Shown piece after piece: positions 1 through 64,000 of a DNA stretch of 64,000 nt. Source of the DNA: Pseudomonadota bacterium (GTDB taxonomy: Bacteria; Desulfobacterota; Binatia; UBA9968); NCBI GenBank assembly GCA_021324155.1, contig JAJPJQ010000007.1, forward strand, positions 1 to 64,000, written 5' to 3'. Position 1 is the stretch's first letter; each line of letters starts with the position of its first letter. The position numbers and the translations under genes are program-made. The notes under the pieces were generated by a model. It saw only the letters and a program-made list of their open reading frames with translations, had not been told where the DNA came from and made no database searches.

Positions 1-132
1 AAGAAGCGCTCCTTCCAGCGCGACCAGAAGCCCGACGACCTGGTCGGCACCGTCGTTTTTCTCGCCTCGGACGACAGCGACTTCATCACCGGACAGACGA
101 TCAACGTAGACGGCGGCGCGAATATGTACTGA
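1..132 (+). CDS. SDR family oxidoreductase, C-terminal fragment
   Basis: The window opens inside this gene; only the last 43 residues and the TGA stop are present. The reading frame contains 'DDLVGTVVFLASDDSDFITG' followed by a VDGG segment. This is the usual C-terminus of classical short-chain dehydrogenases, in the last helix and strand of the Rossmann fold. The nucleotide-binding and catalytic motifs lie outside the window, so substrate and cofactor cannot be inferred. It converges on the minus-strand MEMO-family gene about 30 bases further on. Confidence 0.85.
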   Translation, partial: KKRSFQRDQKPDDLVGTVVFLASDDSDFITGQTINVDGGANMY

Positions 133-160
133 TTCGGCTTGCTGTCGAACGCTCAGACTA

Positions 161-1408
161 TCAATCGTAAACCATGCTGGTGAAGGTGACGGCGGAGGCG
201 GTTTCCTGCGTGAAGGCCTGATCGTACTTCAGGAGCCTGCCTTGCTGCCCGCGCATCAGATAGGCGAGCGAATAGAGCGGCGAGAAGCCGCAGATGCGGC
301 GGCGGTCCTGATCTTTGGCGATCTCGTGAAAAAATCCTTCGGTATCGGCGGCGGCGAGCTTCTCGATCAACGTCCGGTCTTCCGCTTCCACCCACCGGAG
401 AAATTCCGGGGTGATCGGATCGCGGTCGCCGAACTGCGCGCCGACGTGCGCCAGATCGACGCCGGCCACGAAGCACACGCGGCGGGTCTCCTGCGCGGAG
501 AGATCGGCCAGCGCTTTAAGAAAGTCGCCGATACGCCGGTCCTTTTCCGGCAGCACGCCGCTCCGGAGGTTCATATGAAACGACGTAACGAGGATCGGGA
601 CGATTTTAAAGGGCCTGTTTTCGCCGGTCAGCCGCGCGCGCTCGGCGGCGGCGTATTTGAGATAGACGGCCTGAAACTCGAGCGAGTGCTCGGTGCGGTG
701 TAAATATTCGTCGGCGAACAGATCGCCGCTGTAAGCCTGCTGTAGCCGCTGGACGAAGTCTTTATCGGTTTCCACGTTTCCCAGCGGCGTCGCAAAGTCT
801 TTCATCGTCGCGACGAACGGGCTCTCGCCGGCGCAATGCGACGTGCCGAGAAGAATGTAGAGATCGGCGCCCGGCTTCTCGATCAGCTCTCTATACGCCC
901 ACGCGTAGCACGGCCCGCCGCGGTGAAAGTCGATGTGCGGCGCGACCAGAGCGCGCGGCGTCGACCGCGCGCCGTCCGGCTGCGCGGCGCCGGGGCCGTT
1001 CGCGGCGGTGAAGTGGCCGAGCAGCTGGGCGCTCAGCTTGTCCGGCTCCGCGCTGTAGACGCCGCCGACGTGCGCCGCCGCGCGGATCGACTGGCGTCGA
1101 AACTCGTCGACAATCTCCTTCTCGCGGTCGAGAAAGCGCTGATTGTAGAGAAAGTAGTTCCGGTCCAGCAGCTCGATCATCTTGTTCAGCTCGTCGGTCG
1201 GAAGCGCCTGACCGGTTCTCTTCGCGTACGCTTCCTGAATATCGGCAAGCGAATGCCGGCCGTCGAAATGCGCCAGGACGAAATAGCCGATCGGCGTGAC
1301 GACGAGCGTCTCGGCGAAATGCGCGGGGTCTCTCAGGTAAATAAGCGTCTTCCCGTCCTGCTTGACGGGAAACGCCTCGACGGGCCGGAGCAAAGGATGT
1401 TCTTCCAT
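161..1408 (-). CDS. MEMO family (AmmeMemoRadiSam system protein B-like) protein
   Basis: The C-terminal ~270 residues carry the MEMO/dioxygenase-like fold signature: 'APHIDFHRGG', 'LLGTSHC', 'EHSLEFQAVYLKY' and 'VAGVDLAHVG'. In the family these histidines cluster in a pocket resembling that of class III extradiol dioxygenases. The ~110-residue N-terminal part resembles the extension seen in many bacterial members. The frame is open to a TTG at 1462, but the first ATG (1408) is placed where homologues usually begin, so it is preferred. Bacterial MEMO proteins often sit beside AMMECR1 and radical-SAM genes; neither is visible here, so the biochemical role is unknown. Cytoplasmic, no signal peptide. 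Confidence 0.8.
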   Translation of the reverse strand: MEEHPLLRPVEAFPVKQDGKTLIYLRDPAHFAETLVVTPIGYFVLAHFDGRHSLADIQEAYAKRTGQALPTDELNKMIELLDRNYFLYNQRFLDREKEIVDEFRRQSIRAAAHVGGVYSAEPDKLSAQLLGHFTAANGPGAAQPDGARSTPRALVAPHIDFHRGGPCYAWAYRELIEKPGADLYILLGTSHCAGESPFVATMKDFATPLGNVETDKDFVQRLQQAYSGDLFADEYLHRTEHSLEFQAVYLKYAAAERARLTGENRPFKIVPILVTSFHMNLRSGVLPEKDRRIGDFLKALADLSAQETRRVCFVAGVDLAHVGAQFGDRDPITPEFLRWVEAEDRTLIEKLAAADTEGFFHEIAKDQDRRRICGFSPLYSLAYLMRGQQGRLLKYDQAFTQETASAVTFTSMVYD

Positions 1409-1554
1409 AATTTGTAGATGCCGTGGTTTTGGATGTGGTGTCAAGCGGACGGCGCTTGACAAGCGAAAGAGTTTTACAGTATCGATCAGCCGCAGTTAAA
1501 TTCCTATATTTATCGCTGACACCACTAACCTCCATGCTGCGTTAACTTTCTTCG

Positions 1555-2865
1555 ATGGAGTCGACGTTACCACAGACTTCTCTTCGTGCTGCCAAAGTTA
1601 CCGCTCTTCATTGTACCGTCACGGCGGCGGTCTACGGCGCCTTACACATCGAACCGTCGGCCTTGATGGTCTTATTTTTCTGGCTCGGACCTCTGCTGGC
1701 GGTGATTCTGTGGATACAGAACGATGCCAAAAAGAATTCCTTCGGAAGCGTGCTGGATTTGGGTTTCCTCGTCTATATCACTTGGCCGATTACGATACCC
1801 TGGTATGTATTCAAGACCCGCGGCCGAGCCGGATGGCGCCTTCTGCTCGGCCTCTGCGTTTTGATTATCTCGGGAGATCTGGGCTGGATGATCGGCGCGT
1901 GGGGAATGTACGGCATTCGATTTGCTTTCGCATGGGGAATTTACGGTATTCGTTACGCGTTCTTATGGACAATCTACGAAATTCGCCACGTGTTGTGGTA
2001 CCTCCACAAGCTCCACACACTATTCTTTCTCGCGGTCGTATCGCTGATGGCTTCAGCAGAGATTTCCTCCGCCGCCGAGCGCGTCGTGGTGCCGTGGCAA
2101 CCGGGCAACGCGATGAGCTTTCAGTCGGGAACGCCCGAGGAGAAACGCGCGCGGGCGAAGGAAGGTTCGCTGCCGGTCACGATATTTCGCCCCGCGGGCC
2201 AGCGCCGTTTTCCGTTTATCGTCTTGCTGCACGGCTGCGGCGGCCTCAGCGCCGAAGCGATGTGGACGAAATGGGTACAGCCCTGGGCGGATCTCTTCTT
2301 GGGACAAGGAATCGGCGTTGCCGTCGTCGACAGCTTCGCCAATCGCCGCGTCGATCAGGTCTGCACGCGCGACGTCGCCACCTGGGCGGTACGCCGCGCC
2401 GACGACGCGTACAGCGCCCGCGCATGGCTGGCGGAGCAGAGCTACGTCGATGCGAAGCGCATCGCGGTCATGGGTATGTCGAACGGCGGCCGCACCGTGC
2501 TCGCCGCCTTGCGCGCGCCGCCGGATCATTCCGCGCCGTTTGTCGCAGGCGTAGCGCTCTATCCCGGCTGCCAGTCCGATATCGCGAATCATTTCTACGC
2601 GCCGCTGCTCGTGCTCACCGGCAAGGCCGACACCGCCGCGCCGGCGCGCTTCTGCGAGCAGATGAAATCCCGCCAAGCCGAGTCCGATACGATGCTGACG
2701 CTCGTCGTGTATCCGCGCGGCCCGCATACCTTCGACATGCCTCTTCCCGACCGCACCGTTCTGGGCATGCAGCTCGGCTACGACGCGGACGCCGACCGCG
2801 ACGCGCGTAGGAGAGTCGTCGAATTTCTGAGGCAGCATGGCGTAATAGCAAGCGGCGCGCAGTAG
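1555..2865 (+). CDS. Membrane-anchored dienelactone hydrolase family protein
   Basis: The C-terminal ~250 residues form an alpha/beta hydrolase of the dienelactone hydrolase type. The nucleophile elbow is 'GMSNGG' (Ser309), the probable acid is Asp359 in 'GKADTAAP', and the histidine is His391 in 'GPHTFD'. 'LLHGCGG' supplies the oxyanion region. The N-terminal ~150 residues hold several hydrophobic segments and a repeated aromatic motif (MYGIRFAF, IYGIRYAF). Near residue 150 comes a stretch that looks exactly like a secretion signal ('KLHTLFFLAVVSLMASAE'). The protein therefore looks like a secreted hydrolase whose signal peptide has become fused to an unrelated membrane segment. The hydrolase would face the periplasm. 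Substrate is unknown. Confidence 0.75.
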   Translation: MESTLPQTSLRAAKVTALHCTVTAAVYGALHIEPSALMVLFFWLGPLLAVILWIQNDAKKNSFGSVLDLGFLVYITWPITIPWYVFKTRGRAGWRLLLGLCVLIISGDLGWMIGAWGMYGIRFAFAWGIYGIRYAFLWTIYEIRHVLWYLHKLHTLFFLAVVSLMASAEISSAAERVVVPWQPGNAMSFQSGTPEEKRARAKEGSLPVTIFRPAGQRRFPFIVLLHGCGGLSAEAMWTKWVQPWADLFLGQGIGVAVVDSFANRRVDQVCTRDVATWAVRRADDAYSARAWLAEQSYVDAKRIAVMGMSNGGRTVLAALRAPPDHSAPFVAGVALYPGCQSDIANHFYAPLLVLTGKADTAAPARFCEQMKSRQAESDTMLTLVVYPRGPHTFDMPLPDRTVLGMQLGYDADADRDARRRVVEFLRQHGVIASGAQ

Positions 2866-2873
2866 AAGAGAAG

Positions 2874-3695
2874 ATGAAGAATGGAAAAGGGCCAGCAGAA
2901 CTATTACTACCACGCGCGGATGGGCTGGGGAGCATCACGGAGATTACAAACCAGTCCGGCACGGCCGTTCAGCGATACACTTACTCGTCGTTCGGCGAGA
3001 TCGAGTCGCAGTTGGATGCGAACTTCGCACAGGTGTATTCGTTTACGTCGCGTGAATTTGAGAATGAAACCGGTACATATTTCTATAGAGCACGACAATA
3101 TGATCCGACAATAGGCCGATTTATCCAGGAGGATCCAATCCGGTTTATAGGCGGTGTGAATTCTTACAGTTATCTCGCAAATAAACCTATTAATTTAGTA
3201 GATCCCTTGGGGCTCTTTGAAAGCCCTTGGTATTTGCGAGCGTATGTTCCTGGGCAAGTGCCGTTTGATAACTTTATGACTGCTTTGGAGAACGGCGACT
3301 ATTATGGCACAGCCACTAATGCAGGATTGTTTGTTGCAGAGGACGCAATGTTTTTCGCCTTTGCCGCAGCCACTGAGATAGGACCTGTCACAAAACAGAC
3401 TGTTACCTCGATGGACGAAGCCTTTGGTCTACCTTGTGGACCCTTCGGTACCTACGGGCCACTGTTTGGTCGAAACAGGTTTGGAATATTTAACCGCTCT
3501 GATATTATCAGAGTCGGTTGGAGCTGGTATGGGGAAGCAACAGGACCGAATATGGGAAGAAATATATTCAGAATTGCGATAGGTAGTGAACGCTCACCAG
3601 TCCATCTTCACGCTCCCCTGAATCCTTGGTGGTGGTTTTTAAATGAAACAAGAAACTACAGAGACCTTCACTACTATCATCGATTCAATGAGTAA
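2874..3695 (+). CDS. RHS-repeat core with variable C-terminal (toxin-like) domain, 5'-truncated
   Basis: Residues ~15-115 are the conserved RHS-associated core: 'DGLGSITEIT', 'YSSFGE', 'YFYRARQYDPTIGRFIQEDP', 'NPINLVDPLGL'-like ending. Behind the core lies a ~157-residue unrelated tail with 'RIGW/RVGW'-like and 'HLHAPLNPWWW' segments, the position where polymorphic toxin domains sit. The large N-terminal RHS shell is absent. The expected 'YYYHA' just before the DGLGS motif is present in another frame from 2881, separated by two extra bases (CG) in a CGCGCG run at 2913-2918. It is therefore a displaced RHS tip, not a full-length protein. The downstream gene overlaps its end by 53 bases. Base composition is clearly more AT-rich than the flanks. 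Confidence 0.7.
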   Translation: MKNGKGPAELLLPRADGLGSITEITNQSGTAVQRYTYSSFGEIESQLDANFAQVYSFTSREFENETGTYFYRARQYDPTIGRFIQEDPIRFIGGVNSYSYLANKPINLVDPLGLFESPWYLRAYVPGQVPFDNFMTALENGDYYGTATNAGLFVAEDAMFFAFAAATEIGPVTKQTVTSMDEAFGLPCGPFGTYGPLFGRNRFGIFNRSDIIRVGWSWYGEATGPNMGRNIFRIAIGSERSPVHLHAPLNPWWWFLNETRNYRDLHYYHRFNE

Positions 3696-4095
3696 ATTAT
3701 TAGTAGACAGAAAATGCTCTAAAGAGTTCACTTCCAGGCATGCATATTTTGATTCTGTTATAAGGTATGTGCCTAGTAATCCTCAGGCGTCGAGTATCGA
3801 ATTAGCTGGGGTGGCAAATCGGCATGTTAGAATCTTTGCAGGGCGAGCAACCGCGATGGAATATAACATCAAACAGGAGGAATTCCCAGATGTTTTGGAA
3901 AGTGTGGTTGAAGTAGTACGAGCAATTATCGACGGGAGTTTTATTGAGACTGTATGGATTTCAGGTGATAAAGTAACCCGGTACTACTCGGAATTTAGGT
4001 TGCAAGGTAAAGTGATCACGTCCAGGGATTGTAACGTCTTTGCATATTTATTACTTAGGCCGAAAAAATATATTTACAACTACGCACCATGGTAA
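3643..4095 (+). CDS. Hypothetical protein, candidate immunity partner of the RHS tip
   Basis: A 150-residue cytoplasmic-looking protein with no signal peptide or membrane segment and no family I can name. It starts inside the 3' end of the RHS-tip gene (53-base overlap), shares that gene's AT-rich composition and has no other partner. In RHS and other polymorphic-toxin loci the gene directly behind the variable C-terminal domain usually encodes the cognate immunity protein. The immunity role here is inferred only from this position. The ATG at 3643 follows a T-rich stretch without an obvious ribosome-binding site, which fits translational coupling. Confidence 0.55.
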   Translation: MKQETTETFTTIIDSMSKLLVDRKCSKEFTSRHAYFDSVIRYVPSNPQASSIELAGVANRHVRIFAGRATAMEYNIKQEEFPDVLESVVEVVRAIIDGSFIETVWISGDKVTRYYSEFRLQGKVITSRDCNVFAYLLLRPKKYIYNYAPW

Positions 4096-4698
4096 ACAAA
4101 CGTTCCGGTTTTGTGCCAGTTTCAGAGAACAATCAGTAGCTCTCAGTAGCAATCGCGATTTTATAACTGGTCAATTTTATTCGAGATCGATACTCGGTAC
4201 ACTTCCTGCCTTTCGTTTTGTGGGCTCGTGTCGGCGGTTCGATTTAAGTGTTAGTTAGATTTCAAGCAAAAACTCCTGCAAACGATAAGAGACTGCTACC
4301 ATGCTGCTACCATAATATCCTGCGCTTTCTCTGAGTCATTTGAGGGGCGACTGGATTTGAATTACTTCGAAGGAAAAGGCTCCAAGCGGTAGAAGCCTTG
4401 GGAGTTCGGAAAATGATGGGTCAAAGGTCCGGATAAGGCGCGTTAGGTTCAACTGAAACGTCCGCTGTTACCGGTTGAAATCACGTCAATCCCGAACGGT
4501 TTCGGGTTAAGCCTTTGAACGGGGAAGCGAAGGCGGACACCCGCCGGCCCGTGTCGGCGCACACCGTTCCTGTGATGCGCGCCGGCGAGCAAAACAGCGG
4601 CCCGGGCGAAAGAACCGAAGATCAATAAAATCATTTCACTGCCGAGGCCGAAAATAATCGCCAAGGTTGGAGGGCCGATCGATGAGTCCGGTGCAACG
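4096..4698. other. Gene-poor stretch at the edge of the RHS island
   Basis: About 600 bases without a convincing gene. The first ~250 bases remain AT-rich like the RHS module. A short tandem repeat (ctgctaccat twice) lies at 4293-4313. At 4343-4361 the minus strand reads like the T-loop and acceptor side of a tRNA, without a foldable remainder. From ~4380 on, composition returns to the chromosomal GC-rich type. Small open frames here have no recognisable domain. Confidence 0.5.
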
Positions 4699-5054
4699 TT
4701 GGCAATTTATGAAAAATCTCTCGATCCCGTAAAAATCACCAGCATGCTTGGAGTGCCGCCGACGCGGAGTTTCAAGCGCGGACATCGACACGGCCAGAAG
4801 TCACCGCCGACGCGTCATGGCGCATGGTTTCTTGAAATACGCGGCGAAGCTCCGGACGGCCCGGAAGTGCAGTTGAGAAAGCTACTCAAGAAATTGCCGG
4901 ATTCGGCGAAGCTATGGAAAGAACTCGCTTTGGACTTCACATGTCGGGATGGAATAAAGGCTTCGGCTTTACAGACGACCTTGTCAACCGAATCGCAACG
5001 ATGCGAGTCGAGCTGCAGTTCGATATTTACGCGTACGGTGCGGGAAAAGAGTAG
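4699..5054 (+). pseudogene. DUF4279 domain protein, frameshifted
   Basis: The frame beginning at the TTG at 4699 shows the DUF4279 hallmarks 'LDPVKITSMLGVPPTRSFKRG' near the N-terminus and a central 'W-x-L-E-x-R' type stretch. Around 4929-4935 the family-typical C-terminus continues in a different frame as 'GLHMSGWNKGF' and ends with 'FDIYAYG' and a stop at 5052-5054. In-frame coding also extends upstream without an ATG, so the original start may be lost. The combined pieces give nearly the normal family length (~120 residues). The family has no established function. It could be a decayed gene or a single sequencing error. Confidence 0.6.
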
Positions 5055-5357
5055 CTACCCGATCCCCAGCTTCTCTCGCGCCTGCGCGCTGATGCGGCTC
5101 GGGTCCCACGGCGGGTCCCAGACGACATCGACGTTCGCCTCGTCCACGCCGTCGACGTTGTCGAGAATCTTCTGGCGCGCCTGGCCCGCAATCATGCCGC
5201 CCATGCCGCAGCCGGGCGCGGTCAGCGTCATCTTCACATTGACGGTGCTGCCCTCGATCTGCACGTCGTAGATGAGCCCCAGGTCGACGATGTTGACGGG
5301 AATCTCCGGGTCGTAGCACATGCTGAGCACTTCATAGATTTCTTCTTTGGTCGGCAT
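5055..5357 (-). CDS. DUF59/MIP18-family Fe-S assembly factor (SufT/PaaD-like)
   Basis: A 100-residue protein with the whole DUF59 pattern: 'YDPEIPVNIVDLGLIYDV', then 'TLTAPGCGMGGMI' with the conserved cysteine, and 'WDPPWDPSRIS' near the end. Members help load iron-sulfur clusters onto target proteins (SufT, PaaD, MIP18). It is the last gene of a minus-strand trio with Mrp/ApbC and a DUF971 protein, with only 9 bases to the DUF971 gene, so co-transcription and a role in Fe-S maturation are likely. The ATG at 5357 is the natural start. Cytoplasmic. Confidence 0.9.
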   Translation of the reverse strand: MPTKEEIYEVLSMCYDPEIPVNIVDLGLIYDVQIEGSTVNVKMTLTAPGCGMGGMIAGQARQKILDNVDGVDEANVDVVWDPPWDPSRISAQAREKLGIG

Positions 5358-5366
5358 GATTTACTC

Positions 5367-5690
5367 CTATCGATGCTCGCTCGCCTGGCGCTTACACTCG
5401 TCGCACGGGCAGAGCGAGCGCAAATATTGAAACGTATAGATGCCGGTCTCGTGGCCGTCGCCCCAGCGGAACATGATCGCATAATTCCCGACCGGCATGA
5501 TGTCCGCGAGCTCGGCGTCGGGGACGTAGACGAACTTGATGTCGCCGCCGTGGCCCTGGCAGCCCGCGCAGGGGCAGAAGCCGCGCAGATAATCGAGCGC
5601 GTATTCGCCCACGTGGCCGTCGTCCCAGGTGATGCGGACGACGCGCCGGGCTTTGACGTGATTGATCTCGACGGGATATTGCGCGGCCAC
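5367..5690 (-). CDS. DUF971 domain protein (gamma-butyrobetaine hydroxylase N-terminal-like)
   Basis: A ~107-residue protein with the DUF971 features 'ITWDDGH', 'YALDYLRGFCPCAGCQGH' and a C-terminal 'SLCPCDEC'. The two CPCxxC groups are probable Zn or Fe-S ligands. A longer frame runs upstream into the Mrp gene, but a GTG at 5690, two bases after the Mrp stop (5693-5695), gives the normal family start and length, so it is chosen. DUF971 proteins are commonly encoded beside Mrp/ApbC ATPases, and this genomic link is the best clue to a role in Fe-S protein maturation. Confidence 0.8.
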   Translation of the reverse strand: MAAQYPVEINHVKARRVVRITWDDGHVGEYALDYLRGFCPCAGCQGHGGDIKFVYVPDAELADIMPVGNYAIMFRWGDGHETGIYTFQYLRSLCPCDECKRQASEHR

Positions 5691-5692
5691 GG

Positions 5693-6790
5693 TCAGCTCG
5701 AAACGATCTTCAGCGCCTGCGCCTTGCGCGCCTGCTCGGAGACGACCGAGATGCGCCCGGCGAGCTTGGCGGCTACGTCCATGAAGATCTTGCTCACTTC
5801 GGAGTTCGGCTCCTGTACGAGGATCGGCACGCCTTTGTCGCCCCATTCGCGCAGCGCGGGCGTGATCGGAATCTCACCGAGAAACGGGATTTTGAAATTC
5901 TCAGCCGCGCGCTCGGCGCCGCCGCGCGAGAAGATCTCGTGCTTCTTGTTGCAGTTGTCGCAGATGAAATAGCTCATGTTCTCGACGATGCCGATGATCG
6001 GTACCATGACCTTGTCGAACATCGACTTCGCGCGGATCACGTCCGCGAGCGCGACCTGTTGTGGCGTGGCGACGAGCACCGCGCCGGTGACCTTGAGCTG
6101 CTGCGAAAACGTGATCTGCACGTCGCCGGTTCCCGGCGGCATATCAACGACAAGGTAATCAAGATCGCCCCACGCGACGTCAGCCATGAGCTGCTGCAGC
6201 GCCTTGCCGAGCATCGGGCCGCGCCAAATGACCGCCTGGTCCGGCTCGAGGAAAAATCCGATCGACATGACGGGGATTCCGTGCGCGACCGGCGGCTTGA
6301 GCTTGAAGCCGCCGTTGACCGCGATCTTCTCCGGGTTGTCTTTCACGCCCATGAGGATCGGCACCGACGGGCCGTAAATGTCCGCGTCGAGCAGGCCGAC
6401 GGTCGCGCCGTGCTTCTTTAATGCCACCGCGAGGTTCGCCGCAACGGTCGATTTACCGACGCCGCCTTTGCCGGCGGCGATGAGCACGACGTTCTTCACG
6501 GTCGGCAGCAGGTCGACCTGCCCCGCGCCCGATTTGCTGCCGCGCACCTGCGCGCCGAAGGCGATCTCGAAATCGTTCACGCCGACCGCCGCCAGCGCCC
6601 GGCGACAATCCGTCTCGATCGTCTCGCGCAGCGGACACGCCGGCGTTGTCAGCTCGACCGTGAAACGGACTTTGCCGCTCGCCACGTCGAGATTTTTCAC
6701 CATGCCGAGGCTCACGATGTCCCGATGAAGCTCGGGATCTTGGACTTTCCTGAGCGCGTCCAGCACGGTTTCTTGCGTAATCGGCGGCAT
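5693..6790 (-). CDS. apbC: Mrp/NBP35-family Fe-S carrier ATPase
   Basis: The N-terminal ~80 residues are a DUF59 domain ('VQDPELHRDIVSLGMVKNL', 'TTPACPLRE'). The remainder is a ParA/MinD-type P-loop ATPase with the deviant Walker A 'GKGGVGKST' near residue 110, 'DADIYGPS', 'DMPPGTGD' and a C-terminal 'CDNCNKKHE' CxxC that in the family bridges an Fe-S cluster across the dimer. These proteins bind and transfer [4Fe-4S] clusters to apo-targets in the cytosol. First gene of the Mrp-DUF971-DUF59 operon. The length (365) is normal for the DUF59-fused class. Confidence 0.93.
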   Translation of the reverse strand: MPPITQETVLDALRKVQDPELHRDIVSLGMVKNLDVASGKVRFTVELTTPACPLRETIETDCRRALAAVGVNDFEIAFGAQVRGSKSGAGQVDLLPTVKNVVLIAAGKGGVGKSTVAANLAVALKKHGATVGLLDADIYGPSVPILMGVKDNPEKIAVNGGFKLKPPVAHGIPVMSIGFFLEPDQAVIWRGPMLGKALQQLMADVAWGDLDYLVVDMPPGTGDVQITFSQQLKVTGAVLVATPQQVALADVIRAKSMFDKVMVPIIGIVENMSYFICDNCNKKHEIFSRGGAERAAENFKIPFLGEIPITPALREWGDKGVPILVQEPNSEVSKIFMDVAAKLAGRISVVSEQARKAQALKIVSS

Positions 6791-6967
6791 TTTTATCCTT
6801 TCTTGCAGCTTAAACGATAATCATAGGCTTTGAAAGTCCACGATGTCAATCGAACTGATTTCGCGCACTCTGAGACGATTTTTGCGAGAAGCAAACTTGC
6901 CCGCCCTGCGCGCGTTTGGTAAAATCACCCGAGTTGCGTAACAAAGCGACGCATCGAAGGAGGTTCC

Positions 6968-7306
6968 ATGAAGCGTTCTTTGACCGTTACGATCGCTCTC
7001 GCGCTGCTCGTCGCCGTTGCCGGCTGCTCACAGCCGTTGAGCACACGTGAGAAGGCGACCGGCATCGGAGCTCTTAGCGGCGCCGCGGCCGGAGGCATCA
7101 TCGGCGCGACCGTCGGAGCGCCTGGGGTCGGCGCGGCCGTCGGCGGCGCGCTCGGAGCCGGGGCGGGCTTTTTGATCGGCGATCAAATGCAGCGTAACGA
7201 ACAAGTCCAGGCCAATCAGCAGCGCCAGATCGACCGCAACCGCGCCGAGCAGGAGCGGCTGCGGCAGCAACAGCAGCAGCAACCGCCCCCGCCGCGCGAA
7301 TACTAA
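6968..7306 (+). CDS. Glycine-zipper lipoprotein
   Basis: A 112-residue envelope protein. Residues 1-19 form a lipoprotein signal with lipobox 'VAGC'. It is followed by a glycine-zipper region (repeated GxxxG: 'GAAAGGIIGATVGAPGVGAAVGGALGAG' in part), then a charged coiled-coil-like stretch and a poly-Q/poly-P tail. This is the general plan of OmpA-like or YMGG-Gly-zipper outer-membrane-associated lipoproteins. A strong GGAGG site lies 7 bases before the ATG. It is monocistronic and its stop overlaps the convergent plsY stop by a few bases. Confidence 0.8.
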   Translation: MKRSLTVTIALALLVAVAGCSQPLSTREKATGIGALSGAAAGGIIGATVGAPGVGAAVGGALGAGAGFLIGDQMQRNEQVQANQQRQIDRNRAEQERLRQQQQQQPPPPREY

Positions 7307-7902
7307 CGCGACAGCTTTTTAGCGCTGAACTTCGGCTCGGCGCCTGACAACAGGCGCCGAATATTCTCTCGATGGCGCCAGATAATATAGAGCGCCATCA
7401 CGGCCGCGAGGGCGGCTACGGACGGCGGATAATCCATTAGCCAAACCGCCGCCGGCGCAGCGGCCGCCGCGATCATCGAAGCGAGCGATACGTAGCGGCT
7501 CGCGGCAAAGACGATCAAAAAGACGACGAGCAAGACAGCCGTGGCCTCCGGCGCGAGAGCGAGGAGACCGCCCAGAGCCGTCGCCACTCCCTTGCCTCCC
7601 TTAAATTTAAGAAACACCGGATAGAGATGGCCGAGAAACGCGCTCAGCGCGGCGAGCGCCATGATCTTGTCGTCGAAGCCCATCGAGCGCGCGGTATAGA
7701 CGGGGATGATTGCCTTTGCCGCGTCGCCGATGAGCGTCAGCAATCCCAGCTTCTTTCCGGCGACGCGCGCGACGTTCGTCGCGCCGACGTTGCCGCTGCC
7801 CTCTTTACGGACGTCGACGCCGGAGAAATAACCGAGAATATAGCCGGTCGGCACGGAGCCGAGAAGGTAGGCGAACGCTACCAGGAAAATTTCGGAAATC
7901 AC
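7303..7902 (-). CDS. plsY: Acyl-phosphate:glycerol-3-phosphate acyltransferase PlsY
   Basis: An integral membrane protein with five or more hydrophobic segments and the three PlsY motifs: 'LLGSVPTGY' at the N-terminus, 'GSGNVGATN' and 'GGKGVAT' with 'GHLYPVF'. PlsY moves the acyl group from acyl-phosphate to the sn-1 position of glycerol-3-phosphate, the first step of phospholipid synthesis in most bacteria. The 199-residue length is typical. The start is a GTG at 7902. The partner PlsX is not in the window. The 3' end converges with the glycine-zipper gene. Confidence 0.95.
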   Translation of the reverse strand: MISEIFLVAFAYLLGSVPTGYILGYFSGVDVRKEGSGNVGATNVARVAGKKLGLLTLIGDAAKAIIPVYTARSMGFDDKIMALAALSAFLGHLYPVFLKFKGGKGVATALGGLLALAPEATAVLLVVFLIVFAASRYVSLASMIAAAAAPAAVWLMDYPPSVAALAAVMALYIIWRHRENIRRLLSGAEPKFSAKKLSR

Positions 7903-7950
7903 TTCAGCTCAACCGGCTGGCAGTAGTCGAGCGAAAGGCGCGCGGACGCT

Positions 7951-9042
7951 TTACTTCTTCTTGTAAAAGTCGGGATTCATCCGCGTGGTCGTGCCCGACT
8001 TCGCCAGCTCTTCCTCGAACATTTTGCGGATCGAGGGATCTTCGTCCCAGTACTCGATCTGGTTGCCGCCGGCTTTGACGTCCTTGTCGACCTTGGTGAT
8101 GTCGCCGAACTGCTCGCCGAGGCTGTACTTGATGCCGCCGAGACGCGGCGGCAGATAGCGCGCCGGCGTCGCGCCGGTGTTGAAGTGCTGGTGCCACATC
8201 ATCGGAGGCGGGGTGAAAACGCTGCCGTCCTGCCAATCGTAGCGCTTGATCGGCTCGCCCTGGCGCCAGAAGAGCGAAAAGCCCTTGCCCTTGATGATAA
8301 TGACGTTGAAGCCGGGCCCGTGGCGGTGCGCTTTCTTGTAGGTGCCGATGGGAAATTCCGAGATGTGCGCGGCCATCGAGCCGCTTGCCATCTCAAGCAT
8401 GACGTTGGTGCCGCCGCCGCCGCGCTCCTTCCACTCTTCCAATTTAAAGTTGCGCGCGTCGGCGATGAAATTGGTGTCCCAGATGCGGCCTGTGTGCGCC
8501 GTGCCCTTGCCGCTGAAATAATCCGGCTCGCCGTTGAAGCGGTCGGTGAAGTCGTAGGGGACGTTGAAGATGAAGTCGGCGTTATGGAAAAGGTTGAAGA
8601 CGATCGGCATGCTGTTGACGGAGAAGAATCTCGCCGGTTCGCTGCCCTGGCCGTTGAAGTGCTGATGCCAGGCATTCAGCGGCAGCGCGAACAGGCTTCC
8701 CTCCTGCCATTCGAACGTCTGCTTCGCGCCTTTGTCGTTCCAGATCGTCGTCGCGCCGCGCCCTTTGAGAACGTAGATCATCTCTTCGTAAATCTGGCGC
8801 TGAGGCTTTAAATTTTTTCCCGCGGCAATCTCGCAGACATAAGCGCCCGTCGCGCCCTCGGCGCCTTCCATGTTAATGAACGCGCCCTCTCCCCCGATTC
8901 GGTCCCAATGCGCAACCGGCACTTTACGCAAATCCTGGACGAAAAAAGTCTTTATAATCGGGATTCCCTCGCCCTGCTGCCACTTGTCGTAGTAAGGAAT
9001 ATTGTCCATCACGTTTTCGGTCTGCGTCATCGGCTTGGCCAT
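7951..9042 (-). CDS. Bicupin protein
   Basis: A 363-residue protein with two cupin barrels. The first (about residues 70-165) has 'YEEMIYVLKGRG' and 'WHQHFN'. The second (about 230-310) has 'AHRHGPG', 'GKGFSLFW' and 'MWHQHFN'. The histidines in both halves could bind metal. A GGAGGT site 8 bases before the ATG supports the start. A clear paralogue of the same length lies at 56474-57562 next to substrate-binding proteins and an LLM oxidoreductase, suggesting an oxidative-catabolism context, but no reaction can be assigned. No signal peptide. Confidence 0.8.
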   Translation of the reverse strand: MAKPMTQTENVMDNIPYYDKWQQGEGIPIIKTFFVQDLRKVPVAHWDRIGGEGAFINMEGAEGATGAYVCEIAAGKNLKPQRQIYEEMIYVLKGRGATTIWNDKGAKQTFEWQEGSLFALPLNAWHQHFNGQGSEPARFFSVNSMPIVFNLFHNADFIFNVPYDFTDRFNGEPDYFSGKGTAHTGRIWDTNFIADARNFKLEEWKERGGGGTNVMLEMASGSMAAHISEFPIGTYKKAHRHGPGFNVIIIKGKGFSLFWRQGEPIKRYDWQDGSVFTPPPMMWHQHFNTGATPARYLPPRLGGIKYSLGEQFGDITKVDKDVKAGGNQIEYWDEDPSIRKMFEEELAKSGTTTRMNPDFYKKK

Positions 9043-9230
9043 GAGAAGTAACCTCCGGTTCAGTCCTAGGGCTAATATAGCATAAGATTATCAAAATCAA
9101 CCGAGTGCGCACGGAGAACTGTTTGACAACCTCGGCTAAACCCTACTAAATGGCAGCTAAATTTTTTAGTTTCGACTTTCGAGCCCGCTTGCGGAATGCG
9201 AAACTCGGAACTGTCTGCTAGGAGGTGCTC

Positions 9231-9446
9231 GTGGCCACATCGGTCGTCGCCCCCATGCTCGGGAAAGTTCTGAAGATTGAAAAAAACGTCGGCGAAAGCG
9301 TCGAGGAAGACGATGTCGTGGTGGTGCTTGAAGCGATGAAGATGGAGATTCCGGTCGTCGCTCCGGTGGGCGGCGTCGTCAAAGCGGTCATGGTGGCGCC
9401 TGGCCAGGCGGTCGAGGCCGAAGAAACGCTGGCCGAGATCGAATAA
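9231..9446 (+). CDS. mmdC: Biotin carrier subunit of a sodium-pumping decarboxylase
   Basis: A 71-residue biotinyl/lipoyl domain with 'VVAPMLGKV' at the start, the biotin site 'EAMKME' (Lys37) and the mirrored 'VAPVGGVV' repeat. A GTG at 9225 would overlap the AGGAGG site (9220-9225), whereas the GTG at 9231 sits 5 bases behind it, so 9231 is chosen. The protein carries the CO2 group between the carboxyltransferase (10869-12416) and the membrane decarboxylase (9622-10767). First gene of the operon; unlike many relatives it is not fused to another subunit. The gene symbol follows the methylmalonyl-CoA decarboxylase naming, and substrate is not proven. Confidence 0.85.
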   Translation: MATSVVAPMLGKVLKIEKNVGESVEEDDVVVVLEAMKMEIPVVAPVGGVVKAVMVAPGQAVEAEETLAEIE

Positions 9447-9477
9447 AACCGCGCGGTTAATACAAGGAGCATAAACA

Positions 9478-9618
9478 TTGGACACTTGGACGTTCGGCTG
9501 GACCGTTGCCCTGATCGGCATGGGCGGCACGATGCTCGTGCTGTGGATTTTGAGCCTGCTCATCCTGCTGCTGAAAAAACTTTTTCCACAAAACGCCCAA
9601 CCCGCGGAGCGAAGCTGA
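9478..9618 (+). CDS. mmdD: Small OadG/MmdD-like membrane subunit (46 aa)
   Basis: A short gene starting at TTG 9478, eight bases behind an AAGGAG site (9464-9469), and ending three bases before the beta-subunit ATG. The peptide has a single membrane helix ('LIGMGGTMLVLWILSLLILL') after a short polar start and a charged tail. This matches the gamma/delta subunit of Na+-pumping decarboxylases, which holds the complex together at the membrane. The 'GMGGTML' stretch is the conserved part of that family. It is shorter than OadG (~80 aa). Position between the biotin carrier and the beta subunit strongly supports the call. Confidence 0.8.
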   Translation: MDTWTFGWTVALIGMGGTMLVLWILSLLILLLKKLFPQNAQPAERS

Positions 9619-9621
9619 AAC

Positions 9622-10767
9622 ATGGAAGTCGCGCTTATCTCGGGCCTGCAAGGGCTTTTTCTCGGGCTGGTCGCGCTGACGCCCGGGCAGGCGTTGATGA
9701 TTCTCGTCGGCTGCGGCCTGCTGTATCTCGGTATCCGCAAGGGCTACGAGCCGCTGCTGCTCGTGCCCATCGGCTTCGGCGCGATCCTGGTAAACATCCC
9801 GCTCGCCGACATGATGGGCAAAGACGGCTTTCTGCGCTTTTTCTACGACTTCGGCGTGCTCACGGAGATCTTTCCGCTGCTCATTTTCATCGGCATCGGC
9901 GCTATGACGGACTTCCAGCCGCTGCTGGAAAATCCCAAGATCATCCTGCTCGGCGCGGCCGGCCAGTTCGGGATTTTTCTCACTCTTCTGCTCGCGCTTG
10001 CGGTCGGCTTCGACAAGCTCGATGCAGTCGCCGTGGCGATCATCGGCGCGTGCGACGGACCGACCGCGATCTATGTCAGCTCGAAATTCGCACCGCACAT
10101 GCTCGGCGCGGTCTCGGTCGCGGCCTATTCCTATATGTCGCTGGTTCCGCTCATCCAGCCGCCGATCATGCGCGCGCTCACGACCGATAAAGAGCGCAAG
10201 ATCGTCATGGGCGTGGCAAAGCGCCCGGTCTCAAAGACGACCAAGATTCTCTTTCCCATCGTGGTGACGATCTTCGCCTCAATCCTCGCGCCCAAAGGCG
10301 CGCCGCTCATCGGCACCGTCATGCTCGGCAATCTCATGCGCGAGAGCGGCGTGGTCGAGCGCTTGAAGAGCGCCGCCGAGAACGAGATTGCGAATATCGT
10401 CACGCTGCTGCTCGGGCTTTCGATCGGCGCGACGATGGAAGCCGCCAATTTCCTCCGTGCGCAGACGCTGCTCGTGCTCGCCCTCGGCTTTATCGCGATC
10501 GGCCTCGACACCGCCGTCGGCCTCCTATTCGGAAAAGCGATGTGCCTGCTGACCGGCGGCAAGATCAATCCGCTCATCGGCGCCGCGGGCATTTCGGCGT
10601 TTCCGATGTCGGCCCGCGTGGTCCAGGTCGAGGGGCAGAAATACAACAAGAAGAGCTACCTTCTCATGCACGCGATGAGCGCCAACGCCGGAGGTCAGAT
10701 CGGCTCGGTCATCGCCGCCGCGGTCATGCTCTCGGTCCTGCAAGGCATGGGCATCATCGCGGGATGA
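9622..10767 (+). CDS. oadB: Sodium-translocating decarboxylase beta subunit
   Basis: A 381-residue polytopic membrane protein of the OadB/MmdB/GcdB family. Diagnostic stretches are 'GYEPLLLVPIGFGAILVNIP', 'CDGPTAIYVSSKFAP' (with the conserved aspartate of the Na+ path) and the C-terminal 'GQIGSVIAAAV'. The subunit decarboxylates carboxybiotin and couples this to export of two Na+ ions. About ten hydrophobic segments are visible. It follows the small subunit by three bases and precedes the carboxyltransferase by 100 bases, all on the same strand. Confidence 0.95.
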   Translation: MEVALISGLQGLFLGLVALTPGQALMILVGCGLLYLGIRKGYEPLLLVPIGFGAILVNIPLADMMGKDGFLRFFYDFGVLTEIFPLLIFIGIGAMTDFQPLLENPKIILLGAAGQFGIFLTLLLALAVGFDKLDAVAVAIIGACDGPTAIYVSSKFAPHMLGAVSVAAYSYMSLVPLIQPPIMRALTTDKERKIVMGVAKRPVSKTTKILFPIVVTIFASILAPKGAPLIGTVMLGNLMRESGVVERLKSAAENEIANIVTLLLGLSIGATMEAANFLRAQTLLVLALGFIAIGLDTAVGLLFGKAMCLLTGGKINPLIGAAGISAFPMSARVVQVEGQKYNKKSYLLMHAMSANAGGQIGSVIAAAVMLSVLQGMGIIAG

Positions 10768-10868
10768 CGCAGGTTGAGGGTTGACGGGTTAAAGCTGGAT
10801 ACGAGCAATTCCATGATGTATTTAACCCTTGAAGCGTGCACCCCTTAAACACTTAAACCTTCGCACTC

Positions 10869-12416
10869 ATGCCCGATAAAGATCACCTGCGCAGTAAGCT
10901 CGCGGCGCTCGAAGAACGCGCGCGCGGCGAGACGAAGGCGCTCGAGAAACAGCACGCGGAAAACAAGCTCACCGCGCGCGAGCGGATCGACAAGCTCCTC
11001 GATCCGGGCAGCTTCGTCGAGGAATTCATGCTGGCGACCACCCAGGTCACGGATTTCGGCATGGCGGAAAGACGCCAGCCGGGGGACGGCGCCGTCACGG
11101 GCTTCGGCAAAATCGACGGGCGCCTCATTTATGTTTTCGCACAGGACCGCGCCGTGCTCGCCGGCACCGTCGGCAGCGCCCACGCGGAAAAAATCGCGTA
11201 CGCCATCCAGACCGCACGGCGTGTAGGAGTGCCGCTCATCGGGCTGTACGACTCGCCGGGCGCGCGCATTCAAGAGGGACTCACCGTCACGGCGGCAATC
11301 GGCAAGATCTTCTTCGAGAACAGCGTGACTTCCGGGACCGTGCCGCAGATCTCCGCGATCATGGGACCCTGCATCGGGGTCGCGTCGTACTCGCCCGCGC
11401 TCACCGATTTCATTTTCATGGTCCAGGGATCGAGCCAGATGTTCATCACCGGGCCGGCCGTAATCAAGGAGGTGCTCGGCGAGGAAGTCTCGCTCGAAGA
11501 CCTCGGCGGGTCGAAAATCCACTCCGAAGTCTCCGGCGTCGCCGATTTGATCGCGAAAAACGACGAGGAGTGCATCGCCGCGCTGCGGCGCCTCGTCGGG
11601 TTTCTCCCGAGCAGCTTTTCGGACACGCCGCCGCGCAAGACTTCCTCCGATGATCCCGCGCGGCCGCTTGAGAAGCTCGCGAAGATCGTGCCCGAAGACA
11701 TGCGCCGCGCGTATAACGTAACGCAGGTCATCCGCGAGATCGTCGACGCTGCTGACTTTCTCGAGCTCAAGGGCAAGTTCGCGCGCAATCTGGTGATCGG
11801 CTTCGGCCGGCTCGACGGCTATTCCGTCGGTTTTGTCGCCAATCAGCCGATGTTTTTAGCCGGCAGCCTCGACGTCGATGCGTCCGACAAAGGCGCGCGT
11901 TTCATCCGGTTTTGCGATGCGTTCAATATCCCGATCGTGACGCTCATGGACGTGCCCGGCTTTTTTCCCGGCAAGCAGCAGGAAGAAAAAGGCATCATCC
12001 GCCACGGCGCAAAGCTGTTGTACGCGTACGCCGAGGCGACGGTGCCGAAGATCACGCTCGTTCTGCGCAAAGGATACGGCGGCGCGAAGCAGGCGATGTG
12101 CACGCGCGAGATGGGCGCGGACCAGGTGCTCGTCTGGCCTGGCGTCGAGCTTGCCGTGATGGGGGGCGGCGGAGCCGTCAACGTCCTGTACAAAAAGGAG
12201 ATCGAGCAGTCTAGCGACCGGGAAAAAACGCGCCGCGAGAAGCTCGAAGAATACACCGAGCGCTTTAGCGGCCCGTTCGAGGCGCTGGAGAAACAGTTCG
12301 CCCAGGCGGCGATCGAGCCCGCCGACACGCGTCGCCGCTTGATTCAATGTTTGGAAATTCTACGCGATAAAAAAGAGACGCGGCCGCGCAAAAAACACGG
12401 CCTCATGCCGGTCTAG
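10869..12416 (+). CDS. mmdA: Acyl-CoA carboxyltransferase (methylmalonyl-CoA decarboxylase alpha / PccB type)
   Basis: A 515-residue biotin-dependent carboxyltransferase with both crotonase-like halves: 'GSFVEEFML', 'YDSPGARIQEG' and 'PQISAIMGPC' in the first; 'DVPGFFPGKQQEEKGIIRHGAKLLYAYA' region, 'RKGYGGAKQAM' and 'WPGVELAVMGGGGAV' in the second. This family acts on propionyl-, methylmalonyl- or related CoA esters. Together with the upstream biotin carrier, small membrane subunit and OadB-type beta subunit, it completes a sodium-pumping methylmalonyl-CoA (or glutaconyl-CoA-like) decarboxylase. The exact CoA substrate cannot be read from the motifs. Confidence 0.9.
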   Translation: MPDKDHLRSKLAALEERARGETKALEKQHAENKLTARERIDKLLDPGSFVEEFMLATTQVTDFGMAERRQPGDGAVTGFGKIDGRLIYVFAQDRAVLAGTVGSAHAEKIAYAIQTARRVGVPLIGLYDSPGARIQEGLTVTAAIGKIFFENSVTSGTVPQISAIMGPCIGVASYSPALTDFIFMVQGSSQMFITGPAVIKEVLGEEVSLEDLGGSKIHSEVSGVADLIAKNDEECIAALRRLVGFLPSSFSDTPPRKTSSDDPARPLEKLAKIVPEDMRRAYNVTQVIREIVDAADFLELKGKFARNLVIGFGRLDGYSVGFVANQPMFLAGSLDVDASDKGARFIRFCDAFNIPIVTLMDVPGFFPGKQQEEKGIIRHGAKLLYAYAEATVPKITLVLRKGYGGAKQAMCTREMGADQVLVWPGVELAVMGGGGAVNVLYKKEIEQSSDREKTRREKLEEYTERFSGPFEALEKQFAQAAIEPADTRRRLIQCLEILRDKKETRPRKKHGLMPV

Positions 12417-12423
12417 ACGCACG

Positions 12424-14079
12424 TCAAGCCGCGATCCCGTTGCCCCCCGGCGCTCGCAGAGCATTGGTGATGCAAGGGAGAGTGACCGTAAACGCGGAAC
12501 CGACATCCACGGTGCTTTGCACGTCGATCTTCCCGCCCAGCGCCTCCACGTACTGCTTCACAATATAAAGTCCGAGACCGACGCCGCCGTAAAGGCGCGT
12601 CTCGGAGCCATCGACCTGACGGAATTTCTCGAAGATGATCGGCAGCTTGTCGGGCGGAATCCCGATGCCGGTATCGCAGACCTTGAATTCCATCCGGTGC
12701 CGCTCCAGCACGTAGCGCGCCGCTACCGCGACGTGCCCTTGAGGCGTAAACTTCACGGCGTTGTTGATGAGATTCTGCAGAATGTGCCGCAGTTTCTCCG
12801 CGTCCGTCTCGAATATCGGCAGGTCGCGGTAGTCCCAGTGTAGTTTCACTTGACGATCGGAAGGAAATTCGTAAGTCGATCTGAGGTCGTCGAGAAAACT
12901 GTTCAAATTGACCGGCTGGAGGTGCGTTTTTCTCGGCGCTTCCATCGAGGTGACTTGCAGGATGCCGTTGATCATCGTGAGCAGCTCCTGCGTGCGGGTC
13001 AGGACTTTTTCGAGGCATCTCTGCTGCTGCTCGTTGACCGGACCTTGCATGCCGTCGCGAACCATTTCCGTATACCCGAGAATGGCGTTGAGAGGCGTCC
13101 GCAGCTCGTGCGACATCACGCTCAGAAACTCTTCTTTGATCTTATTCGCCTGTTCCATCGCGTCGCGCGAGGAACGCACCTCCTCGAATAGCTGCGAATT
13201 GTGAATCGCGATCGCCGCCTGCGCCGCGAGTGTCGAAAGAAACTCGACTTCCTGGTCCGTGAACCTGTGTTCCTCTTTCGTATAGAATGATAGGACGCCG
13301 AGAATTTCATCCTTCGCGATGAGCGGCAGCCCGAGGTACGACACCAGCCCATTGCGCCGGAAAAATTCCGGATCGCGCAGGCGTGGCTCGCTCTGAAGGT
13401 TCGGCGTCATCCAAGCGCTCTTGCTTTGGAAAACAATATTGGGCACCCCGCGGCCACCGCGCCAGGCCTCGGATTTCCACTCCTGTTCGGGAATGTTGTG
13501 GCAGGCGATTGGCTCGAGCAGTGCCGTGGTCTTATCGTACAGCCTAACAGTCGTGGCCGAATGAGGCACGAGGAAGTCGATCTTCTTCAATAGCACATCG
13601 AGCACCGTCCGCAGGTCGAGCGTCGACATCGCACGCTCGATCTCCTGCAATGCCTGCAACCGGCGCAGGTTCTGCTGGATCTCCTCCTCGGCGTGCTTGC
13701 GCTCGATCGCATAGCGGATGGAGCGCCCGAGCAGGTTGCCGTCCACCTTTCCTTTGACAAGATAATCCTGGGCTCCTTTGCGCAGCGCTTCGGCCGCGAG
13801 TTCGTCGTTCTCCGTGCCGGTTAGAACGACGATCGGCAAGTGGGAGGCGCGGGCGTGAACCTTTAGGACCGTCTCCAAGCCCTGCGCATCGGGCAACGAG
13901 AGATCGAGCAGGATAATGGAGAAAGCTTCTTCGTCCAAGCGCCGCAGCGCCTCGCCGAGCCGTTCGACGTGCGCGAGCTCAAAGCGCACGCCGGCGCTTT
14001 CCGCCAGCGCCTCGCGCAAAAGCCGGGCGTCGCCGCGATTGTCCTCGACCAGTAGAATTTTGATCATTGTTGGGCTCAA
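12424..14079 (-). CDS. Hybrid REC-GAF-histidine kinase
   Basis: A 551-residue protein. An N-terminal receiver (about 5-125; '[13 protein letters not shown]', '[10 protein letters not shown]', 'VLTGTEND', a Lys in 'YLVKGKV') is followed by a GAF domain (~145-300), a HisKA dimerisation helix with '[10 protein letters not shown]' (His ~324) and an HATPase_c domain ('NLINNAVKF', '[10 protein letters not shown]', 'GGVGLGLYI'). No membrane segment, so cytosolic. The receiver at the N-terminus suggests it takes phosphate from an upstream kinase and then signals further. The start is a TTG at 14079 behind a GGAG; its start region overlaps the stop of the preceding regulator, a sign of coupling. Last gene of the 15-kb signalling run. 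Confidence 0.9.
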
Positions 14080-14552
14080 GCGGACTCCTGCGGCAGCTTG
14101 ACGATGCTAAGCCAAAAATCCTCGATCGACTGGACGACGCGCATGAATTGCTCGAGATCGACCGGTTTCGTGATGTAGCAGTTGGCGTGCAGGTTGTAGG
14201 CTCGCAGGATATCGCGCTCCGCCGCGGAGGTCGTCAGAACGACGACGGGTATCGTCTTCAAATTCGCGTCTCTTTTGATCTCCTCGAGGACCTCCCTACC
14301 GTCTTTTTTCGGCAAGTTGAGATCGAGCAGAATGAGGTCCGGCCGCCTCGCCTGAGCATATTTGCCGGCGCGGCGGAGGTACGCGATCGCCTCCACTCCG
14401 TCCTCCACGACGCTGATCTCGTTGAGGATTTTACCTTCCTTAAGGGCCTCCATCGTCAGGCGGACGTCGCCGGGATTGTCCTCGACCAGCAGTATCTTAG
14501 CCTTGCTGAACTCCATTCCGATTGCCGCCCCATTGCTTGTCGCCGCATTCAT
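14076..14552 (-). CDS. Single-domain response regulator (Rcp1-like)
   Basis: A stand-alone receiver of 158 residues with the acidic pair in 'LLVEDNPGD', the phospho-acceptor in '[13 protein letters not shown]', Thr/Ser in 'VVLTTSAAE' and the Lys in 'YITKPVDL'. There is no output domain. The '-NPGD-VRL-' pattern and the long beta-alpha-4 loop are those of regulators paired with phytochrome-like kinases (Rcp1 type). It lies between two kinases of that H-box type. An AAAGGAG site precedes the ATG at 14552. Confidence 0.92.
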
Positions 14553-14574
14553 GTCGGAAACTCCTTTCGCCTTT

Positions 14575-17268
14575 TCAAGCCGGAAGTGTGAAATGAAAGC
14601 TCGTCCCCTCGCCCGGCTTGGAATCGACCCAAATTTTGCCTCCGTGTCGCTCGACGATTTTTTTGCATATCGCCAGGCCTATGCCGGTGCCGGGATATTC
14701 TTCCCTGCCGTGAAGCCGCTGGAACATGACGAAGACGCGGTCCGCGTGTTCTGGGTCGAAACCGATGCCGTTATCGGCAACCGTGAAGACCCATTCCGCG
14801 CCCTTGCTTTCGGCCGAAATGCGCACAGCCGGCGCACGATGGTTACGAAACTTGATCGCGTTCGCGATTAGATTCTGAAACAGCTGCCCGAGCTGCGTCG
14901 CATCGGCCATGACAGTCGGTAAAGCGCCACGGGAGATTTGGGCGCCGCTGCCTTCGATGGCGTTCTGGAGCGTCACGAGCGTGTCGTCGAGAACTTTTTC
15001 GCAATTTGTGGGTTCCAAGGCTTTGCCTTGCGTGCCCACGCGCGAATAGGACAACAGTGCGTTGATGAGCGCCTGCATGCGCGTCGCGCCGTCAACCGCG
15101 AAACCGATGAATTCGTCGGCGTCGGCGTCGAGCTTTCCCTTGTACCGCCGCGAAATCAGCTGCATGTAGCTGGAGACCATGCGCAGCGGTTCCTGTAGAT
15201 CGTGTGAGGCGATGTAAGCGAAGTGCTGCAGATCTGCGTTCGAGCGCGCCAGTTCCTCGGCGTTTTTCGAAAGCTGTCGGAACAACCGCGCATTTTCGAT
15301 TGCGACGGTGACGACGTTGCCGATCGCCTGCACCAGCTCGACCTCGTGCGGATCGAATGGCGCCAAACGGTCGGTTGAGACGTTCATGATTCCGATCGTG
15401 GCGCCGTGGACCTTGAGCGGCACCCACACAAAGGCGCGTCCGCCTTGAAGGCGAACCTCCTCGCGAATTCGCGGATCTTCGGCGTCATTGATGACGAGCG
15501 GCTCGCCGGACGCGAATACGTGCTCGCTCTTGCTCCCGGGCTGGACGTCATTGGTCAGCGACTCCAGATAGCGCCCGTCGATGCCGCGATGCGCCGCCAA
15601 CGCGAGGGAACCGGTCAATGGATCCTGCAGACGGATGTAAGCCTTCTCGCGCCCTGTGGCCGCCAGCACCTTGTCGAGCGCGATGTTGAGCGCTTCCTCG
15701 AAGTTGAGGGTCTGACTCGTTGCCATGGCGATCGCGTTGAGGGCTTCCTGCTCGCGCGCGTGGCGCTCTGCTTCTTGCATGAGCCGGGTTTTCTGTATCG
15801 CGATTCCCATTTGATGGCCGATCGACTCCAGCAATTGCACTTCGTCGACGCGGAATTTGCGTGGAGTGCGGCTCGCCACCTCGATAACTCCGAGCGTTTC
15901 CGTCGCCGTAATGATCGGCACGATAACGGCGGAGCGCGCGCCTTGCCGCTTGAATGACTCGAGCCCTTTCGTGTCCGCGATATCGTCGAGGACGACGCTC
16001 TTTCCCGAAGCGATGCGGCGCATCAGATCGAGCCGACCTCCTTCGCGGACAGCGGCGGACTGCCTACCGAGCCGATCGGCGTCGTCATAGCCGCGGCAAG
16101 CGCATAGTTGCATGCTTCCGTCGTTGGCCAGCAGTCGGAGATTGCCCAAATCGAGCGCAAGAGACGAGAGGCTTCGATCCAGAATATCGTCCAGAATGGC
16201 GTTGAAGTCGTTGGAGCCAAAGATCATCTGGCCGATGTCGTGCAGCGCCGTGAGCTGGCGATAGCGCTCCTGCAGCTCTTCTTGCGCGCGCTTGCGGTTT
16301 GTCACATCGGTGAACGCAATGACCGCGCCCGAGAAGCGCCCCTGCTCGATAATTGGATTGCTCACGTAGTCGACGACGAAGCTGGTGCCGTCGCGCCGGT
16401 GAAAGATTTCGTCGGACGATACGCACGTGCTGGCTCGCTTCATCGCCTGGAGAATCGGCGAGTTGCTCGCGAAATAGCGCTTGCCTTCGGCGTCCGAGTG
16501 TCCGAGGACATCGCCGAGAGGACGGCCGACCATCTCTTCGCCCTTAATACCCAGCATGCGTTGCGCGGCGGGATTGGCAAAGGTGAATTTGCCGTCGTGA
16601 TCGATGCCGCAAATGCCGTCGCCGGCAACGTCGAGAATGAGTTTGGTTCGGGCGAATGCGGCCTCGTTAAAACGCCAGGCGATGACGCTGCCGACCGCTG
16701 CCCAGAGAACGAAAAAGGCATGAATGCCGGCCCATTTCCACGGCGCGGCGATCGCATCGGCGTGATTGTAGACCTCACCGGGCGCGATGGCGCCGACCAA
16801 TCCGTGGTGCAGCGCGACGTAGCCGATGGCGATGAGATACGGCGCCCAGTCCTGGTAAAGCGCGAGGAAGACCACCATCACGAAAAAATGAAAATGGAGC
16901 TCGATATAGCCGCCGGACAGGTGTACCAGAATAGCCGACGCGCTCATCAGCGCGAGGCCGACGACGGTTGCCTTGAACGTGCGGCCGCGGCGTGCAAGCG
17001 AGAGCAAGGCAAAAAACGCGACGACGGCGGCCTCCGTGATCGTATGATTCGTCGTGCCGTCCTGAAAAAACGCGCTCCATTCGAGACGCAGCGGATAGCC
17101 CAATACCGGGCCGATTAGCGCGATGACGATCGCATGGAACCACGCGAGCCCCAAGAGAAAATGGTGCCGGCGTCTCCATATATCCTCGGGCAGCGTTCCG
17201 CCGCGCGGGAGCATGTCCCAAAAGCTCGCACGCGCGTCCATTAATGAAGTCGAAGCTTTAAACATCAT
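14575..17268 (-). CDS. Membrane PAS-GAF-GAF histidine kinase
   Basis: About 897 residues. The N-terminal ~200 residues contain roughly six hydrophobic segments (an integral-membrane sensor with '[14 protein letters not shown]'). A PAS domain follows ('[23 protein letters not shown]', '[10 protein letters not shown]' as PAC), then two GAF domains (~345-500 and ~515-680), a HisKA with the phytochrome-type H-box '[14 protein letters not shown]' (His ~688) and an HATPase_c ending in '[18 protein letters not shown]'. The ATG at 17268 overlaps the end of the preceding regulator; a GTG at 17301 is an alternative start. It probably phosphorylates one of the adjacent single-domain regulators. Confidence 0.88.
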
Positions 17269-17761
17269 GTTCAACCGCTCGCTTCCGTCGTGGCTGTTCA
17301 CTGCCTCGCATCACGCCATCAGCCACGGACGGCAATGCGACCCTCGTGAGCCAGAATTCCTCGATCGAATGAACTACCCTGATAAAGGTTTCGAGATCGA
17401 CGGGTTTGCTGATGTAGCAGTTGGCGTGGAGCTCGTAGCTCCGCCGGACGTCTTTTTCGGCGCATGAGGTGCTGAGAACGACGACGGGGGTGCGCCGCAG
17501 ATTGTTATCGCGCTTCAAGTCGGCAAGGACCTCGAGGCCGCTCTTCTTCGGCAGATTCAAATCGAGAAGGATCATGTCCGGCTTGACCGCTCCCGTGAAT
17601 TTCCCTTGGTGCCGGAGAAAAGCCAGCGCCTCGACGCCGTCGCTGACGACGCTCAGACGGCTTGCAAGCCGCGCCTCTTTGAAGGCTTCTCGCGTTAGTC
17701 GCACGTCCCCTGGGTTGTCCTCGACCAGGAGAATTTCCACGGGTCTGTCAGCCTGTGACAT
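17258..17761 (-). CDS. Single-domain response regulator (Rcp1-like)
   Basis: A receiver-only protein of ~167 residues with '[17 protein letters not shown]', the phospho-acceptor in '[13 protein letters not shown]', 'VVLSTSCAEKD' and 'YISKPVDL'. It is closely similar to the regulator at 14076-14552, so the two arose by duplication together with their kinases. An upstream ATG at 17776 overlaps the stop of the previous kinase, but AAGGAG lies 6 bases before the ATG at 17761, so that start is chosen. Its C-terminal codons overlap the next kinase's start. Confidence 0.92.
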   Translation of the reverse strand: MSQADRPVEILLVEDNPGDVRLTREAFKEARLASRLSVVSDGVEALAFLRHQGKFTGAVKPDMILLDLNLPKKSGLEVLADLKRDNNLRRTPVVVLSTSCAEKDVRRSYELHANCYISKPVDLETFIRVVHSIEEFWLTRVALPSVADGVMRGSEQPRRKRAVEHDV

Positions 17762-17772
17762 TGAATGCTCCT

Positions 17773-19821
17773 TCATTTGCTCGCCGGAATCGCGAAATAA
17801 AACGTCGCGCCTTTCCCCGGCTGCCCTTCCGCCCAGATGCGGCCGTTGTGCCGCTCGACGATTTTCTTACAGATCGCAAGTCCAATGCCGGTGCCGGTAT
17901 AACGTTCTTTGGCGTGGAGTCGCTGAAAAATGACGAAGATGCGGTCCGCGAACTCGGGCTCGAAGCCGATGCCGTTATCGCGAAACGAGAATATCCATTC
18001 CCCGCCTTCCCGCCGCGCGGACACCCGCACCTTGGGCGCGGCATGATTGCGAAACTTGACGGCATTGCCGATGAGATTTTGAAAGAGTTGTACGAGTTGG
18101 CGGCGATCGCCGGTTATCGTCGGAAGCGGCTCGCTGACGACTTCGGCGCCGGCTTCCATAATCGCTGCGTGTAGGTTGGCGGCCGCTTCGGCGAAAATCT
18201 GGCCGCAGTCGACCGCCGCGAAGTGATCTTCATTCGCGACTCGCGAGTATTCCAATAGGTCTTGAATGAGTCCCTGCATGCGCTTGACGCCCGCGACCGC
18301 ATAACCGATGAAGTCATCGGCGTCGGCGTCCAGGCGGCCTTTATAGCGGCGCGCAAGCAGTTGCGTGTAGCTTGCGACCATGCGAAGCGGTTCCTGCAGG
18401 TCGTGGGACGATACGTAAGCGAACTGCTCCAGCTCGGCGTTCGACCGCGCAAGCTCCAGAGTCTGCTTTTGCAGCGCGGCGTTGGCGTCCTCGACGTCGC
18501 GTTTCGCGGCGGCGGTTTCCTGGTAGAGCTGCGCGTTGTAAATCGACGACGCGGCCTGCGCCGCCAGCGCGCTGAGAAATTCGACTTCGTCGTCCGTGAA
18601 GCGATGCTCGACTTTGGTAAAGAACGTAATTACGCCGAGCGGACGGCGTTGCGCGATCAGCGGCACGCGCAGATAAGACACAAGGCCCTGGTTGCGGAGA
18701 AAATTGGATGATAGCGAGCGAGGGTCGGTCTGCGCGTTCAATACCATCAACGGCTTATTCACCTCGGCGAGCAGCCGATCGAGACGGTTGTGACTGCCAC
18801 CGGCCGTCTCGGCTTTCCATTTCTGCTCGTCGAGATTGCGGCAGGCGACGGGCTCGAGCATTCCGCTTTGACGGTTGACGAGGCGAATGGTGGTCGCGGC
18901 GATAAATGGCACCAGCTTGTCGGATTTCTCCAGCAGCAGGTCCAGCACGGCGCGGAGATCGAGGGTCGACGTGCTTGCCAGGTTGATTTCGTGCAGCGCC
19001 GCGAGTCGCGCTTCCGCGGCGGCTCTCTCGACTATCCGTTGTTCGAGCTCGGCCGAGGTCCGCCGGATTCTGCCCATCACGAGGCCGAGACCGCCTATTC
19101 CGAGGATCCCCATTGACGCCAAGAAGATGAGCGTGTCCTTCAACCCCGCCTTCGTCTGCGCGGCGACGCCGTCCAGACTCTGAACGATCTCCTGTACTCC
19201 GCGAATATCGCCGACCTTCCAATCGGTCTTGGGACTTTCCGGATGGCTGTTGTGACATGCGACGCAGCCGGCCTTCATGGCAACGGCGGTGGCATAGCGG
19301 AGAACGGGGCGGCCTCCGAGTTGTTCAAAGCGATAAAACGGTTTGTCCGGCTGCCGCCGCAGCTGGACCAGCGCTTCGCGCTCGAAATCGTCGCGCGGGC
19401 CGCCTTCTTTCCGAAACGCGAAAGGGTAGTCACTGTACAGCCGGATCTCCATGCCGGCGTTGTTTGCGGCAATGTGCCTGCCGAATTCAATCGTGAATGT
19501 CGCGGGAATGGGAATGGCGCCGGCTGTGGCCGCGTAATTGTGCGTCACCTCGACGCCGCGCGGCCTCACACGCTCTACAACCTCGGAGTTGTAGAACGTG
19601 CGCAGCTCCGTGATGGATTGAGAATACATGGAAGTGGCCTGCAGCGCGCCCGTTTCGACGAGACCAGAGGCAAGATGCGAGAAATGCCAAAAAGCGAGCA
19701 CCGTGGCGAGGACGAAGATAACCGTCAGGGCCGGAACCGTCCTGTCATAAACGTAGTATCGGACGACCGCAAAAACTTTTCGCATCGTTCGACCAAGCTT
19801 TTCGCCAAAAGCGTTGCTCAT
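17773..19821 (-). CDS. DUF3365 (haem-binding)-GAF histidine kinase
   Basis: About 682 residues. A membrane helix (~20-45) leads into a periplasmic DUF3365 (Tll0287-like) domain with 'YNSEVVERV' and the haem c attachment motif 'CVACH' (~189). A second helix ('LASMGILGIGGLGLVMG') is followed by a GAF domain (~265-415), HisKA with '[11 protein letters not shown]' (His ~472) and HATPase_c ('[16 protein letters not shown]'). DUF3365 proteins bind c-type haem, so redox or gas sensing is plausible. The frame extends upstream to 19896, but that would overlap the previous kinase; the ATG at 19821 leaves 25 bases between genes. Confidence 0.87.
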   Translation of the reverse strand: MSNAFGEKLGRTMRKVFAVVRYYVYDRTVPALTVIFVLATVLAFWHFSHLASGLVETGALQATSMYSQSITELRTFYNSEVVERVRPRGVEVTHNYAATAGAIPIPATFTIEFGRHIAANNAGMEIRLYSDYPFAFRKEGGPRDDFEREALVQLRRQPDKPFYRFEQLGGRPVLRYATAVAMKAGCVACHNSHPESPKTDWKVGDIRGVQEIVQSLDGVAAQTKAGLKDTLIFLASMGILGIGGLGLVMGRIRRTSAELEQRIVERAAAEARLAALHEINLASTSTLDLRAVLDLLLEKSDKLVPFIAATTIRLVNRQSGMLEPVACRNLDEQKWKAETAGGSHNRLDRLLAEVNKPLMVLNAQTDPRSLSSNFLRNQGLVSYLRVPLIAQRRPLGVITFFTKVEHRFTDDEVEFLSALAAQAASSIYNAQLYQETAAAKRDVEDANAALQKQTLELARSNAELEQFAYVSSHDLQEPLRMVASYTQLLARRYKGRLDADADDFIGYAVAGVKRMQGLIQDLLEYSRVANEDHFAAVDCGQIFAEAAANLHAAIMEAGAEVVSEPLPTITGDRRQLVQLFQNLIGNAVKFRNHAAPKVRVSARREGGEWIFSFRDNGIGFEPEFADRIFVIFQRLHAKERYTGTGIGLAICKKIVERHNGRIWAEGQPGKGATFYFAIPASK

Positions 19822-19846
19822 CGCATCGGTGCTTTCATGGGCCGCA

Positions 19847-22735
19847 TCACAAAAACGCCGGCGCGCGGTTCTCGGCGCCGTATTTCCCCTGCCCACCCGG
19901 AATTTTCAGCGTAAACGTCGAGCCTACGCCCTGCGCGCTGTCGACATGGATCTGACCGCCGAGCAGCTCGGTGAACTTCTTCACGATAAAAAGGCCGAGG
20001 CCTACCCCGCCCGAAGAGTGCCTCCGAGAGGAACGAACCTGCGAGAACATTTCGAAGATGTGCGGCAGCTCTTCCGGCGGAATGCCGATGCCCGTATCGG
20101 CCACCTTGAATTCCACCATACGCTCGTCGCGGAGATGGCGCGCCGAAAGAACAATACCGCCGGAATTCGTATATTTAACCGCATTGCCGAGCAGGTTCGT
20201 CAAAATGTGCCGGAGCCTTTCCGGATCCGTCGAAACCTCGGGAAGATCCGGCGGAATCTTCCACTCGACGGCAATCGCCTTCTGCGTCGGGACGGAATAA
20301 ATCGACTTCAGTTCCTCGAGAAAGTGCGTCACCCCGACCTGGACGAATTCGGGCTTAACCGCGCCAGCCTCGATTTTCGTCGCCTCCAGCAATTGATCGA
20401 TCATGCTCAGAAGCTCCCGCGAGTTGACGCTGATTTTCTCCAGCACCTTCGTCTGTTCGGGATTCGATTCGCCGCACATGCCGCCTTCCATCAATGCCGC
20501 GTAGCCCATGATGATGTTGACCGGCGTGCGCAGCTCGTGCGAGACGAAACCCAGGAATTCGTTCTTTACCTTGCTCGCCTGAGTGAGCTCGTCGGCTTGC
20601 TTGCGGATCTGATCGAGAAGGCGCGCGTTTTCCAGCGCGATCCCAGCGCCGTTGCCCATTTGCTGTAGAAGCTCGATCTCCTCGGTCTGGAACTGCCGCG
20701 GCGGGTAGCTGAGCGCGCGGAGAACGCCGATGACGTCGCCGCGCCGCGAAAAGAGCGGCACGGCGAGATATCCCTGAATGCCGAGTCGTCGCGCGGTCTG
20801 GCCAATGGGCGGATCCTTGACGCGACTGATGTCGGGAAGGACGAGAGGCCGCCGGTTTTCGACGACCCAGGTTGAACCGCCGCCTTTACCGGTCGCGCTG
20901 CCGCGCATCTCCTCCGCGTCGATGCCTGAAATGCCCATGATGCGAAAGCCATCGATAACGCGGACGTCCGCGATGTCGACTTTGAAGAATTCGCGAACCT
21001 TGTCGGTGAGCTTCTTAAGCAGGTTATCGAGATCCTGCGAAGCGAAGTCTTGGCTGAGCTCCTTGAGCAGCGCCTGAATAGCCTCTTTGCGCCTGAGATC
21101 GCTATTGACGCGCTCGAGATCTAGCGTCTGTTTTTTCGCTCGGGCATGCAGCTGCGAGTTGTAGATAGCGACCGCCGCTTCGCCGCTGAGCACCGAGAAG
21201 AACGCGATGTCGTCGGCGCTGAACCGACGCTGCTGGCGGCTAAGGAAAGAAATCACCCCAAGGACCTCGCCGCGGACGATGAGCGGCACGCCGAGATACG
21301 AGGCAAATCCTTGTCGGACGTAAAATTCGGGATCGACCATTCGCGTATCGGTTTTGAGGTCGCCGATAGTAACGGGAGTCCGGCTTTCGATCACGGTCCT
21401 TACGACGGGAGATGTGTCCTTTCCGTCGCGCTGCTTCCACGCGGTTTCGTCCAAGTTCCAGCAATTCTTTCGCTCCCACTCACCGGTATCGGGATTCTTG
21501 AGCCAAAGGAGCGCCGCCGCATCGGGCCACAGTTCGCCGATTTTTTCGAGGAACACCTTAAGCACCACCTCGACATCCAGTGTCGACGTGATGGCCACGT
21601 TGATCTCGCGCAGCGCCGTCGTCTCATCGAGATGCCGTCGCAAGTCAGCTTGCGCCCGTCGCGTCTCGGCGTCGCGCTGCTCGATGCCGTCGGCCATGCG
21701 GTTGAACGACGACGCGAGCTGCCGCATCTCGCCGTTGGTGGTCGGCAGGCGTACGCGCGCGCGCAGATCTCCTTGGCCCAACTGCTCGGACGCATCGATC
21801 AAACGTTTCACCTGACGAACGATCAGCCAATGGCCAGCGCACCAGGCGCCGCCCAGCGCCAGTAGAGCGGCAAGCGCGAGCCAGTCGAGGCTGTTCTTCA
21901 CACGATCCGCCGACGCTAGCGCGGAATCTTTTGCAAGCCCGACGATTACCGTGGCTGCGTTGTCGTTCAGCCGCGTGAAGCCGTACAGCCGCCTGACTCC
22001 ATCAACGCCTTCGGCATCCGCCGTGCCCTGGCCTCTTTGACGGAAGATCGCGCTGAGGAGAGGCCCGTCCGGCATTTTTCGACCAATCCAGGTTCCCGGC
22101 TCCGGATAGCGAACGAAGATAACGCCATTATTGTCGATGAGCGTTACGGTCGTGCCCTCGGGTAGGCGCGTTTGCGCTGCGATGCGGCTGAGCCAGGTCA
22201 AATCGATGCCGGCAAAAACCACACCCGCCATTTTTCCGCGATTATCGCGCAACGGGTATCCAACGTTGATGGTGGCACGTCCGGTGACGCGGCCGAGCTG
22301 GTAATCCCCGAGCGCCATGTCTTGCCGCTGGATCGTGCGCCGGAAATAACTGCGATCGGCTATATTGACGCGGTCTGTCAGCGGAACCGCGCTACAGATA
22401 AGCCAACCGTCAACGTCGGCGACCCCTAGGTTCGTGTAATACGGATATTTGCCGTGGACCTGTTGAAGAAATGTGCTGCAAGCGGTCGCATCTGTCGCTC
22501 GGACGACGGGAACCTCTGCGACGGCTGTTAGCAGCTGGCGCGTGCCCGCGATCAACACCTCCTGATTCGCCGAAACCAACCGAGCCAGTCTCTGCGCGCT
22601 CTGTTGAGCCTCCAGAGAGCTCGAGCGGCGCTGCTCCTCCGCCGCATAGAAGATCAACGCCAGCGCCGGAGTGACTGCCAACAGCACCAGTAGTGCCAGC
22701 CGCAAGCGAAGATCCGAGAACACGAGCTTCTTCAT
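19847..22735 (-). CDS. Cache-HAMP-GAF-GAF histidine kinase
   Basis: About 962 residues. After a first membrane helix (~13-35) comes an extracytoplasmic Cache-type sensor (~40-285) with '[17 protein letters not shown]' and '[21 protein letters not shown]'. This family binds small organic ligands such as amino or carboxylic acids. A second helix, a HAMP domain, two GAF domains (~390-545, ~555-720), HisKA with 'SHELRTPVN' (His ~733) and HATPase_c follow. The frame is open to a TTG at 22756, but the ATG at 22735 directly before the 'KKLVF' signal-anchor is preferred. Third kinase in transcription order. Confidence 0.88.
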
Positions 22736-22818
22736 ACGTACACCGGGATTGCCCAATCGTTTAATTCAATCCGCCTGTCGCCCGTATCGACTCCTGCGCC
22801 GCGTAAAACCGTCTCATC

Positions 22819-25800
22819 CTAAACCTGCCCGCACGGAAGCTTCACCGTGAACGTGGAGCCGTGCCCCGGCGTACTGTCAATCTCGATCGTTCCGCCGAGA
22901 AGCCGAGCGAAGCTTCGGGCGATGTAGAGTCCCAAACCTACACCGCCGTAACGCCGCGTCTCGGAACCGTCCGCTTGGCGGAATTTATCGAAGACGAGTG
23001 CGAGTTTTTCTTCCGAAATGCCGATTCCGGTATCGGAGACCTGGAATTCCATCCAGTCGCCGACAACTCGCGCCGTCAGCACAACGCTTCCGTTCTCCGT
23101 AAATTTGATGCCGTTGTCCAAGAGCGTCTGCAGAATCCAGCGAATCTTGTCCGGGTCGGATCTTACGACCGGTAGATCGGCCCCGTAATTCCAATCGATC
23201 TTAATCGGCTTCGACGGCGGCGTGGCATAGGCCCGCTTGATCTCGTCCAAAAGTCCGCCGAGAGCGAAAGCGATCTCATCTACGCGGACTTCGTTCGCTT
23301 CGATGCTGGTCGCGTAAAGAATGCTGGTAATCATTGAGAGAAGTTCGTGCGTCCTGGTGACTAGCTTGTCGAGCGCTTTATCTTGTTCGATGTTCGTCGG
23401 ACCGAGCATCCCCTCGCGGATGAGGCTTGCGTAGCCGATCACGATGTTCAGCGGTGTACGGAGTTCGTGCGACATGACACTTAGGAATTCGTCCTTGACT
23501 TTGTTGGCGCGCTGCAGCTCGCCGAGCTTCTGTTTCAATTCGTCGTAAAGCTTGCTGTTCTCGATGGCGATCGCCAGCTGGTCGGTGAGCGCTTCGATCA
23601 GCTTGGTCTCATCGGCCGAAAGCCGGCGCGGCTGGATCGCCGTGAAAGCCAGAGTCCCATGGTTTTGCCGCTTACCACGGATCGGAAAGACGGCGAAAAA
23701 CCGGTGGCCAAGCTCGCGCGACCGGCCGCTTCGGCTAACTGTTCGATAGGCTTCATCCGTGGCGATGTCTTCGAAGACCACCGCCTTGCCGGTCGCGGCC
23801 ACTCTGCCGATGATACCTTCGCCCACCCGAAAGGAACGAAGCGAAACCGCCGCTTCATGCTCCGCGTCGAAATAACCGCCGAGGACGAGCTCATCACGCG
23901 CCGGATCGAAGATGTGGATTTGAGTCGTGCGGAAATGAAAAATTTCGGTAATCTTTTCGATGACCGATCGAAGGACGCGTTCGAGATCCAGAGATTGGCT
24001 CGCCGCTGCCGCGGCAGCATGCAGCGCCGCAAGCATGCGATTGCTCGCCTCCAGCTGCGCTTCTCGAACGCGCGCTTCTTCGTACAGCCGCGAATTTTGC
24101 AGTGCGATCGCCGCCTGGCCGGCGAGAGTCTCGAGGAAGTTGATCTCTTCGGGTTCGAAATCGTGCTCTTCCTTCGTATAGAAACCGAGCACGCCGATGA
24201 TCTCGTTGGCTACGATCAGCGGCACACCGACATACGAGACCAGGTCGTGCTTGCGACAAAACTCGACGTCGGTCGCGCGTTCGTCGCTGCGCACATCGTG
24301 GATGACGAGCGGTGATTTGGTCGTAACGACGAGATTTGAGCTGCCGCGTTTCGCATCCTCTTTTTTCCACTCGTCTTCGTCAAGATTTCGGCAGGCGACG
24401 GGCTCCAAGAAGCCGCTTCGTCGATTGATCAGACGGATCGTCGTCGCGCTTGAATAGGGTAGCGTGACGTCGATTTTCTCGAGCAGCTTTTTGAGAAGGC
24501 TCTCGAGATCGAGCGTAGAAGAAATCGCGTGATCGATCTCCCGGAGCGCTTGCAAGCGCGTAAGGCGGCGGGCGGTCTCCTGAAACAGCCTCGTGTTTTC
24601 CAGCACGACGCCGATGACGTTGCCGATCGCCTGAAGCAATTGAACTTCGCGCTCGAGAAACGGCACCGGCTGCCGCGATGCGACGTTGAGTACGCCCACC
24701 GCCCTGCCAGCGGCCTTGATCGGAATGCGTGCGACGACCTTCTGGCCATCGCGACTGGACTCGTCACCGACGTCCGTTTCATTGTTGACGATCAGAGGTT
24801 CTCCGCTCGCTATCACGCTCTTCGTTTTCCCGGCTTTGCCGCCTCTTCGGCGTTGAGACTGCAAAAACTCCACATAGCGCTGCGAAACGCCTTTATGCAC
24901 CGCCAAGCTCAACCGGCCGGTTGCGGGGTCCTTGAGCAGGATATAGCCGCGGTCCCGGCCGGTGGCCTCGAGCACTTTGTCCAATGCGATTCGGAGAAGG
25001 TCCTCTTGCTCGTGCGATTGGCTTACCGCCATGGCGATTGCCGAGATGGTCGCCTGTTCCTGCGCGTGCTGCACGGTTTCCTGAAAGAGCCGGGTCTTTT
25101 GCAAACCGATGCCGAGGAGATTGGCGATGCCTTTCAGCAGCGGCAGCTCGCGACTGTCGAACTTGCGCGGCGTCCGGCTGCCGAGTTGCAAGACACCGCC
25201 GTTTTCACCCTCGACGATAATCGGAACGAAGACCGCCGACTTGACCCCCTCATGATGCAGGATTCTCATGCCGTCGGCATGATCGACGTCTTCGATGACG
25301 AGCCAGTCTTTCGTGCTAAGAGAGCGCATTTGGTGCTTGGACTCGGCGATTTCGTACCTACGCGCAATGCCCTTGCCGTCGCGATAACCGAAATGAGCGA
25401 TGGCTTCGCGCCATTTGCCGTCGGTCGTCATGACAGTGCCGAAGTCGAACGACCCCAATTCGACAGTTTTGTTCAGAATGCGCTGGGCCATCGTCTTGAG
25501 ATCGAGACCTCCGAGAACAACTTGGGCGATCTCGTGGAGCACCTGCGTCTCTCGGTACGCGGCGCGGGTTTCCTCGAAGAGGCGTGCATTTTCCAAGGCG
25601 ATGGCGATACCGTTTGCGAGCTGTTGCAGCAGATCGATTTCTGTATCGCTGAATTTCCGCGGTTCGAATGACAGCGCGCGAAGAATGCCGATGACTTCGG
25701 CGCTTCGGCCGAACAGCGGAGCGGCGGCGTAGCCGCGGATGCCGAGACGGCTCAGCGCCTCGCCAGACGGAATGGATTGATCGATCACCGCGTCGGCGAT

Positions 25801-27186
25801 GACGAGCGGACGTCGGTGCTCGACGATCCATGCCGTTCGCCCGCGAATACCGCCCAATTGATAAATGTTGCCGGCATCGGTGCCGGAGGCGCCGACGCTT
25901 CGACGCGAGCCCTGCTCTTCCAGCAGTCGTATGTCGGAAATGTCGACTTTAAAAAATTCGCGGACCTTATCGGTGATTTTCTGGAACAATTCGCCGAGAT
26001 CGAGTGTCGTAATATCCTGGCTCAGCTCCTTGAGCAGCTTTTGGACCTCCTGCCCGCGCAAGCATTCGAGATAATGCCGGCTATTTTGCACGGCGACGCC
26101 GATAACATTTCCAATGCTCTCCAAAAATTCCACTTCACGCTGCTCGAAAGGAATCGGCCGTTTGGCTGAAATCGTGAGCACACCGACAACTTCATTTCCC
26201 GCGATGATCGGAATCGAAGCCAAAGAGCAAACATTGGGCAAAAGCGACGCTTGGATTTGTGCGGCTGTAGTATCGTTCAAGACATATGATTTTCCCGTTG
26301 CAAAAACGATTTCGGCCGTTCGGCCGCTTGTCTGGCGGATTTCACTGACCTCGGAAGAGGAAAAACCTCGGTGAGCTGCAAGCGCGACCTCGCCGGTTAG
26401 ATCGTCTTTGATCCGGATAGTACCGCGCTCGCGGCCGGTAACCTCGAGAATCTTTTCGAGCGATTCTCCGAGAACATTGCGGACATCGAGCGAGCGGCTC
26501 GCTGCAATGGTCACCGCGCTGAGCGCCGCCTGCTCGCGAGCGGTTCGCTGCATTTCATCAAAAAGCCGACCCTTCTGAATAGCGATGCCGATCTGCGCGC
26601 CCATTGCCTCCAGCAAGCGCACTTTCTCGGGCGGCACTTTCCGGGGAGTTCTGCTGCCTACCGCCATAATTCCCAACACCTCTTCGGTAGTACCGATGGG
26701 AACAAGGATGGCCAAGCGAACTCCTTCAAGCTTAAATGTGCGAAGCCCGTCGCCGGCGATGACGTCTTCAATGATGACACTCTTTTTGGAGGCCATGACC
26801 CCGGGGGCATAAAATCCGTCGGAATCCTCGCCGCCATGGGTCAAATGCCGCCGCGTATTGCGCTCGTCGCGGTAGCCGAGGCAAGAGCTGTGTTTGAGTC
26901 TTCCGGCAGCATCGAACAGACGAACGTTTCCAATGTCAAAGGCGATTGTTGCGAGAATAGTTTTCAGCGAGGTGGAGAGCGTTGTCTGAATGTCCGGAGA
27001 AGCAAGAATCGTTTGGCTAAGCTCGTGAAGGATTTGGAGCTCGCCGTAGCGGTCTTTGATGTCGTGAACGAGCGACAGCACAGGCGACTGCGTCGCTCTC
27101 GCGTCGCCGAAACCATCGGAATGCTTATCTTCGGAGCCTTGAAAGGAAACTTTCAAGGCCGCGACGATGCGGTCGGAAAGGCCCAT
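22819..27186 (-). CDS. Cytosolic histidine kinase with seven tandem GAF domains
   Basis: A 1455-residue protein with no membrane segment. Seven GAF domains follow each other (starting near residues 47, 215, 375, 545, 705, 875 and 1045), each opening with a similar helix such as 'ILHELSQ', 'LLKELSQDI' or 'ALREIDHAI'. The C-terminus has HisKA with 'SHELRTPLN' (His ~1239) and HATPase_c ('DTGIGISEEK', 'GGVGLGLYI'). Several GAFs are more alike to GAFs of the neighbouring kinases than to each other, pointing to domain shuffling within this cluster. GAF domains bind small molecules or mediate dimerisation; none shows a chromophore cysteine I can point to. It starts 19 bases after the HTH gene. Confidence 0.92.
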   Translation of the reverse strand: MGLSDRIVAALKVSFQGSEDKHSDGFGDARATQSPVLSLVHDIKDRYGELQILHELSQTILASPDIQTTLSTSLKTILATIAFDIGNVRLFDAAGRLKHSSCLGYRDERNTRRHLTHGGEDSDGFYAPGVMASKKSVIIEDVIAGDGLRTFKLEGVRLAILVPIGTTEEVLGIMAVGSRTPRKVPPEKVRLLEAMGAQIGIAIQKGRLFDEMQRTAREQAALSAVTIAASRSLDVRNVLGESLEKILEVTGRERGTIRIKDDLTGEVALAAHRGFSSSEVSEIRQTSGRTAEIVFATGKSYVLNDTTAAQIQASLLPNVCSLASIPIIAGNEVVGVLTISAKRPIPFEQREVEFLESIGNVIGVAVQNSRHYLECLRGQEVQKLLKELSQDITTLDLGELFQKITDKVREFFKVDISDIRLLEEQGSRRSVGASGTDAGNIYQLGGIRGRTAWIVEHRRPLVIADAVIDQSIPSGEALSRLGIRGYAAAPLFGRSAEVIGILRALSFEPRKFSDTEIDLLQQLANGIAIALENARLFEETRAAYRETQVLHEIAQVVLGGLDLKTMAQRILNKTVELGSFDFGTVMTTDGKWREAIAHFGYRDGKGIARRYEIAESKHQMRSLSTKDWLVIEDVDHADGMRILHHEGVKSAVFVPIIVEGENGGVLQLGSRTPRKFDSRELPLLKGIANLLGIGLQKTRLFQETVQHAQEQATISAIAMAVSQSHEQEDLLRIALDKVLEATGRDRGYILLKDPATGRLSLAVHKGVSQRYVEFLQSQRRRGGKAGKTKSVIASGEPLIVNNETDVGDESSRDGQKVVARIPIKAAGRAVGVLNVASRQPVPFLEREVQLLQAIGNVIGVVLENTRLFQETARRLTRLQALREIDHAISSTLDLESLLKKLLEKIDVTLPYSSATTIRLINRRSGFLEPVACRNLDEDEWKKEDAKRGSSNLVVTTKSPLVIHDVRSDERATDVEFCRKHDLVSYVGVPLIVANEIIGVLGFYTKEEHDFEPEEINFLETLAGQAAIALQNSRLYEEARVREAQLEASNRMLAALHAAAAAASQSLDLERVLRSVIEKITEIFHFRTTQIHIFDPARDELVLGGYFDAEHEAAVSLRSFRVGEGIIGRVAATGKAVVFEDIATDEAYRTVSRSGRSRELGHRFFAVFPIRGKRQNHGTLAFTAIQPRRLSADETKLIEALTDQLAIAIENSKLYDELKQKLGELQRANKVKDEFLSVMSHELRTPLNIVIGYASLIREGMLGPTNIEQDKALDKLVTRTHELLSMITSILYATSIEANEVRVDEIAFALGGLLDEIKRAYATPPSKPIKIDWNYGADLPVVRSDPDKIRWILQTLLDNGIKFTENGSVVLTARVVGDWMEFQVSDTGIGISEEKLALVFDKFRQADGSETRRYGGVGLGLYIARSFARLLGGTIEIDSTPGHGSTFTVKLPCGQV

Positions 27187-27205
27187 GATGTGCGCTTTAA
27201 ACGGT

Positions 27206-27409
27206 TTAGTCGAAGGCGGCGAGAACAGTTTCCTTTTCTTCCGCCCAGCGCTTCAACTGGCTTTCCCGAAGCCGCCATTGGCCCCCGACTTTAAGCGCGG
27301 GAACCTCCTTCTTTTGAATCATTCGCAGGATCGTTCTTTTAGATACCTGAAGGATAATCGCCGCTTCCGCCAAGGTTAAAAATCTGAGTTCGGTTTGCTC
27401 ACCGGTCAT
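27206..27409 (-). CDS. Helix-turn-helix (excisionase/MerR-like) DNA-binding protein
   Basis: A 67-residue protein made of one winged HTH of the HTH_17/excisionase type: 'LTLAEAAIILQVSKRTILRMIQ' followed by the wing 'VPALKVGGQWRL'. An upstream ATG at 27424 is possible, but GGAGGTG sits 8 bases before the ATG at 27409, so the shorter start is taken. It is the first gene of the kinase run (19 bases to the seven-GAF kinase) and may act as its transcriptional regulator. This HTH type is also common in phage excisionases, but no integrase is nearby. Confidence 0.8.
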   Translation of the reverse strand: MTGEQTELRFLTLAEAAIILQVSKRTILRMIQKKEVPALKVGGQWRLRESQLKRWAEEKETVLAAFD

Positions 27410-27661
27410 ATCGCGCACCTCCATAACTCAAGGGAGCCGAGCAAGGCATATGCCAGAAGCGGTCAAGGTGCTAAATGGCTGTTTTGCATGTAGCTTTGAG
27501 TGCCAATAGGTAATCTATTCGCACCGGCGGGCGACGCGGGCGTTCGCGAAATGACAAAAGTTGCTATTATCGTGCCCCGGAATACAGTGCAGCGCCGCTT
27601 AGTTGACAGGATAGGCGAAAGATGCCAAGACGGGGATGCTGCCAGCCGCGCCTGGCAGAAT

Positions 27662-28654
27662 ATGACGAACAAGATCGCGCCAATCGCCGCTTTCGTCTTT
27701 TTACTTCTATTGTCGGGGATATCACTGGCACAGACGCCGACGCTCGTCCCAATGGGCTATACGGGCAGCGGCATCAGCACCGACTTGAGGCGGGTTATAG
27801 AGAGAACGAAGCTATGGACGAAGCGCGGCCTGGACGTCAGGCCGGTCTATTTCAACAGCGGTACGACGCTTACGCAGGCGATGCTCGGCGGACATATCAT
27901 TATTTCGGATTCTGATGTCCCGGCACAGATAAATTTAAAAGTCGCCGGGGTGATGGACGTGAGCGTCGTCGCGGTGACGATCAACCGGCTGGAGCATTTC
28001 TTCGTCGTACGATCGCAGATCAAATCGGCCGAAGACCTCAAGGGCAAAAAAGTCGCGATCAGCCGCTTCGGGTCCGCCTCCGACGTGACGACCCGCATGG
28101 TGGTGCGCTTCTGGAGGCTCGACCCGGACAAAGATCTAGCGTTCATCCAGTCCGGCAATACGCCTACGCGCGTCGCCGCTCTGGTGACAGGTCAGGTGGA
28201 TTCCGCTCTCATCAGCCCCGACTCGCTCCATAAAGTTCTGGCGACCGGCTGCTGCCGCGTCTTCGCCGACCTATCGGAGATTCCGCTCGATTATGCGCGT
28301 TTCGGCGTCATTATGCCGACGGCCATCATCAAGAACCAGCGTGACACAGCGCGCAAGCTTCTCGAGGCATATGTCGAGGGCATCCATGTCTTTAAGACCC
28401 GGCCCGAGCTGGCGATCGAAATTCTGCAAAAGGAAGACGGCATTGCCGACCCGCAGACCGCCAGGTGGATTTACGACCGGATCGCCAAGAGCCTGCGGGA
28501 ATTTCCGATACCGGAGCCCAAAGGTATCCAGGCGGCGATCGATTCGATCGGCACGCCGAAATCGAAATCCGCTCAGGCCAAAGACTTCATCGACTCGAGC
28601 TTGCTCGAAGAGATTCAAAAGAGCGGCTACGTCGCGAAGCTCTACGGCAAGTAA
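27662..28654 (+). CDS. ABC-type substrate-binding protein (NMT1/THI5-SsuA-like)
   Basis: A 330-residue secreted protein: signal peptide ~1-24 ('FVFLLLLSGISLA'), then a periplasmic binding fold with 'GLDVRPVYFNSGTTLTQAML', 'IKSAEDLKGKKVAISRFGSASD' and the C-terminal 'AKDFIDSSLLEEIQKSG'. The 'SAEDLKGKKVAI' signature marks the NMT1/THI5-like group, which binds sulfonates, pyrimidine precursors, aromatic acids and others. An open frame extends further upstream, but the ATG at 27662 directly precedes the signal peptide. A paralogue follows 46 bases later; no permease or ATPase gene is adjacent. Confidence 0.88.
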   Translation: MTNKIAPIAAFVFLLLLSGISLAQTPTLVPMGYTGSGISTDLRRVIERTKLWTKRGLDVRPVYFNSGTTLTQAMLGGHIIISDSDVPAQINLKVAGVMDVSVVAVTINRLEHFFVVRSQIKSAEDLKGKKVAISRFGSASDVTTRMVVRFWRLDPDKDLAFIQSGNTPTRVAALVTGQVDSALISPDSLHKVLATGCCRVFADLSEIPLDYARFGVIMPTAIIKNQRDTARKLLEAYVEGIHVFKTRPELAIEILQKEDGIADPQTARWIYDRIAKSLREFPIPEPKGIQAAIDSIGTPKSKSAQAKDFIDSSLLEEIQKSGYVAKLYGK

Positions 28655-28700
28655 GAATCTTCTTCCGGCATCTTGTCGTCCGTCTCGAGATGAGCACGGC

Positions 28701-29693
28701 ATGTCAGTGCGCGCGGCGCTGTTAGCGATCGCGGTTCTTCTCTCGGCGTGGACCACTCCGGCGCGCGCCCAAGCTCCCACAATCGTCTCGCTCGGCTACA
28801 GCGGCAGCGGCATCAGTACCGATCTCCTCGGGGTGATAGAAAAAAGCAAGCTCTGGACGCGCCGCGGGCTCGACGTCAGGCCGGTTTATTTCAACAGCGG
28901 CACGACGCTGACGCAGGCGATGCTCGGCGGCTACATCGTGATCTCCGACTCCGATGTGCCGGCGCAGCTCAATCTCAAGGTCGCCGGGGTGATGGATGTG
29001 AGCATCATCGGCGTGACGGTGAACCGCCTCGAGCATTTCTTCGTGGCTCGCGCTCCCATCAAGACCGTGGAAGAGCTCAAAGGCAAGAAAGTCGCCATCA
29101 GCCGCTTCGGCTCGGCGTCCGACTTGACGACGCGCATGGTGCTACGCTACTGGAAGCTCGATCCGGAAAAAGATCTTGCAATTATTCAATCCGGCAACAC
29201 ACCGACGCGTATCGCCGCGCTGGTTGCGGGCCAAGTGGACGCCGCGCTCGTAAGCCCGGACTCGATCCACAGAATCCTCGCCTCGAATTGCTGCCGCGTG
29301 CTCGCCGACTTATCCGAGATACCGCTCGATTACGCGCGCTTCGGCCTCGTCGCACCGACGGCTTTCATCAAAAAGCAGCGCGACGTGCTGCGCAAGTATC
29401 TCGAGGGCTACGTCGAAGGCATTTACCTCTTTAAAACGCGCCCCGATCTCGCAAAGGAAGTCTTGCAACGAATAGAGGGTGTCACGGACGCGCAGACGCT
29501 GCAGTGGATATACGAGCGCAACGCGCGCAGCCTGCGTGAAAACCCCGCTCCCGACATGAAGGGTATTCAGAATGCTCTCGAATCCATCGGCACGCCGAAG
29601 GCGCGCGCCGCTCAGGCGAAGGACTTCATCGACGCAAGCCTGATGGAGGAGATACAGAAGAGCGGCTTTATCGCCAAGCTCTACGGAAGGTGA
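28701..29693 (+). CDS. ABC-type substrate-binding protein, tandem paralogue
   Basis: A 330-residue paralogue of the preceding gene with near-identical architecture: signal peptide ending 'PARA', the same 'VYFNSGTTLTQAMLGG' pocket segment, 'GKKVAISRFGSASDLTT' and 'AKDFIDASLMEEIQKSGF'. A longer open frame begins inside the first paralogue, but the ATG at 28701 precedes the signal peptide. Strong conservation in the hinge and pocket with divergence at the surface suggests an old duplication with related ligands. It converges on the alcohol dehydrogenase, with 6 bases between stops. Confidence 0.88.
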   Translation: MSVRAALLAIAVLLSAWTTPARAQAPTIVSLGYSGSGISTDLLGVIEKSKLWTRRGLDVRPVYFNSGTTLTQAMLGGYIVISDSDVPAQLNLKVAGVMDVSIIGVTVNRLEHFFVARAPIKTVEELKGKKVAISRFGSASDLTTRMVLRYWKLDPEKDLAIIQSGNTPTRIAALVAGQVDAALVSPDSIHRILASNCCRVLADLSEIPLDYARFGLVAPTAFIKKQRDVLRKYLEGYVEGIYLFKTRPDLAKEVLQRIEGVTDAQTLQWIYERNARSLRENPAPDMKGIQNALESIGTPKARAAQAKDFIDASLMEEIQKSGFIAKLYGR

Positions 29694-29699
29694 TACGGG

Positions 29700-30725
29700 C
29701 TAGATCGCCGGATCGATGATGACTTTGATCGAATCGCCGGCGTTCGCCACCAGCTCGAAACCGCGCCCGGCATCTGCGATGCCGAGGCGATGCGTGATCA
29801 TATCGCTGACAACCACGCGCCGACTTTGCAAGAGATCGATCGCTTCTTTGATATCGTCGGGGCTCGCCGCGTACGAAGTGACGATGCGCACCTCGTCGCG
29901 CCAGAGATCGTAAAGCGGGATGGGGACCTCGACACCCGCGGCCGTCGGCGCAAAGAAAAGAACTGTGCCGCCACGCTCGACCGAGCGTAGGGCTTGCGCG
30001 ATCGCGGCGTTGGCGCCCGTGCAGACAATCACCAGATCGGCCAAACGGCCGTCGTTCATTTTTTGAAATTTATCGATAACGTCGCTGCCCGCCGTCAGCG
30101 CGGCGTCGGCGCCCATTTCGCGCGCGGCTCTCAAGCGAAAATCGTTGACGTCGGTCGCGACGATCAGCGCCGCCCCGCGGGCGCGTGCAAGCTTGATATG
30201 CATGAGGCCGGAGATGCCGCTGCCGACGACAAGTACGCTCTGTCCGGCAACGATTCCGGCGAAACGCTGCGCCCGCACAATACATCCCAACGGCTCGATA
30301 AAGGAGCCGTCATCGAAAGATATCTCCTGCGGCAGGCGGAAGGTACCTAGCTGGACGTTGATCCTCGGAACGCGGAGATACTCGGCGAAGCCGCCGGGGT
30401 CAAAATGCGTGCTGCGGAGCGTATCACAGACCGAATGGTGACCGGCGCGGCAGTAGCGACACTGCATACACGGAACGTGATGCGAGACGAAGACGCGGTC
30501 CCCGATGCGGTACTCCTTTATGCCGTCGCCGACCGCGGCGACTTCGCCGGCGATTTCGTGTCCGAGAACGAGCGGCGCCTTCTTGATGCGGTACCACTCC
30601 ATGACGTCGGTGCCGCAGATGCCGCTCGCTTTGACGCGCACGAGAAGCTCGCCCGACCCGATCACCGGCATGGGCATCTCTTCGAGCCGGACATCGCGGT
30701 TGTTATAGTACATCGCGACGCGCAT
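29700..30725 (-). CDS. Zinc-dependent alcohol dehydrogenase (MDR family)
   Basis: A 341-residue medium-chain dehydrogenase with the GroES-like catalytic Zn site ('SGICGTDVMEW', 'LGHEIAGEV'), the structural Zn loop of four cysteines ('VPCMQCRYCRAGHHSVCD') and a Rossmann nucleotide site ('VVGSGISGLMHIKLA'). It oxidises a secondary alcohol or polyol with NAD(P). Substrate is not evident, but sorbitol/threonine-type dehydrogenases look most similar. It lies 10 bases downstream of the LsrF-like aldolase gene, so the two probably act in one pathway. Confidence 0.9.
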   Translation of the reverse strand: MRVAMYYNNRDVRLEEMPMPVIGSGELLVRVKASGICGTDVMEWYRIKKAPLVLGHEIAGEVAAVGDGIKEYRIGDRVFVSHHVPCMQCRYCRAGHHSVCDTLRSTHFDPGGFAEYLRVPRINVQLGTFRLPQEISFDDGSFIEPLGCIVRAQRFAGIVAGQSVLVVGSGISGLMHIKLARARGAALIVATDVNDFRLRAAREMGADAALTAGSDVIDKFQKMNDGRLADLVIVCTGANAAIAQALRSVERGGTVLFFAPTAAGVEVPIPLYDLWRDEVRIVTSYAASPDDIKEAIDLLQSRRVVVSDMITHRLGIADAGRGFELVANAGDSIKVIIDPAI

Positions 30726-30735
30726 CTACAATCGC

Positions 30736-31536
30736 CTAGCCTGCTTTCCGCGCTTTTCCGGATTTCGAGCCCTGATAAATGTCATACGCCTGCTTGACCG
30801 TCGCCTTGTCGTGGACAATTGCTCGCACGGCGCGGATCATGCCGGTCGGGCTGTCCGACTGAAAAATATTTCTGCCCATATCCACGCCGACGGCGCCGCC
30901 GCGCACCGCGTTGAACGTGAGCTCGAGCGCCTCGAGCTCGGGAGTCTTTTTGCCGCCGGCGATAATCACGGGAATCGGACAACTCTCCACGAGCTTGTCG
31001 AAATCGTCACAGTGATAGGTTTTCACAATGTGCGCGCCGAGCTCGGCGGCGATGCGGCAGGCAAGACCCAAATAGCGCACGTCGCGCGCCATGTCTTTCC
31101 CTACCGCCGTGACCGCGAGCACCGGGATGCCGTGGCGCTCGCCCTCGTCGACGAGTTTGGTGAGGCTTACGAGCGTCTGCTTTTCGAACTCCGAGCCGAC
31201 GAAGATGGAGAGCGCCATCGCCGACACGTTCAGGCGAATTGCGTCCTCGATCGATACCGTGATGTCTTCGTTGGAAAGTTCCTTCAAGATGCTCGTGCCG
31301 CCGGAGACGCGCAGCACGACCGGCACATTCGCCGCCGGATCGACGGACGTTCGGAGCACGCCGCGCGTCAGCATGATCGAATCGGCGTGCGGCAGCAGCG
31401 GCGCGATCGTCTTACGCGGCTCTTCGAGCCCGCTCGTGGGCCCGAGGAAATAGCCGTGATCGACCGCCAGCATGACGGCGCGGCCGTCTTCCGGTTTGAT
31501 GATCCTGGAGAGCCTGTTTTTCATCCCCCAATCCAT
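30736..31536 (-). CDS. LsrF/DeoC-family aldolase or thiolase
   Basis: A 266-residue class I aldolase-type TIM barrel that closely resembles LsrF: 'MDWGMKNRLSRI' start, 'VMLAVDHGYF.GPT', 'TRGVLR', 'VGKDMARD', 'KTYHCDDF' with the Schiff-base lysine, 'VIIAGGKKTPE' and 'GVDMGRNIFQS'. LsrF transfers an acetyl group from phosphorylated AI-2-derived dione to CoA. No lsrK, lsrB or lsr transporter gene accompanies it, so another keto-sugar phosphate or archaeal-type DKFP/aldolase role is equally possible. It is co-directional and tightly spaced with the Zn-dehydrogenase. Confidence 0.82.
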   Translation of the reverse strand: MDWGMKNRLSRIIKPEDGRAVMLAVDHGYFLGPTSGLEEPRKTIAPLLPHADSIMLTRGVLRTSVDPAANVPVVLRVSGGTSILKELSNEDITVSIEDAIRLNVSAMALSIFVGSEFEKQTLVSLTKLVDEGERHGIPVLAVTAVGKDMARDVRYLGLACRIAAELGAHIVKTYHCDDFDKLVESCPIPVIIAGGKKTPELEALELTFNAVRGGAVGVDMGRNIFQSDSPTGMIRAVRAIVHDKATVKQAYDIYQGSKSGKARKAG

Positions 31537-31679
31537 GTGTCGGAGCCTCCTTTTGCAATGTCAGTGGATCGAAGCAACCTATCACAAAATCTTTCGCGAT
31601 GTGAAGCGACCCGTCAGAGCGCATTGACATCGCGCAAGCAGGATTGCTAGGCTTGCTTCGCGCGAAACGGAGGAGTGTC

Positions 31680-32093
31680 ATGCCCATCGAAATTATCGAT
31701 ACCGTCAAGCTGGCGCACGATGTAAAAAAAAGAACCATGGTGCTGAGCACGCCGCGAATGCACGCGTGGGTTCACTATTATCCCAATCCCGGCGACAAGG
31801 ATGACATGCACTGCCACAACGCCGACCAGACGTTCTACGTTATCGAGGGCGAATGCACCATGCATTTTCCCGACGGCGGCAAGGCGGTGATGAAGCCGGG
31901 CATGGCGGCGCTCATCACCGGCGGCTCCTTTTATCAGCTAGAAAACAGCGGCGATGGGCCGATGGTCATGATGGGAAACCGCTCCGGCCCGCACGAGCAG
32001 CTCCAGCACATCAATTACGAGCTGCGCAAGGACATCAAGCAGCTCGCGCCGGAGGAAATGGAGCGGATCCGCGGCGGCGGCAGCGTCTGCTAG
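31680..32093 (+). CDS. Small single-domain cupin
   Basis: A 137-residue cupin with motif 1 'DMHCHNADQTFYVIEGE' and motif 2 'PGMAALITGGSFYQLENSG', containing the usual metal-binding histidines and glutamate in the first motif. A GGAGGAG site precedes the ATG at 31680 by 4-5 bases. Such proteins serve as isomerases, dioxygenases or sensors, and no reaction can be assigned. It is divergent from the LsrF-like gene and may share the ~140-base region between them. Confidence 0.8.
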   Translation: MPIEIIDTVKLAHDVKKRTMVLSTPRMHAWVHYYPNPGDKDDMHCHNADQTFYVIEGECTMHFPDGGKAVMKPGMAALITGGSFYQLENSGDGPMVMMGNRSGPHEQLQHINYELRKDIKQLAPEEMERIRGGGSVC

Positions 32094-32109
32094 CGCCCGC
32101 CAAGCAAAC

Positions 32110-32973
32110 TCAGCTTTTCGTCTCCGGCGGCTGCCGTACATACCTGGCCCCCAAACTCGCAAGAATCAGCGCGCCGCCGGCGAGCGTCGCGGCGGCCGGC
32201 ACTTCGCCGTACGCCGCGGCCACCCAGATCGGGTTCAGCACCGGCTCAACGAGAACAATCAGAGAAGCTTCCTGGAGCGGAATTTTCTCCAGCCCCTTCG
32301 AGAAAAGGAAATAAGGAATTCCGAGCTGAACGATCCCCATCACAAGTAGAATTGCTGCGTCCGCAGTCTCGATCGCGAGCGCGCCGGCGACCCACGGAAG
32401 GAGCAAGACACAGCAGGCGGCGTTGTTTGCGAACGTCAGCCAGCGCGCGTCGGTATCTGTCAAAAAACGCAGGTTAGTCATGAAGATCGCGAAGCAAAGC
32501 CCGGAGAATAAAGCGACGCCGACGCCCTGGATGTCGCGCTCGCCGGCGCTGCCAAAGTAGATGATCCCGACGCCAAGCGTACAGGCGGCAAGCGCGAGGA
32601 GATTGGGCCGCGAGATTTTTTCCCGAAAGAGAAACCGTGCAAAGATAAAAACGAAAATCGGCGCGGTGTATTGCAGCACGATGGCGTTCGCGGCGCTCGT
32701 GAGCTTGTTCGCGGCGACGAAAGCGCTGACCGCCGCCGTATAGCTGACGGCGGAAACGAAAAGCGGCGCCGAGAATTTGCGACTCCTCACCCTGACGAGC
32801 GGCGCAAAAAAGAGCGCGGCGAAAAGACTACGGTAGAATACGATCGCGAGCGGGTTCAGCGCGATCGATTTGATAAAAACACCCGCCAGGCTCCACAGCG
32901 TCGCCGCGCTGAGAATGAACAGGCGCGCGCGCCGGTCGGCTTGATCGATCGTAATTTCCCTTGCGATTGACAT
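32110..32973 (-). CDS. EamA/DMT-family transporter
   Basis: A 287-residue integral membrane protein with about ten hydrophobic segments arranged as two EamA repeats ('LFILSAATLWSLAGVFIK', 'NPLAIVFYRSLFAALFF' in the first; 'PYFLFSKGLEKIPLQEASLIVLVEPVLNPIW' region in the second). The C-terminal repeat shows the 'LEPV'-like signature of drug/metabolite exporters. Members export amino acids or related metabolites; the substrate is unknown. It is divergent from the SUMF1-domain gene starting 31 bases away. Confidence 0.88.
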   Translation of the reverse strand: MSIAREITIDQADRRARLFILSAATLWSLAGVFIKSIALNPLAIVFYRSLFAALFFAPLVRVRSRKFSAPLFVSAVSYTAAVSAFVAANKLTSAANAIVLQYTAPIFVFIFARFLFREKISRPNLLALAACTLGVGIIYFGSAGERDIQGVGVALFSGLCFAIFMTNLRFLTDTDARWLTFANNAACCVLLLPWVAGALAIETADAAILLVMGIVQLGIPYFLFSKGLEKIPLQEASLIVLVEPVLNPIWVAAAYGEVPAAATLAGGALILASLGARYVRQPPETKS

Positions 32974-33004
32974 CCGAACCGCACCCCACTACGACCTTTT
33001 TAAC

Positions 33005-33709
33005 ATGGCGCTGGAGAAAAACGAATTTATTCCCGCGATTGTGGCGATTCCCGCCGGCGCTTTTCTCATGGGCGCCGAAGACGGCATGGACAACGAGAAG
33101 CCGGCACACCGCGTGTATGTCGACGCGTTTGCGATCGGGAAATTTCCCGTCACGAACCGCGAGTATCAAAATTACCTTGCCGCGACCAATGCGACGCCGC
33201 CACCGTTTTGGAGCGATAGCATATTCGCCGACCCGGAGAAGCCGGTTGTCGGCGTCTCATGGCACGAAGCGGCGGTGTATTGCGCGTGGCTCGCCGCCGA
33301 GAGCGGCCTCGCGTTTCGTCTGCCGACCGAGGCCGAGTGGGAGCGCGCTGCCCGCGGCGGCCTCGAAGGACGAAAATATCCCTGGGGCGATAAGCTTCCC
33401 GATGATAGCGCGGGCGTTGACACGCTGAAGGGCGGGCCGCCGCGGGTCGGCATCGCTAAACCCAACGCCTTTGGACTCTATGACATCTGCGCAAGCGTGC
33501 ACGAGTGGTGCAGTGATTTTTACGCCGCGGATTATTACCGAATCTCGCCTGACAGTAATCCTGTAGGTCCGCCTTCCGGCGCGCGCAAATCCTCGCGCGG
33601 CGGCTCGTGGCGCCACCACGTAAAATTCAGCCGCTGCTCGGCGCGCAGCTCGTTGAACCCGTTATTTCAATATGCGGACTACGGTTTTCGCGTGGCGCGC
33701 GACGGTTAA
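33005..33709 (+). CDS. SUMF1/FGE-fold protein lacking the catalytic cysteines
   Basis: A 234-residue formylglycine-generating-enzyme-type domain: 'IPAGAFLMGAEDG', 'KFPVTNREYQNYL', 'PVVGVSWHEAAVYCAWL', 'RLPTEAEWERAARGG', 'YPWGD', 'FGLYDICASVHEWCSD' and 'SRGGSW'. True FGE enzymes have two cysteines just after RGGS. Here the stretch reads 'RGGSWRHHVKFSRCSAR', so the copper-binding pair is missing. Non-enzymatic or different oxidative roles are known in the wider family. No sulfatase gene is nearby. No ribosome-binding site is evident before the ATG. Confidence 0.85.
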   Translation: MALEKNEFIPAIVAIPAGAFLMGAEDGMDNEKPAHRVYVDAFAIGKFPVTNREYQNYLAATNATPPPFWSDSIFADPEKPVVGVSWHEAAVYCAWLAAESGLAFRLPTEAEWERAARGGLEGRKYPWGDKLPDDSAGVDTLKGGPPRVGIAKPNAFGLYDICASVHEWCSDFYAADYYRISPDSNPVGPPSGARKSSRGGSWRHHVKFSRCSARSSLNPLFQYADYGFRVARDG

Positions 33710-33869
33710 GCACGCAGGATTACTGCTGCACCACGCGTCGGCGCTCCTCGAGCATAGTCGTGGCATTTACGTTGGGATTGGTCGGCTGAAGATGCTTGCG
33801 CGGCTTTCCTCCCACGCATGCAGATCGTGTGGCGCAGCTCTTTCGCCATCCTCGGCTGATGGCCAAAAA
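33710..33869. other. Short intergenic region
   Basis: About 160 bases between the SUMF1-domain gene and the terminator hairpin. I see no gene, repeat or promoter that I can support. Confidence 0.4.
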
Positions 33870-33900
33870 AAGGCCCGGGGTCTATAGAGCACCGGGCCTT
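33870..33900 (-). terminator. Rho-independent terminator after rplI
   Basis: Perfect inverted arms AAGGCCCGG (33870-33878) and CCGGGCCTT (33892-33900) with a 13-base loop. On the minus strand the stem is followed by a run of seven T residues, so it ends the rpsF-rplI operon. On the plus strand a weaker T-rich stretch follows, so it may also stop the converging SUMF1-domain transcript. Confidence 0.85.
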
Positions 33901-33931
33901 AGTCTTTTAGATTGCTGATTGTGTAGGGCGT

Positions 33932-34384
33932 TTATTTTCCTTCCTCGGCTACGACGGAAACTTTTATATTCGCCTGCACGTCGGCCGTGAGGCGGACGGG
34001 CACCTCGTAGTCACCGAGCGCCTTGATCGGTTCGGCGAGATGTATGCGCCGGCGCTCGACCTCTAGCCCTTTGGCTTTCAGCGCCTTCTCGATATCGATG
34101 TTCGTCACCGAGCCGAACAGCTTTCCCTCCTCGCCGGCGCGCGCCGGAATGACCAGCGCGACTCCGGTAAGCTTCTCCGCCGTGCCGTGCGCCTGCTGTT
34201 GCACGCGCGCTTTCTGGGATTCGACGACACGTTTTTGGTGCTCGTAAGTCTTCAGGTTCTTCTTGTTGGCGATGAGCACGAGACCGCGCGGTAAAAGATA
34301 ATTCCGGGCGTATCCGTCGCGCACGCGCACCACCTCGCCCATCTTCCCGACGTTCGGTATGTCCTCTTTCAAAATGACTTCCAT
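33932..34384 (-). CDS. rplI: 50S ribosomal protein L9
   Basis: A 150-residue protein with the L9 signature at the N-terminus ('MEVILKEDIPNVGKMGEVVRVRDGYARNYL', shown in part), the long central helix ('YEHQKRVVESQKARV') and a C-terminal domain ending in 'VKVSVVAEEGK'-like sequence. L9 binds 23S rRNA near the L1 stalk and limits frameshifting. Last gene of the S6-SSB-S18-DUF2232-L9 operon, followed by a terminator hairpin. Confidence 0.98.
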   Translation of the reverse strand: MEVILKEDIPNVGKMGEVVRVRDGYARNYLLPRGLVLIANKKNLKTYEHQKRVVESQKARVQQQAHGTAEKLTGVALVIPARAGEEGKLFGSVTNIDIEKALKAKGLEVERRRIHLAEPIKALGDYEVPVRLTADVQANIKVSVVAEEGK

Positions 34385-34406
34385 GATTCGCTCCTTGTTT
34401 CCGCTG

Positions 34407-35357
34407 CTAAGCCGCGGGATTGGGATTCAGATTTTTCTTCTTCAGCCGGCGGAAATCGCCCCACAGATCGAACAGCCCCAATGCCACGACAGCGATCGTC
34501 AGGATCTGCTCGAAGAAAATCGCCAGATAAATAAAGCCCCGCAAAAGACGGGGCACGCGCTTGTGATGAAAATAGTATGCAATGATCGATAGGCCGTGAA
34601 AGAAATAAACGACGGACGTCGCCAGCAAAAAGTTCAGTGCGATCGTCCGCCCAAGATCGAGTCCGGGCACCACCAGCGTGAAACCGCCGGCGAGAAAAGG
34701 CCAGACAAGCCATTCCGGCGCACGCCACTCGCGAAAGTCTGCAGCTCCGGCGATGCTGTCCCGCTGCTCGGGAAAGCGTCGAAGCAGAAAAAATATATTG
34801 ATTAAGATAAGCGTGACGAAGCTGCCGAACGCGATCGACGGAAGGACCGCGACGATCGTTGCGACAATCTGGGGCGACTGCTGCCTGATTCGATCCACGG
34901 TTTCGGCAGAAAAGCCGGAGCCCGCGTAGAGGTCGAGCGTGGCTTTGAGATTCTCCTGCAAGAATAGCTGCAGTCCGTGAAAGGCTTCGGATGCCGACCC
35001 GAAAGTAAGTGTCAGGCATACGGCGAGTCCCGCGAGCATCGCCACCGCCGCGGTCCCGACGGCGGCTTCGATCGAGGACCGCCGGCTAAACGCGTAAAGA
35101 AGGACGAGCACCATGAGCGCGATGAGCACGTACGCGGCGCCCACGTCGGCACCGGCGGCAAAGACGATGAGGCCGGTCGCAACCGCGAGCAGCAGCGCGG
35201 TTAACGGAATCCCGTGCGTCAAGCCGAACGCCAGCGCGGGCTGTGGCGCAAGAGGAAGGAACAGCATGCCGGCGAACGGAACCGCTGCGGCCAGCAGCGT
35301 CAGTAAAACCGTTGCGGCCAAAGCCGACGCAAAACTCTTGGCGTTTTTGAGCTCCAT
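34407..35357 (-). CDS. DUF2232 (YybS-like) membrane protein
   Basis: A 316-residue polytopic membrane protein with eight or so hydrophobic segments. The last two-thirds carry the DUF2232 pattern ('FSRRSSIEAAVGTA', 'PEWLVWPFLAGG', 'NFLLATSVVYFFHGLSI', 'RGFIYLAIFFEQ'). It occupies the slot between rpsR and rplI, where this family is found in many Deltaproteobacteria and Firmicutes. Function is unknown; a role as an S-component-like or cell-envelope membrane protein has been suggested for the family. Co-transcribed with ribosomal genes by spacing. Confidence 0.85.
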   Translation of the reverse strand: MELKNAKSFASALAATVLLTLLAAAVPFAGMLFLPLAPQPALAFGLTHGIPLTALLLAVATGLIVFAAGADVGAAYVLIALMVLVLLYAFSRRSSIEAAVGTAAVAMLAGLAVCLTLTFGSASEAFHGLQLFLQENLKATLDLYAGSGFSAETVDRIRQQSPQIVATIVAVLPSIAFGSFVTLILINIFFLLRRFPEQRDSIAGAADFREWRAPEWLVWPFLAGGFTLVVPGLDLGRTIALNFLLATSVVYFFHGLSIIAYYFHHKRVPRLLRGFIYLAIFFEQILTIAVVALGLFDLWGDFRRLKKKNLNPNPAA

Positions 35358-35379
35358 GACAGCCCGGCGGCTGAAAGCG

Positions 35380-35676
35380 TCAGCTTTTAACCGTGGTGAA
35401 AGGCAGGAGGGCGATGCTGCGCGCGCGCTTGATCGCGGTCGTCAACAGCCGCTGATGCAGCGCGCACGTGCCGGTGATCCGACTCGGCGTGATCTTTCCG
35501 CGCTCCGTCACAAAGCCGGTGAGCAGCCGGATATCTTTGTAGTCGATGCGCACCGACTTGTCGGCGCAAAAGCGGCAGACCTTCCGCCGCATCATTGGGC
35601 GTCGCCGGCCGCCTCCGCCCTTGTCCTCGTCGGAGCGTTCTCTGCCCTGTCTAGAAGAAGATGCTGGTTGAGCCAT
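35380..35676 (-). CDS. rpsR: 30S ribosomal protein S18
   Basis: A 98-residue protein whose C-terminal two-thirds are S18: '[21 protein letters not shown]', '[24 protein letters not shown]' (in part) and '[11 protein letters not shown]'. The N-terminal ~28 residues are a Gly/Arg/Ser-rich extension. S18 pairs with S6 on the platform of the small subunit. It lies between ssb and the DUF2232 gene in the usual order. Confidence 0.98.
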
Positions 35677-35693
35677 AATTTCTCTTTACCTCG

Positions 35694-36062
35694 CTAAATC
35701 GGTAGATCGTCCTCGTGGCCCGAAGCCGGCGCGCTGCCGGCATCGAAGAACTGGACCGTCGCGGCGACCACTTCGTACTTGCTTCGTTTCTGCCCTTCCG
35801 GCGTCTCCCACCGGCGCTGCGTCAGTCGACCGTCGACCAACGCGCGCGCCCCGCGGCGCAGGTGTTCTTTCACAGGTTCCGCGCTGCGGCCGAAAACCAC
35901 GACGTCGATGTAGCACACTTCTTCTTTGACTTCGTCGTGGATGCGGTATTTATGCGTGACGGCGAGAGGGAATTCGCAGACGGCGAGACCGGCCGGCGTG
36001 TAACGGAGGTCGGGATCGCGGGTCAGGTTCCCCAAGAGGATAACCTTGTTGTACTCCGCCAT
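35694..36062 (-). CDS. ssb: Single-stranded DNA-binding protein
   Basis: A 122-residue OB-fold protein with 'YNKVILLGNLTRDPDLRYTP', 'VVFGRSAEPVKEHLRRGARALVDGRL' (in part) and the acidic C-terminal tip 'EDDLPI', a shortened form of the DDDIPF tail that recruits repair proteins. The tail linker is very short compared with E. coli SSB. It is placed between rpsF and rpsR as in most bacteria, with gaps of ~17-23 bases. Confidence 0.96.
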   Translation of the reverse strand: MAEYNKVILLGNLTRDPDLRYTPAGLAVCEFPLAVTHKYRIHDEVKEEVCYIDVVVFGRSAEPVKEHLRRGARALVDGRLTQRRWETPEGQKRSKYEVVAATVQFFDAGSAPASGHEDDLPI

Positions 36063-36085
36063 CGGCGCCCGATCCGGTTACGCGG

Positions 36086-36475
36086 TTAGGTCTGCGGACC
36101 GGCTTTCGCCTCCTCTTCGCTCTTTCTCGATGCCGCGTGACTTTCTCTCGCCGCTTGCGCGGCCGCTTCGGCGGCTTCGTCGACGCGCACGGTAAGATAG
36201 CGCAGCACACCGTCTGTAAGCCGCATGGTCCGCTCGAGTTCGTCCACCGCGCGCGCTTCGGACCGGTACTGCAGCAGCGTGTAGTAGCCTTTTCCTTGCT
36301 TCTCGATGCGGTAGGCCATGTCGCGCAGCCCCCACTCTTCGAGATGGGCGACGCTTCCGCCCTGCTCTTCGACAATCTTTTTAAAGCGCTCGATGTAATC
36401 CTTTACAGCGCCGCCCTTCTCGGGGTGGATAATGAACATGGTTTCGTAAAGAGTCACGTCGATTCCTATCTCCAT
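36086..36475 (-). CDS. rpsF: 30S ribosomal protein S6
   Basis: A 129-residue S6 with 'YETMFIIHPEKGG', 'EEWGLRDMAYRIEKQGKGYYTLLQY' (in part) and 'LTDGVLRYLTVRVDE'. A charged Ala/Glu-rich C-terminal tail of ~25 residues follows the core. S6 binds S18 and can autoregulate this operon in other bacteria; no S6:S18 leader structure was identified by eye. First gene of the rpsF-ssb-rpsR-DUF2232-rplI set. Confidence 0.98.
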   Translation of the reverse strand: MEIGIDVTLYETMFIIHPEKGGAVKDYIERFKKIVEEQGGSVAHLEEWGLRDMAYRIEKQGKGYYTLLQYRSEARAVDELERTMRLTDGVLRYLTVRVDEAAEAAAQAARESHAASRKSEEEAKAGPQT

Positions 36476-36531
36476 TCTATTGATCTTTGAACGCTTATCA
36501 TACGAGTCTGGCCATTACAATTGAGCGAATT

Positions 36532-37098
36532 TCACCCGGCGCGGTTGAATTTTTCCATCGCGCCGCGCGGACCTTCGTCGAGCACCGCCTCGACGGCATC
36601 GGCCGTGCGACCGACGATCTCGGGAAGCTGCGTTTTTTCCTCCGGAGTGAAACGCTGGAGCACGAAATCGGCCGGGTCGACGCCGGGTGGCGGCCTGCCG
36701 ATCCCGATCCGTATGCGGACGAAGGGAACTTCTCCCAGAGCCTGTAGCACCGAGGCCATGCCTCGGTTACCGCCGGCGCTTCCCTGCTGGCGGATACGGA
36801 GGCGACCGAACGGAAGATCGAGATCGTCGTGGACGACGACTACGTCGCCGGCCTCGACCGGATGGTAGCGGAAAAGAGTCTCGAGCGCCTGGCCGCTGAG
36901 ATTCATATACGTCTGCGGCTTGACGAGAAGAATGGTGTCGCCGCCGCGCTTCCACTCGCCGATCAGCGCCTGCGCCTTGCTCTTATCGATCGAGACGCCG
37001 CTCCTGTCGGCCAGCCGATCAAGCACCATGAAGCCGAGATTATGCCGCGTGCGCTCGTATTTCTTTCCAGGATTGCCCAGGCCGACGATAAGCTTCAC
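36532..37098 (-). CDS. pth: Peptidyl-tRNA hydrolase
   Basis: A 188-residue Pth with the N-terminal 'MKLIVGLGNPGKKYERTRHNLGF' signature (catalytic His in 'RHNLG'), 'LVKPQTYMNLSGQ' (Asn), 'VVHDDLDLPFG' (Asp) and 'GGNRGMASV'. It cleaves peptidyl-tRNA released from stalled ribosomes. It lies downstream of rplY in the common rplY-pth pair, 68 bases apart. Confidence 0.97.
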   Translation of the reverse strand: MKLIVGLGNPGKKYERTRHNLGFMVLDRLADRSGVSIDKSKAQALIGEWKRGGDTILLVKPQTYMNLSGQALETLFRYHPVEAGDVVVVHDDLDLPFGRLRIRQQGSAGGNRGMASVLQALGEVPFVRIRIGIGRPPPGVDPADFVLQRFTPEEKTQLPEIVGRTADAVEAVLDEGPRGAMEKFNRAG

Positions 37099-37166
37099 GA
37101 ACGATCGTTTCGGGTTTCGATTTTAAGTTTCGGGTAAATAGTTGAATCCGCAACCCGAAACTGGAA

Positions 37167-37859
37167 CTATTTTTTCTCCTCCTTCTTCTCTTCCTTCTTG
37201 GCTGCCGCCGGGGCCGGTTCCGCGCCCTCCGCTGCCGGTGCCGCTTCCGCGCCCTCCGCCGCCGGAGCCGCAGCCTCGGCCGGAGTCGGCGCCTCTTCGA
37301 TGCTCGGTGGGACGACGGTGACGAGCGTCAGATCGGACTCCGACGCCGCCGCGACGCCTGCCGGCATCGCGAGCTCCGTTACGTGAAGCGAATCGCCGAT
37401 GTCGAGCGCAGATACCTCGACGTCGAAGAATTCGGGAATGTCCATCGGCAGACATTCGACCTCGATCTCGCGCACAACCGGCTGCAAGATGCCGCCGCGA
37501 ACGACGCCGGCCGCCTTGCCGACGAAGTGGAGCGGCACTTTGACGCGGATCTTCTCGGTCAGGTCGACTTCGTAAAGATCCGCGTGAATGACTTCGCCGG
37601 TTACCGGATGGTATTGCAGTTCTTTCACGAGGGCGACTTTGTCGGCGAGCGCCGGCGAGCCGGATTTGATGCGAATGAGATGCGATCCCTCCAGGTGCGC
37701 GACGCGGGTGAGAAAGTCTTTGCGATCGAGCTCGAGCGCCACTGCGGCGGATTTCGGTCCATAGAAAACGCCCGGGAGCTTGCCCGCGCGGCGCGCGCGC
37801 CGCGCGCGCCCCTTGCCGTCGCTCTCGCGCGGCTCGATTTGTATCTCAACGGTTTCCAA
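37167..37859 (-). CDS. rplY: 50S ribosomal protein L25/general stress protein Ctc
   Basis: A 230-residue Ctc-type L25: the 5S-rRNA-binding domain ('RESDGKGRARRARRAGKLPGVFYG' in part, 'HLIRIKSG', 'LQYHPVTGEVIHADLYEVD') plus the TL5-type C-terminal domain ('GKAAGVVRGGILQPVVREIEVECLP' in part). The tail is an Ala/Glu/Pro then Lys/Glu-rich repeat. The start is a TTG at 37859 with an AGGAGG site eight bases upstream. A long GCGC run at about 37785-37810 encodes the 'RRARRAR' stretch. Confidence 0.96.
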   Translation of the reverse strand: METVEIQIEPRESDGKGRARRARRAGKLPGVFYGPKSAAVALELDRKDFLTRVAHLEGSHLIRIKSGSPALADKVALVKELQYHPVTGEVIHADLYEVDLTEKIRVKVPLHFVGKAAGVVRGGILQPVVREIEVECLPMDIPEFFDVEVSALDIGDSLHVTELAMPAGVAAASESDLTLVTVVPPSIEEAPTPAEAAAPAAEGAEAAPAAEGAEPAPAAAKKEEKKEEKK

Positions 37860-37897
37860 CGAAGTACCTCCTGGCGAATTTTAAGGGATGTGAAATT

Positions 37898-38851
37898 TTA
37901 ATCGAACAACGAGCTGATCGAGCGCTCCTCGTGCGTCCGGCGTATCGCCTCCGCGATCAGGTGCGCCACGGAAAGGACTTTGATTTTGTCGCACGTGCCG
38001 GCATTGCCGCCGAGCGGCACGGTGTTCGTCGCGATCAATTCCTCGAGCGGCGATTCGACGATTTTCTGGATCGCCGGACCGGAGAGCACCGCGTGCGTGC
38101 AGCAGCCGAGGATGCGCTTAGCGCCTTCGCGCTTGAGCGCCACGGCGGCCATCGTGAGCGTCCCGGCGGTGTCGACCATATCGTCGAGCAGGATCGCCGT
38201 CTGGCCTTTTACCTCGCCGATGATGTTCATCTCGGCAACCACGTTGGGGCCCGAGCGGCGCTTGTCGATGATCGCCAGCGAAGCGTTGAGGCGCGTCGCG
38301 AAGTCGCGCGCGCGTTCGACGCCGCCGGCGTCGGGCGAAATGATCGTGACCTCGTTGTGATTGAGCCGCTGCTTGACGTACTGGAGCAGCACCGGCGTCG
38401 CATAGAGATTGTCGACCGGGATGTTGAAAAATCCCTGAATCTGACCCGAATGCAAGTCCATTGTCAGAATACGCGACGCGCCCGCGGTCGTGATCAGATC
38501 GGCGACGAGCTTCGCGCTGATCGGCACGCGCGGCGAGACCTTGCGGTCTTGGCGCGCGTATCCGTAGTACGGAATTACCGCCGTGATGCGCTTGGCCGAT
38601 GCGCGCTTGAACGCGTCGAGCATGAGCAGCAATTCCATCAAATTGTTGTTCCCCGGCGAGCAAGTCGATTGCACGACGAAAACGTCGCCGCCGCGCACGT
38701 TCTCCTTGACCTCGACCTTGCTCTCGCCGTCGCTGAACGTCTCGACCACGGCTTTGCCGAGCGGCACCTTCAAATGGTCGCAGATCTCCCGCGCAAGCGC
38801 CGGGTTCGAGTTGCCGGCGAAAATTTTCAAATCGTCCTGATGTTGTCCCAT
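37898..38851 (-). CDS. prs: Ribose-phosphate pyrophosphokinase (PRPP synthase)
   Basis: A 317-residue enzyme with '[12 protein letters not shown]', '[10 protein letters not shown]', '[10 protein letters not shown]', '[12 protein letters not shown]', '[11 protein letters not shown]' and the PRPP loop '[11 protein letters not shown]'. It transfers pyrophosphate from ATP to ribose-5-phosphate. The frame is open to 38908, but the ATG at 38851 gives the canonical N-terminus. It lies between tRNA-Gln and rplY as expected for this conserved block. Confidence 0.97.
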
Positions 38852-38938
38852 GATCGATGATCGAAAGTGGAAACTAGTATAAATAGAACAGCCGGAGCGG
38901 CAAAGCAACTCCGGCTCTCGCGCGCGCTTTCAGGAAAC

Positions 38939-39012
38939 TGGCTGGGCGGGAAGGATTCGAACCTTCGATACCGGATCCAAAGTCCGGGGCCTTACCGCTT
39001 GGCGACCGCCCA
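38939..39012 (-). tRNA. tRNA-Gln (anticodon TTG)
   Basis: On the minus strand the sequence folds as a complete cloverleaf. Acceptor TGGGCGG pairs with CCGCCCA before a G discriminator and encoded CCA. The anticodon stem CCGGA/TCCGG encloses the loop CTTTGGA with anticodon TTG. The T-arm carries GGTTCGAATCC. It sits between spoVG and prs. Confidence 0.97.
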
Positions 39013-39037
39013 TCCGCAAGTGCTTGATTCAAAGCAC

Positions 39038-39322
39038 TTATTGGTCGCCGAACGCCTGCTCGCCGCCGCTCTCGGCGACCCTGTGATACTCGGCGATGAT
39101 CTTCTCTTCGATCATTCTGCGCGTCTCGTTGTTGATCGGATGAGCGATGTCGCGATACGTTCCGTCCTTGCGTTTTTTGCTCGGCATGGAAACAAACAGC
39201 CCGGTCGCGCCCTGGATGATCTTGAGATCTCTGATCACGAAGCACTGATCGAATGTGATCGTGACGTAAGCTCTGAGCTTTTCTTCGTTGACAGGAAAGA
39301 CCCTGACCTCGGTGATCTCCAT
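39038..39322 (-). CDS. spoVG: Septation protein SpoVG
   Basis: A 94-residue SpoVG: 'EITEVRVFPVNEEKLRAYVTI', 'DLKIIQGATGLFVSMPSKKRKDG' (in part) and 'RDIAHPIN'. The family binds nucleic acid and acts as a global regulator in Gram-positives; it is widely conserved in Deltaproteobacteria beside ispE and prs. AAGGAGG stands close before the ATG at 39322. It is directly upstream of tRNA-Gln on the same strand. Confidence 0.96.
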   Translation of the reverse strand: MEITEVRVFPVNEEKLRAYVTITFDQCFVIRDLKIIQGATGLFVSMPSKKRKDGTYRDIAHPINNETRRMIEEKIIAEYHRVAESGGEQAFGDQ

Positions 39323-39384
39323 GGGGACCTCCTTTGCGTCGGGCCCGGAGATAGAGCTCGGCGAGCTATGCTATCGGCGCTGCA

Positions 39385-40230
39385 TCATCGAAGCGACCGC
39401 ACGAGAAACGCTTGTACGCCATTCTCTCTCTGCAAGCGCAAAAACGCCTTTCTGGCCTTGTCTCCCGATGAAAAAATTCCGAATACCGACGAGCCGCTGC
39501 CCGACATCAGAGTCCCCGCGGCACCTTCCTCGGCGAGCTTGCGCTTGAGCCACGCGACTTCTGGATAGCGTCGGAATACGGGCTTTTCCAGGTCGTTGAC
39601 AAGCTCAATCGCGCTCCCGCGAAGCGGCCGCACGAATGAATTAAGGCTAGTCTTTTCAATATTTTTTGTCAACTTAAAAGACAGGCTCCGGTAGGCCCAA
39701 GCGGTCGATACCGGGAACCCCGGATAAACGATCACGAGCCATAATCGGCGGAGCGATTTGAGCGGCGAAAGCCGCTCGCCGATGCCGCGCGCGCGCGCCG
39801 GCCGTCCGAGGATGAAGAACGGCACGTCGGCGCCGATTTTCACCCCAAGCCGCAGCAGCTGCCGCCGATTTTTCTTCAGCCGCAACAGACGATTGAGGCT
39901 GACGAGCACCGCCGCCGCATCGCTGCTGCCGCCGCCGAGCCCCGCGCCCGCCGGAATGCGCTTTTTGATATCGATCGCGACGGGATACTTCGCCGCATCT
40001 TTGCCCAACAGCAGCGCGGCGGCTTTATACGCGAGATTTTCCGCGCCGGAAGGAATTTTCGGATCGTCGCACGTGACGCTTAGGTTCGTGCCGGGCCGCG
40101 CGCGCTCGATCTCGATCTCGTCGTAGAGCGACACCGGCGCCATGATCGTATCGATCAGGTGATAGCCGTCGCGCCGCTTGCCCACGACGCGAAGCGAGAG
40201 ATTCACCTTCGCCGGCGCTCGAAGTTTCAT
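39385..40230 (-). CDS. ispE: 4-diphosphocytidyl-2-C-methyl-D-erythritol kinase
   Basis: A 281-residue GHMP kinase with 'APAKVNLSLRVVGKRRDGYH' at the N-terminus (active-site Lys and Asn), the ATP loop 'IPAGAGLGGGSSDAA' and a C-terminal 'SGSGSSVFG'. It phosphorylates CDP-methylerythritol in the MEP isoprenoid pathway. The ATG at 40230 lies two bases after the stop of an inserted ORF and lacks a visible ribosome-binding site. A second copy of its first ~12 codons, changed almost only at third positions, occurs 800 bases upstream (see 40233-41030). Confidence 0.95.
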   Translation of the reverse strand: MKLRAPAKVNLSLRVVGKRRDGYHLIDTIMAPVSLYDEIEIERARPGTNLSVTCDDPKIPSGAENLAYKAAALLLGKDAAKYPVAIDIKKRIPAGAGLGGGSSDAAAVLVSLNRLLRLKKNRRQLLRLGVKIGADVPFFILGRPARARGIGERLSPLKSLRRLWLVIVYPGFPVSTAWAYRSLSFKLTKNIEKTSLNSFVRPLRGSAIELVNDLEKPVFRRYPEVAWLKRKLAEEGAAGTLMSGSGSSVFGIFSSGDKARKAFLRLQRENGVQAFLVRSLR

Positions 40231-40232
40231 CG

Positions 40233-41030
40233 TTAATCTACGCTCGATATCTTTTCGTTCATTTTGATAGTGGAAAGCGATTCGAAGAACAATTTACGAA
40301 TATCATTCCGACGCTCCACGGGTACGTTCTCTGGGATATGGATCCAGGCGCTTATAAATCGCCAAGAGTCCACTGGCTCCCGATAATGAAACCGAGCGAC
40401 CGCCAGGATTGTCCGGAGTGGCAAATTTTGCGCACCGATCGTACAGGCTGTCGATACTTCCGCAAATGAGAAATTTTCCGAACCGAAAGGCCGTCGATGG
40501 ATTTCCGCCCGACCGCTGCCTGAAGCTATCCTAGGCACGCAAAGAACCGCTGAAGTTCGATCTCTTGGAATCAAGTGACCGATGAATAAAGCGTCGTCCG
40601 ATTGATAATCGCCGTCACGAAGCGCCCGTTTGATCCACTCCGTCAACATAGCGTCGTTACGTTCATTTTCTTCAGGAATGTCGGCGATCCGCCTACCCCA
40701 CCGATCTACCGGATATGTAAACCCCCAAAGCAGAAATTGCTTAAATTTGCTACGTCCAAAGACTTTCATGCCGTATTCGGCCGAGCTACCGCTATCCAAG
40801 TCGACTAAATAATTACTGAACTGCTGCTGAATGGTGCTGATCCGCCCAGCAACACGAAGCCATGTCGTGTCTTTAAAATCGAAGGTCGCTACAGACGACA
40901 CAACAGCCTGTCCTGTAAAGGGCGGCTTCGCAGGAGCAGGATTGCGAAGCTCGACGATCGTGAACTCTCCACCAGCGTACGCCAGCAGAGCTAGAAAGAG
41001 ATTCACCTTCGCCGGTGCCCGCAGTTTCAT
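40233..41030 (-). CDS. Chimeric ORF: ispE-like start joined to an unknown secreted-type protein
   Basis: The first eleven or twelve codons ('MKLRAPAKVNLFL') are those of ispE, not of this protein. What follows, 'LFLALLAYAGGE', looks like the core of a signal peptide, and the remaining ~240 residues ('NYLVDLDSGSSAEYGMKV', 'LWGFTYPVDRWGR', 'SAWIHIPENVPVERRN') match no family I recognise. The body is less GC-rich than its surroundings and uses more AT-ending codons. It therefore appears to be foreign DNA joined in frame to a displaced ispE start. Whether it is expressed is unknown. It stops two bases before the intact ispE. Confidence 0.55.
   Translation of the reverse strand: MKLRAPAKVNLFLALLAYAGGEFTIVELRNPAPAKPPFTGQAVVSSVATFDFKDTTWLRVAGRISTIQQQFSNYLVDLDSGSSAEYGMKVFGRSKFKQFLLWGFTYPVDRWGRRIADIPEENERNDAMLTEWIKRALRDGDYQSDDALFIGHLIPRDRTSAVLCVPRIASGSGRAEIHRRPFGSENFSFAEVSTACTIGAQNLPLRTILAVARFHYREPVDSWRFISAWIHIPENVPVERRNDIRKLFFESLSTIKMNEKISSVD
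40998..41030 (-). repeat. Second copy of the ispE 5' end (partner at 40198-40230)
   Basis: The minus strand here encodes the same eleven residues as the start of ispE at 40198-40230. The two nucleotide copies differ at about four positions, nearly all of them silent third-codon positions. This suggests they come from two different ispE genes rather than from a recent local duplication. Confidence 0.75.
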
Positions 41031-41078
41031 GTGCTCTTAGCTAGCATAGGGCGGCGCGGGAAGTAAAAAGGGCGGAGA

Positions 41079-41181
41079 ATTCACCCTCACCCCTCTCCCG
41101 CAAGCGGGCGAGGAGTGAGAAAGTCGCCGCCACAGCGCGTGCCATATTTTATTCCCTCTCCTCGGGGAGAGGGTGAGGGTC
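41079..41181. repeat. REP-like inverted repeat (CCCTCACCC...GGGTGAGGGT)
   Basis: A 'ttcaccctcacccctctccc' end at ~41088 is mirrored by 'gggagagggtgagggt' ending near 41181, with a second small stem (cccgc/gcggg) inside. The same GC-rich words in the same inverted layout recur at 54655-54750. Typical of dispersed intergenic REP/BIME-type repeats. Confidence 0.65.
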
Positions 41182-41240
41182 TTCTCGTTGCACAAGTCAT
41201 TGCCGCGAAAGCTAAAATCAAGCATTTTCGACTAATCGAA

Positions 41241-41346
41241 GCGTGCTTCGACGCAGCCTGTCCTGAGACTTTCGAAGGGCTTAGCACGAACGGAAATTAT
41301 ACATGTGACGGAATTTTTCGGTTCGCCCTGAGTTCATCGAAGGGAT
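41241..41346. repeat. Dispersed palindromic repeats of the 'CCTGAG...TCGAAGGG' type
   Basis: Two units lie here: 41241-41292, with outer arms GTGCT/AGCAC around 'gcctgtcctgagactttcga', and 41321-41346 ('gttcgccctgagttcatcga'). This family of intergenic repeats is common in GC-rich environmental genomes. A related unit occurs at 48833-48922. Confidence 0.6.
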
Positions 41347-41667
41347 CCGTGCACTCTCGACAGTCCTTCAGCGGAAGCTCGGTTCGCTCAAGCGTCCGCT
41401 TCACCCAAAATAACGCGTCATACTGCGACATTTGCGCAAGAATTTATCTGGACGCTCGCCGGATTCAGGTTCATTATTTATTACCGTCGACGGGGGCGGC
41501 ATACGAAAACGAATCTCTCGTAGGCGTGAGGCGTGAGCCGAGACACCCGAGAACAACGCACGCTTAACCTTTCGCCCGTCTGTAGTTCTCAACTTTCTGC
41601 ATCTGGTTAGCCGCGACGCAGTCGTGTTCGCTTCACAGGCTTAACCCACCAAAAAGGAGGACCCGCC
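41347..41667. other. Intergenic stretch upstream of the phage-like relic
   Basis: About 320 bases without a gene I can support. It ends with a good AAAGGAGG ribosome-binding site (about 41653-41660) in front of the ATG at 41668. Confidence 0.4.
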
Positions 41668-43419
41668 ATGATCGTTATCCCGCCCGAGGACCCCAACGAA
41701 AGACGCCCCGACCCTGCCGAAGAGGCGCTGGGTAAGCTCTACGAGCAATTCACCAATGTCCAGAACCTAGCCGAATTCCACGCCGCGCTCAGAAAACGGT
41801 GTATTAGATTCAACATCAGGAGATGGGCGACAGCCCGCAGGATTACGAGAATCTCCATCCCAAAGACTTCTTCAATCAGTTTCATCGCCGCGCCGACGAA
41901 GACGACAAAGCCGTCGTCTCCGAGGCTCCCTACCGCATCCGCCAGCAGCTAAGAAACGTGCTCTGGGCCGAGCGCGACACGGCGCAGCGCCGCGCTGTGG
42001 AAACTTACAAAAAGGTCTTCATCGATCATCACCTCGCCCAGCTCGACCAAGACCGCCTCTATTACTTGGGTAAGATCGCCGATGCCGCGAACGACCAGGA
42101 TCGAGAGCGCTATGTCACCGCGTTGATCGGCCGGCTGAAGCTCTCCGGCGACGCCGGGCTGCTCTATAAAGAAGACGCCGACCGGCTCATCGAGAACATC
42201 CCGAGCGACCTCGACATCTTTACGTACAACCGGGAGTACGCGAGCGACCCGGCGCTAGCCCAACGCCTGCTCTTGAACGGGGCGTATCCGAACATAGGAC
42301 CGGACCTGCGGGACAGCCTGCTGAAGGAGGCCGAGGAAAGCATTTCCAATCTTGGGCTGGCGCTAGGCCAAGCGGAATCAGGAGATTCGCTCCCCAACGG
42401 CGCGAGCGCCGCCGATTACAATGTCATCCTCCCGATATGGCGGATGCCGCCGGAAGGTCTGCCCGATCCGACGGCCCTCCAAAAAACCTGCCGTACACGC
42501 CACCCGAGCGCCTGGCACGGCGGGACTGTTCCAGCTGGTAAACGCGACCGATTCCGGAGCGAATAATAATACCTCGCCTGAGTCTAATGTGAAGATAGAG
42601 AATGACGACGATTCCACAGACGCTAATCCGGATGACCGCCCAGGTGATCTCACCGCCGCGTCGCAGAGCAAAAACCCGGTCCGGGAAACGCAAGCTCAGA
42701 AAGAGGGGCGGCTAGCGCGGATAGAGAAGGACAAAGCGGAAGCGGAGGAAATTCTTCGCGCCATTCCCAAAGATTTGAACGGTGTGCCGCGTGATCTAGT
42801 CGCCCTAATATATGGGGCAGCCGGAGGTCAAGATTTCGAAACCAGAAGGCCGTCGGCCATACGGTCAAAAATCGAATAGGCCTCGACATCTATGGTCTAG
42901 ACAATCTGAGGAGTTACGACGACGTTATTTACCAGGGGATTTTAGGACCAAAACACGGCAGCAGAGGCCGAATAATGCGCGACCCAATTACTAAACGACC
43001 GATACAGGAATATAAGGGACCCCAATTCGAGGAAATAACAAAAAAAGCCATGGAACGTGCCTATAACGTTCTTGAAGAAGGGCCCAAAAGGCTTCGGCTT
43101 CCTCACTATTAGACGAAAACCCCGGCCCAGGCGCGTTACAACAAAGGGCGAAGGAACTCGTCGAAGCCTACAGGGCCGCCGAAATAGTCTATTACGGCAA
43201 GCAGCCGGACAATACGATACCTGACGAGGGAGGGCGCGGCGCGTTTACTTTCATGACGTGAGACGTGATCCACCTGAGTATATCGAGGAGGGAATCGACA
43301 ACGGCGAGTTCAGAGAACTCCTACCGAAAGGCGCGGGCGACAAAATGGTCTTCTACGGTCTTACCGAGGAAGGATATCAGAATAAGCGGGTACCGGCCTC
43401 GACGTTGAAGGAGAGCCGC
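41668..43419 (+). pseudogene. Phage virion-type protein with SleB-like hydrolase domain, multiply frameshifted
   Basis: Coding continues through at least five frame changes. Segment 1 starts at 41668 ('MIVIPPEDPNERRPDPAEEALG'). Segment 2 (41823-~42480) is a helical region ('RRAVETYKKVFIDHHLAQLD', 'DPALAQRLLLNGAYPNIGP') like internal virion proteins of tailed phages. Segment 3 (~42490-42840) ends with 'DLVALIYGAAGGQDFET', and the next frame continues 'KAVGHTVKNRIGLDIYG' and 'DDVIYQGI'. Together these resemble the cell-wall hydrolase SleB domain (ALxxYGEAxG...AVxxVxxNR...VVYQ). Further pieces run to ~43419. One break lies in an A6 run (42481-42486). This is either a decayed gene or a region of homopolymer sequencing errors. 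Confidence 0.55.
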
Positions 43420-44330
43420 ATGAGACGATTAGCCGCTTTGCTTATAGTTACCGCGCTACTCCTTTGTATTCCGGCGCGCTCGGACTCAGGCGAGAGCGAC
43501 GCCGAAATAAAGCGCGGTATGGAGGCGGACGTCTCTATAGCAAAGATCATTACATCAACGACATCGTGAAGGAGCTCACGTCGATTTATTCCGACAACCG
43601 GATCATCGCAGGCAAAAGAATAAAAATCACGATCAAGGATTTTTCTCTCGAAGACGAAGATACATACGCCATCATCGAGGCAGGCGCTAAAGGCGTCGAG
43701 GGGCCGGACGATTGGTGGATCATTGTTCTTCCGGCAACCCGCAAGAAGATTCATGGACCGTATAGTAATACTCTGTGCGTCTGCCGCGGCTACTCGCTTA
43801 ATAGCGCCCGCAAAGATCTACTCGCCGAGACGCGGGAAAAAGGCATCGTGAAATGGATTACGGTGCCTCAACCCCCCGTACCCTTCGGTTTCGAAATAAC
43901 CGGCGGTTCCATTGGGCCGATTTATCTGGGCCAAGCCAGAGCCTTCGCTGTTCACGCTTACGACGATCACCACATCGAGGAAGTAAGCTCAATGATCGAG
44001 GGAAGGGCGACATCCACCCTGGAGGTCTATGAAGAAGACGGCGCTCTGCTTTTGTCGGCGGAAATCTACAACGACCGGGTATTTCGGGTGACAACGCGGT
44101 CAGCGAAATTCAAAACGAGACAGGGCATCGGCGTGGGATCGACCTATGCGGCGGCAAGACGGGAATATGGGCCCCTGGCGTATGTCGGCCAGGGCGACGG
44201 CAGTTACGAGCCGGTTGTCAAGTTTCAGTATATTAGTGTCGGCTTCGGTTTTGCAGGCGATATCTCAACAGGCTATCCGGACGAGTCAGATAAAATCGTC
44301 GGTATAATTATCGCGCAAGACCCCAAATAG
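43420..44330 (+). pseudogene. Secreted hypothetical protein, one frameshift
   Basis: The ATG at 43420 follows AAGGAG and opens a signal peptide ('RRLAALLIVTALLLCIPARS') plus ~20 residues. Near 43540 the sense continues in the next frame as 'LYSKDHYINDIVKELTSIYSD' and runs to the stop at 44330 without further breaks. The body (~265 residues) includes 'IIVLPATRKKIHGPYSNTLCV' and a C-terminal domain with 'VGSTYAAARREYGPL', a layout seen in periplasmic proteins of unknown function. A single base change would restore a full-length protein of about 300 residues. Confidence 0.55.
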
Positions 44331-44443
44331 CGGCGCGACGCGCTGTATGAAACTCAACACCATCGATATGGAACATATGCCGAACCATTCGGAGCCTCGA
44401 CTTCGACAGAAGATGCGATTATAAAAAGGTCCTTAATTGCGTC

Positions 44444-45032
44444 GTGAGAATACTACTACATTGCAGTGTCCTGCTTTTGGTCTGCGGTTATCTCCCCGTC
44501 GACGGTAGGGCAGAAAACGAGGCCGTCCAACGCTTAGCTGCGTCGGTCGTCGTACACGGTCAGCATTTTGCCGTAGGCGATACAATTCAAATAGAAGCAG
44601 CTGTCAAGAACATTTCCGCGAAGTCCTTTTATATGTGTACAAAGGCTTGTTCTACAGCATCAGCTACATCAAATTATTCATCGATCGAAAGCCGCTGCGA
44701 GGCTACTATTTGGCACAATTCGGAATCCTTGGACCCACTAAGGACAGCTTTTTTTGTTGCAACCCAACGAAGAAAGACGAATCCTCTTCGAGGGCAAGCT
44801 CGAACAAACAACGATTCCAGACATGATGAGACAGGGGCATCCAGAAGTATCGGGTATATTTCTTAATTTCGGGAATTCCGCGATCGAAATCCCAGCAAGC
44901 GGAAATTACGATTTGATGTTTGAACTCAGCTACAGTAAAGAGGCGAGCACAGACGCAGAAAAGCAATTCGGCTTCGACGTGTGGCATGGCACCGTAAAAT
45001 CTCCACCGGTGAAAATCGTGATCACGCAATAA
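44444..45032 (+). pseudogene. Secreted hypothetical protein, two frameshifts
   Basis: A GTG at 44444 begins a signal peptide ('LLHCSVLLLVCGYLPVDGRA') and 'FAVGDTIQIEAAVKNISAKSF'. At ~44635 the frame moves to 'YKGLFYSISYIKLFIDRKP', and in a T7 run (44749-44755) it moves again to 'LLQPNEERRILFEGKLEQTT', ending 'VWHGTVKSPPVKIVITQ' at 45032. The joined product (~195 residues) has an immunoglobulin-like beta look ('VGDTIQIEAAVKNIS'). No family recognised. Both shifts sit at or near short homopolymers. Confidence 0.5.
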
Positions 45033-45188
45033 CCAGGTTTCCACGCCGGGCCGAGATCGTTCCTTGTCTACAGCCGAGACCTTAATCTCTCTCTCCACTG
45101 GCTCGAATCCACTCCCTCGCTGGGATAAGTTAAGATCGCAGTGGGAGTAAGTTTTTTGAGTACCTTAGCCCAAGAAAGGAGCCAAGCC

Positions 45189-45779
45189 ATGCCCAGAATC
45201 GAAGGCGTAACCAAAGACACCGCGCCCGCGGATTTGCGCGGCATTTTCGAGGAGCAGGAGAAGCAGTACGGCGCGGCGCTTAACACGCTGCGCATCTACG
45301 CGCTCAGGCCGACGATTTATAAAGGCGCGCAGGCGCTCGCGAACGGCATTCGCGAGTCGGGCCTGATCGCGCCCGAGCTGCGCCATCTCGTCTGCGTCAA
45401 GGCGGCGAGCATCAACGGCTGCCCCTATTGACTCGACTTAAACGCATCCAGTGGGATGCAAAACGGCGCCTCGGCGGAGAAGGTGGAAGCGGTGCTCGGC
45501 GACTACAAGAAAAGCCCCGCGCTCTCCGAGCGCGAGCGGCTGGCGCTCGAGCTCGCGGAGCGCATGACCTACACGAATAAGCGCGTCACCAATGGATTTT
45601 TCAAGAAGCTCAAGCGGCGCTTCAGCGACGAAGAATTGGTCGAGCTCGCGGCGGTGATCGCGCTGGAGAACTTCCGCAGCAAGTTCAACACGGTCTTCGC
45701 CGTCGAGGCGCACGGCTTCTGCCCGGTGCCGGCGGTGAAAGCCGCGGCCGACGTCGCGACGAGCCGGTTTCAGGAATGA
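45189..45779 (+). CDS. AhpD-like selenoprotein (CxxU, carboxymuconolactone decarboxylase fold)
   Basis: The frame from the ATG at 45189 (AAGGAG 8 bases upstream) runs to 45779 with one in-frame TGA at 45429-45431. Before it the protein reads 'LVCVKAASINGCPY', and after it 'LDLNASSGMQNGAS', continuing through a complete C-terminal half ('ALSERERLALELAERMTYTN', 'FNTVFAVEAHGF'). In AhpD/CMD proteins this is the redox centre CxxC; the TGA replaces the second cysteine, giving CPYU. A perfect 6-bp hairpin with GU in its loop starts 12 bases behind the TGA (45444-45459), as in bacterial SECIS elements. Full length ~196 residues. Likely a thiol/selenol peroxidase-type or disulfide-reducing enzyme. 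AhpD-like selenoproteins are known from environmental sequences. Confidence 0.88.
45444..45459 (+). promoter_or_regulatory. Bacterial SECIS element
   Basis: GCATCC (45444-45449) pairs perfectly with GGATGC (45454-45459) around the loop AGTG, which holds the G-U pair recognised by SelB. Spacing from the TGA is 12 bases, close to the ~11 bases of the E. coli fdhF element. The hairpin lies inside the coding sequence, as required in bacteria. Confidence 0.82.
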
Positions 45780-45874
45780 GCGAACCGTGCGCGGGCGGCA
45801 AGTTGCTTTTTAACGCAAGCCGGACGACAATTGCCCGCGAATAAAACACAACGCTTTCGCCGAGGAGAACGTAC

Positions 45875-46486
45875 ATGAGGATGCGGCTCGCTTTCCTGCT
45901 CAATGCTTCGTGGTTCATGGCCTCGCTGCTGCTCGCGGCCTGCGCCTCGGAAACAGTCACCTCGGAGCTGCCCGTAGCCGGCCGCGTCCTGCCCCCCGAC
46001 CGCATACTCGTGCACCGGTTTCAGGTGATTCCACAGGGCTCGGAGTACGGCACGGTGCCGTTCAAACAAAGCCCGGAGGAGGTCCGCGTCGGCAGGCTCC
46101 TCGGCGAGGCGGTCGCGACCAATCTCGTCGCCGAGCTCAAGACGCGCGGCGTCAACGCCGCCATGGCCCGCGACGACGCGCCGCCCCAGGAGCAGACGGT
46201 CTGGATTTTCGGCCGCTTCATGCACCTCGAATCGCCGAGCTCCTCGAACGTGGTCGGCGGTTATACCTTCGCCGACCCGCTGCGCACGCGCGTGATGATC
46301 TTCCAGGGATCGGGCTCCAACTTGCAATTCATCGCGCAGGCGGACACGGCGACGGACAGCGGTGTCAAGCCCCGCATGGCGCCCGAGGCGGAGAAGGCGG
46401 CCGTCGAGGCGGACGCCAAGCGCGTGGCGAAGGAAGCGGCCGACCGCATCGCGGCGTACTACCGCAAACGCGGCTTCATGAAGTAG
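45875..46486 (+). CDS. DUF4410-type lipoprotein
   Basis: A 203-residue protein with a lipoprotein signal (lipobox 'LAAC', residue ~23) and a DUF4410-like domain ('ILVHRFQVIP', 'LGEAVATNLVAELKTRGVNA', 'VWIFGRFMHLESPSSSNVVGG'). The C-terminus is an Ala/Lys-rich helix ('EADAKRVAKEAADRIAAYY'). Predicted outer-membrane-anchored periplasmic protein; members may recruit or sequester envelope components, but function is unknown. A GAGGAG site precedes the ATG. Its 3' end converges with the histidine kinase gene. Confidence 0.78.
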   Translation: MRMRLAFLLNASWFMASLLLAACASETVTSELPVAGRVLPPDRILVHRFQVIPQGSEYGTVPFKQSPEEVRVGRLLGEAVATNLVAELKTRGVNAAMARDDAPPQEQTVWIFGRFMHLESPSSSNVVGGYTFADPLRTRVMIFQGSGSNLQFIAQADTATDSGVKPRMAPEAEKAAVEADAKRVAKEAADRIAAYYRKRGFMK

Positions 46487-46551
46487 GAATTCCAGACGGA
46501 TTCAACCTAAGGCGTCACCTCGGCACGCAGCTCGCGGAATGGAATTCGCTC

Positions 46552-47799
46552 TCAGAGCGGCAGGGTCATGCGGAAGGTCGAGCCGCGGTTGACTTCGCTT
46601 TGGACGGAGATGTTTCCGCCGGAGAGATCGGTGAAGACCTTCACCATATGGAGTCCGAGGCCGAGACCGTCGTAATTGCGCCGCGAGGAGCGGTCCGCCT
46701 GCTGGAACTTGTCGAAGATGTGCATGAGATCGTTCTCAGCGATGCCGATCCCGGTATCGGCGACCTCGAATTCGAAAGTCTTCTTATCTGCCGAGCAGCA
46801 GGCCGACACGCGGATCTCGCCTTGATGCGTGAACTTGACGGCATTGTTGACGAGATTGCTGAGCACGATCCATAGCCGCTCCTTGTCGCTGCTGATAACG
46901 GGCAGATCGGGAGCGATCGTCCATTTGACCGGCACCTGCTTGTCGTCGGAGAGGTCATAGTTCATCTTGAGCTCTTCCAGCAGCCCTCTCAGCCCTACCT
47001 CCTCCTGCTTCAGCCACAGTTCGTTGCTTTGGATGCGGGTGAGATCGATGAGACTATTGACCATGGTGAGGAGATGGTTCGACTGCCGGATAATTCCCGC
47101 GAAGGCCGCGCCTTGTCTGGCCGCGATAGGCCCCAAGTTGCCGCTCTGGAGCGCCTGCGCGTAGCCGGTGATCACGCTGAGCGGAGTGCGCAACTCGTGC
47201 GACAGGATGTCGAGAATCTCTTTTTGGCCGCGGCTCCGCTGCTCGGCTTCGTAGCGCAGGTTTCTCTCGGTGCGCGTGAACTGCGTAAAGAAACAGTAAT
47301 ATAGCGATACGACGAAGAGGAAGGGGGTGCGTAAAAACGCGCTCGGGTGGATACTCCCGGTCAACTGGAGCAGCAGCGCGACGTAGATGAGACAGGCGAG
47401 GATCGCGCCGACCGCGCGGAGCTTCGGATCGTCGACGATGCAGCTCATGATGATGACGAGAAAAAAGGCGATGTAAAAATTGCTCTCGGCGTAGCCGTTG
47501 GAGACGAGCGAGACCGTGAGCGCGATCGTATCTAGCACCACTAGCGGATAATAGAACGACCAGGTGGCGAACTTCTCCTCGCGGACGAAATAGAGCGCGA
47601 CGTTGGAAACGACGTAAAGGACGATGAAAAGCTGAAGCACCGCGGGCTGCAGATAATCCACCGCGGGATAAAGCAAAAGATAGGCGCAGATGATGACAAC
47701 CGGCCAGCGCAGCAGGATGACGCTCGGCTTCAGCGGCATGCCGAGCCGCATGGCGAGCTGGGTGGAATTGGAAGTGGACGGAAAGAGCTTAATCGCCAT
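46552..47799 (-). CDS. Membrane sensor histidine kinase
   Basis: A ~415-residue kinase. The N-terminal ~180 residues form five or six membrane helices with short loops ('VVIICAYLLLYPAVDYL', 'FYIAFFLVIIMSCIVDD'), suggesting a signal sensed within the membrane. HisKA has '[19 protein letters not shown]' (His ~201) and HATPase_c has 'NLVNNAVKF', 'DTGIGIAEN' and 'GLGLGLHMVKV'. The ATG at 47799 follows CGGAG; an upstream start at 47829 is less likely. No response-regulator gene is adjacent, so it is an orphan. Confidence 0.9.
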   Translation of the reverse strand: MAIKLFPSTSNSTQLAMRLGMPLKPSVILLRWPVVIICAYLLLYPAVDYLQPAVLQLFIVLYVVSNVALYFVREEKFATWSFYYPLVVLDTIALTVSLVSNGYAESNFYIAFFLVIIMSCIVDDPKLRAVGAILACLIYVALLLQLTGSIHPSAFLRTPFLFVVSLYYCFFTQFTRTERNLRYEAEQRSRGQKEILDILSHELRTPLSVITGYAQALQSGNLGPIAARQGAAFAGIIRQSNHLLTMVNSLIDLTRIQSNELWLKQEEVGLRGLLEELKMNYDLSDDKQVPVKWTIAPDLPVISSDKERLWIVLSNLVNNAVKFTHQGEIRVSACCSADKKTFEFEVADTGIGIAENDLMHIFDKFQQADRSSRRNYDGLGLGLHMVKVFTDLSGGNISVQSEVNRGSTFRMTLPL

Positions 47800-48016
47800 A
47801 CATGCGTCTCCGGACCGTACTACATCCAAAAAACCGGCAAAGTAAGTTTGGTTAATTTTCTCATGCGACGAGAGAAACTGTCAATAAAAATATTTTGGCT
47901 ATCTCGGCGGACCGGCTCGCGCTCGTAAACTCGCTTAGCCGGAATGACGGACAACCCTCAATGGCGCTGCCCATAAAATACTCGAAAACTCAGCACTGTT
48001 TAGATAACATAACTCC

Positions 48017-48811
48017 ATGGACCACTTTCTCATCGTCGCATGGCAGGCGGCGCGGATGGCGGGCGATCTGATCCGCGACAACTGGCAGCGCGTCCACGAC
48101 GTCGAATACAAATCCGCCATCGACCTCGTCACCGCGACCGATCGTGCCTCCGAAGAGCGCATCGTCGCGCACCTGGCGAAGACCTATCCCGGCCACTCGA
48201 TCCTAGCTGAGGAAGCGACCGCGATCGTCGCGCCGGGCAGCGTCTACCGCTGGATCGTCGACCCGCTCGACGGCACGACAAACTTCGCGCATTCCTTCCC
48301 GCACATCGCGATCTCGATCGCGCTCGAGCGCGAGAAGGAAATCATCCTGGGCCTCGTCTACGACCCGCTCCGCGACGAGGGCTTCACCGCGCTCCGCGGC
48401 GAGGGCGCACTCCTGAACGACAAGCCGATCCGCGTCTCGAAAGCCGGCGAGATCGACAAAGCGCTGCTCGCGACCGGCTTTCCCTACGACCACCGCGAGG
48501 ACCCGGACTACTATCTGAAATACTTCCGCAGCATGATGCGCCGCGCGCAGGGCATCCGGCGCGCCGGCTCCGCCGCGCTCGATCTCTGCTACGTCGCCGC
48601 CGGGCGCCTCGACGGCTTCTGGGAATTGAAATTGAAGCCGTGGGACATCGCCGCCGGCGCGCTCATCGTCGCCGAGGCCGGCGGCATCGTGACGAACTTC
48701 TCCGGCGGCAAATTCTCCATCGACGGCGACCAGACGTTGGCCTCCAACGGCCTGATCCACGACGAGATGATCAAGGCGCTGGAGGAGGCGGAGGAATCGG
48801 ACAAAGATTGA
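48017..48811 (+). CDS. suhB: Inositol monophosphatase family protein
   Basis: A 264-residue IMPase with all metal-site motifs: 'DLVTATDRASEE', 'GHSILAEEA', 'WIVDPLDGTTNFAH' and 'WDIAAGALIVAEAGG'. These enzymes dephosphorylate inositol phosphates or related sugar phosphates using Mg2+; SuhB also acts in rRNA antitermination in E. coli. No operon partner is seen; a palindromic repeat follows at 48833. Confidence 0.92.
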   Translation: MDHFLIVAWQAARMAGDLIRDNWQRVHDVEYKSAIDLVTATDRASEERIVAHLAKTYPGHSILAEEATAIVAPGSVYRWIVDPLDGTTNFAHSFPHIAISIALEREKEIILGLVYDPLRDEGFTALRGEGALLNDKPIRVSKAGEIDKALLATGFPYDHREDPDYYLKYFRSMMRRAQGIRRAGSAALDLCYVAAGRLDGFWELKLKPWDIAAGALIVAEAGGIVTNFSGGKFSIDGDQTLASNGLIHDEMIKALEEAEESDKD

Positions 48812-48832
48812 ATTACGTTTTTGGAGAGATCC

Positions 48833-48922
48833 TCACGGAGTTTATCCTGAGCGCAGTCGAAGGGTTCAGGATGACAGACAACAGGCTGAAATGTCATTCT
48901 GAGCACAGCGAAGAATCTCTCT
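48833..48922. repeat. MITE-like palindromic intergenic repeat
   Basis: Outer arms 'gagagatc' and 'gaatctctc' enclose two related half-units: 'atcctgagcgcagtcgaagg' with 'ttcaggatgaca', and the mirrored 'tgtcattctgagcacagcga'. This near-palindrome of ~90 bases belongs to the same intergenic repeat family as 41241-41346 and fills the space between suhB and the GspG-like gene. Confidence 0.65.
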
Positions 48923-48932
48923 GAACCTTAAC

Positions 48933-49532
48933 ATGAAAAAACTCACAACCGCGCTGTTCGTTCAATGGATTTGCTTTTTGGCCTCAATCGGTGCGCTACT
49001 GCTCGCCGTTGCCATCTCGCGAATTAACGATCTCCTTGCGTCTGTTTTACTTACCGCTGCGTTTGTCATTGCCGTCATTTGGACTATCTTCGTTGCTGTC
49101 TACGGCCGCAAGCTTTCATGGAGCTATAAATTTCCGATCGCACTGCTTCTGGCGACGATCGTTAAGGCTGTAATAGGCCCACACTACTATGTTCACCCTA
49201 TGCCTAGCGCGCAGCACATGGCAAAAAGACAAATTAGTCAGTTCGGCACCGCGCTGGATTCATTGAAACAAGACATCGGCAGGTATCCCTCAACGGAAGA
49301 GGGTCTCCAGGCTCTCCGCATGAAACCTGAAGGCATTACGGGTTGGGACGGTCCTTACTTGCTAAAAGATCTTCCGAACGATCCGTGGGGCCACCCTTTC
49401 ATCTACCGCTTCCCCGGCAAGAATCCCCGCCAACCGGAGATCATCTCCTACGGCGCCGACGGCAAGCCGGGCGGCGAGGGCCAGAACGCCGACATTTTCA
49501 ACGATGAGGTACCGCTTCATAAAGAATACTAA
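48933..49532 (+). CDS. GspG-like C-terminal pseudopilin domain on a multi-helix membrane anchor
   Basis: A 199-residue protein. The C-terminal ~105 residues match the globular part of type II secretion major pseudopilins: 'IGRYPSTEEGLQALRMKPEG', 'WDGPYLLKDLPNDPWGHPFIY' (in part), 'ISYGADGKPGGEGQNADI'. Instead of a prepilin signal and single N-terminal helix there are three hydrophobic segments ('WICFLASIGALLLAVAI', 'ASVLLTAAFVIAVIWTIF', 'FPIALLLATIVKAVI'). It could not be processed as a normal pseudopilin. No other secretion gene is nearby. There is no clear ribosome-binding site; the start lies just past the repeat. Confidence 0.75.
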   Translation: MKKLTTALFVQWICFLASIGALLLAVAISRINDLLASVLLTAAFVIAVIWTIFVAVYGRKLSWSYKFPIALLLATIVKAVIGPHYYVHPMPSAQHMAKRQISQFGTALDSLKQDIGRYPSTEEGLQALRMKPEGITGWDGPYLLKDLPNDPWGHPFIYRFPGKNPRQPEIISYGADGKPGGEGQNADIFNDEVPLHKEY

Positions 49533-49928
49533 AGTCCTGTAAGTCCTCATTGTTGTGCCATTCCGTCACCCTTAGCTCCGCCCGCAACTACCTCCTTTCA
49601 AAAATCATGCGTCACGCTTCGACACACTGCGACATTCCGGCCGATACGTTCCTTGATTCGAATCCGATTTAGGAGCACCATTAATACTCGTCAGCAGTTT
49701 TCACGACAAGAAGTTCGCCCGTTCGTTGCCCATCAACATCTCCGCGTTTAAAAAAACTGCCCTAATCGAGCCGACGGCAATCACGCTATTTGATTCTGGT
49801 CGATCATAAAGGGACGATCGACATATGCCGGATATAGACATATGCCGGATATGAAGGACACGGACGGAGACTACTGACGAGCGGCAGTGCGCCCTCGGGC
49901 GCGCCGTGGAAACTTACAAGACACTCCT
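49533..49928. other. Intergenic stretch with a 17-base tandem repeat
   Basis: About 400 bases without a supported gene. At 49820-49853 the 17-base word gacatatgccggatat(a/g) is repeated twice in tandem. No promoter or terminator is clear; the region lies between convergent genes. Confidence 0.5.
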
Positions 49929-50522
49929 TCACTGCTGCAGCAGCTTCAGCGCCTGCTCGGCCAGCGCGTGCAGACGCCTGGGGCCGCCCTCCGCGCGCGC
50001 GATCAGCATGCCGCCCTCGAGCAGCGCGAAGAACATCGCCGCCACGCGCTTGGGCTCGCCCTTGAAGTGGAACTGCCCCTTCCCGTGCCCTTCCTCGACT
50101 ACGCGGGCCAGGCGCTCCTCGCTGTCGCGGTAGAAGCGCCGCACGCGCGCGGCGGTCGAGCCGCCGAGCGACGAGAGCTCCGCGCCGAGGATGGCAAACG
50201 GGCAGCCCTTGTCGTGCCTGCCGTCGCTGAGCATCGTCTCGAACAAGGCGGCGTACCTGCGCAGCTTGGCCGCGGGATCGAGCTTGGAATCGAAGATCTC
50301 GTCCATCAGGCCGAAGACGTGGTCGGCGTAGCGTGCTACGACCGCCTCGATCAGATCGTCCTTGGCGGGAAAATGGTGATGAATGCTCGCCTTGCGGATG
50401 CCGACCGCCTCGCTGATATCCTGGTAGCTCATCGCGTTCGCGCCGCGGCGCTGGATCAGCTCCTGCGCGGCGTCCATGATCGCGGTCTTGGTGTCCTTGG
50501 CGGTCTTGATGTCTCTGCTCAT
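49929..50522 (-). CDS. TetR/AcrR family repressor
   Basis: A ~197-residue TetR protein: the N-terminal HTH 'IMDAAQELIQRRGANAMSYQDISEAVGIRKASIHHHFPAKDDL' (shown in part) is complete, and the C-terminal ligand domain resembles the TetR_C group of YcdC/AcrR type. The ATG at 50522 is preferred over the GTG at 50540, which overlaps the preceding stop. It lies directly downstream of the GFA gene in the same operon and probably binds the palindrome at 50996-51015, controlling both genes. Confidence 0.88.
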   Translation of the reverse strand: MSRDIKTAKDTKTAIMDAAQELIQRRGANAMSYQDISEAVGIRKASIHHHFPAKDDLIEAVVARYADHVFGLMDEIFDSKLDPAAKLRRYAALFETMLSDGRHDKGCPFAILGAELSSLGGSTAARVRRFYRDSEERLARVVEEGHGKGQFHFKGEPKRVAAMFFALLEGGMLIARAEGGPRRLHALAEQALKLLQQ

Positions 50523-50536
50523 ATGAATCGCCGGCG

Positions 50537-50971
50537 TCACTCCGCGACGAGCTCGCCCGAGCCGCCGAGCTCTTTCGGAAAGTCCCTAAGCTTCGGCAGG
50601 CCGTCCTTCATCCGCAGCTTCGTCTCCTGATAGTTGACGTGCACGCCGGCCTTAAACGGCAAATCCGGAATCGTTGCAGCGAAGACGTCGACAAGTCCCA
50701 AGCCGGGATGCTCGGCATAGAGATGGCCGCCGCACCTCTTGCACCATTTGCGGTAGGTTTTCGGCGTCTTGTTGTAGCTGCCGATGTTCTCCGCACCTTT
50801 GGTGATCTCGAGCGCGTCGGGCTTCCACAACGTGAAGGCGTTCACCGGCCCCGCCGACCAGCGCCGGCACGACTCGCAGTGGCAATAGCCCATGCCCAGC
50901 GGCTCGCCCGTGACCGTTAATTCGACCGCGCCGCAGAAGCAGGCACCTTGATACATATTTTCGCTCGCCAT
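50537..50971 (-). CDS. GFA family (DUF636) zinc protein
   Basis: A 144-residue GFA-fold protein with zinc ligands 'CFCGAVEL', 'CHCESCRRW' and 'KWCKRCGGHLYAE'. The founder enzyme was described as accelerating glutathione-formaldehyde adduct formation; most members are of unknown substrate. Two ATGs compete (50977, 50971); the GGAGGAG site lies about 8 bases before the second, which is chosen. First gene of a two-gene unit with the TetR regulator. Confidence 0.85.
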   Translation of the reverse strand: MASENMYQGACFCGAVELTVTGEPLGMGYCHCESCRRWSAGPVNAFTLWKPDALEITKGAENIGSYNKTPKTYRKWCKRCGGHLYAEHPGLGLVDVFAATIPDLPFKAGVHVNYQETKLRMKDGLPKLRDFPKELGGSGELVAE

Positions 50972-50995
50972 TATCATGCTCCTCCAAGTCGTGCC

Positions 50996-51024
50996 AACCT
51001 ACTAGCAGGTAGGTTACTTGTCAA
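50996..51024 (-). promoter_or_regulatory. Probable promoter with TetR operator
   Basis: Minus strand: -35 TTGACA (51024-51019), 17-base spacer, -10-like TAGGTT (51001-50996). A palindrome AACCTAC-N6-GTAGGTT (50996-51015) covers the spacer and -10. Repressor binding there would block transcription of the GFA-tetR unit, giving autoregulation. Confidence 0.7.
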
Positions 51025-51069
51025 TAGGCTGCGCAAAGATTTTTCCCGTATCTTACAAACAGGAGGGAC

Positions 51070-51480
51070 CAACCATAGAGCGACGCGCCCGCGCCGGCGG
51101 AGGCGGAAAAGCTCGCGGACGACGGCATGGCCGAGTTCCGCGATCTTTTTCGCGAGGTGATCAACGATCGCCATCGCGCGTTTCTGGTGCGCTGCGCGCC
51201 TCTCGGCCGTCTCGCGCCAGAGCCACTACGAATGGCTGCGCGACGACCCGCTCCATTACGAGCATTTCCAGCGCGCCAAGCAAATGCTCGCGGATTCCGT
51301 CGAGGAGGAGGTCTGCCGCCGCGCTTACCGCGGCTATGACACGCGGTGATCTATCGCGGAAAAATCACGGGATATTACCAGAGCTATTCCGACGCGCTTG
51401 CGACGTTCATGCTGAAAGGATCAAGCCCGCGACCTACCGCGACAACGCGCCGCTCCCGTCGGCGGCCTGTGGCACCTCGA
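51070..51480 (+). pseudogene. Phage terminase small-subunit-like relic
   Basis: Three frames supply consecutive parts of one protein: 'DRHRAFLV', then 'AVSRQSHYEWLRDDPLHYEHFQRAKQ' (in part) with 'EEEVCRRAYRGYDT', a stop at 51347-51349, then 'VIYRGKITGYYQSYSDALATFMLKG' (in part) and, in another frame, 'IKPATYRDNA'. The order HTH, Y-x-W-R-x-D-P, acidic helix, 'YSDxLxxFxLKxxxPxxYR' is that of small terminase-like phage proteins. No start codon with ribosome-binding site remains. Inactive remnant. Confidence 0.55.
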
Positions 51481-51623
51481 AATCAAGATCCTGCGCCCGG
51501 AGGAACAACCCTTACTTTGCCGCCGCGCAGCAAGAGGGTGTCAAGCAGAGATCGATGCCGCCTCAGGGCGACGGCGAATAACCGGGGCGGTCCGAGCCGA
51601 ACGACGAGCCCAAGAAATAAAAA

Positions 51624-51645
51624 AGCCGGGGATCGCTCCCCGGCT
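51624..51645 (-). terminator. Rho-independent terminator
   Basis: AGCCGGGGA (51624-51632) pairs with TCCCCGGCT (51637-51645) around a 4-base loop. On the minus strand it is followed by a T6 run, so it ends the secreted-protein gene at 51673-52286. Confidence 0.85.
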
Positions 51646-51672
51646 GTTATTCGCGTCGTTAAGCGTGCGGGC

Positions 51673-52286
51673 TTAGAACATGCCCCCCTGGAGGAAATCC
51701 ATGTCGAGCGTACGGCTCGCCCGATCGAGATCGGCCTCGCTCGGATCGACCAGCGTGACGGTTGCGATGTCGCTCGTCTGGATCGGCGGGACGCCGTCCT
51801 GGATTCCGGGAGTCGAGAGATCGACGTCGCACCAGCCTATGTAATTCCGTTGCACCGGACCAGCCTTAATCCACTGGTAGCGGATGTCTACAAGGAAATC
51901 CGCTATGATTGTCATAACGACTGCGCCGTTCACCTTCTCCGCGTGTTTTTCGGTGTCCACCATGATCAGCGAGCACTCCGCGTAATCGGCCGTGGCGTGG
52001 GTGAAAATCACCCGGATATCCGCCGCCTGTGCATCCTCGACGGTATTAATGCCTAGCGTCTCGCTCGGCAGCGTGATGGTCACGTCCGAGCGGAAGCGCT
52101 CCTGTTTGGTGGTTGTCCCGTTGCTGACCTTCTTGTAATCGGCTCGCCCGCCGTTGATTTCCGTCGGCGCGTCGCAGCAGCCGGGGGGAGCTCTTTCTTT
52201 AATACGGTCTTTAGGTTGCTACCAGCGGCGACCGGCGCCGCGTACAGCGCGAGGCTGGCGGCGATGATCATCATATACTTGCGCAT
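51673..52286 (-). pseudogene. Secreted hypothetical protein, single frameshift in a C6 tract
   Basis: The ATG at 52286 follows AAGGAG and starts a signal peptide ('RKYMMIIAASLALYAAPVAA'). After 'LKTVLKKELPP' the sense moves to another frame and continues 'CCDAPTEINGGRADYKKVSNG' and 'VTITLPSETLGINTVEDAQ' to the stop at 51673. Adding one base to the C6 run (plus-strand G6 at ~52184-52189) restores a single ~205-residue protein, so this may be a sequencing error rather than true decay. No known family. It is followed by a good terminator. Confidence 0.55.
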
Positions 52287-52566
52287 CTTCGTCTCCTTTT
52301 TGCCTATCGTATTAAAGACGGCGATCGGCAAGATTGAGCAAAGCAAATGCCATGCGGTTTGCACGGTGACGCCGGAGAACTTTAAGGTACTCTATGGAAT
52401 CGGCGCAGTGCCGCGATGACGTTGGACGGCATCCGCAGGGCGCGATGCGCCAGGCGCTGCGCGTAACGTACGACGGTGTTTGCGGCGGATTTGCCCGGTG
52501 AAGACGGTGCTAGCTTGCGCTCGGCGCGATTAGATATTATGTCCAGAGACAAACAGGAGGTTTGTC

Positions 52567-53631
52567 ATGGGCATGATCGATGCCGACACGCACGTGGACG
52601 AGTCCGATGACACTTGGGCCGGGCTGCTGGGGACGCCCAACGCAAAGTATATTCCCGTGACTGTCTCGGTCGCGCCCGAGGAGGCGAAACGCGCGGGCTT
52701 AAGCGCGACGACCGCGCGCTCATGGGTCGTCGAAGGGCGGCTCCAGAACCGCGCGTTGCGCGACGAGATCAATCATCCGCCGCGCGTTAGGCGCGAGCTC
52801 GAGGACGTCGCCGGGCGCGTCAAGCACATGGACGAGATGAGCGTGGACGTACAGGTGATCTTCCCGACCTTTTTCATCCGCTACAACACGCGCAATCTGG
52901 AAGCCGAATACGCCCTCACGACGACCTACAACCGCTGGCTCGCGAAAAAGTGCGCGCCGACCAACGGCCGGCTCCGCTGGGCCGCCGTGCTGCCGCTGCT
53001 CGATCCGTACAAAGCCGCCGAGGAAGTGCGCTGGGCGAAGGCGAACGGCGCCTGCGCCATTTTCAAGCGCGGCTTCGACCTCGACCGCAAGGTCACCGAT
53101 CCGTATTTCTTCCCGGTCTACGAGGAAGCCCAGGCTCAGGACTTGGCGCTCTGCATTCACACCGGCCATCCGTTGCCCGGGACGGAATGGGACCGCGGCT
53201 TTCCCATCATCCACTCGCTCACCGAGATCGTCACGACCAAGCTGCCCGAGAGATTTCCCAAGCTCCGCTTCGGCTTGATCGAGGCGGGGGCGTCTTGGAT
53301 CCCCTACTCCGTCTCGATGATGGCGGCGACGCTGCGCGCGCAGCAGCGCGGCCGCGGCTACCGCTTCACGCGCATGTTCGATTTGAGCCAGGATCTTTTC
53401 CGCCAAAACCGCATCTTCGTCACGCTCGACGCGATCGACGAGATCGAGCACCTGCTCAAGTTCGGCACCGAGGACAATCTCATGATGGGCACCGACTACA
53501 GCCACACGGACATCTCGGCGAATCTCACGGCGCTCAAAGAGGTGCGCGACTGGGTCGATCAGGGCCGCATCACCGACACCGTCGCGCGCAAGATCCTGGA
53601 GACGAACCCGAAGAATTTTTACGGGTTATAG
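52567..53631 (+). CDS. Amidohydrolase (amidohydrolase_2 / ACMSD-like) family protein
   Basis: A 354-residue metal-dependent hydrolase of the TIM-barrel type: 'DADTHVDE' (first metal ligands), 'RYNTRNLEAEYALTTTYNRWLAKKC' (in part), 'CIHTGHPLPG', 'GLIEAGASWIPY' and 'MGTDYSHTDIS' (catalytic Asp). The family includes decarboxylases such as ACMSD and lactone hydrolases of aromatic degradation. AGGAGGT stands a few bases before the ATG. It leads a plus-strand group with a small membrane protein, an SDR and an OsmC-like gene. Confidence 0.88.
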   Translation: MGMIDADTHVDESDDTWAGLLGTPNAKYIPVTVSVAPEEAKRAGLSATTARSWVVEGRLQNRALRDEINHPPRVRRELEDVAGRVKHMDEMSVDVQVIFPTFFIRYNTRNLEAEYALTTTYNRWLAKKCAPTNGRLRWAAVLPLLDPYKAAEEVRWAKANGACAIFKRGFDLDRKVTDPYFFPVYEEAQAQDLALCIHTGHPLPGTEWDRGFPIIHSLTEIVTTKLPERFPKLRFGLIEAGASWIPYSVSMMAATLRAQQRGRGYRFTRMFDLSQDLFRQNRIFVTLDAIDEIEHLLKFGTEDNLMMGTDYSHTDISANLTALKEVRDWVDQGRITDTVARKILETNPKNFYGL

Positions 53632-53643
53632 ACCACAAACGGC

Positions 53644-53817
53644 ATGGATGGCAGCAGTCTGCGGCGCTTCAATATCCAGCTTGCGTTGTCGCTGCTCCTG
53701 TTCTTCGCCGTTTTCGCTTTGATTTGGTCGCTCGTCGTCATGCCGATCTGCGACGCGCGCGACTGGAAACCGCCGTGTCGCCCGCGCGGCACTGAGTGGA
53801 TGGGCGGCGGGATATAA
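53644..53817 (+). CDS. Small single-helix membrane protein (57 aa)
   Basis: A short frame from ATG 53644 to TAA 53817, 12 bases behind the amidohydrolase stop and 31 bases before the SDR start. It has one hydrophobic helix ('LALSLLLFFAVFALIWSLVV') and a polar tail with two cysteines ('PICDARDWKPPC'). No ribosome-binding site is obvious and no family is recognised. Position and composition make it plausible, but it remains tentative. Confidence 0.4.
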   Translation: MDGSSLRRFNIQLALSLLLFFAVFALIWSLVVMPICDARDWKPPCRPRGTEWMGGGI

Positions 53818-53848
53818 ACCCGCGCCGCAGGCCGTCTTCAAACAATCC

Positions 53849-54640
53849 ATGCAGCTCGCAGGCAAAGTCGCCCTCATCACCGGCGCCGGGCGCGGCATCG
53901 GCCGAGCGCTCGCGCTCGCCTTCGCCCGCGCGGGCGCGGACATCGTCGCCGCGTCGCGGACGAAGGAAGAGATCGACGCGACCGCGCGCGAGGTCGAAGC
54001 GCTCGGGCGCGCGGCGCTGGCGATTCCCGCGGATGTCTCGCGCGAGCAGGATGTCGCGGCGCTCGCCGCGGCGGTGGAAAAGCGCTTCGGACGCCTTGAC
54101 GTGCTCGTCAACAACGCGGCGCTGCGCATGAACCATCTCGGCAGGCGCGACAGCTATCTTATCCCGCTCGAAGATTTGTCGATCGAGGACTGGGACCGCA
54201 CCATCGCCGTCAATCTCCGCGGGCCGTTTATCTGCGTGAAATTATTCCTGCCGCTGCTCAAAAAGGCCGGCGCGGCGAGCATCGTCAACATCTCCGCCGG
54301 CGGCGGGAAGCGCGGTATGCCCGGACGGCTCCCCTACTGCGCATCGAAGTTCGGCCTCGAAGGATTGACGCAGTCGCTCGCGGCCGAGCTGAAGGCGGAT
54401 AACATCGCCGTCAATTCGCTCTCGCCCGGCGCGATCTCCATTTTGACCGACCGCGAGAAGATCGAGGCGCTAAAAAAAAATCCCGCACAGCTTTTCATGC
54501 GGCCGGAGATGATGGCGCCGCCGGCGATTTTTCTGGCTCAGCAGGACGGCGGCGGCGTGACGGGAACGCACGTCGAAGCGCTTGAGTGGATTCGCGCGAA
54601 CGGCCTCGGCGACATCGAAGACTGGAAGGCAACGATTTGA
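53849..54640 (+). CDS. SDR family oxidoreductase
   Basis: A 263-residue classical short-chain dehydrogenase: cofactor motif 'TGAGRGIG', 'NNAAL' with a following catalytic Ser region ('SIVNISAGGG'), and the active-site 'YCASK'. After 'ASRTK' an Arg/Lys pattern hints at NADP preference, which is an inference. It reduces or oxidises a keto/hydroxy group; in this neighbourhood it may serve the same catabolic route as the amidohydrolase. The catalytic serine position holds 'SAGGG' rather than the usual 'SSxxG'. Confidence 0.9.
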   Translation: MQLAGKVALITGAGRGIGRALALAFARAGADIVAASRTKEEIDATAREVEALGRAALAIPADVSREQDVAALAAAVEKRFGRLDVLVNNAALRMNHLGRRDSYLIPLEDLSIEDWDRTIAVNLRGPFICVKLFLPLLKKAGAASIVNISAGGGKRGMPGRLPYCASKFGLEGLTQSLAAELKADNIAVNSLSPGAISILTDREKIEALKKNPAQLFMRPEMMAPPAIFLAQQDGGGVTGTHVEALEWIRANGLGDIEDWKATI

Positions 54641-54654
54641 ACAATGAACCCTGA

Positions 54655-54750
54655 CCCCATCCCTCTCCCTCGAAGGCGAGGGGGAAAAACGGAAATAGCG
54701 ACTATCAGTCTTCACCCTCTCCCTGTGAGAGGGCAAGGGTGAGGGCGAAA
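54655..54750. repeat. REP-like inverted repeat, second copy
   Basis: Words 'ccctctccctcgaaggcgag' and 'caccctctccctgtgagagg' followed by 'gcaagggtgagggcg' form mirrored arms like those at 41079-41181. The element fills the space between the SDR and the OsmC-like gene. Confidence 0.6.
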
Positions 54751-54767
54751 ACAACCAAGGAGGGACG

Positions 54768-55340
54768 ATGGCGATCAAAATTTACAAAGATAAGATGAAG
54801 TACCTCGATCAAATGACCGAGGAACTGCCGAAGAAGACCGATCCCAAGGACTATCGCTCGACTCCTAACGTGACGATCTCGTGGGTCGAGAACTGCTCGG
54901 GGAAAACGAAGATCCGCGATCAGGAACTCATCTGCGACGAGAACGCGCACAGCACGGGCTTCGGCAAGGGCGTGAGCCCGGCGCACACCTTTCTCGCTGG
55001 CTTCGGCTTCAGCCACTTCACGCAGTGGGGGCGCGCGGCCGGCGTGCTCGATTTAAAAATTGACTCGCTGGAGGAGCACGTGCGCGGCTGGTTCGACCGC
55101 CGCGGCGAATACCTCTACGAGCAGGGCTATCAGCACAAAGGCATCGAAGAGATCACCTTCGAGGTCAAGATCGAGAGCAAGGAGAGCCCGGAGAAGATCC
55201 GGGAGTTCGCACAGTGGGCCGACCGTTCGCCGCCGCACGCGACGCTCCGCCGCGCCGTGCGGCTGGTCGGCATCTTTCACCTGAACGGCCGCTGGCTCAC
55301 GACGGCGGTCTATCATCCGGACCGGACGGAGTGGAGATAG
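54768..55340 (+). CDS. OsmC-like family protein without the usual cysteine pair
   Basis: A 190-residue OsmC/Ohr-fold protein: 'GVSPAHTFLAGFGFSHFTQ' is the helix that normally carries the first reactive cysteine, and 'GIEEITFEVKIESKESPEKI' plus 'FAQWADRSPPHATLRRAV' correspond to the second half. Typical OsmC has Cys in both helices ('...CxxxL...' and 'CPVxxTL'). Here they are replaced ('PAHTFLAG', 'SPPHATL'), so classical thiol peroxidase chemistry is unlikely. AGGAGG precedes the ATG. The family also contains proteins of other function. Confidence 0.78.
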   Translation: MAIKIYKDKMKYLDQMTEELPKKTDPKDYRSTPNVTISWVENCSGKTKIRDQELICDENAHSTGFGKGVSPAHTFLAGFGFSHFTQWGRAAGVLDLKIDSLEEHVRGWFDRRGEYLYEQGYQHKGIEEITFEVKIESKESPEKIREFAQWADRSPPHATLRRAVRLVGIFHLNGRWLTTAVYHPDRTEWR

Positions 55341-55346
55341 AAACTT

Positions 55347-56420
55347 TTAACGCAGCCCCGACAAAATCTCCTTCCCCCACAACTCGATCGCCTCGCCCAC
55401 GTCGGGGCCGAGCGGGACGCCGAGCGCAATCTGCTGGAAGCCGCGGCGCGCTGCGAGTGAAAATAGTGTCGCGATACGCTCGCGGCATTCCGCCGGCGTG
55501 CCAGCGATGATGAGCGCCTCGACCGCCTGGTCGGGCGTCAGGCCCGCGGCGTAATCGACACCGCGGTTCTCCGCGTAGGCGCGGCGCACTGCGCCGATCG
55601 CCGCCGGATCGATCCCTTTCGACTTAAGAACATCGTCGGGCCAGCCGGAGACGATGTGCGAGACGAAGCGCTTGGCGTGCCGCTTCGCCGCCGCGCCGTC
55701 GCGCGCGATCGACGCGTTGAGCAGCATGACCTTTCTCAGCGGCTCACCGAGCGTCGAACCGCTGCGCGCCTTTTCCATGCGCGCGAGCGAATCCTCCATG
55801 TCGGCCGTGCCGTAGAGCGTCTGCAAGATTACGCCGTCGAAGCGGCGCGAGACGAGATCCAGCACGGCGGGCTTGAGCAGGCTCGGGCCATAGTAGAGCC
55901 GGACCGGCGCCTGCGGCTTGAAGCGCAGCGCGTATGTCTCGGCGTTCAAATGAAAATAAGACGCGAGGATTGGGATCGTGTCGCGCTTGAGCACCTCGCC
56001 ACTAAACAGCGTCCTCAAAGCGCCCGCGAGCTCGTCCATGATGCCGAGTGGCTTTACGCGCTCGACCTGATGCGTCAGGATCGAGCGCGAGCCGGGCCCG
56101 AGGCCGAGCGAGACCTCGCGCCCCGGCGTGAGCTCGGAAATCGTCGCGAAGCTCATCGCGAGGTCGATGGGATTGCGGAAATAAGGCACCGTGATCGCGG
56201 TGCCGAGCTTCACCGGCACGCGCGCTACGAGCGCCGCCGAAGCGGCGACGACATTGCGGTATTCGAGATTGTCGTTGGTCCAGATTTGCGCGAAGCCGAA
56301 CGGCGCGAGCGCCGAGCGCGCACGCTCGGTCAATTCAATCAGCTCGGGGACGGAGTAGCGGTTGAGGACGTGAAGCGGATAGTGGACGCCGAGCTCGCCG
56401 GCGAAGTTATCGCTGCCCAT
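55347..56420 (-). CDS. LLM class flavin-dependent oxidoreductase
   Basis: A 357-residue luciferase-like TIM barrel: 'FGFAQIWTNDNLEYRN', 'VPVKLGTAITVPYFRNPIDLA' (in part), 'GREVSLGLGPGSRS' and 'PVRLYYGPSLLKPAVLDLVS'. Members use F420H2 or FMNH2; the 'GLGPGSR' pattern is common to F420-dependent MER-like enzymes, but the cofactor cannot be settled here. It is the last of a minus-strand run behind the bicupin and three substrate-binding proteins. Confidence 0.88.
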   Translation of the reverse strand: MGSDNFAGELGVHYPLHVLNRYSVPELIELTERARSALAPFGFAQIWTNDNLEYRNVVAASAALVARVPVKLGTAITVPYFRNPIDLAMSFATISELTPGREVSLGLGPGSRSILTHQVERVKPLGIMDELAGALRTLFSGEVLKRDTIPILASYFHLNAETYALRFKPQAPVRLYYGPSLLKPAVLDLVSRRFDGVILQTLYGTADMEDSLARMEKARSGSTLGEPLRKVMLLNASIARDGAAAKRHAKRFVSHIVSGWPDDVLKSKGIDPAAIGAVRRAYAENRGVDYAAGLTPDQAVEALIIAGTPAECRERIATLFSLAARRGFQQIALGVPLGPDVGEAIELWGKEILSGLR

Positions 56421-56473
56421 GATCGGCCAGCATAGCGCGCCGGCACGGCGTTGTCAGCAAGACGTCTGACGTT

Positions 56474-57562
56474 CTACGCCCGCTTCTTGTAATTCACCGG
56501 CGGCATTTGCAGCGTGACGCCGGATTTCTTGAGCTCCTCCTCGTACATGCGGCGCACCAACGGGTCTTCGTTCTCATATTCGATCATATCGCCGCCGTCG
56601 TCGGTCGGCTTGTCCAGCAGCTCCCAGCCGCCGATCGGATATTTCTGGCCCCAGGCCTTCATCGCCAGCCGCTTCACCGGATCTTTGCTGGTCGTGAAAT
56701 GCTGGTGGAACCAGCGGTTCGGCGGCGTGAACAGGCTGCCCACACCCCAATCGTAGCGCTTCATCGGCTTGCCTTCGGGCCACATGAGCGAGTAGCCGGT
56801 GCCTTCGAGGATGTAGATGAATGCGCCGGGGCCGTGGCGGTGCGCCTTGCGGTAGACGCAGGGCCGGCCTTCGGAGATGTGGCCGGCGATCGTGTTGTGC
56901 GCGAGCTCGATCTCGACGTTGCGCGCCGACGGGCCGCGCTCCTTCCAGTCGTGGAGCGCGACGCGGCTCACATCGGCGATGAAGTTCGAGTCCCACACCC
57001 GGCCGGGCTTCTGCTCGCCCTTGCCGGAGAAATATTCGCTCTCTTCGTCCTCGTAGCGGTCGTCGAAGACGAAAGGGTTTTCGAAAACGAATTTGGTGTT
57101 GTGATAGAGGTTGAAGACCGCCGGCGCGTTGGTGAGCGCGAGGAAGCGCGCCGGCTTCTGCCCGCTGCCGTTCGTGAGGCGGTGCCAGGTATTGAGCGGC
57201 GCGGCGAACAGGCTCCCCGGTCCCCACTCGAAGGTGCGCTTTTTCTTCTCGTCGACCCACACCTCGGTCGCGCCGACGCCGTCGAGGATGAAAATCATCT
57301 CCTCGTACATGTGCTTTTCCGGCTCGAGGCTGCGGCCGGGAGGAATCTCGCACACGTAGGGCGTCGTCGCGGTCTGGTCCGCCGCCGTGTTGAGCATGAG
57401 CCATGCGCCTTTGCCGCCGGTGCGCGCCCACGGCCCGACCTCGACGGTGCGGACGTCGCGGACGACGAATTCTCTTAAGATCGGAATACCTTCCGATTTG
57501 ATCCAGGTCTCGAACGCAGTGTCTTTGTTGAACGGCTTGAACGCGTATTGCTTGAGTTCCAT
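56474..57562 (-). CDS. Bicupin protein, paralogue of 7951-9042
   Basis: A 362-residue protein with the same plan as the bicupin at 7951-9042: 'MYEEMIFILDGVG' and 'WHRLTNGSG' in the first barrel; 'KAHRHGPGAFIYILEGTGYS' and 'WFHQHF' in the second; and a matching C-terminus ('RRMYEEELKKSGVT'). The first barrel has WHRL where the paralogue has WHQH, so its metal site may differ. A much longer frame runs upstream to 58099, but the ATG at 57562 behind GGAGG is the natural start. Located between LLM oxidoreductase and solute-binding genes. Confidence 0.82.
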   Translation of the reverse strand: MELKQYAFKPFNKDTAFETWIKSEGIPILREFVVRDVRTVEVGPWARTGGKGAWLMLNTAADQTATTPYVCEIPPGRSLEPEKHMYEEMIFILDGVGATEVWVDEKKKRTFEWGPGSLFAAPLNTWHRLTNGSGQKPARFLALTNAPAVFNLYHNTKFVFENPFVFDDRYEDEESEYFSGKGEQKPGRVWDSNFIADVSRVALHDWKERGPSARNVEIELAHNTIAGHISEGRPCVYRKAHRHGPGAFIYILEGTGYSLMWPEGKPMKRYDWGVGSLFTPPNRWFHQHFTTSKDPVKRLAMKAWGQKYPIGGWELLDKPTDDGGDMIEYENEDPLVRRMYEEELKKSGVTLQMPPVNYKKRA

Positions 57563-57579
57563 CTCGCCTCCGGCGTAAA

Positions 57580-58650
57580 TCACTGTCCGGTAATTTTTCG
57601 ATACAGCTTGGTGTAGTAGTCGACCTTCGGACCGAGCTCTTCGGGCGCGATGACTTTCACCGGCCGCCCGGCGACCGTCTTGTCGAGCCCGCCGCCGAGC
57701 CCCTTGCGCGTGGGGTCGCGCCCGAGATCGGTCTCGATCGCTTTTTGTCCCTGCTCGGAGAGCAGCCAGTCGATGAAAATCGCCGCCGCGTGCGGATTGG
57801 GCGCGTGGCGCGCGAGCAGCAGCACGTTGGGAAACGCCATGATCGGCGGCAGCGCGACCGATTGGATCGGCGCGCCCTGCGCCTTCAGGTTGCGCACGCG
57901 GTAATCGTAGAACGTCGGTCCGATGAAGTATTCGCCGGCGGCAACCATCTGCGCGCGCAGCTCGCGCCCTCGTTGCAGCTTCGGGTTGAGTTTCATGAGA
58001 TTGGCAAGGTATTCGCTCGCCGCCGCTTCGCCCCATTCGCTCGACAGCACGGCGAACCAGTCTTGGTCGGTCTGGTCGAGCGACATCACGTTCGCCCATT
58101 TCTTATCCAGCAGGTCGCGATAGGCTCGGGGCGCCTCGGCCGCCTGGACGAAGCGCGTGTTGTAAGCGGTGGAAATGAGATAGAGCTCGACCGCCGTCCA
58201 CAGTCCCTTGGGCGAGATGAATCCCGGACGGATCGCCGCGCGCTCGGAAGTGAAATAAGGATCGATGAGGCCGCTGTCGATCAGCACCTGCGCGCCGGGG
58301 CCGGTGACGCCGACGACATCGACGTCGCGCCGGCCACCGCGATGCTCCGCCAGGACGCGGCTTACCATCGGCGAGGCGCCGAGCCGTACGTGCTGGACTC
58401 TCAGATACGGATACTGCAGCTGGAACTTATCGATCAGGACTTTCGCGTCGGGAACCGCCATCGTTCCATAAAACGAGACCGTGCCCTCCTTGCGCGCGCC
58501 CGCCTCCAGCGCGCGCTTGCGCTCCGCGGGCGCCAGCTTGCCGTACTGCTGCAGCAGGTCCCCGGCGGTCTTCTCCGCCGCGTTCGCGACGGCGGCGAGA
58601 CAGAGCGCCGCGATCATTATCAGGCACCAGAGGCTGAAATATTGCCGCAT
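57580..58650 (-). CDS. Extracellular solute-binding protein (iron/Fbp-type fold)
   Basis: A 356-residue secreted protein with signal peptide ~1-24 ('MIAALCLAAVANA') and a type II periplasmic binding fold: 'EGTVSFYGTMAVPDAKVL', 'QYPYLRVQHVRLG', 'MSLDQTDQDWFAVL' and 'HAAAIFIDWLLSEQGQKAI'. This group includes Fe(III)-, thiamine- and organic-phosphonate-binding proteins. No permease is encoded nearby. It lies 17 bases upstream of the bicupin in the same direction. Confidence 0.88.
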   Translation of the reverse strand: MRQYFSLWCLIMIAALCLAAVANAAEKTAGDLLQQYGKLAPAERKRALEAGARKEGTVSFYGTMAVPDAKVLIDKFQLQYPYLRVQHVRLGASPMVSRVLAEHRGGRRDVDVVGVTGPGAQVLIDSGLIDPYFTSERAAIRPGFISPKGLWTAVELYLISTAYNTRFVQAAEAPRAYRDLLDKKWANVMSLDQTDQDWFAVLSSEWGEAAASEYLANLMKLNPKLQRGRELRAQMVAAGEYFIGPTFYDYRVRNLKAQGAPIQSVALPPIMAFPNVLLLARHAPNPHAAAIFIDWLLSEQGQKAIETDLGRDPTRKGLGGGLDKTVAGRPVKVIAPEELGPKVDYYTKLYRKITGQ

Positions 58651-58669
58651 GGTTCTCCTTCAGCCGAAA

Positions 58670-59575
58670 TTATATCTCCCGCGCGTCGCGCAGCTGCCGC
58701 AGGAAGTGCAGATCCCAGAGCTCGAGCGGGTTCGTCCGCTTCGCCGCCGCATTGTAGCGGCACGCCTCGGCATAGACGTTGTAAATCGCGTCCATCGTGG
58801 GGAAGAGCGTCGACGAGATCGTCTCCGTCAGGTCCTTATAATAGTAGGCGATCATCTCTCTGTCACCGCCGCCGCGCTCCTTGGGCAGCGTGGCGTTCAA
58901 GATATCCATCGAGCGGCGCCGGTTGGCCTTGAAATAACGGATCCCCGACGCGAGGCCTTTCAAAAACTTCTTCACGATCGCCTCGTTCTCGCGCACGAAA
59001 GTGCCGGTCGAGGAAACCGTCGTGAAGACGATCATCGGCAGCAGCGGCAGCATGATCGTGCGCATGCCGTCGCGCCGCGCCTTCAAGTCGTCGGGGCGGC
59101 CGATAAGCGCCGCGTCGTACTCGCCCTCCTGCACGCCGTTCCACATGCGCCCGCGCTTGAAGACGCGCACGATCTCGACGGAGTTTTCGAGGCCGCTCTT
59201 GCTGAGCGTGATCCAGGCGTTCAGCCACGTGTGCGGCCCGCCAGTGCCCCGCGCGCCCAGCTTCTTGCCGCGAAGGTCCTCGAGCTTCCTGATCTTGCTG
59301 TCCTTGCGCACGACGAGCGCCAGAGCGATGTAGTTCGCCGTCTGGCCGACGTAGATCCAGTCGTCCCCCGACGAGCGCTTGATGTACGGCGTTATGTGGT
59401 TGCCGCCGATGAACTGCACCTTACCGCTTCTCAGAAGCTTGTGCGCCTCTTCCGGATCGACGTAGAAGTTATAATCGACTTTGAGACCCTGCTTCTTCCA
59501 TCCGCCGCTCTCAGCGACGACGTTCAAAAGTGCCAGATGGCGCGCCGACCGATAGGGAAATCTGATTGTCTCCAT
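58670..59575 (-). CDS. NMT1/THI5-like substrate-binding-fold protein without signal peptide
   Basis: A 301-residue protein with the periplasmic-binding fold ('PYRSARHLALLNVVAESGGW', 'IRKLEDLRGKKLGARG', 'RENEAIVKKFLKGLASG') but no signal peptide; it begins directly with the first strand ('METIRFPYRS'). It may therefore be cytoplasmic, like the related 4,5-dihydroxyphthalate decarboxylase or Hyp-precursor enzymes that use this fold catalytically. Neighbours on both sides are true secreted binding proteins. Confidence 0.8.
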   Translation of the reverse strand: METIRFPYRSARHLALLNVVAESGGWKKQGLKVDYNFYVDPEEAHKLLRSGKVQFIGGNHITPYIKRSSGDDWIYVGQTANYIALALVVRKDSKIRKLEDLRGKKLGARGTGGPHTWLNAWITLSKSGLENSVEIVRVFKRGRMWNGVQEGEYDAALIGRPDDLKARRDGMRTIMLPLLPMIVFTTVSSTGTFVRENEAIVKKFLKGLASGIRYFKANRRRSMDILNATLPKERGGGDREMIAYYYKDLTETISSTLFPTMDAIYNVYAEACRYNAAAKRTNPLELWDLHFLRQLRDAREI

Positions 59576-59619
59576 GCTCTTCGTTCCTTGCTCCTCTCCT
59601 GTTGTTCGCGCGACGTCGT

Positions 59620-60699
59620 CTACTGTTTGACGCCGAATGTCTCGTTGAAATCTTTTTTAAGTTCTTCGTAGCGCTCCATGACCCGGTCCGAAACGGGATA
59701 GAGATCGAGATGCTCCGCCGCGAGCGGCGACGACGTCGGAACCGCGCGCGAGCGCAGCGGGATCTGCCCGCCTTCGTAGAGCAGCTTCTGTCCGGCCTCC
59801 GACATCAAAAAGTCGACGAGCAGGCGCGCCGCGTTGGGCCGCGGCGCTTTCTCCAGAACCGCGACCGCGTTCTGCGACACGACGATCGGCTTCGAGGTCT
59901 TGACCCAGTCGATCGGCGCGCCGCGGTCGCGCGTAAGCTGCGTCCGGTGGGCGTAGAGGAACGAGCCGTAAAATTCTCCCGCCGAGACGAGCTGCGCGAG
60001 CAGCGAGTGGCCTTTTCTCCAGTCGAGCTGCTGCGCGGCGAGCCCCTGCATCAAACGCCGGCCTTTTTCGGGTCCGAGATATTCGAGCATCGCGCCGAAC
60101 CAGTCGAAGTCCTCGACATCCATCGCGAGCTTCCCCTTCCACCACGGCAGCGTCAGGTCGAACCAATCCTTCGGCCGGTTCGCTTCGGGAACCAGCCGCG
60201 TGTTGTAGCCGATCACGAGATAATTGCCGACGAGACCGGTCCAGGTGTCGTCGGGGTCCCTGAATTTGGCGGGGAAAGCGCCAGCTTCGGGCGAGCGATA
60301 GGCCGCGAGCAGCTTCTTGCTCTTGAGCAGCGGCATCACCGACATATTGACGACATCGGCGTGGACCTTGCCGGCCTGATGCTCGACGACGACTCGATTG
60401 AAGACGCGCTCGGAGTTGAGCCGCAAGACTTCGACTTTGAGGAACGGGTATTTTTTCTCGAACGCAAGCGTCATGGGACGCGACGTGTCCACTCCCATGG
60501 TGGTGTAGAAAACGACCTGGCCTTCTGCCTTGGCTTTCGCGATGCGGTCGGGGTCATCGGCGCCGCGCGCTGCGCAGGCAAGCGAGAGAGCGGCGAGGAC
60601 CAACGCGTTAAACAGAGCGCGCCGATAAATCGAGTCAAGGAATTTTTCGGAGGAGCGCTTGATGCGGACCGGCGTCATCGGCGTGCGAATCGAATCCAT
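59620..60699 (-). CDS. Extracellular solute-binding protein (iron/Fbp-type fold)
   Basis: A 359-residue protein. A positively charged ~25-residue leader precedes a hydrophobic signal ('ALFNALVLAALSLACAARG'), followed by 'AEGQVVFYTTMGVDTSRPMT', 'KYPFLKVEVLRLNSERVFNR' (in part) and 'NAARLLVDFLMSEAGQKLLYEGG' (in part). It is related to, but clearly distinct from, the protein at 57580-58650. AGGAGGT precedes the ATG at 60699. First gene of the minus-strand run ending with the LLM oxidoreductase. Confidence 0.87.
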   Translation of the reverse strand: MDSIRTPMTPVRIKRSSEKFLDSIYRRALFNALVLAALSLACAARGADDPDRIAKAKAEGQVVFYTTMGVDTSRPMTLAFEKKYPFLKVEVLRLNSERVFNRVVVEHQAGKVHADVVNMSVMPLLKSKKLLAAYRSPEAGAFPAKFRDPDDTWTGLVGNYLVIGYNTRLVPEANRPKDWFDLTLPWWKGKLAMDVEDFDWFGAMLEYLGPEKGRRLMQGLAAQQLDWRKGHSLLAQLVSAGEFYGSFLYAHRTQLTRDRGAPIDWVKTSKPIVVSQNAVAVLEKAPRPNAARLLVDFLMSEAGQKLLYEGGQIPLRSRAVPTSSPLAAEHLDLYPVSDRVMERYEELKKDFNETFGVKQ

Positions 60700-60958
60700 A
60701 TTGCAATGACCTCCTATCTCGGCATATCAACGCGCGATAGGCACACGTTGCGGTCGATCGGGGGCGCAGAATTCTCGTTTATGTGAAAATGCATGCAATT
60801 GTCAATACACTTTTGCAAGAAGATTGACGCTGGCAAATCCGAGCCGCGGCGCGCAAGAGAAGATGTCGATGAATCGTTATAGCTTCAGCGCGGCGGCGCT
60901 GGCTGCCGCACTGCGACGTTGACTGCCGGCGATCAGGATGATAAAAATTTTCTTCTTT

Positions 60959-61033
60959 GGGCCCGTAGTGAAAAGGATATCACGAGGGTCTCCGGAACCC
61001 TAAGTCCGAGTTCGATTCTCGGCGGGCCCACCA
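60959..61033 (+). tRNA. tRNA-Arg (anticodon CCG)
   Basis: A full cloverleaf: acceptor GGGCCCG/CGGGCCC, D-stem GTGA/TCAC, anticodon stem AGGGT/ACCCT around CTCCGGA (anticodon CCG), T-arm CCGAG-TTCGATT-CTCGG, discriminator A and encoded CCA. It reads CGG codons. Confidence 0.97.
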
Positions 61034-61109
61034 TTTTCGATTTTAGTAAAAGATTTCTCCAGTTTCTTCGTGTTGCCAGACGCGTCGCCGGAGTCCCGAG
61101 TCCGAGTTC

Positions 61110-62297
61110 ATGAAGCGCAGCACGCAAAGAATTCTCACGACGCATGTCGGGAGCCTGGCGCGAGCGGACTCGCTGCTGGACCTTCTTCGACTCAAAGAAC
61201 AAGGTCAGCCTTATGATCGGGAAGCGCTCGGTCAGCGCGTCCGCGACGCGGTAGCCGACGTCGTTCGGAAACAGGTCGAATCGGGCATCGATATTGTGAC
61301 CGACGGCGAGCAGGGCAAATCGGGTTTTTTCACTTACGTCATCGAACGATTCAACGGCTTCGAGCGCAAGCCGCCGGCCCCGGGCAAGGAGATGAGGCCG
61401 CGATCGGCGGGCAGGGAGTACCTTGCCTTTCCCGAGTATTACGCCTGGTCCGAACGCATTGCCGCCCCGTTCGGCGGTCGCAGCGGGCGCGGGCGCGACC
61501 ACGATATCTGCACTGGACCGATCCGCTACAAGGGGCACGAGGCCGTACAAAGAGATATCGCGAACCTCAAAGCCGCGATCGAAGGCAAACCTTACGAAGA
61601 CGTATTTATGCCGGCGATCGCGTCTTCCTACGTGGCGGCGACTTTTGCCAACGAATATTACCGCAGCCATGAAGAGTACGAGCAGGCGGTATCCGATGCG
61701 GTGCGCGAAGAATACAAAGCCATTGTTGAAGCCGGATTCATTCTCCAGATCGACGACCCGCGCCTGGTAACCTATTATATGATGCACCCGGAGTTGAGCG
61801 TCGAAGACTGCCGAAAGTGGGCGGAAAAACGCGTCGAAGCTATCAATGACTCGCTCCGCGGCATCTCACCCGATAAGGTTCGCTTTCATACCTGCTACTC
61901 GATCGATGTCGGACCGCGCATCCATGAGATGGCGCTGAAGGACATCGTCGACATAATTCTGAAAATCAATGCCGGTGCCTATGCTTTCGAAGCGGCGAAC
62001 CCGCGGCACGAGCACGAATATCATGTCTTCGAGCGCGTCAAGCTGCCCGCCGGAAAAATTCTCATACCGGGCGTGATCAGTCACACAACGAACCTGGTGG
62101 AGCACCCGGAATTGGTCGCCGAACGCATCGTGCGGTTCGCCAAGCTCGTCGGACGCGAGAACGTAATCGCGGGAGCCGACTGCGGCTTCGCCGCATCCGC
62201 TCTGAGGTTCAACGACACCCATCCAAGCGTGGCCTGGCTCAAGTTCGCCGCTTTGGCGGAGGGCGCCCGCTTGGCGACCCGTGAGTTGTGGAATTAA
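61110..62297 (+). CDS. Cobalamin-independent methionine synthase (MetE C-terminal)-like protein
   Basis: A 395-residue stand-alone MetE-C/UROD-fold protein: 'ILTTHVGSLARADSLLDLL', 'GIDIVTDGEQGKSGF', the zinc site 'RFHTCYS' and 'GADCGFAAS', plus 'LIPGVISHTTNLVEHPELVA' (in part). The catalytic MetE half lacks the N-terminal half needed for folate-polyglutamate binding, so it may use another methyl donor or act in degradation of methylated compounds, as proposed for other such stand-alone forms. The ATG starts just behind a short copy of a tRNA-Arg segment (61099-61109). Confidence 0.87.
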   Translation: MKRSTQRILTTHVGSLARADSLLDLLRLKEQGQPYDREALGQRVRDAVADVVRKQVESGIDIVTDGEQGKSGFFTYVIERFNGFERKPPAPGKEMRPRSAGREYLAFPEYYAWSERIAAPFGGRSGRGRDHDICTGPIRYKGHEAVQRDIANLKAAIEGKPYEDVFMPAIASSYVAATFANEYYRSHEEYEQAVSDAVREEYKAIVEAGFILQIDDPRLVTYYMMHPELSVEDCRKWAEKRVEAINDSLRGISPDKVRFHTCYSIDVGPRIHEMALKDIVDIILKINAGAYAFEAANPRHEHEYHVFERVKLPAGKILIPGVISHTTNLVEHPELVAERIVRFAKLVGRENVIAGADCGFAASALRFNDTHPSVAWLKFAALAEGARLATRELWN

Positions 62298-62331
62298 ATT
62301 TGTCTGGGAAACGCGCTCAAGCTTTACCGCG

Positions 62332-63327
62332 TTAGCGATAGAGTGCGTCGATAAATCCGGACTTGTCCAACTCTTCTAGTAAGCTCGCGTCGATAAAATC
62401 CTTGGGATTCGCCGTTTTGGCGGCGGGAATGCGCTCGCTCGCGTCTTTAATGATCGTCCTAAATCCTTCGACCGACGGATAAGGCTTGGCCTTAACCGCG
62501 TCGCGTAGAGTTTGATAGGCGTCCTCAACGCGCTTTTCGTCTTTGCTCTGGCGGTATTTGGCAAACGCCTTTTTGGAGATTTCGGGATTGGTCTTCACCA
62601 CGTGGATCGCCTCGACGTAAGCCTTGAGAAAACGTCTCGCGATATCGCGCTTTCGGGCCAGTACGCGCTGGGTCGTAACCAGTCCGCTGCCTTGATATGG
62701 GACATTCAAGTCGCGCAGCTTGAGCAGCACCTTCATGCCCGCGCGCAGCGCTTCGAGATGGTCCGGCGGCGAGATCAGAGTGGCTTCGATGGAACCGGCG
62801 GATAGCGCTATCAGCCGTTCCGGGCTATCGCCGATCTGCAGCAGCGTGATGTCTCTATCGCTCAAACCATAGCGCGGCAGCACGTAGATCAACCGCAAAT
62901 GCGACGCGGAGCCGAAGCGGAAAACGCCGATTCGCTTTCCTCTGAGATCCTCGATGGATTTGACCGTGGGACGGGCCACGAGATAGTCGTCCAGCGTGTC
63001 TTGCGTGCTGGCAATCATCACCGGATCGGCTCCCTGCAGCCTGGCGGAAGACATGAGGGAACCCGTCATCTGGGCGAAGTCGACCTCACCCGCCACCAGG
63101 GTTTCGATCGCCGCGCGCGTGTAGACGATCTCAGCGCTGATATTATTCTTGTTTAAAAGCCCGCCGACGTCCGCAACCCACAAAACCCCCTGGCTCGGCG
63201 CAATCGCCGAGAATGCGACTCTGACCTTATCCGCGGCAGGGCTCGACGTGGCCGACGCAATCGCCGCCGCTAGGGTGAGACGAAGGATCGTCTTGTTGAT
63301 GCCGGGCAGGAATGGCGGACGAAACAT
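62332..63327 (-). CDS. ABC-type substrate-binding protein (NMT1/THI5-like)
   Basis: A 331-residue secreted protein with signal region ~10-32 ('ILRLTLAAAIASATSSPAA') and 'VKSIEDLRGKRIGVFRFGSASHLR' (in part), 'LLQIGDSPERLIALSAGSIEA' and the C-terminal 'NPKDFIDASLLEELDKSGF'. It is a third, more distant relative of the tandem pair at 27662-29693, sharing the FGSAS hinge and the C-terminal signature. No transporter genes adjoin. It converges on the MetE-C-like gene. Confidence 0.88.
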   Translation of the reverse strand: MFRPPFLPGINKTILRLTLAAAIASATSSPAADKVRVAFSAIAPSQGVLWVADVGGLLNKNNISAEIVYTRAAIETLVAGEVDFAQMTGSLMSSARLQGADPVMIASTQDTLDDYLVARPTVKSIEDLRGKRIGVFRFGSASHLRLIYVLPRYGLSDRDITLLQIGDSPERLIALSAGSIEATLISPPDHLEALRAGMKVLLKLRDLNVPYQGSGLVTTQRVLARKRDIARRFLKAYVEAIHVVKTNPEISKKAFAKYRQSKDEKRVEDAYQTLRDAVKAKPYPSVEGFRTIIKDASERIPAAKTANPKDFIDASLLEELDKSGFIDALYR

Positions 63328-63488
63328 CAGTGGCCCCCGTGCGTATTTTGCGTGTCTTGCGGCTTCAGTAAGCGCCCATGGCCGCTGTTATGCGGCGACG
63401 ACGATAGTAAAGTAGATGAACACGGTCAAGAATCAACCGATTTTAGCATCGGTTAGTTGAAACGATGGGCTCCTGGAAGTGAGACAAA

Positions 63489-63833
63489 TTACGGCCGGGG
63501 CTGTGACCCGCTTTCGGACATCCACATCTCCGCAGGGACCTGCGAAAGCTCGTTTCGCGCCTTCTCGAGCGACAAGGCCTGAATACTTGTCACCGGGGAC
63601 TCCACGCTCATCAAGAGGCTGATGGCGATATTGACAGCTTTGAGCCCGGCGTGATCGCCTGGCGCGCCGACATGCGCGCGCCGGAGATTCTCTATCAAGG
63701 TGTCGCGCAGCGCGGCGAGATCGCTCTGAATGCGATCGGTGCGGCGTTTCATCTCCGCGGCATCGGCCTTCATAGCTGCGTCGAGCGCCGCGATGACGGC
63801 TTGCCGCTGATCGGACACAGAGCGCGTTGTCAT
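63489..63833 (-). CDS. Hypothetical helical protein
   Basis: A 114-residue protein starting at the ATG 63833, 10 bases behind the stop of the NrfD-like gene. The sequence is mostly helical ('AVIAALDAAMKADAAEMKRRTDRIQ' in part, 'ALRDTLIENLRRAH') with no signal or membrane segment. No family recognised. Close spacing suggests co-transcription with the membrane subunit. The open frame runs further upstream, but that would overlap the NrfD-like gene. Confidence 0.5.
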   Translation of the reverse strand: MTTRSVSDQRQAVIAALDAAMKADAAEMKRRTDRIQSDLAALRDTLIENLRRAHVGAPGDHAGLKAVNIAISLLMSVESPVTSIQALSLEKARNELSQVPAEMWMSESGSQPRP

Positions 63834-63843
63834 CGAATCGCTT

Positions 63844-64000
63844 TCAAGGTTGTGCGTTGGTGAAATAGTCGACCGGCCGAAGCGCGGATGTTTTGCCGGC
63901 GGAGAGCAGCACGGACCGCAGCAGATACCCGCCTGCCAGCGTCGCAACTGCCGCCGCGACCGAGAACGTCCGCGAGCGCCGTCGCATCACCCAGCCGAGC
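63844..64000 (-). CDS. NrfD/PsrC-like membrane subunit, C-terminal fragment
   Basis: The window ends inside this gene; the last 51 residues are visible up to a TGA at 63844-63846. They contain one membrane helix ('FSVAAAVATLAGGYLLRSVLLSAGK' in part) behind a basic 'RRRSRTF' loop and a polar tail ('RPVDYFTNAQP'). The 'GGYLLRxVxxxAG' pattern is typical for the last helix of NrfD/polysulfide reductase-type quinone-binding subunits. Partial evidence only. Confidence 0.6.
   Translation of the reverse strand, partial: LGWVMRRRSRTFSVAAAVATLAGGYLLRSVLLSAGKTSALRPVDYFTNAQP

What the first reader, a model, noticed from the sequence alone, without database searches (positions are those of the whole stretch)
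22819..27186. Histidine kinase with seven consecutive GAF domains
1455 residues with seven GAF repeats and no membrane part is far beyond the usual one to three GAFs. Repeats resemble GAFs in the neighbouring kinases (for example 'LLKELSQD' in repeat 3 and in the Cache kinase's second GAF), which implies exchange of modules within the cluster.
Basis: seen in the sequence. Interest (0 to 1): 0.55.

Follow-up and report, generated by a model that had tools for sequence, protein, structure and literature searches.

The report
Seven-GAF soluble sensor histidine kinase
A bacterium carries a large soluble signalling protein with seven small sensor domains of five ancestral types strung on evenly phased helical linkers ahead of a histidine kinase; its parts are known, but its family gives a clear picture of how such multi-sensor kinases are assembled.

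Summary
On the minus strand, window 27186..22819 encodes an intact 1455-residue protein (M7) with seven GAF domains, HisKA and HATPase_c, and no hydrophobic stretch like a membrane helix. Seven is the most in this genome (next 3), but not a record: a relative has a nine-GAF kinase, another six, and cyanobacterial PtxD has seven.

A tree of 110 GAFs puts M7's seven into five classes, in the order A-B-C-A-B-D-E; one clade for all seven is rejected (p 1.7e-37). The classes recur in neighbouring kinases but also across other genera of the family, and M7's GAFs are often closest to those. So modules were shuffled, but anciently and family-wide; exchange inside this cluster is neither shown nor excluded.

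Also found: GAF-GAF linkers follow the seven-residue rule of coiled coils (61 of 63 within one residue of 7n; GAF-to-His 30 of 33 at 7n+3), and junction types tend to keep their own length. A small excisionase-type HTH gene precedes M7; such genes precede GAF genes at 21 of 37 family sites. M7 most likely integrates several cytosolic signals through one helical rod. Ligands unknown. New member of a known kind.

The parts
22819..27186 (-). M7, soluble seven-GAF histidine kinase, 1455 aa
26575..26997 (-). GAF1, class A (residues 64-204)
26086..26490 (-). GAF2, class B (residues 233-367)
25591..26004 (-). GAF3, class C (residues 395-532); nearest in window is Cache kinase GAF2, 53%
25099..25506 (-). 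GAF4, class A (residues 561-696)
24598..25014 (-). GAF5, class B (residues 725-863)
24097..24513 (-). GAF6, class D (residues 892-1030); AlphaFold2 model pLDDT 89
23560..23991 (-). GAF7, class E (residues 1066-1209)
23296..23496 (-). HisKA, H-box SHELRTP with predicted phosphoacceptor His1240
22831..23157 (-). HATPase_c (residues 1344-1452)
27206..27424 (-). small HTH_17 / excisionase-family DNA-binding protein, 19 bp before M7
   Evidence: conserved next to GAF genes
19847..22756 (-). dCache-HAMP-GAF(D)-GAF(C)-HisKA-HATPase kinase (CacheHK)
17773..19896 (-). Tll0287-like-GAF(D)-HisKA-HATPase kinase
17258..17776 (-). stand-alone receiver-domain response regulator
14575..17301 (-). PAS-GAF(A)-GAF(B)-HisKA-HATPase kinase (PasHK)
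14076..14552 (-). stand-alone receiver-domain response regulator
12424..14079 (-). receiver-GAF(D)-HisKA-HATPase kinase (RRHK)
27500..29693 (+). two adjacent NMT1-like substrate-binding proteins, divergent from the HTH gene
   Evidence: positional counterpart in G004
29700..31536 (-). zinc alcohol dehydrogenase and DhnA/LsrF-type aldolase, syntenic with the HTH gene in other genera

Best explanation
M7 is a cytosolic multi-input sensor histidine kinase. Seven GAF domains of five ancestral classes (A-B-C-A-B-D-E) are strung on helical linkers whose lengths keep the seven-residue register of a parallel coiled coil. Ligand binding or redox change in any GAF is passed as a twist along this rod to the HisKA helices and sets the kinase/phosphatase balance. 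M7 then phosphorylates receiver domains, probably the stand-alone ones or the receiver of RRHK encoded downstream. It was assembled by shuffling GAF cassettes that circulate among the kinases of this bacterial family; the register rule is what makes cassettes exchangeable. Shown: domains, classes, the linker rule, a long inter-GAF helix in the A-B model, gene order. Inferred: dimeric rod, signal integration, phosphotransfer partners, and the HTH protein as the transcriptional arm. Unknown: ligands.
For: Seven GAFs + HisKA + HATPase_c, with H, N and G box motifs present and no membrane segment. Five GAF classes in a 110-domain tree and rejection of one clade for M7. GAF-GAF linkers: 44 of 63 are exact multiples of 7 and 61 of 63 lie within one residue; GAF-to-His 30 of 33 at 7n+3; GAF lengths and start-to-start distances of the same pairs show no such phase (R7 0.20 and 0.18 against 0.84 and 0.89). 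M7's own linkers are 28, 27, 28, 28, 28, 35, then 31 to the His. The A-B tandem model has one 46-residue helix joining the two GAFs and matches tandem GAF and GAF-PHY structures of PDE5, PDE6, PDE2A, Cph2 and CyaB2. PasHK and its close kinase relatives carry 2, 3, 3, 3 and 6 GAFs on one kinase clade. Receiver-only regulators lie in the same run. Seven-residue linker dependence, and its likely role for tandem sensor modules, is described in PMC6798134 (passages).
Against: No ligand or partner is identified; some GAFs may be structural only. Linker lengths of related proteins are not independent, most are simply 28 or 31, and periods 6 and 8 also score fairly high in the full set (R 0.68 and 0.73 against 0.83 for 7). 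The A-B model is monomeric, from six sequences, pLDDT 82, pTM 0.60. No full-length counterpart of M7 was found in the family genomes searched, so conservation of the whole array cannot be shown. The comparison loci were chosen by similarity to M7 or to its HTH gene, or as GAF/kinase genes of the same genome.
Confidence: 0.7

Rival explanations
1. The seven GAFs arose by recent internal tandem duplication of one GAF or one A-B pair inside this gene.
For: A-B occurs twice (g1-g2, g4-g5). Holding g2 and g5 together is not rejected (p-AU 0.26). A nine-GAF kinase in G004 does look like this: all nine of its GAFs score best to one class, and the eight that entered the tree fall with one other GAF in a supported group.
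Against: One clade for all seven is rejected. g1/g4 are 32% and g2/g5 38% identical, less than each is to GAFs of other genera. In the tree g5 pairs with PasHK GAF2 (93/64) and g2 with relatives (99/90).
Confidence: 0.12
2. GAF modules were exchanged among the five kinases of this cluster.
For: Classes A, B, C and D are each shared between M7 and neighbours. g3 with Cache GAF2 costs only 0.02 log units (p 0.50). The GAF-GAF-kinase ends of M7 and the Cache kinase align over 1.8 kb at 58%.
Against: The same classes are found in other genera, often closer to M7; all 25 in-cluster DNA matches listed are 57-69% identical, without near-identical tracts.
Confidence: 0.25
3. The extra GAFs are mostly structural spacers or dimerisation rods; only one or two sense anything.
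For: No cyclic-nucleotide NK motif at its place and no 'CH' bilin dipeptide in any of the seven, and the DosS haem-ligand position is His in only one, g4 (motifs recalled).
Against: Classes are conserved across genera as distinct domains, and the class D model resembles ligand-binding GAFs such as the cAMP-bound Lcd1 domain.
Confidence: 0.3
4. M7 is an assembly artefact joining pieces of two kinases.
For: The genome is an assembly of 53 contigs; no full-length counterpart was found.
Against: The open frame is intact over 1455 codons, the repeats are too diverged at DNA level to mislead an assembler, and linker lengths keep phase through all junctions.
Confidence: 0.03

Closest known systems
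PtxD (NpF2164), seven-GAF cyanobacteriochrome of Nostoc punctiforme
   Same: Seven GAF domains in one protein (passages of PMC5812497 and PMC6696110).
   Different: At least six of PtxD's GAFs bind bilin; M7 has no 'CH' dipeptide. PtxD's output is a chemotaxis-type module (recalled), M7's is HisKA-HATPase.
Nine-GAF histidine kinase of the same family (G004:C7, locus L088, 1851 aa)
   Same: Long GAF array directly on a histidine kinase.
   Different: All nine GAFs score best to one class, as expected from tandem duplication; M7 mixes five classes.
Multi-PAS/GAF cytoplasmic histidine kinases, e.g. of archaea
   Same: Cytosolic kinases with several PAS/GAF inputs, and stand-alone receiver regulators (abstract and passages of PMC5847659).
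   Different: Different lineage, and usually fewer GAFs (inference).
DosS/DevS GAF and CyaB2/PDE GAF tandems
   Same: Among the nearest solved GAF folds by sequence and structure.
   Different: Their ligand motifs are not kept: no NK of NKFDE at its place, haem His position kept in one of seven GAFs (motifs recalled).

Membership tests
HisKA-type sensor histidine kinase | HisKA phosphoacceptor helix with H-box | tested here: met
   PF00512 E 9e-14 above cut-off; SHELRTP at 1239
HisKA-type sensor histidine kinase | HATPase_c domain with N and G boxes | tested here: met
   PF02518 E 1e-27; [20 protein letters not shown] present
HisKA-type sensor histidine kinase | autophosphorylation and transfer to a receiver | not testable with these tools
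   needs biochemistry
GAF domain family | seven segments match GAF models | tested here: met
   seven stretches in each of three Pfam GAF models; class D GAF model matches solved GAFs
Cyanobacteriochrome / phytochrome | bilin-attaching Cys (CH dipeptide or DxCF; recalled) | tested here: not met
   neither motif occurs in the 1455 residues
Cyclic-nucleotide-binding GAF (PDE/CyaB2) | NKFDE motif (recalled) | tested here: not met
   the two NK dipeptides of M7, at 572 and 1228, lie at the start of GAF4 and just before HisKA, not at the motif position
DosS-type haem GAF | His at the proximal position (His149, recalled) | tested here: inconclusive
   only GAF4 of seven has His there, and GAF1 (L) and PasHK GAF1 (R) of the same class do not
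Coiled-coil-linked modular sensor | linker lengths in seven-residue phase | tested here: met
   61 of 63 GAF-GAF linkers within one residue of 7n; 30 of 33 GAF-His at 7n+3

The most novel reading that the evidence does not exclude
This bacterial family runs a cassette system for sensor kinases: a set of GAF classes with junction-specific heptad-phased linkers (A-B 28, D-E 35, D-C 41, D-F 42) is recombined into arrays of 1 to 9 sensors. M7 is a fusion of two arrays, [A-B-C] and [A-B-D-E-kinase], inserted between a dedicated HTH regulator and the kinase that normally follows it, giving a five-class integrator.
Probability: 0.35. Interest if true: 0.5.

Novelty: new member of a known kind. Interest (0 to 1): 0.33.

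Why it matters
How one kinase reads many sensors is an open question. Here nature supplies a graded series in one bacterial family: kinases with 1, 2, 3, 6, 7 and 9 GAFs, some on closely related kinase domains, with linkers in countable register. That makes the rule 'modules may be swapped if the heptad phase is kept' directly testable.

Tried and rejected
Rejected: all seven GAFs as one internal amplification. Recent gene conversion inside the cluster (nothing above 69% DNA identity). Bilin or canonical cyclic-nucleotide binding (motifs recalled). Haem binding as a general property (one of seven positions).

Led nowhere: a full-length counterpart of M7. None among 25 family genomes at E 1e-100, own included (partial hits only, in 8 others); none beyond the family in 297 phylum genomes at 1e-120; in the class only family members matched residues 1-870 at 1e-45 (4 of 98 genomes, own included). 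Genome contigs gave two relatives, one with two GAFs (L021) and one matching only the kinase part (L022). AU tests started or queued and not finished: M7 g1+g4, window B, window D, the L088 GAFs. Alignment A2 was discarded because overlapping pieces were misaligned. The promoter and terminator scan was no better than shuffles. NCBIfam gives only sub-threshold names for M7 among the 25 shown. A literature search for GAF-GAF, linker, heptad and cyanobacteriochrome together found no paper; 'seven GAF' found three papers, two of them relevant.

Sampling limits: loci L083-L102 were chosen by similarity to M7, L063-L081 as GAF or kinase genes of the same genome, L133-L161 by similarity to the HTH gene. 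In one search GAF matches shorter than about 100 residues were dropped. In one search only GAF pairs with both ends well matched and linkers under 80, and GAF-His distances under 100, were counted (63 and 33). GAF classes come from HMMs built from the groups of the tree; weak assignments were counted with the rest.
Full report
OBSERVATION. The named interval holds, on its minus strand, one intact open frame of 1455 codons (27186..22819). Pfam finds seven stretches for each of its three GAF models, HisKA and HATPase_c. The H, N and G box motifs are present and no stretch is hydrophobic enough for a membrane helix. I call the protein M7. In this 4.8 Mb genome GAF_2 matches 41 places, 39 over the cut-off, of which 13 lie in the five kinases of this cluster; the next richest gene has three. 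Among comparison loci from the same family are kinases with nine (G004, 1851 aa; one of the nine matches is short), six (G007, 1750 aa) and at least five GAFs (G008, open frame cut short). PtxD of Nostoc has seven (passages in PMC5812497 and PMC6696110). Seven is rare but not new.

GAF CLASSES. A maximum-likelihood tree of 110 GAFs (window, own genome, family loci, one named relative, L021) sorts M7's domains into five classes: A (g1, g4), B (g2, g5), C (g3), D (g6), E (g7). Support: B 94/92, C 100/98 starred, D 100/89 starred (23 rows), the eight-row set with E 99/92 starred; class A (20 rows) is 93/99 but open inside. The tool warned of few columns for so many rows. PasHK is A-B, the Cache kinase D-C, RRHK and the Tll0287-type kinase D. 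Holding M7's seven together costs 427 log units (p-AU 1.7e-37). But the classes span genera, and M7's g1 and g2 are closest to G007 rather than to PasHK. In-cluster pairings are not rejected: g3 with Cache GAF2 p 0.50 and the three window A domains p 0.16; g2 with g5 p 0.26. All 25 in-cluster DNA matches listed are 57-69% identical. Exchange is real but old, and its site cannot be told.

ASSEMBLY RULES. Of ten class B domains nine directly follow an A; seven of nine class C domains directly precede a kinase, and M7's C, followed by A, is an exception. This suggests, without proving it, that M7 joins an A-B-C array to an A-B-D-E-kinase; A-B-D-kinase (L092) and A-D-E-kinase (L099) exist in relatives. 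On one supported kinase clade (100/99) sit PasHK with two GAFs, L084, L085 and L086 with three, and L083 with six, together with the Tll0287-type kinase, which has one.

LINKERS. Between neighbouring GAFs 44 of 63 linkers are exact multiples of seven (28, 35, 42) and 61 of 63 lie within one residue of that. From the last GAF to the phosphoacceptor His, 30 of 33 are 7n+3 (24, 31, 38, 45, 73). GAF lengths and start-to-start distances of the same pairs show no such phase. Outside the commonest lengths 28-30, 25 linkers keep phase 7 (R 0.69; a uniform null reached it in 0 of 20,000 draws), though period 8 scores 0.65 there. Related proteins are not independent, so this is an indication rather than a p-value. 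Junctions keep their own length: A-B 28 (9 of 9), D-C 41 (4 of 4), D-E 35 (3 of 3), D-F 42 (4 of 5). Heptad dependence of kinase linkers, and its likely extension to tandem sensor modules, is already described (PMC6798134, passages).

STRUCTURE. The class D GAF (g6) models as a standard GAF (pLDDT 89), closest to the cAMP-bound Lcd1 GAF and GAFs of phosphoenolpyruvate-protein phosphotransferases. The g1-g2 tandem (pLDDT 82, pTM 0.60) shows one continuous 46-residue helix between domains and matches GAF-PHY and PDE tandem GAF structures. Known ligand motifs (recalled) are absent: no CH or DxCF bilin motif, no NK of NKFDE at its place, and a DosS-type His only in g4. Ligands are unknown.

NEIGHBOURHOOD. 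M7 follows, on the same strand, a small HTH_17 gene (excisionase type), and is followed by the Cache kinase, Tll0287-type kinase, receiver, PAS kinase, receiver, and receiver-GAF kinase. The HTH is the only DNA-binding protein I found in the run. Thirty-seven HTH relatives at E 1e-10 lie in 19 of 24 family genomes; 21 of the 37 are followed on the same strand by a GAF-bearing gene, 16 are not, three of those on contig ends with under 1.6 kb left. Two of the 21 are neighbouring HTH genes before one kinase. Upstream, aldolase (83-89% identical) and alcohol dehydrogenase (70-74%) are kept in three of 17 fetched regions (G004, G013, G002), with a 68-71% identical substrate-binding protein in G004. 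In G004 and G002 the GAF gene after the HTH is a Cache-HAMP-GAF kinase, and in G006 a collinear counterpart of the window's Cache kinase follows the HTH (48% over 965 aa). In G013 it is PasHK-like. M7 is thus an extra gene between the HTH and the Cache kinase here, by insertion or by loss elsewhere.

MECHANISM. Most likely M7 forms a parallel dimer with a long helical spine; each GAF pair biases the helix twist, and the sum sets HisKA activity and phosphotransfer to receiver proteins. Domains, phase and gene order are shown; dimerisation, integration and partners are inferred.

VERDICT. Real, intact, unusually long, but a new member of a known kind. Its value lies in the family series and the countable linker register.

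Noticed in passing
window 27206-27424 (-); loci L162-L178: Small HTH_17/excisionase-type genes recur before GAF kinases. In 10 of 17 upstream regions they follow members of one protein family, identified in L168 as MoeA and a MoeA-PBP_like fusion, hinting at a molybdenum- or ligand-linked regulator.
   Followed up: partly
window 29700-31536 and 27500-29693: Aldolase (LsrF/DhnA type), zinc alcohol dehydrogenase and NMT1-like substrate-binding protein keep order and orientation with the HTH gene in G004, partly in G013 and G002. The substrate-binding gene is present twice in the window.
   Followed up: partly
window 14091-15256 and 17330-18457: Kinase domain plus following receiver gene appear as a diverged tandem duplicate (66% DNA identity over 1.17 kb) with different sensor parts in front.
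   Followed up: no
L088 347-5899 (-), G004:C7: Histidine kinase of 1851 aa with nine GAFs, all scoring best to one class, an apparent tandem amplification.
   Followed up: partly
L069, G000:C45:77500-93203: Another dense group of histidine kinases near a contig end of the same genome, four of them in one tree clade.
   Followed up: no
L083-L086 and window 12424-14079: The receiver-GAF-kinase behind the PAS-type kinase carries a class A GAF in four relatives but class D in the window; its kinase domain belongs to another clade, so the gene may have been replaced.
   Followed up: partly

Follow-up and report, generated by a model that had tools for sequence, protein, structure and literature searches.

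AhpD-like selenoproteins are already known. The AhpD-like 1 group (COG2128), which carries a CxxU motif, was described from 299 sequences in the marine Global Ocean Sampling survey (PMC2398784), and the preliminary description of the DNA studied here was thus correct in stating that such proteins had been reported from marine metagenomes. AhpD-like proteins (TIGR01926) are also among the selenoproteins listed in one review (PMC13188914), and the AhpD-like CxxU selenoproteins of COG2128 are covered in another (PMC9312934). In PA0269 and Mycobacterium tuberculosis AhpD, the five-residue relay consists of Glu(-15), Cys(-3), His/Tyr(-1), Cys(0), and His(+4), and PA0269 is a weak peroxidase (PMC3141380). 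Our literature search found no paper on the selenoproteins of Binatota/Binatia.

Here, we describe a putative selenoprotein gene in a 64,000-nucleotide stretch of DNA (the window) from a Binatia metagenome-assembled genome (MAG). We consider it about 95% probable that this is a functional gene of the AhpD/CMD (COG2128, YciW-like) superfamily, in which a SECIS element would direct selenocysteine to position 81 and the product would act as a CxxU selenol/thiol oxidoreductase.

Gene structure and reading frame

The features of the gene are collected in Table 1. With the internal TGA taken as selenocysteine, a single open frame runs from the ATG at 45189 to a terminal TGA at 45777-45779. The internal TGA is codon 81, in the context INGC-P-Y-U-LDLN, and the translation places Asn85 at +4 from Sec81. 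A base-by-base re-reading bore out the earlier proposal that this TGA stands in place of the second Cys of a CxxC motif with the frame intact on both sides. It had also been foreseen that an annotation pipeline would split the gene in two, and standard ORF calling did exactly so, returning ORFs at 45141-45431 (96 aa) and 45456-45779 (107 aa).

Table 1. Positions in the window of the putative selenoprotein gene and its elements.
Feature	Position	Strand	Basis
Selenoprotein gene, 196 aa with Sec81; AhpD/CMD fold, CxxU	45189..45779	+	Sequence, profiles, orthologues, predicted fold
In-frame TGA (Sec81); Cys in some homologues, including ones from genomes without selB	45429..45431	+	Sequence and homologue comparison
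CxxU motif Cys78-Pro-Tyr-Sec81, codons TGC CCC TAT TGA	45420..45431	+	Sequence, alignment
Putative bacterial SECIS hairpin GCATCC-AGTG-GGATGC, 12 nt after the TGA	45444..45459	+	Stem conservation, compensatory changes, codon constraint
Ribosome-binding region, AAAGGAG about 8 nt 5' of the ATG	45173..45188	+	Read directly

Orthologues and selection

We searched the window's genome together with 57 relatives, 58 genomes in all, and found the gene in 20 of them. These represent 13 genera including that of the window, 12 of the same family and one of another family of the order. Orthologues in the relatives are 67-76% identical to the window gene. All 20 have TGA at the position of codon 81, and the frame downstream is open except for breaks in two of them (L036 and L037). 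Because about 20 related genomes retain both the TGA and an RNA hairpin behind it, the internal TGA is almost certainly read as selenocysteine.

Measured against 13 relatives, pN/pS ranges from 0.25 to 0.57 before the TGA and from 0.17 to 0.29 downstream of it, indicating that both halves of the gene are under purifying selection. The lower range downstream suggests that protein-level selection on the part behind the TGA is at least as strong as on the part before it. Decay at or behind the TGA in close relatives had been named as an observation that would speak against a selenoprotein; we found conservation on both sides instead.

Among named records, the group is represented by MAGs that carry the label Deltaproteobacteria or Candidatus Binatia. 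Four Dehalococcoidia/Chloroflexi records (L061-L064) also hold orthologues, at 53-58% identity, with the TGA kept and a covarying hairpin; transfer between phyla is possible in these cases. One record titled Syntrophobacter sp. SbD2 (L056) contains an orthologue that is 70% identical and clusters with the Binatia-type set; the organism name of this record may be wrong.

Cysteine forms and the distribution of selB

The preliminary description had proposed aligning the protein with homologues to look for Cys at the TGA position, and some homologues do have Cys in this column. One of them (L039, 51% identical) belongs to a genome, G046, that has no SelB above the cut-off; Cys forms in genomes with no selB above the cut-off are also found in G041 (L047) and G052 (L099). 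The presence or absence of selB does not separate the genomes cleanly, probably because the MAGs are incomplete. One Cys form (L044) comes from a genome that has selB, and three MAGs with the TGA form (G011, G021, and G025) lack a full selB above the cut-off, G021 having a partial one. The missing selB in these three may reflect MAG incompleteness.

Putative SECIS hairpin

The stem-loop behind the TGA has a predicted energy of -9.6 kcal/mol, and the surrounding 56-nt region is not unusually stable relative to shuffled sequences (z = +0.3). With so unremarkable an energy, the case for a SECIS element would be weak from a single sequence, and comparison decides. A search of Rfam gave no SECIS-type match in the region, a result of little weight for so short a hairpin.

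Codons +5 to +9 after the TGA show the strongest synonymous constraint of the gene, ranking first of 168 five-codon windows, with an identity excess at the hairpin codons, given the amino acids, of 0.435 against a median of 0.059. Almost every row has GCA as the codon for Ala86, and the others have GCG, although 11% of Ala codons in the family are GCA. Either codon keeps the pairing with the opposite U; GCC or GCT would break it. Among 18 distinct rows, including those from Dehalococcoidia, stem pair 3 is A-U (12), G-C (4), or G-U (2), and stem pair 6 is C-G (7), G-C (2), or unpaired (9). Pairing was observed at 91.7%, compared with 17-53% when the partners were slid, and none of the 500 shuffles or of the slid controls reached the covariation score of 0.205. 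Together, these comparisons indicate a SECIS hairpin with selection acting on the RNA.

The hairpin had been described as perfect and as starting 12 bases downstream. It is indeed present there, conserved, and covarying, but its sixth (innermost) pair is optional in the family: a C-C mismatch occurs at this pair in about half of the group, leaving 5 bp and a six-base loop (CAGTGC). Deeper Sec homologues have stems of 5-7 bp with a GUC, GUG, or GUU loop at an equal offset and of different sequence; among the next-deeper ones are GCTGCC-GTC-GGCAGC and TCTGCC-GTT-GGCAGA, at an equal distance from the TGA. We scored 116 homologues for a stem of at least 6 bp with a G at loop position 1 or 2: of the 71 Sec forms, 60 had one, compared with 2 of the 20 Cys forms and 1 of the 25 that have neither residue. 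Most of the 11 Sec forms without such a stem belong to the window's own group and have the C-C mismatch. No hairpin is present in the Cys homologues L039 and L047; the Cys form L044 happens to have a 6-bp stem.

Selenocysteine machinery

The window comes from a MAG of 4.8 Mb in 53 contigs, 98% complete (G000). The expectation that the organism should carry selA, selB, selC, and selD, a search for which had been suggested as a check, held in full: all four are in this genome, as a selenoprotein gene calls for. A tRNA-Sec lies at C16:257-347 (74.8 bits; SeC(tca) by ARAGORN). On the same contig, selD (68287-69216, 392 bits), selB (69325-71211, 412 bits), and selA (71316-72650, 603 bits) all score above their curated cut-offs and are contiguous (G000:C16:68287-72650). 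The matched region of selD (L048) contains one in-frame TGA, for which reason the SelD of this genome is probably itself a selenoprotein.

Protein family, predicted fold, and gene neighborhood

The protein belongs to the CMD superfamily by its Pfam match (PF02627, 43.2 bits against a cut-off of 23), and it scores 62.2 bits against the TIGR01926 peroxidase-related enzyme family, below the cut-off of 81.8. An AlphaFold2 model is all-helical, with a mean pLDDT of 96.5. Its best matches in the PDB are AhpD-like, peroxidase-related proteins at a TM of about 0.8, among them 2prr, 6k40, 2pfx, and 2oyo, and it superposes on PA0269 and Atu0492 over 140 residues at 1.2-2.1 Å. A fold of the AhpD/CMD peroxidase-related type is thus confidently predicted.

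The Glu/His proton relay is not kept. His66 at -15 and Asn85 at +4 are invariant in the 18 of 18 orthologues aligned. The preliminary description had remarked on Asn in place of the His often found at +4; the residue is as it said, but its invariance makes it a trait of the group and not an oddity of a single sequence. A third cysteine, Cys178, in an FCxLP motif, is nearly invariant.

When we looked for a conserved operon partner in the window and at 15 named loci, the gene itself was all that they had in common, and no AhpC-type neighbor was conserved. Other shared neighbor clusters were confined to small subgroups or belonged to large common families. Elsewhere in the window, a direct repeat of 34 nt, whose copies are 91% identical and lie 800 bp apart, occurs at 40197-40230 and 40997-41030. 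It forms the start of a GHMP-kinase (ispE-like) gene (39385-40230, minus strand) and recurs at the start of the adjoining upstream ORF (40233-41030, minus strand), as though an insertion of about 800 bp beside the start of the kinase gene had duplicated its first codons.

Further AhpD-like paralogues with putative selenocysteine

The same class holds many more genes of the CMD fold in which TGA falls at the CxxU position, and when these are included the Sec form occurs in at least 34 of the 58 genomes. The window's genome has at least three AhpD-like Sec genes, the window gene included. The other two we noted, placed at C3:19555-20010 and C5:29760-30158 within the wider loci given next, are AhpD/CMD-like genes with hairpins 10-12 nt behind the TGA: L164 (G000:C3:19430-20130), with an in-frame TGA in CEYU and the perfect hairpin TCCGTCCA-GGC-TGGACGGA, and L167 (G000:C5:29640-30280), with an in-frame TGA in CFYU and the perfect hairpin ACGGAGA-GTT-TCTCCGT. 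L167 scores above the TIGR01926 cut-off, and L164 above that of no NCBIfam family.

Paralogue clades include L091-L093, L097/L101, L098/L134, L100, L103-L104, L111, L116, L145, and L152, among others. They have Sec at CxxU and clade-specific hairpins with GGC, GUC, GUU, or GGU loops, and in several the Glu/His relay is missing. Of the nine paralogues scanned, most fall below the cut-offs of named AhpD-like families. We considered whether the Sec form goes together with loss of the Glu/His relay and rejected the idea, as Sec clades occur both with the relay (the CSYU...H clade) and without it.

In a tree of these proteins, Sec clades are interleaved with Cys clades, and nine changes of the Sec label are required, at least five of them forced by well-supported branches. 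This was a quick tree with many long branches, and the number of Sec origins that it implies is tentative. We give even odds to the idea that Binatia-type bacteria harbor an unrecognized radiation of AhpD/CMD-fold selenoproteins, with many paralogous clades bearing SECIS elements of their own, repeated Sec/Cys exchange, and several groups, the window's included, without the Glu/His relay. If true, such a radiation would suggest that these selenols do something other than the peroxidase chemistry of classical AhpD.

Discussion

In the mechanism we propose, SelB carrying Sec-tRNA-Sec would bind the mRNA hairpin 12 nt after UGA81 and insert selenocysteine, a step suggested by the conservation described above and by the presence of selA, selB, selC, and selD. 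By analogy with the AhpD mechanism, Sec81 would then attack a peroxide or another oxidized or electrophilic substrate, Cys78 would resolve it as a selenenyl-sulfide, and a cellular dithiol system would reduce this bond. Having His66 and Asn85 instead of the Glu/His relay would be in keeping with a selenol whose low pKa makes less activation necessary, or with a different substrate.

Two readings would do away with directed insertion of selenocysteine. Were the TGA a true stop, the locus would be a split or decaying pseudogene, which is how the two separate ORFs of the callers would look; this reading is refuted by the conservation data and has next to no probability, as the TGA and the intact frame behind it persist in about 20 independent genomes, pN/pS is low in that very part, and homologues have Cys at exactly this codon. 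The UGA might instead be decoded in another way, by near-cognate readthrough or through a genome-wide reassignment such as UGA = Trp, and readthrough would likewise yield a full-length protein. We regard this as very improbable, given that the window gene and many of its orthologues terminate in TGA, that the homologous residue is Cys and not Trp, and that a constrained hairpin is accompanied by complete Sec machinery.

What the selenoprotein does is a separate matter. Peroxidase activity is the default by family, and this step is weakly supported because the relay residues are not kept and no partner gene is conserved. The protein might carry out some other thiol- or selenol-dependent reduction, such as Bmp8-like reductive dehalogenation, or arsenic or organometal chemistry, a broader possibility that we hold to be rather unlikely. 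The replacement of the relay by His66 and Asn85 throughout the group and the want of a conserved AhpC-type neighbor would be consistent with it, and the AhpD-fold debrominase Bmp8 turns up both in the sequence search and, at a TM of 0.75-0.80, among the best fold matches (6ohi/6ohj). Reductive dehalogenation like that of this fold neighbor would be a fair rival, but the Bmp8 matches are no better than those of other peroxidase-related proteins, and no dehalogenation genes were seen among the neighbors examined.

As a probable selenol/thiol oxidoreductase of the AhpD/CMD superfamily, the protein adds a well-supported group of selenoproteins that occurs in some Dehalococcoidia and across at least 13 genera of a lineage without cultured members. 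The group falls below current NCBIfam cut-offs, and its genes are split in two by ORF callers. Its paired Sec and Cys forms and its swapped relay residues make it well suited to studying what an enzyme of the AhpD fold gains from selenium.

Comparison with known systems

Among solved structures, the closest relatives by sequence are PA0269 (2o4d, 2ijc, and 7xw1) and Atu0492 (2gmy), at E values of 1e-12 to 1e-14. They share the CxxC helix-hairpin fold with the window protein but have Cys where it has Sec, and the Glu36/His55 relay of PA0269 corresponds to His66/Asn85. M. tuberculosis AhpD (1gu9 and 1knc) has the CxxC motif and the helix hairpin of the CMD superfamily in common with it; its chain topology differs (TM about 0.5), and its Glu118/His137 relay is absent from the window protein.

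The best family match is NF053654, GroundWater_YciW 'YciW-related (seleno)protein', whose name implies both Sec and Cys forms. The likeness is full-length (E = 1.6e-48), and all 20 members of the A2 set match, yet at 164.8 bits against a cut-off of 310, the group of the window gene lies outside the family as defined. The AhpD-like 1 selenoproteins, compared here by their description, share the superfamily and the CxxU motif. Against these, the window group scores below the TIGR01926 cut-off, has His at -15 and Asn at +4, and is hosted by Binatia-type MAGs and some Dehalococcoidia. AhpD-like CxxU selenoproteins being known already, the group is a new member or subfamily of them.
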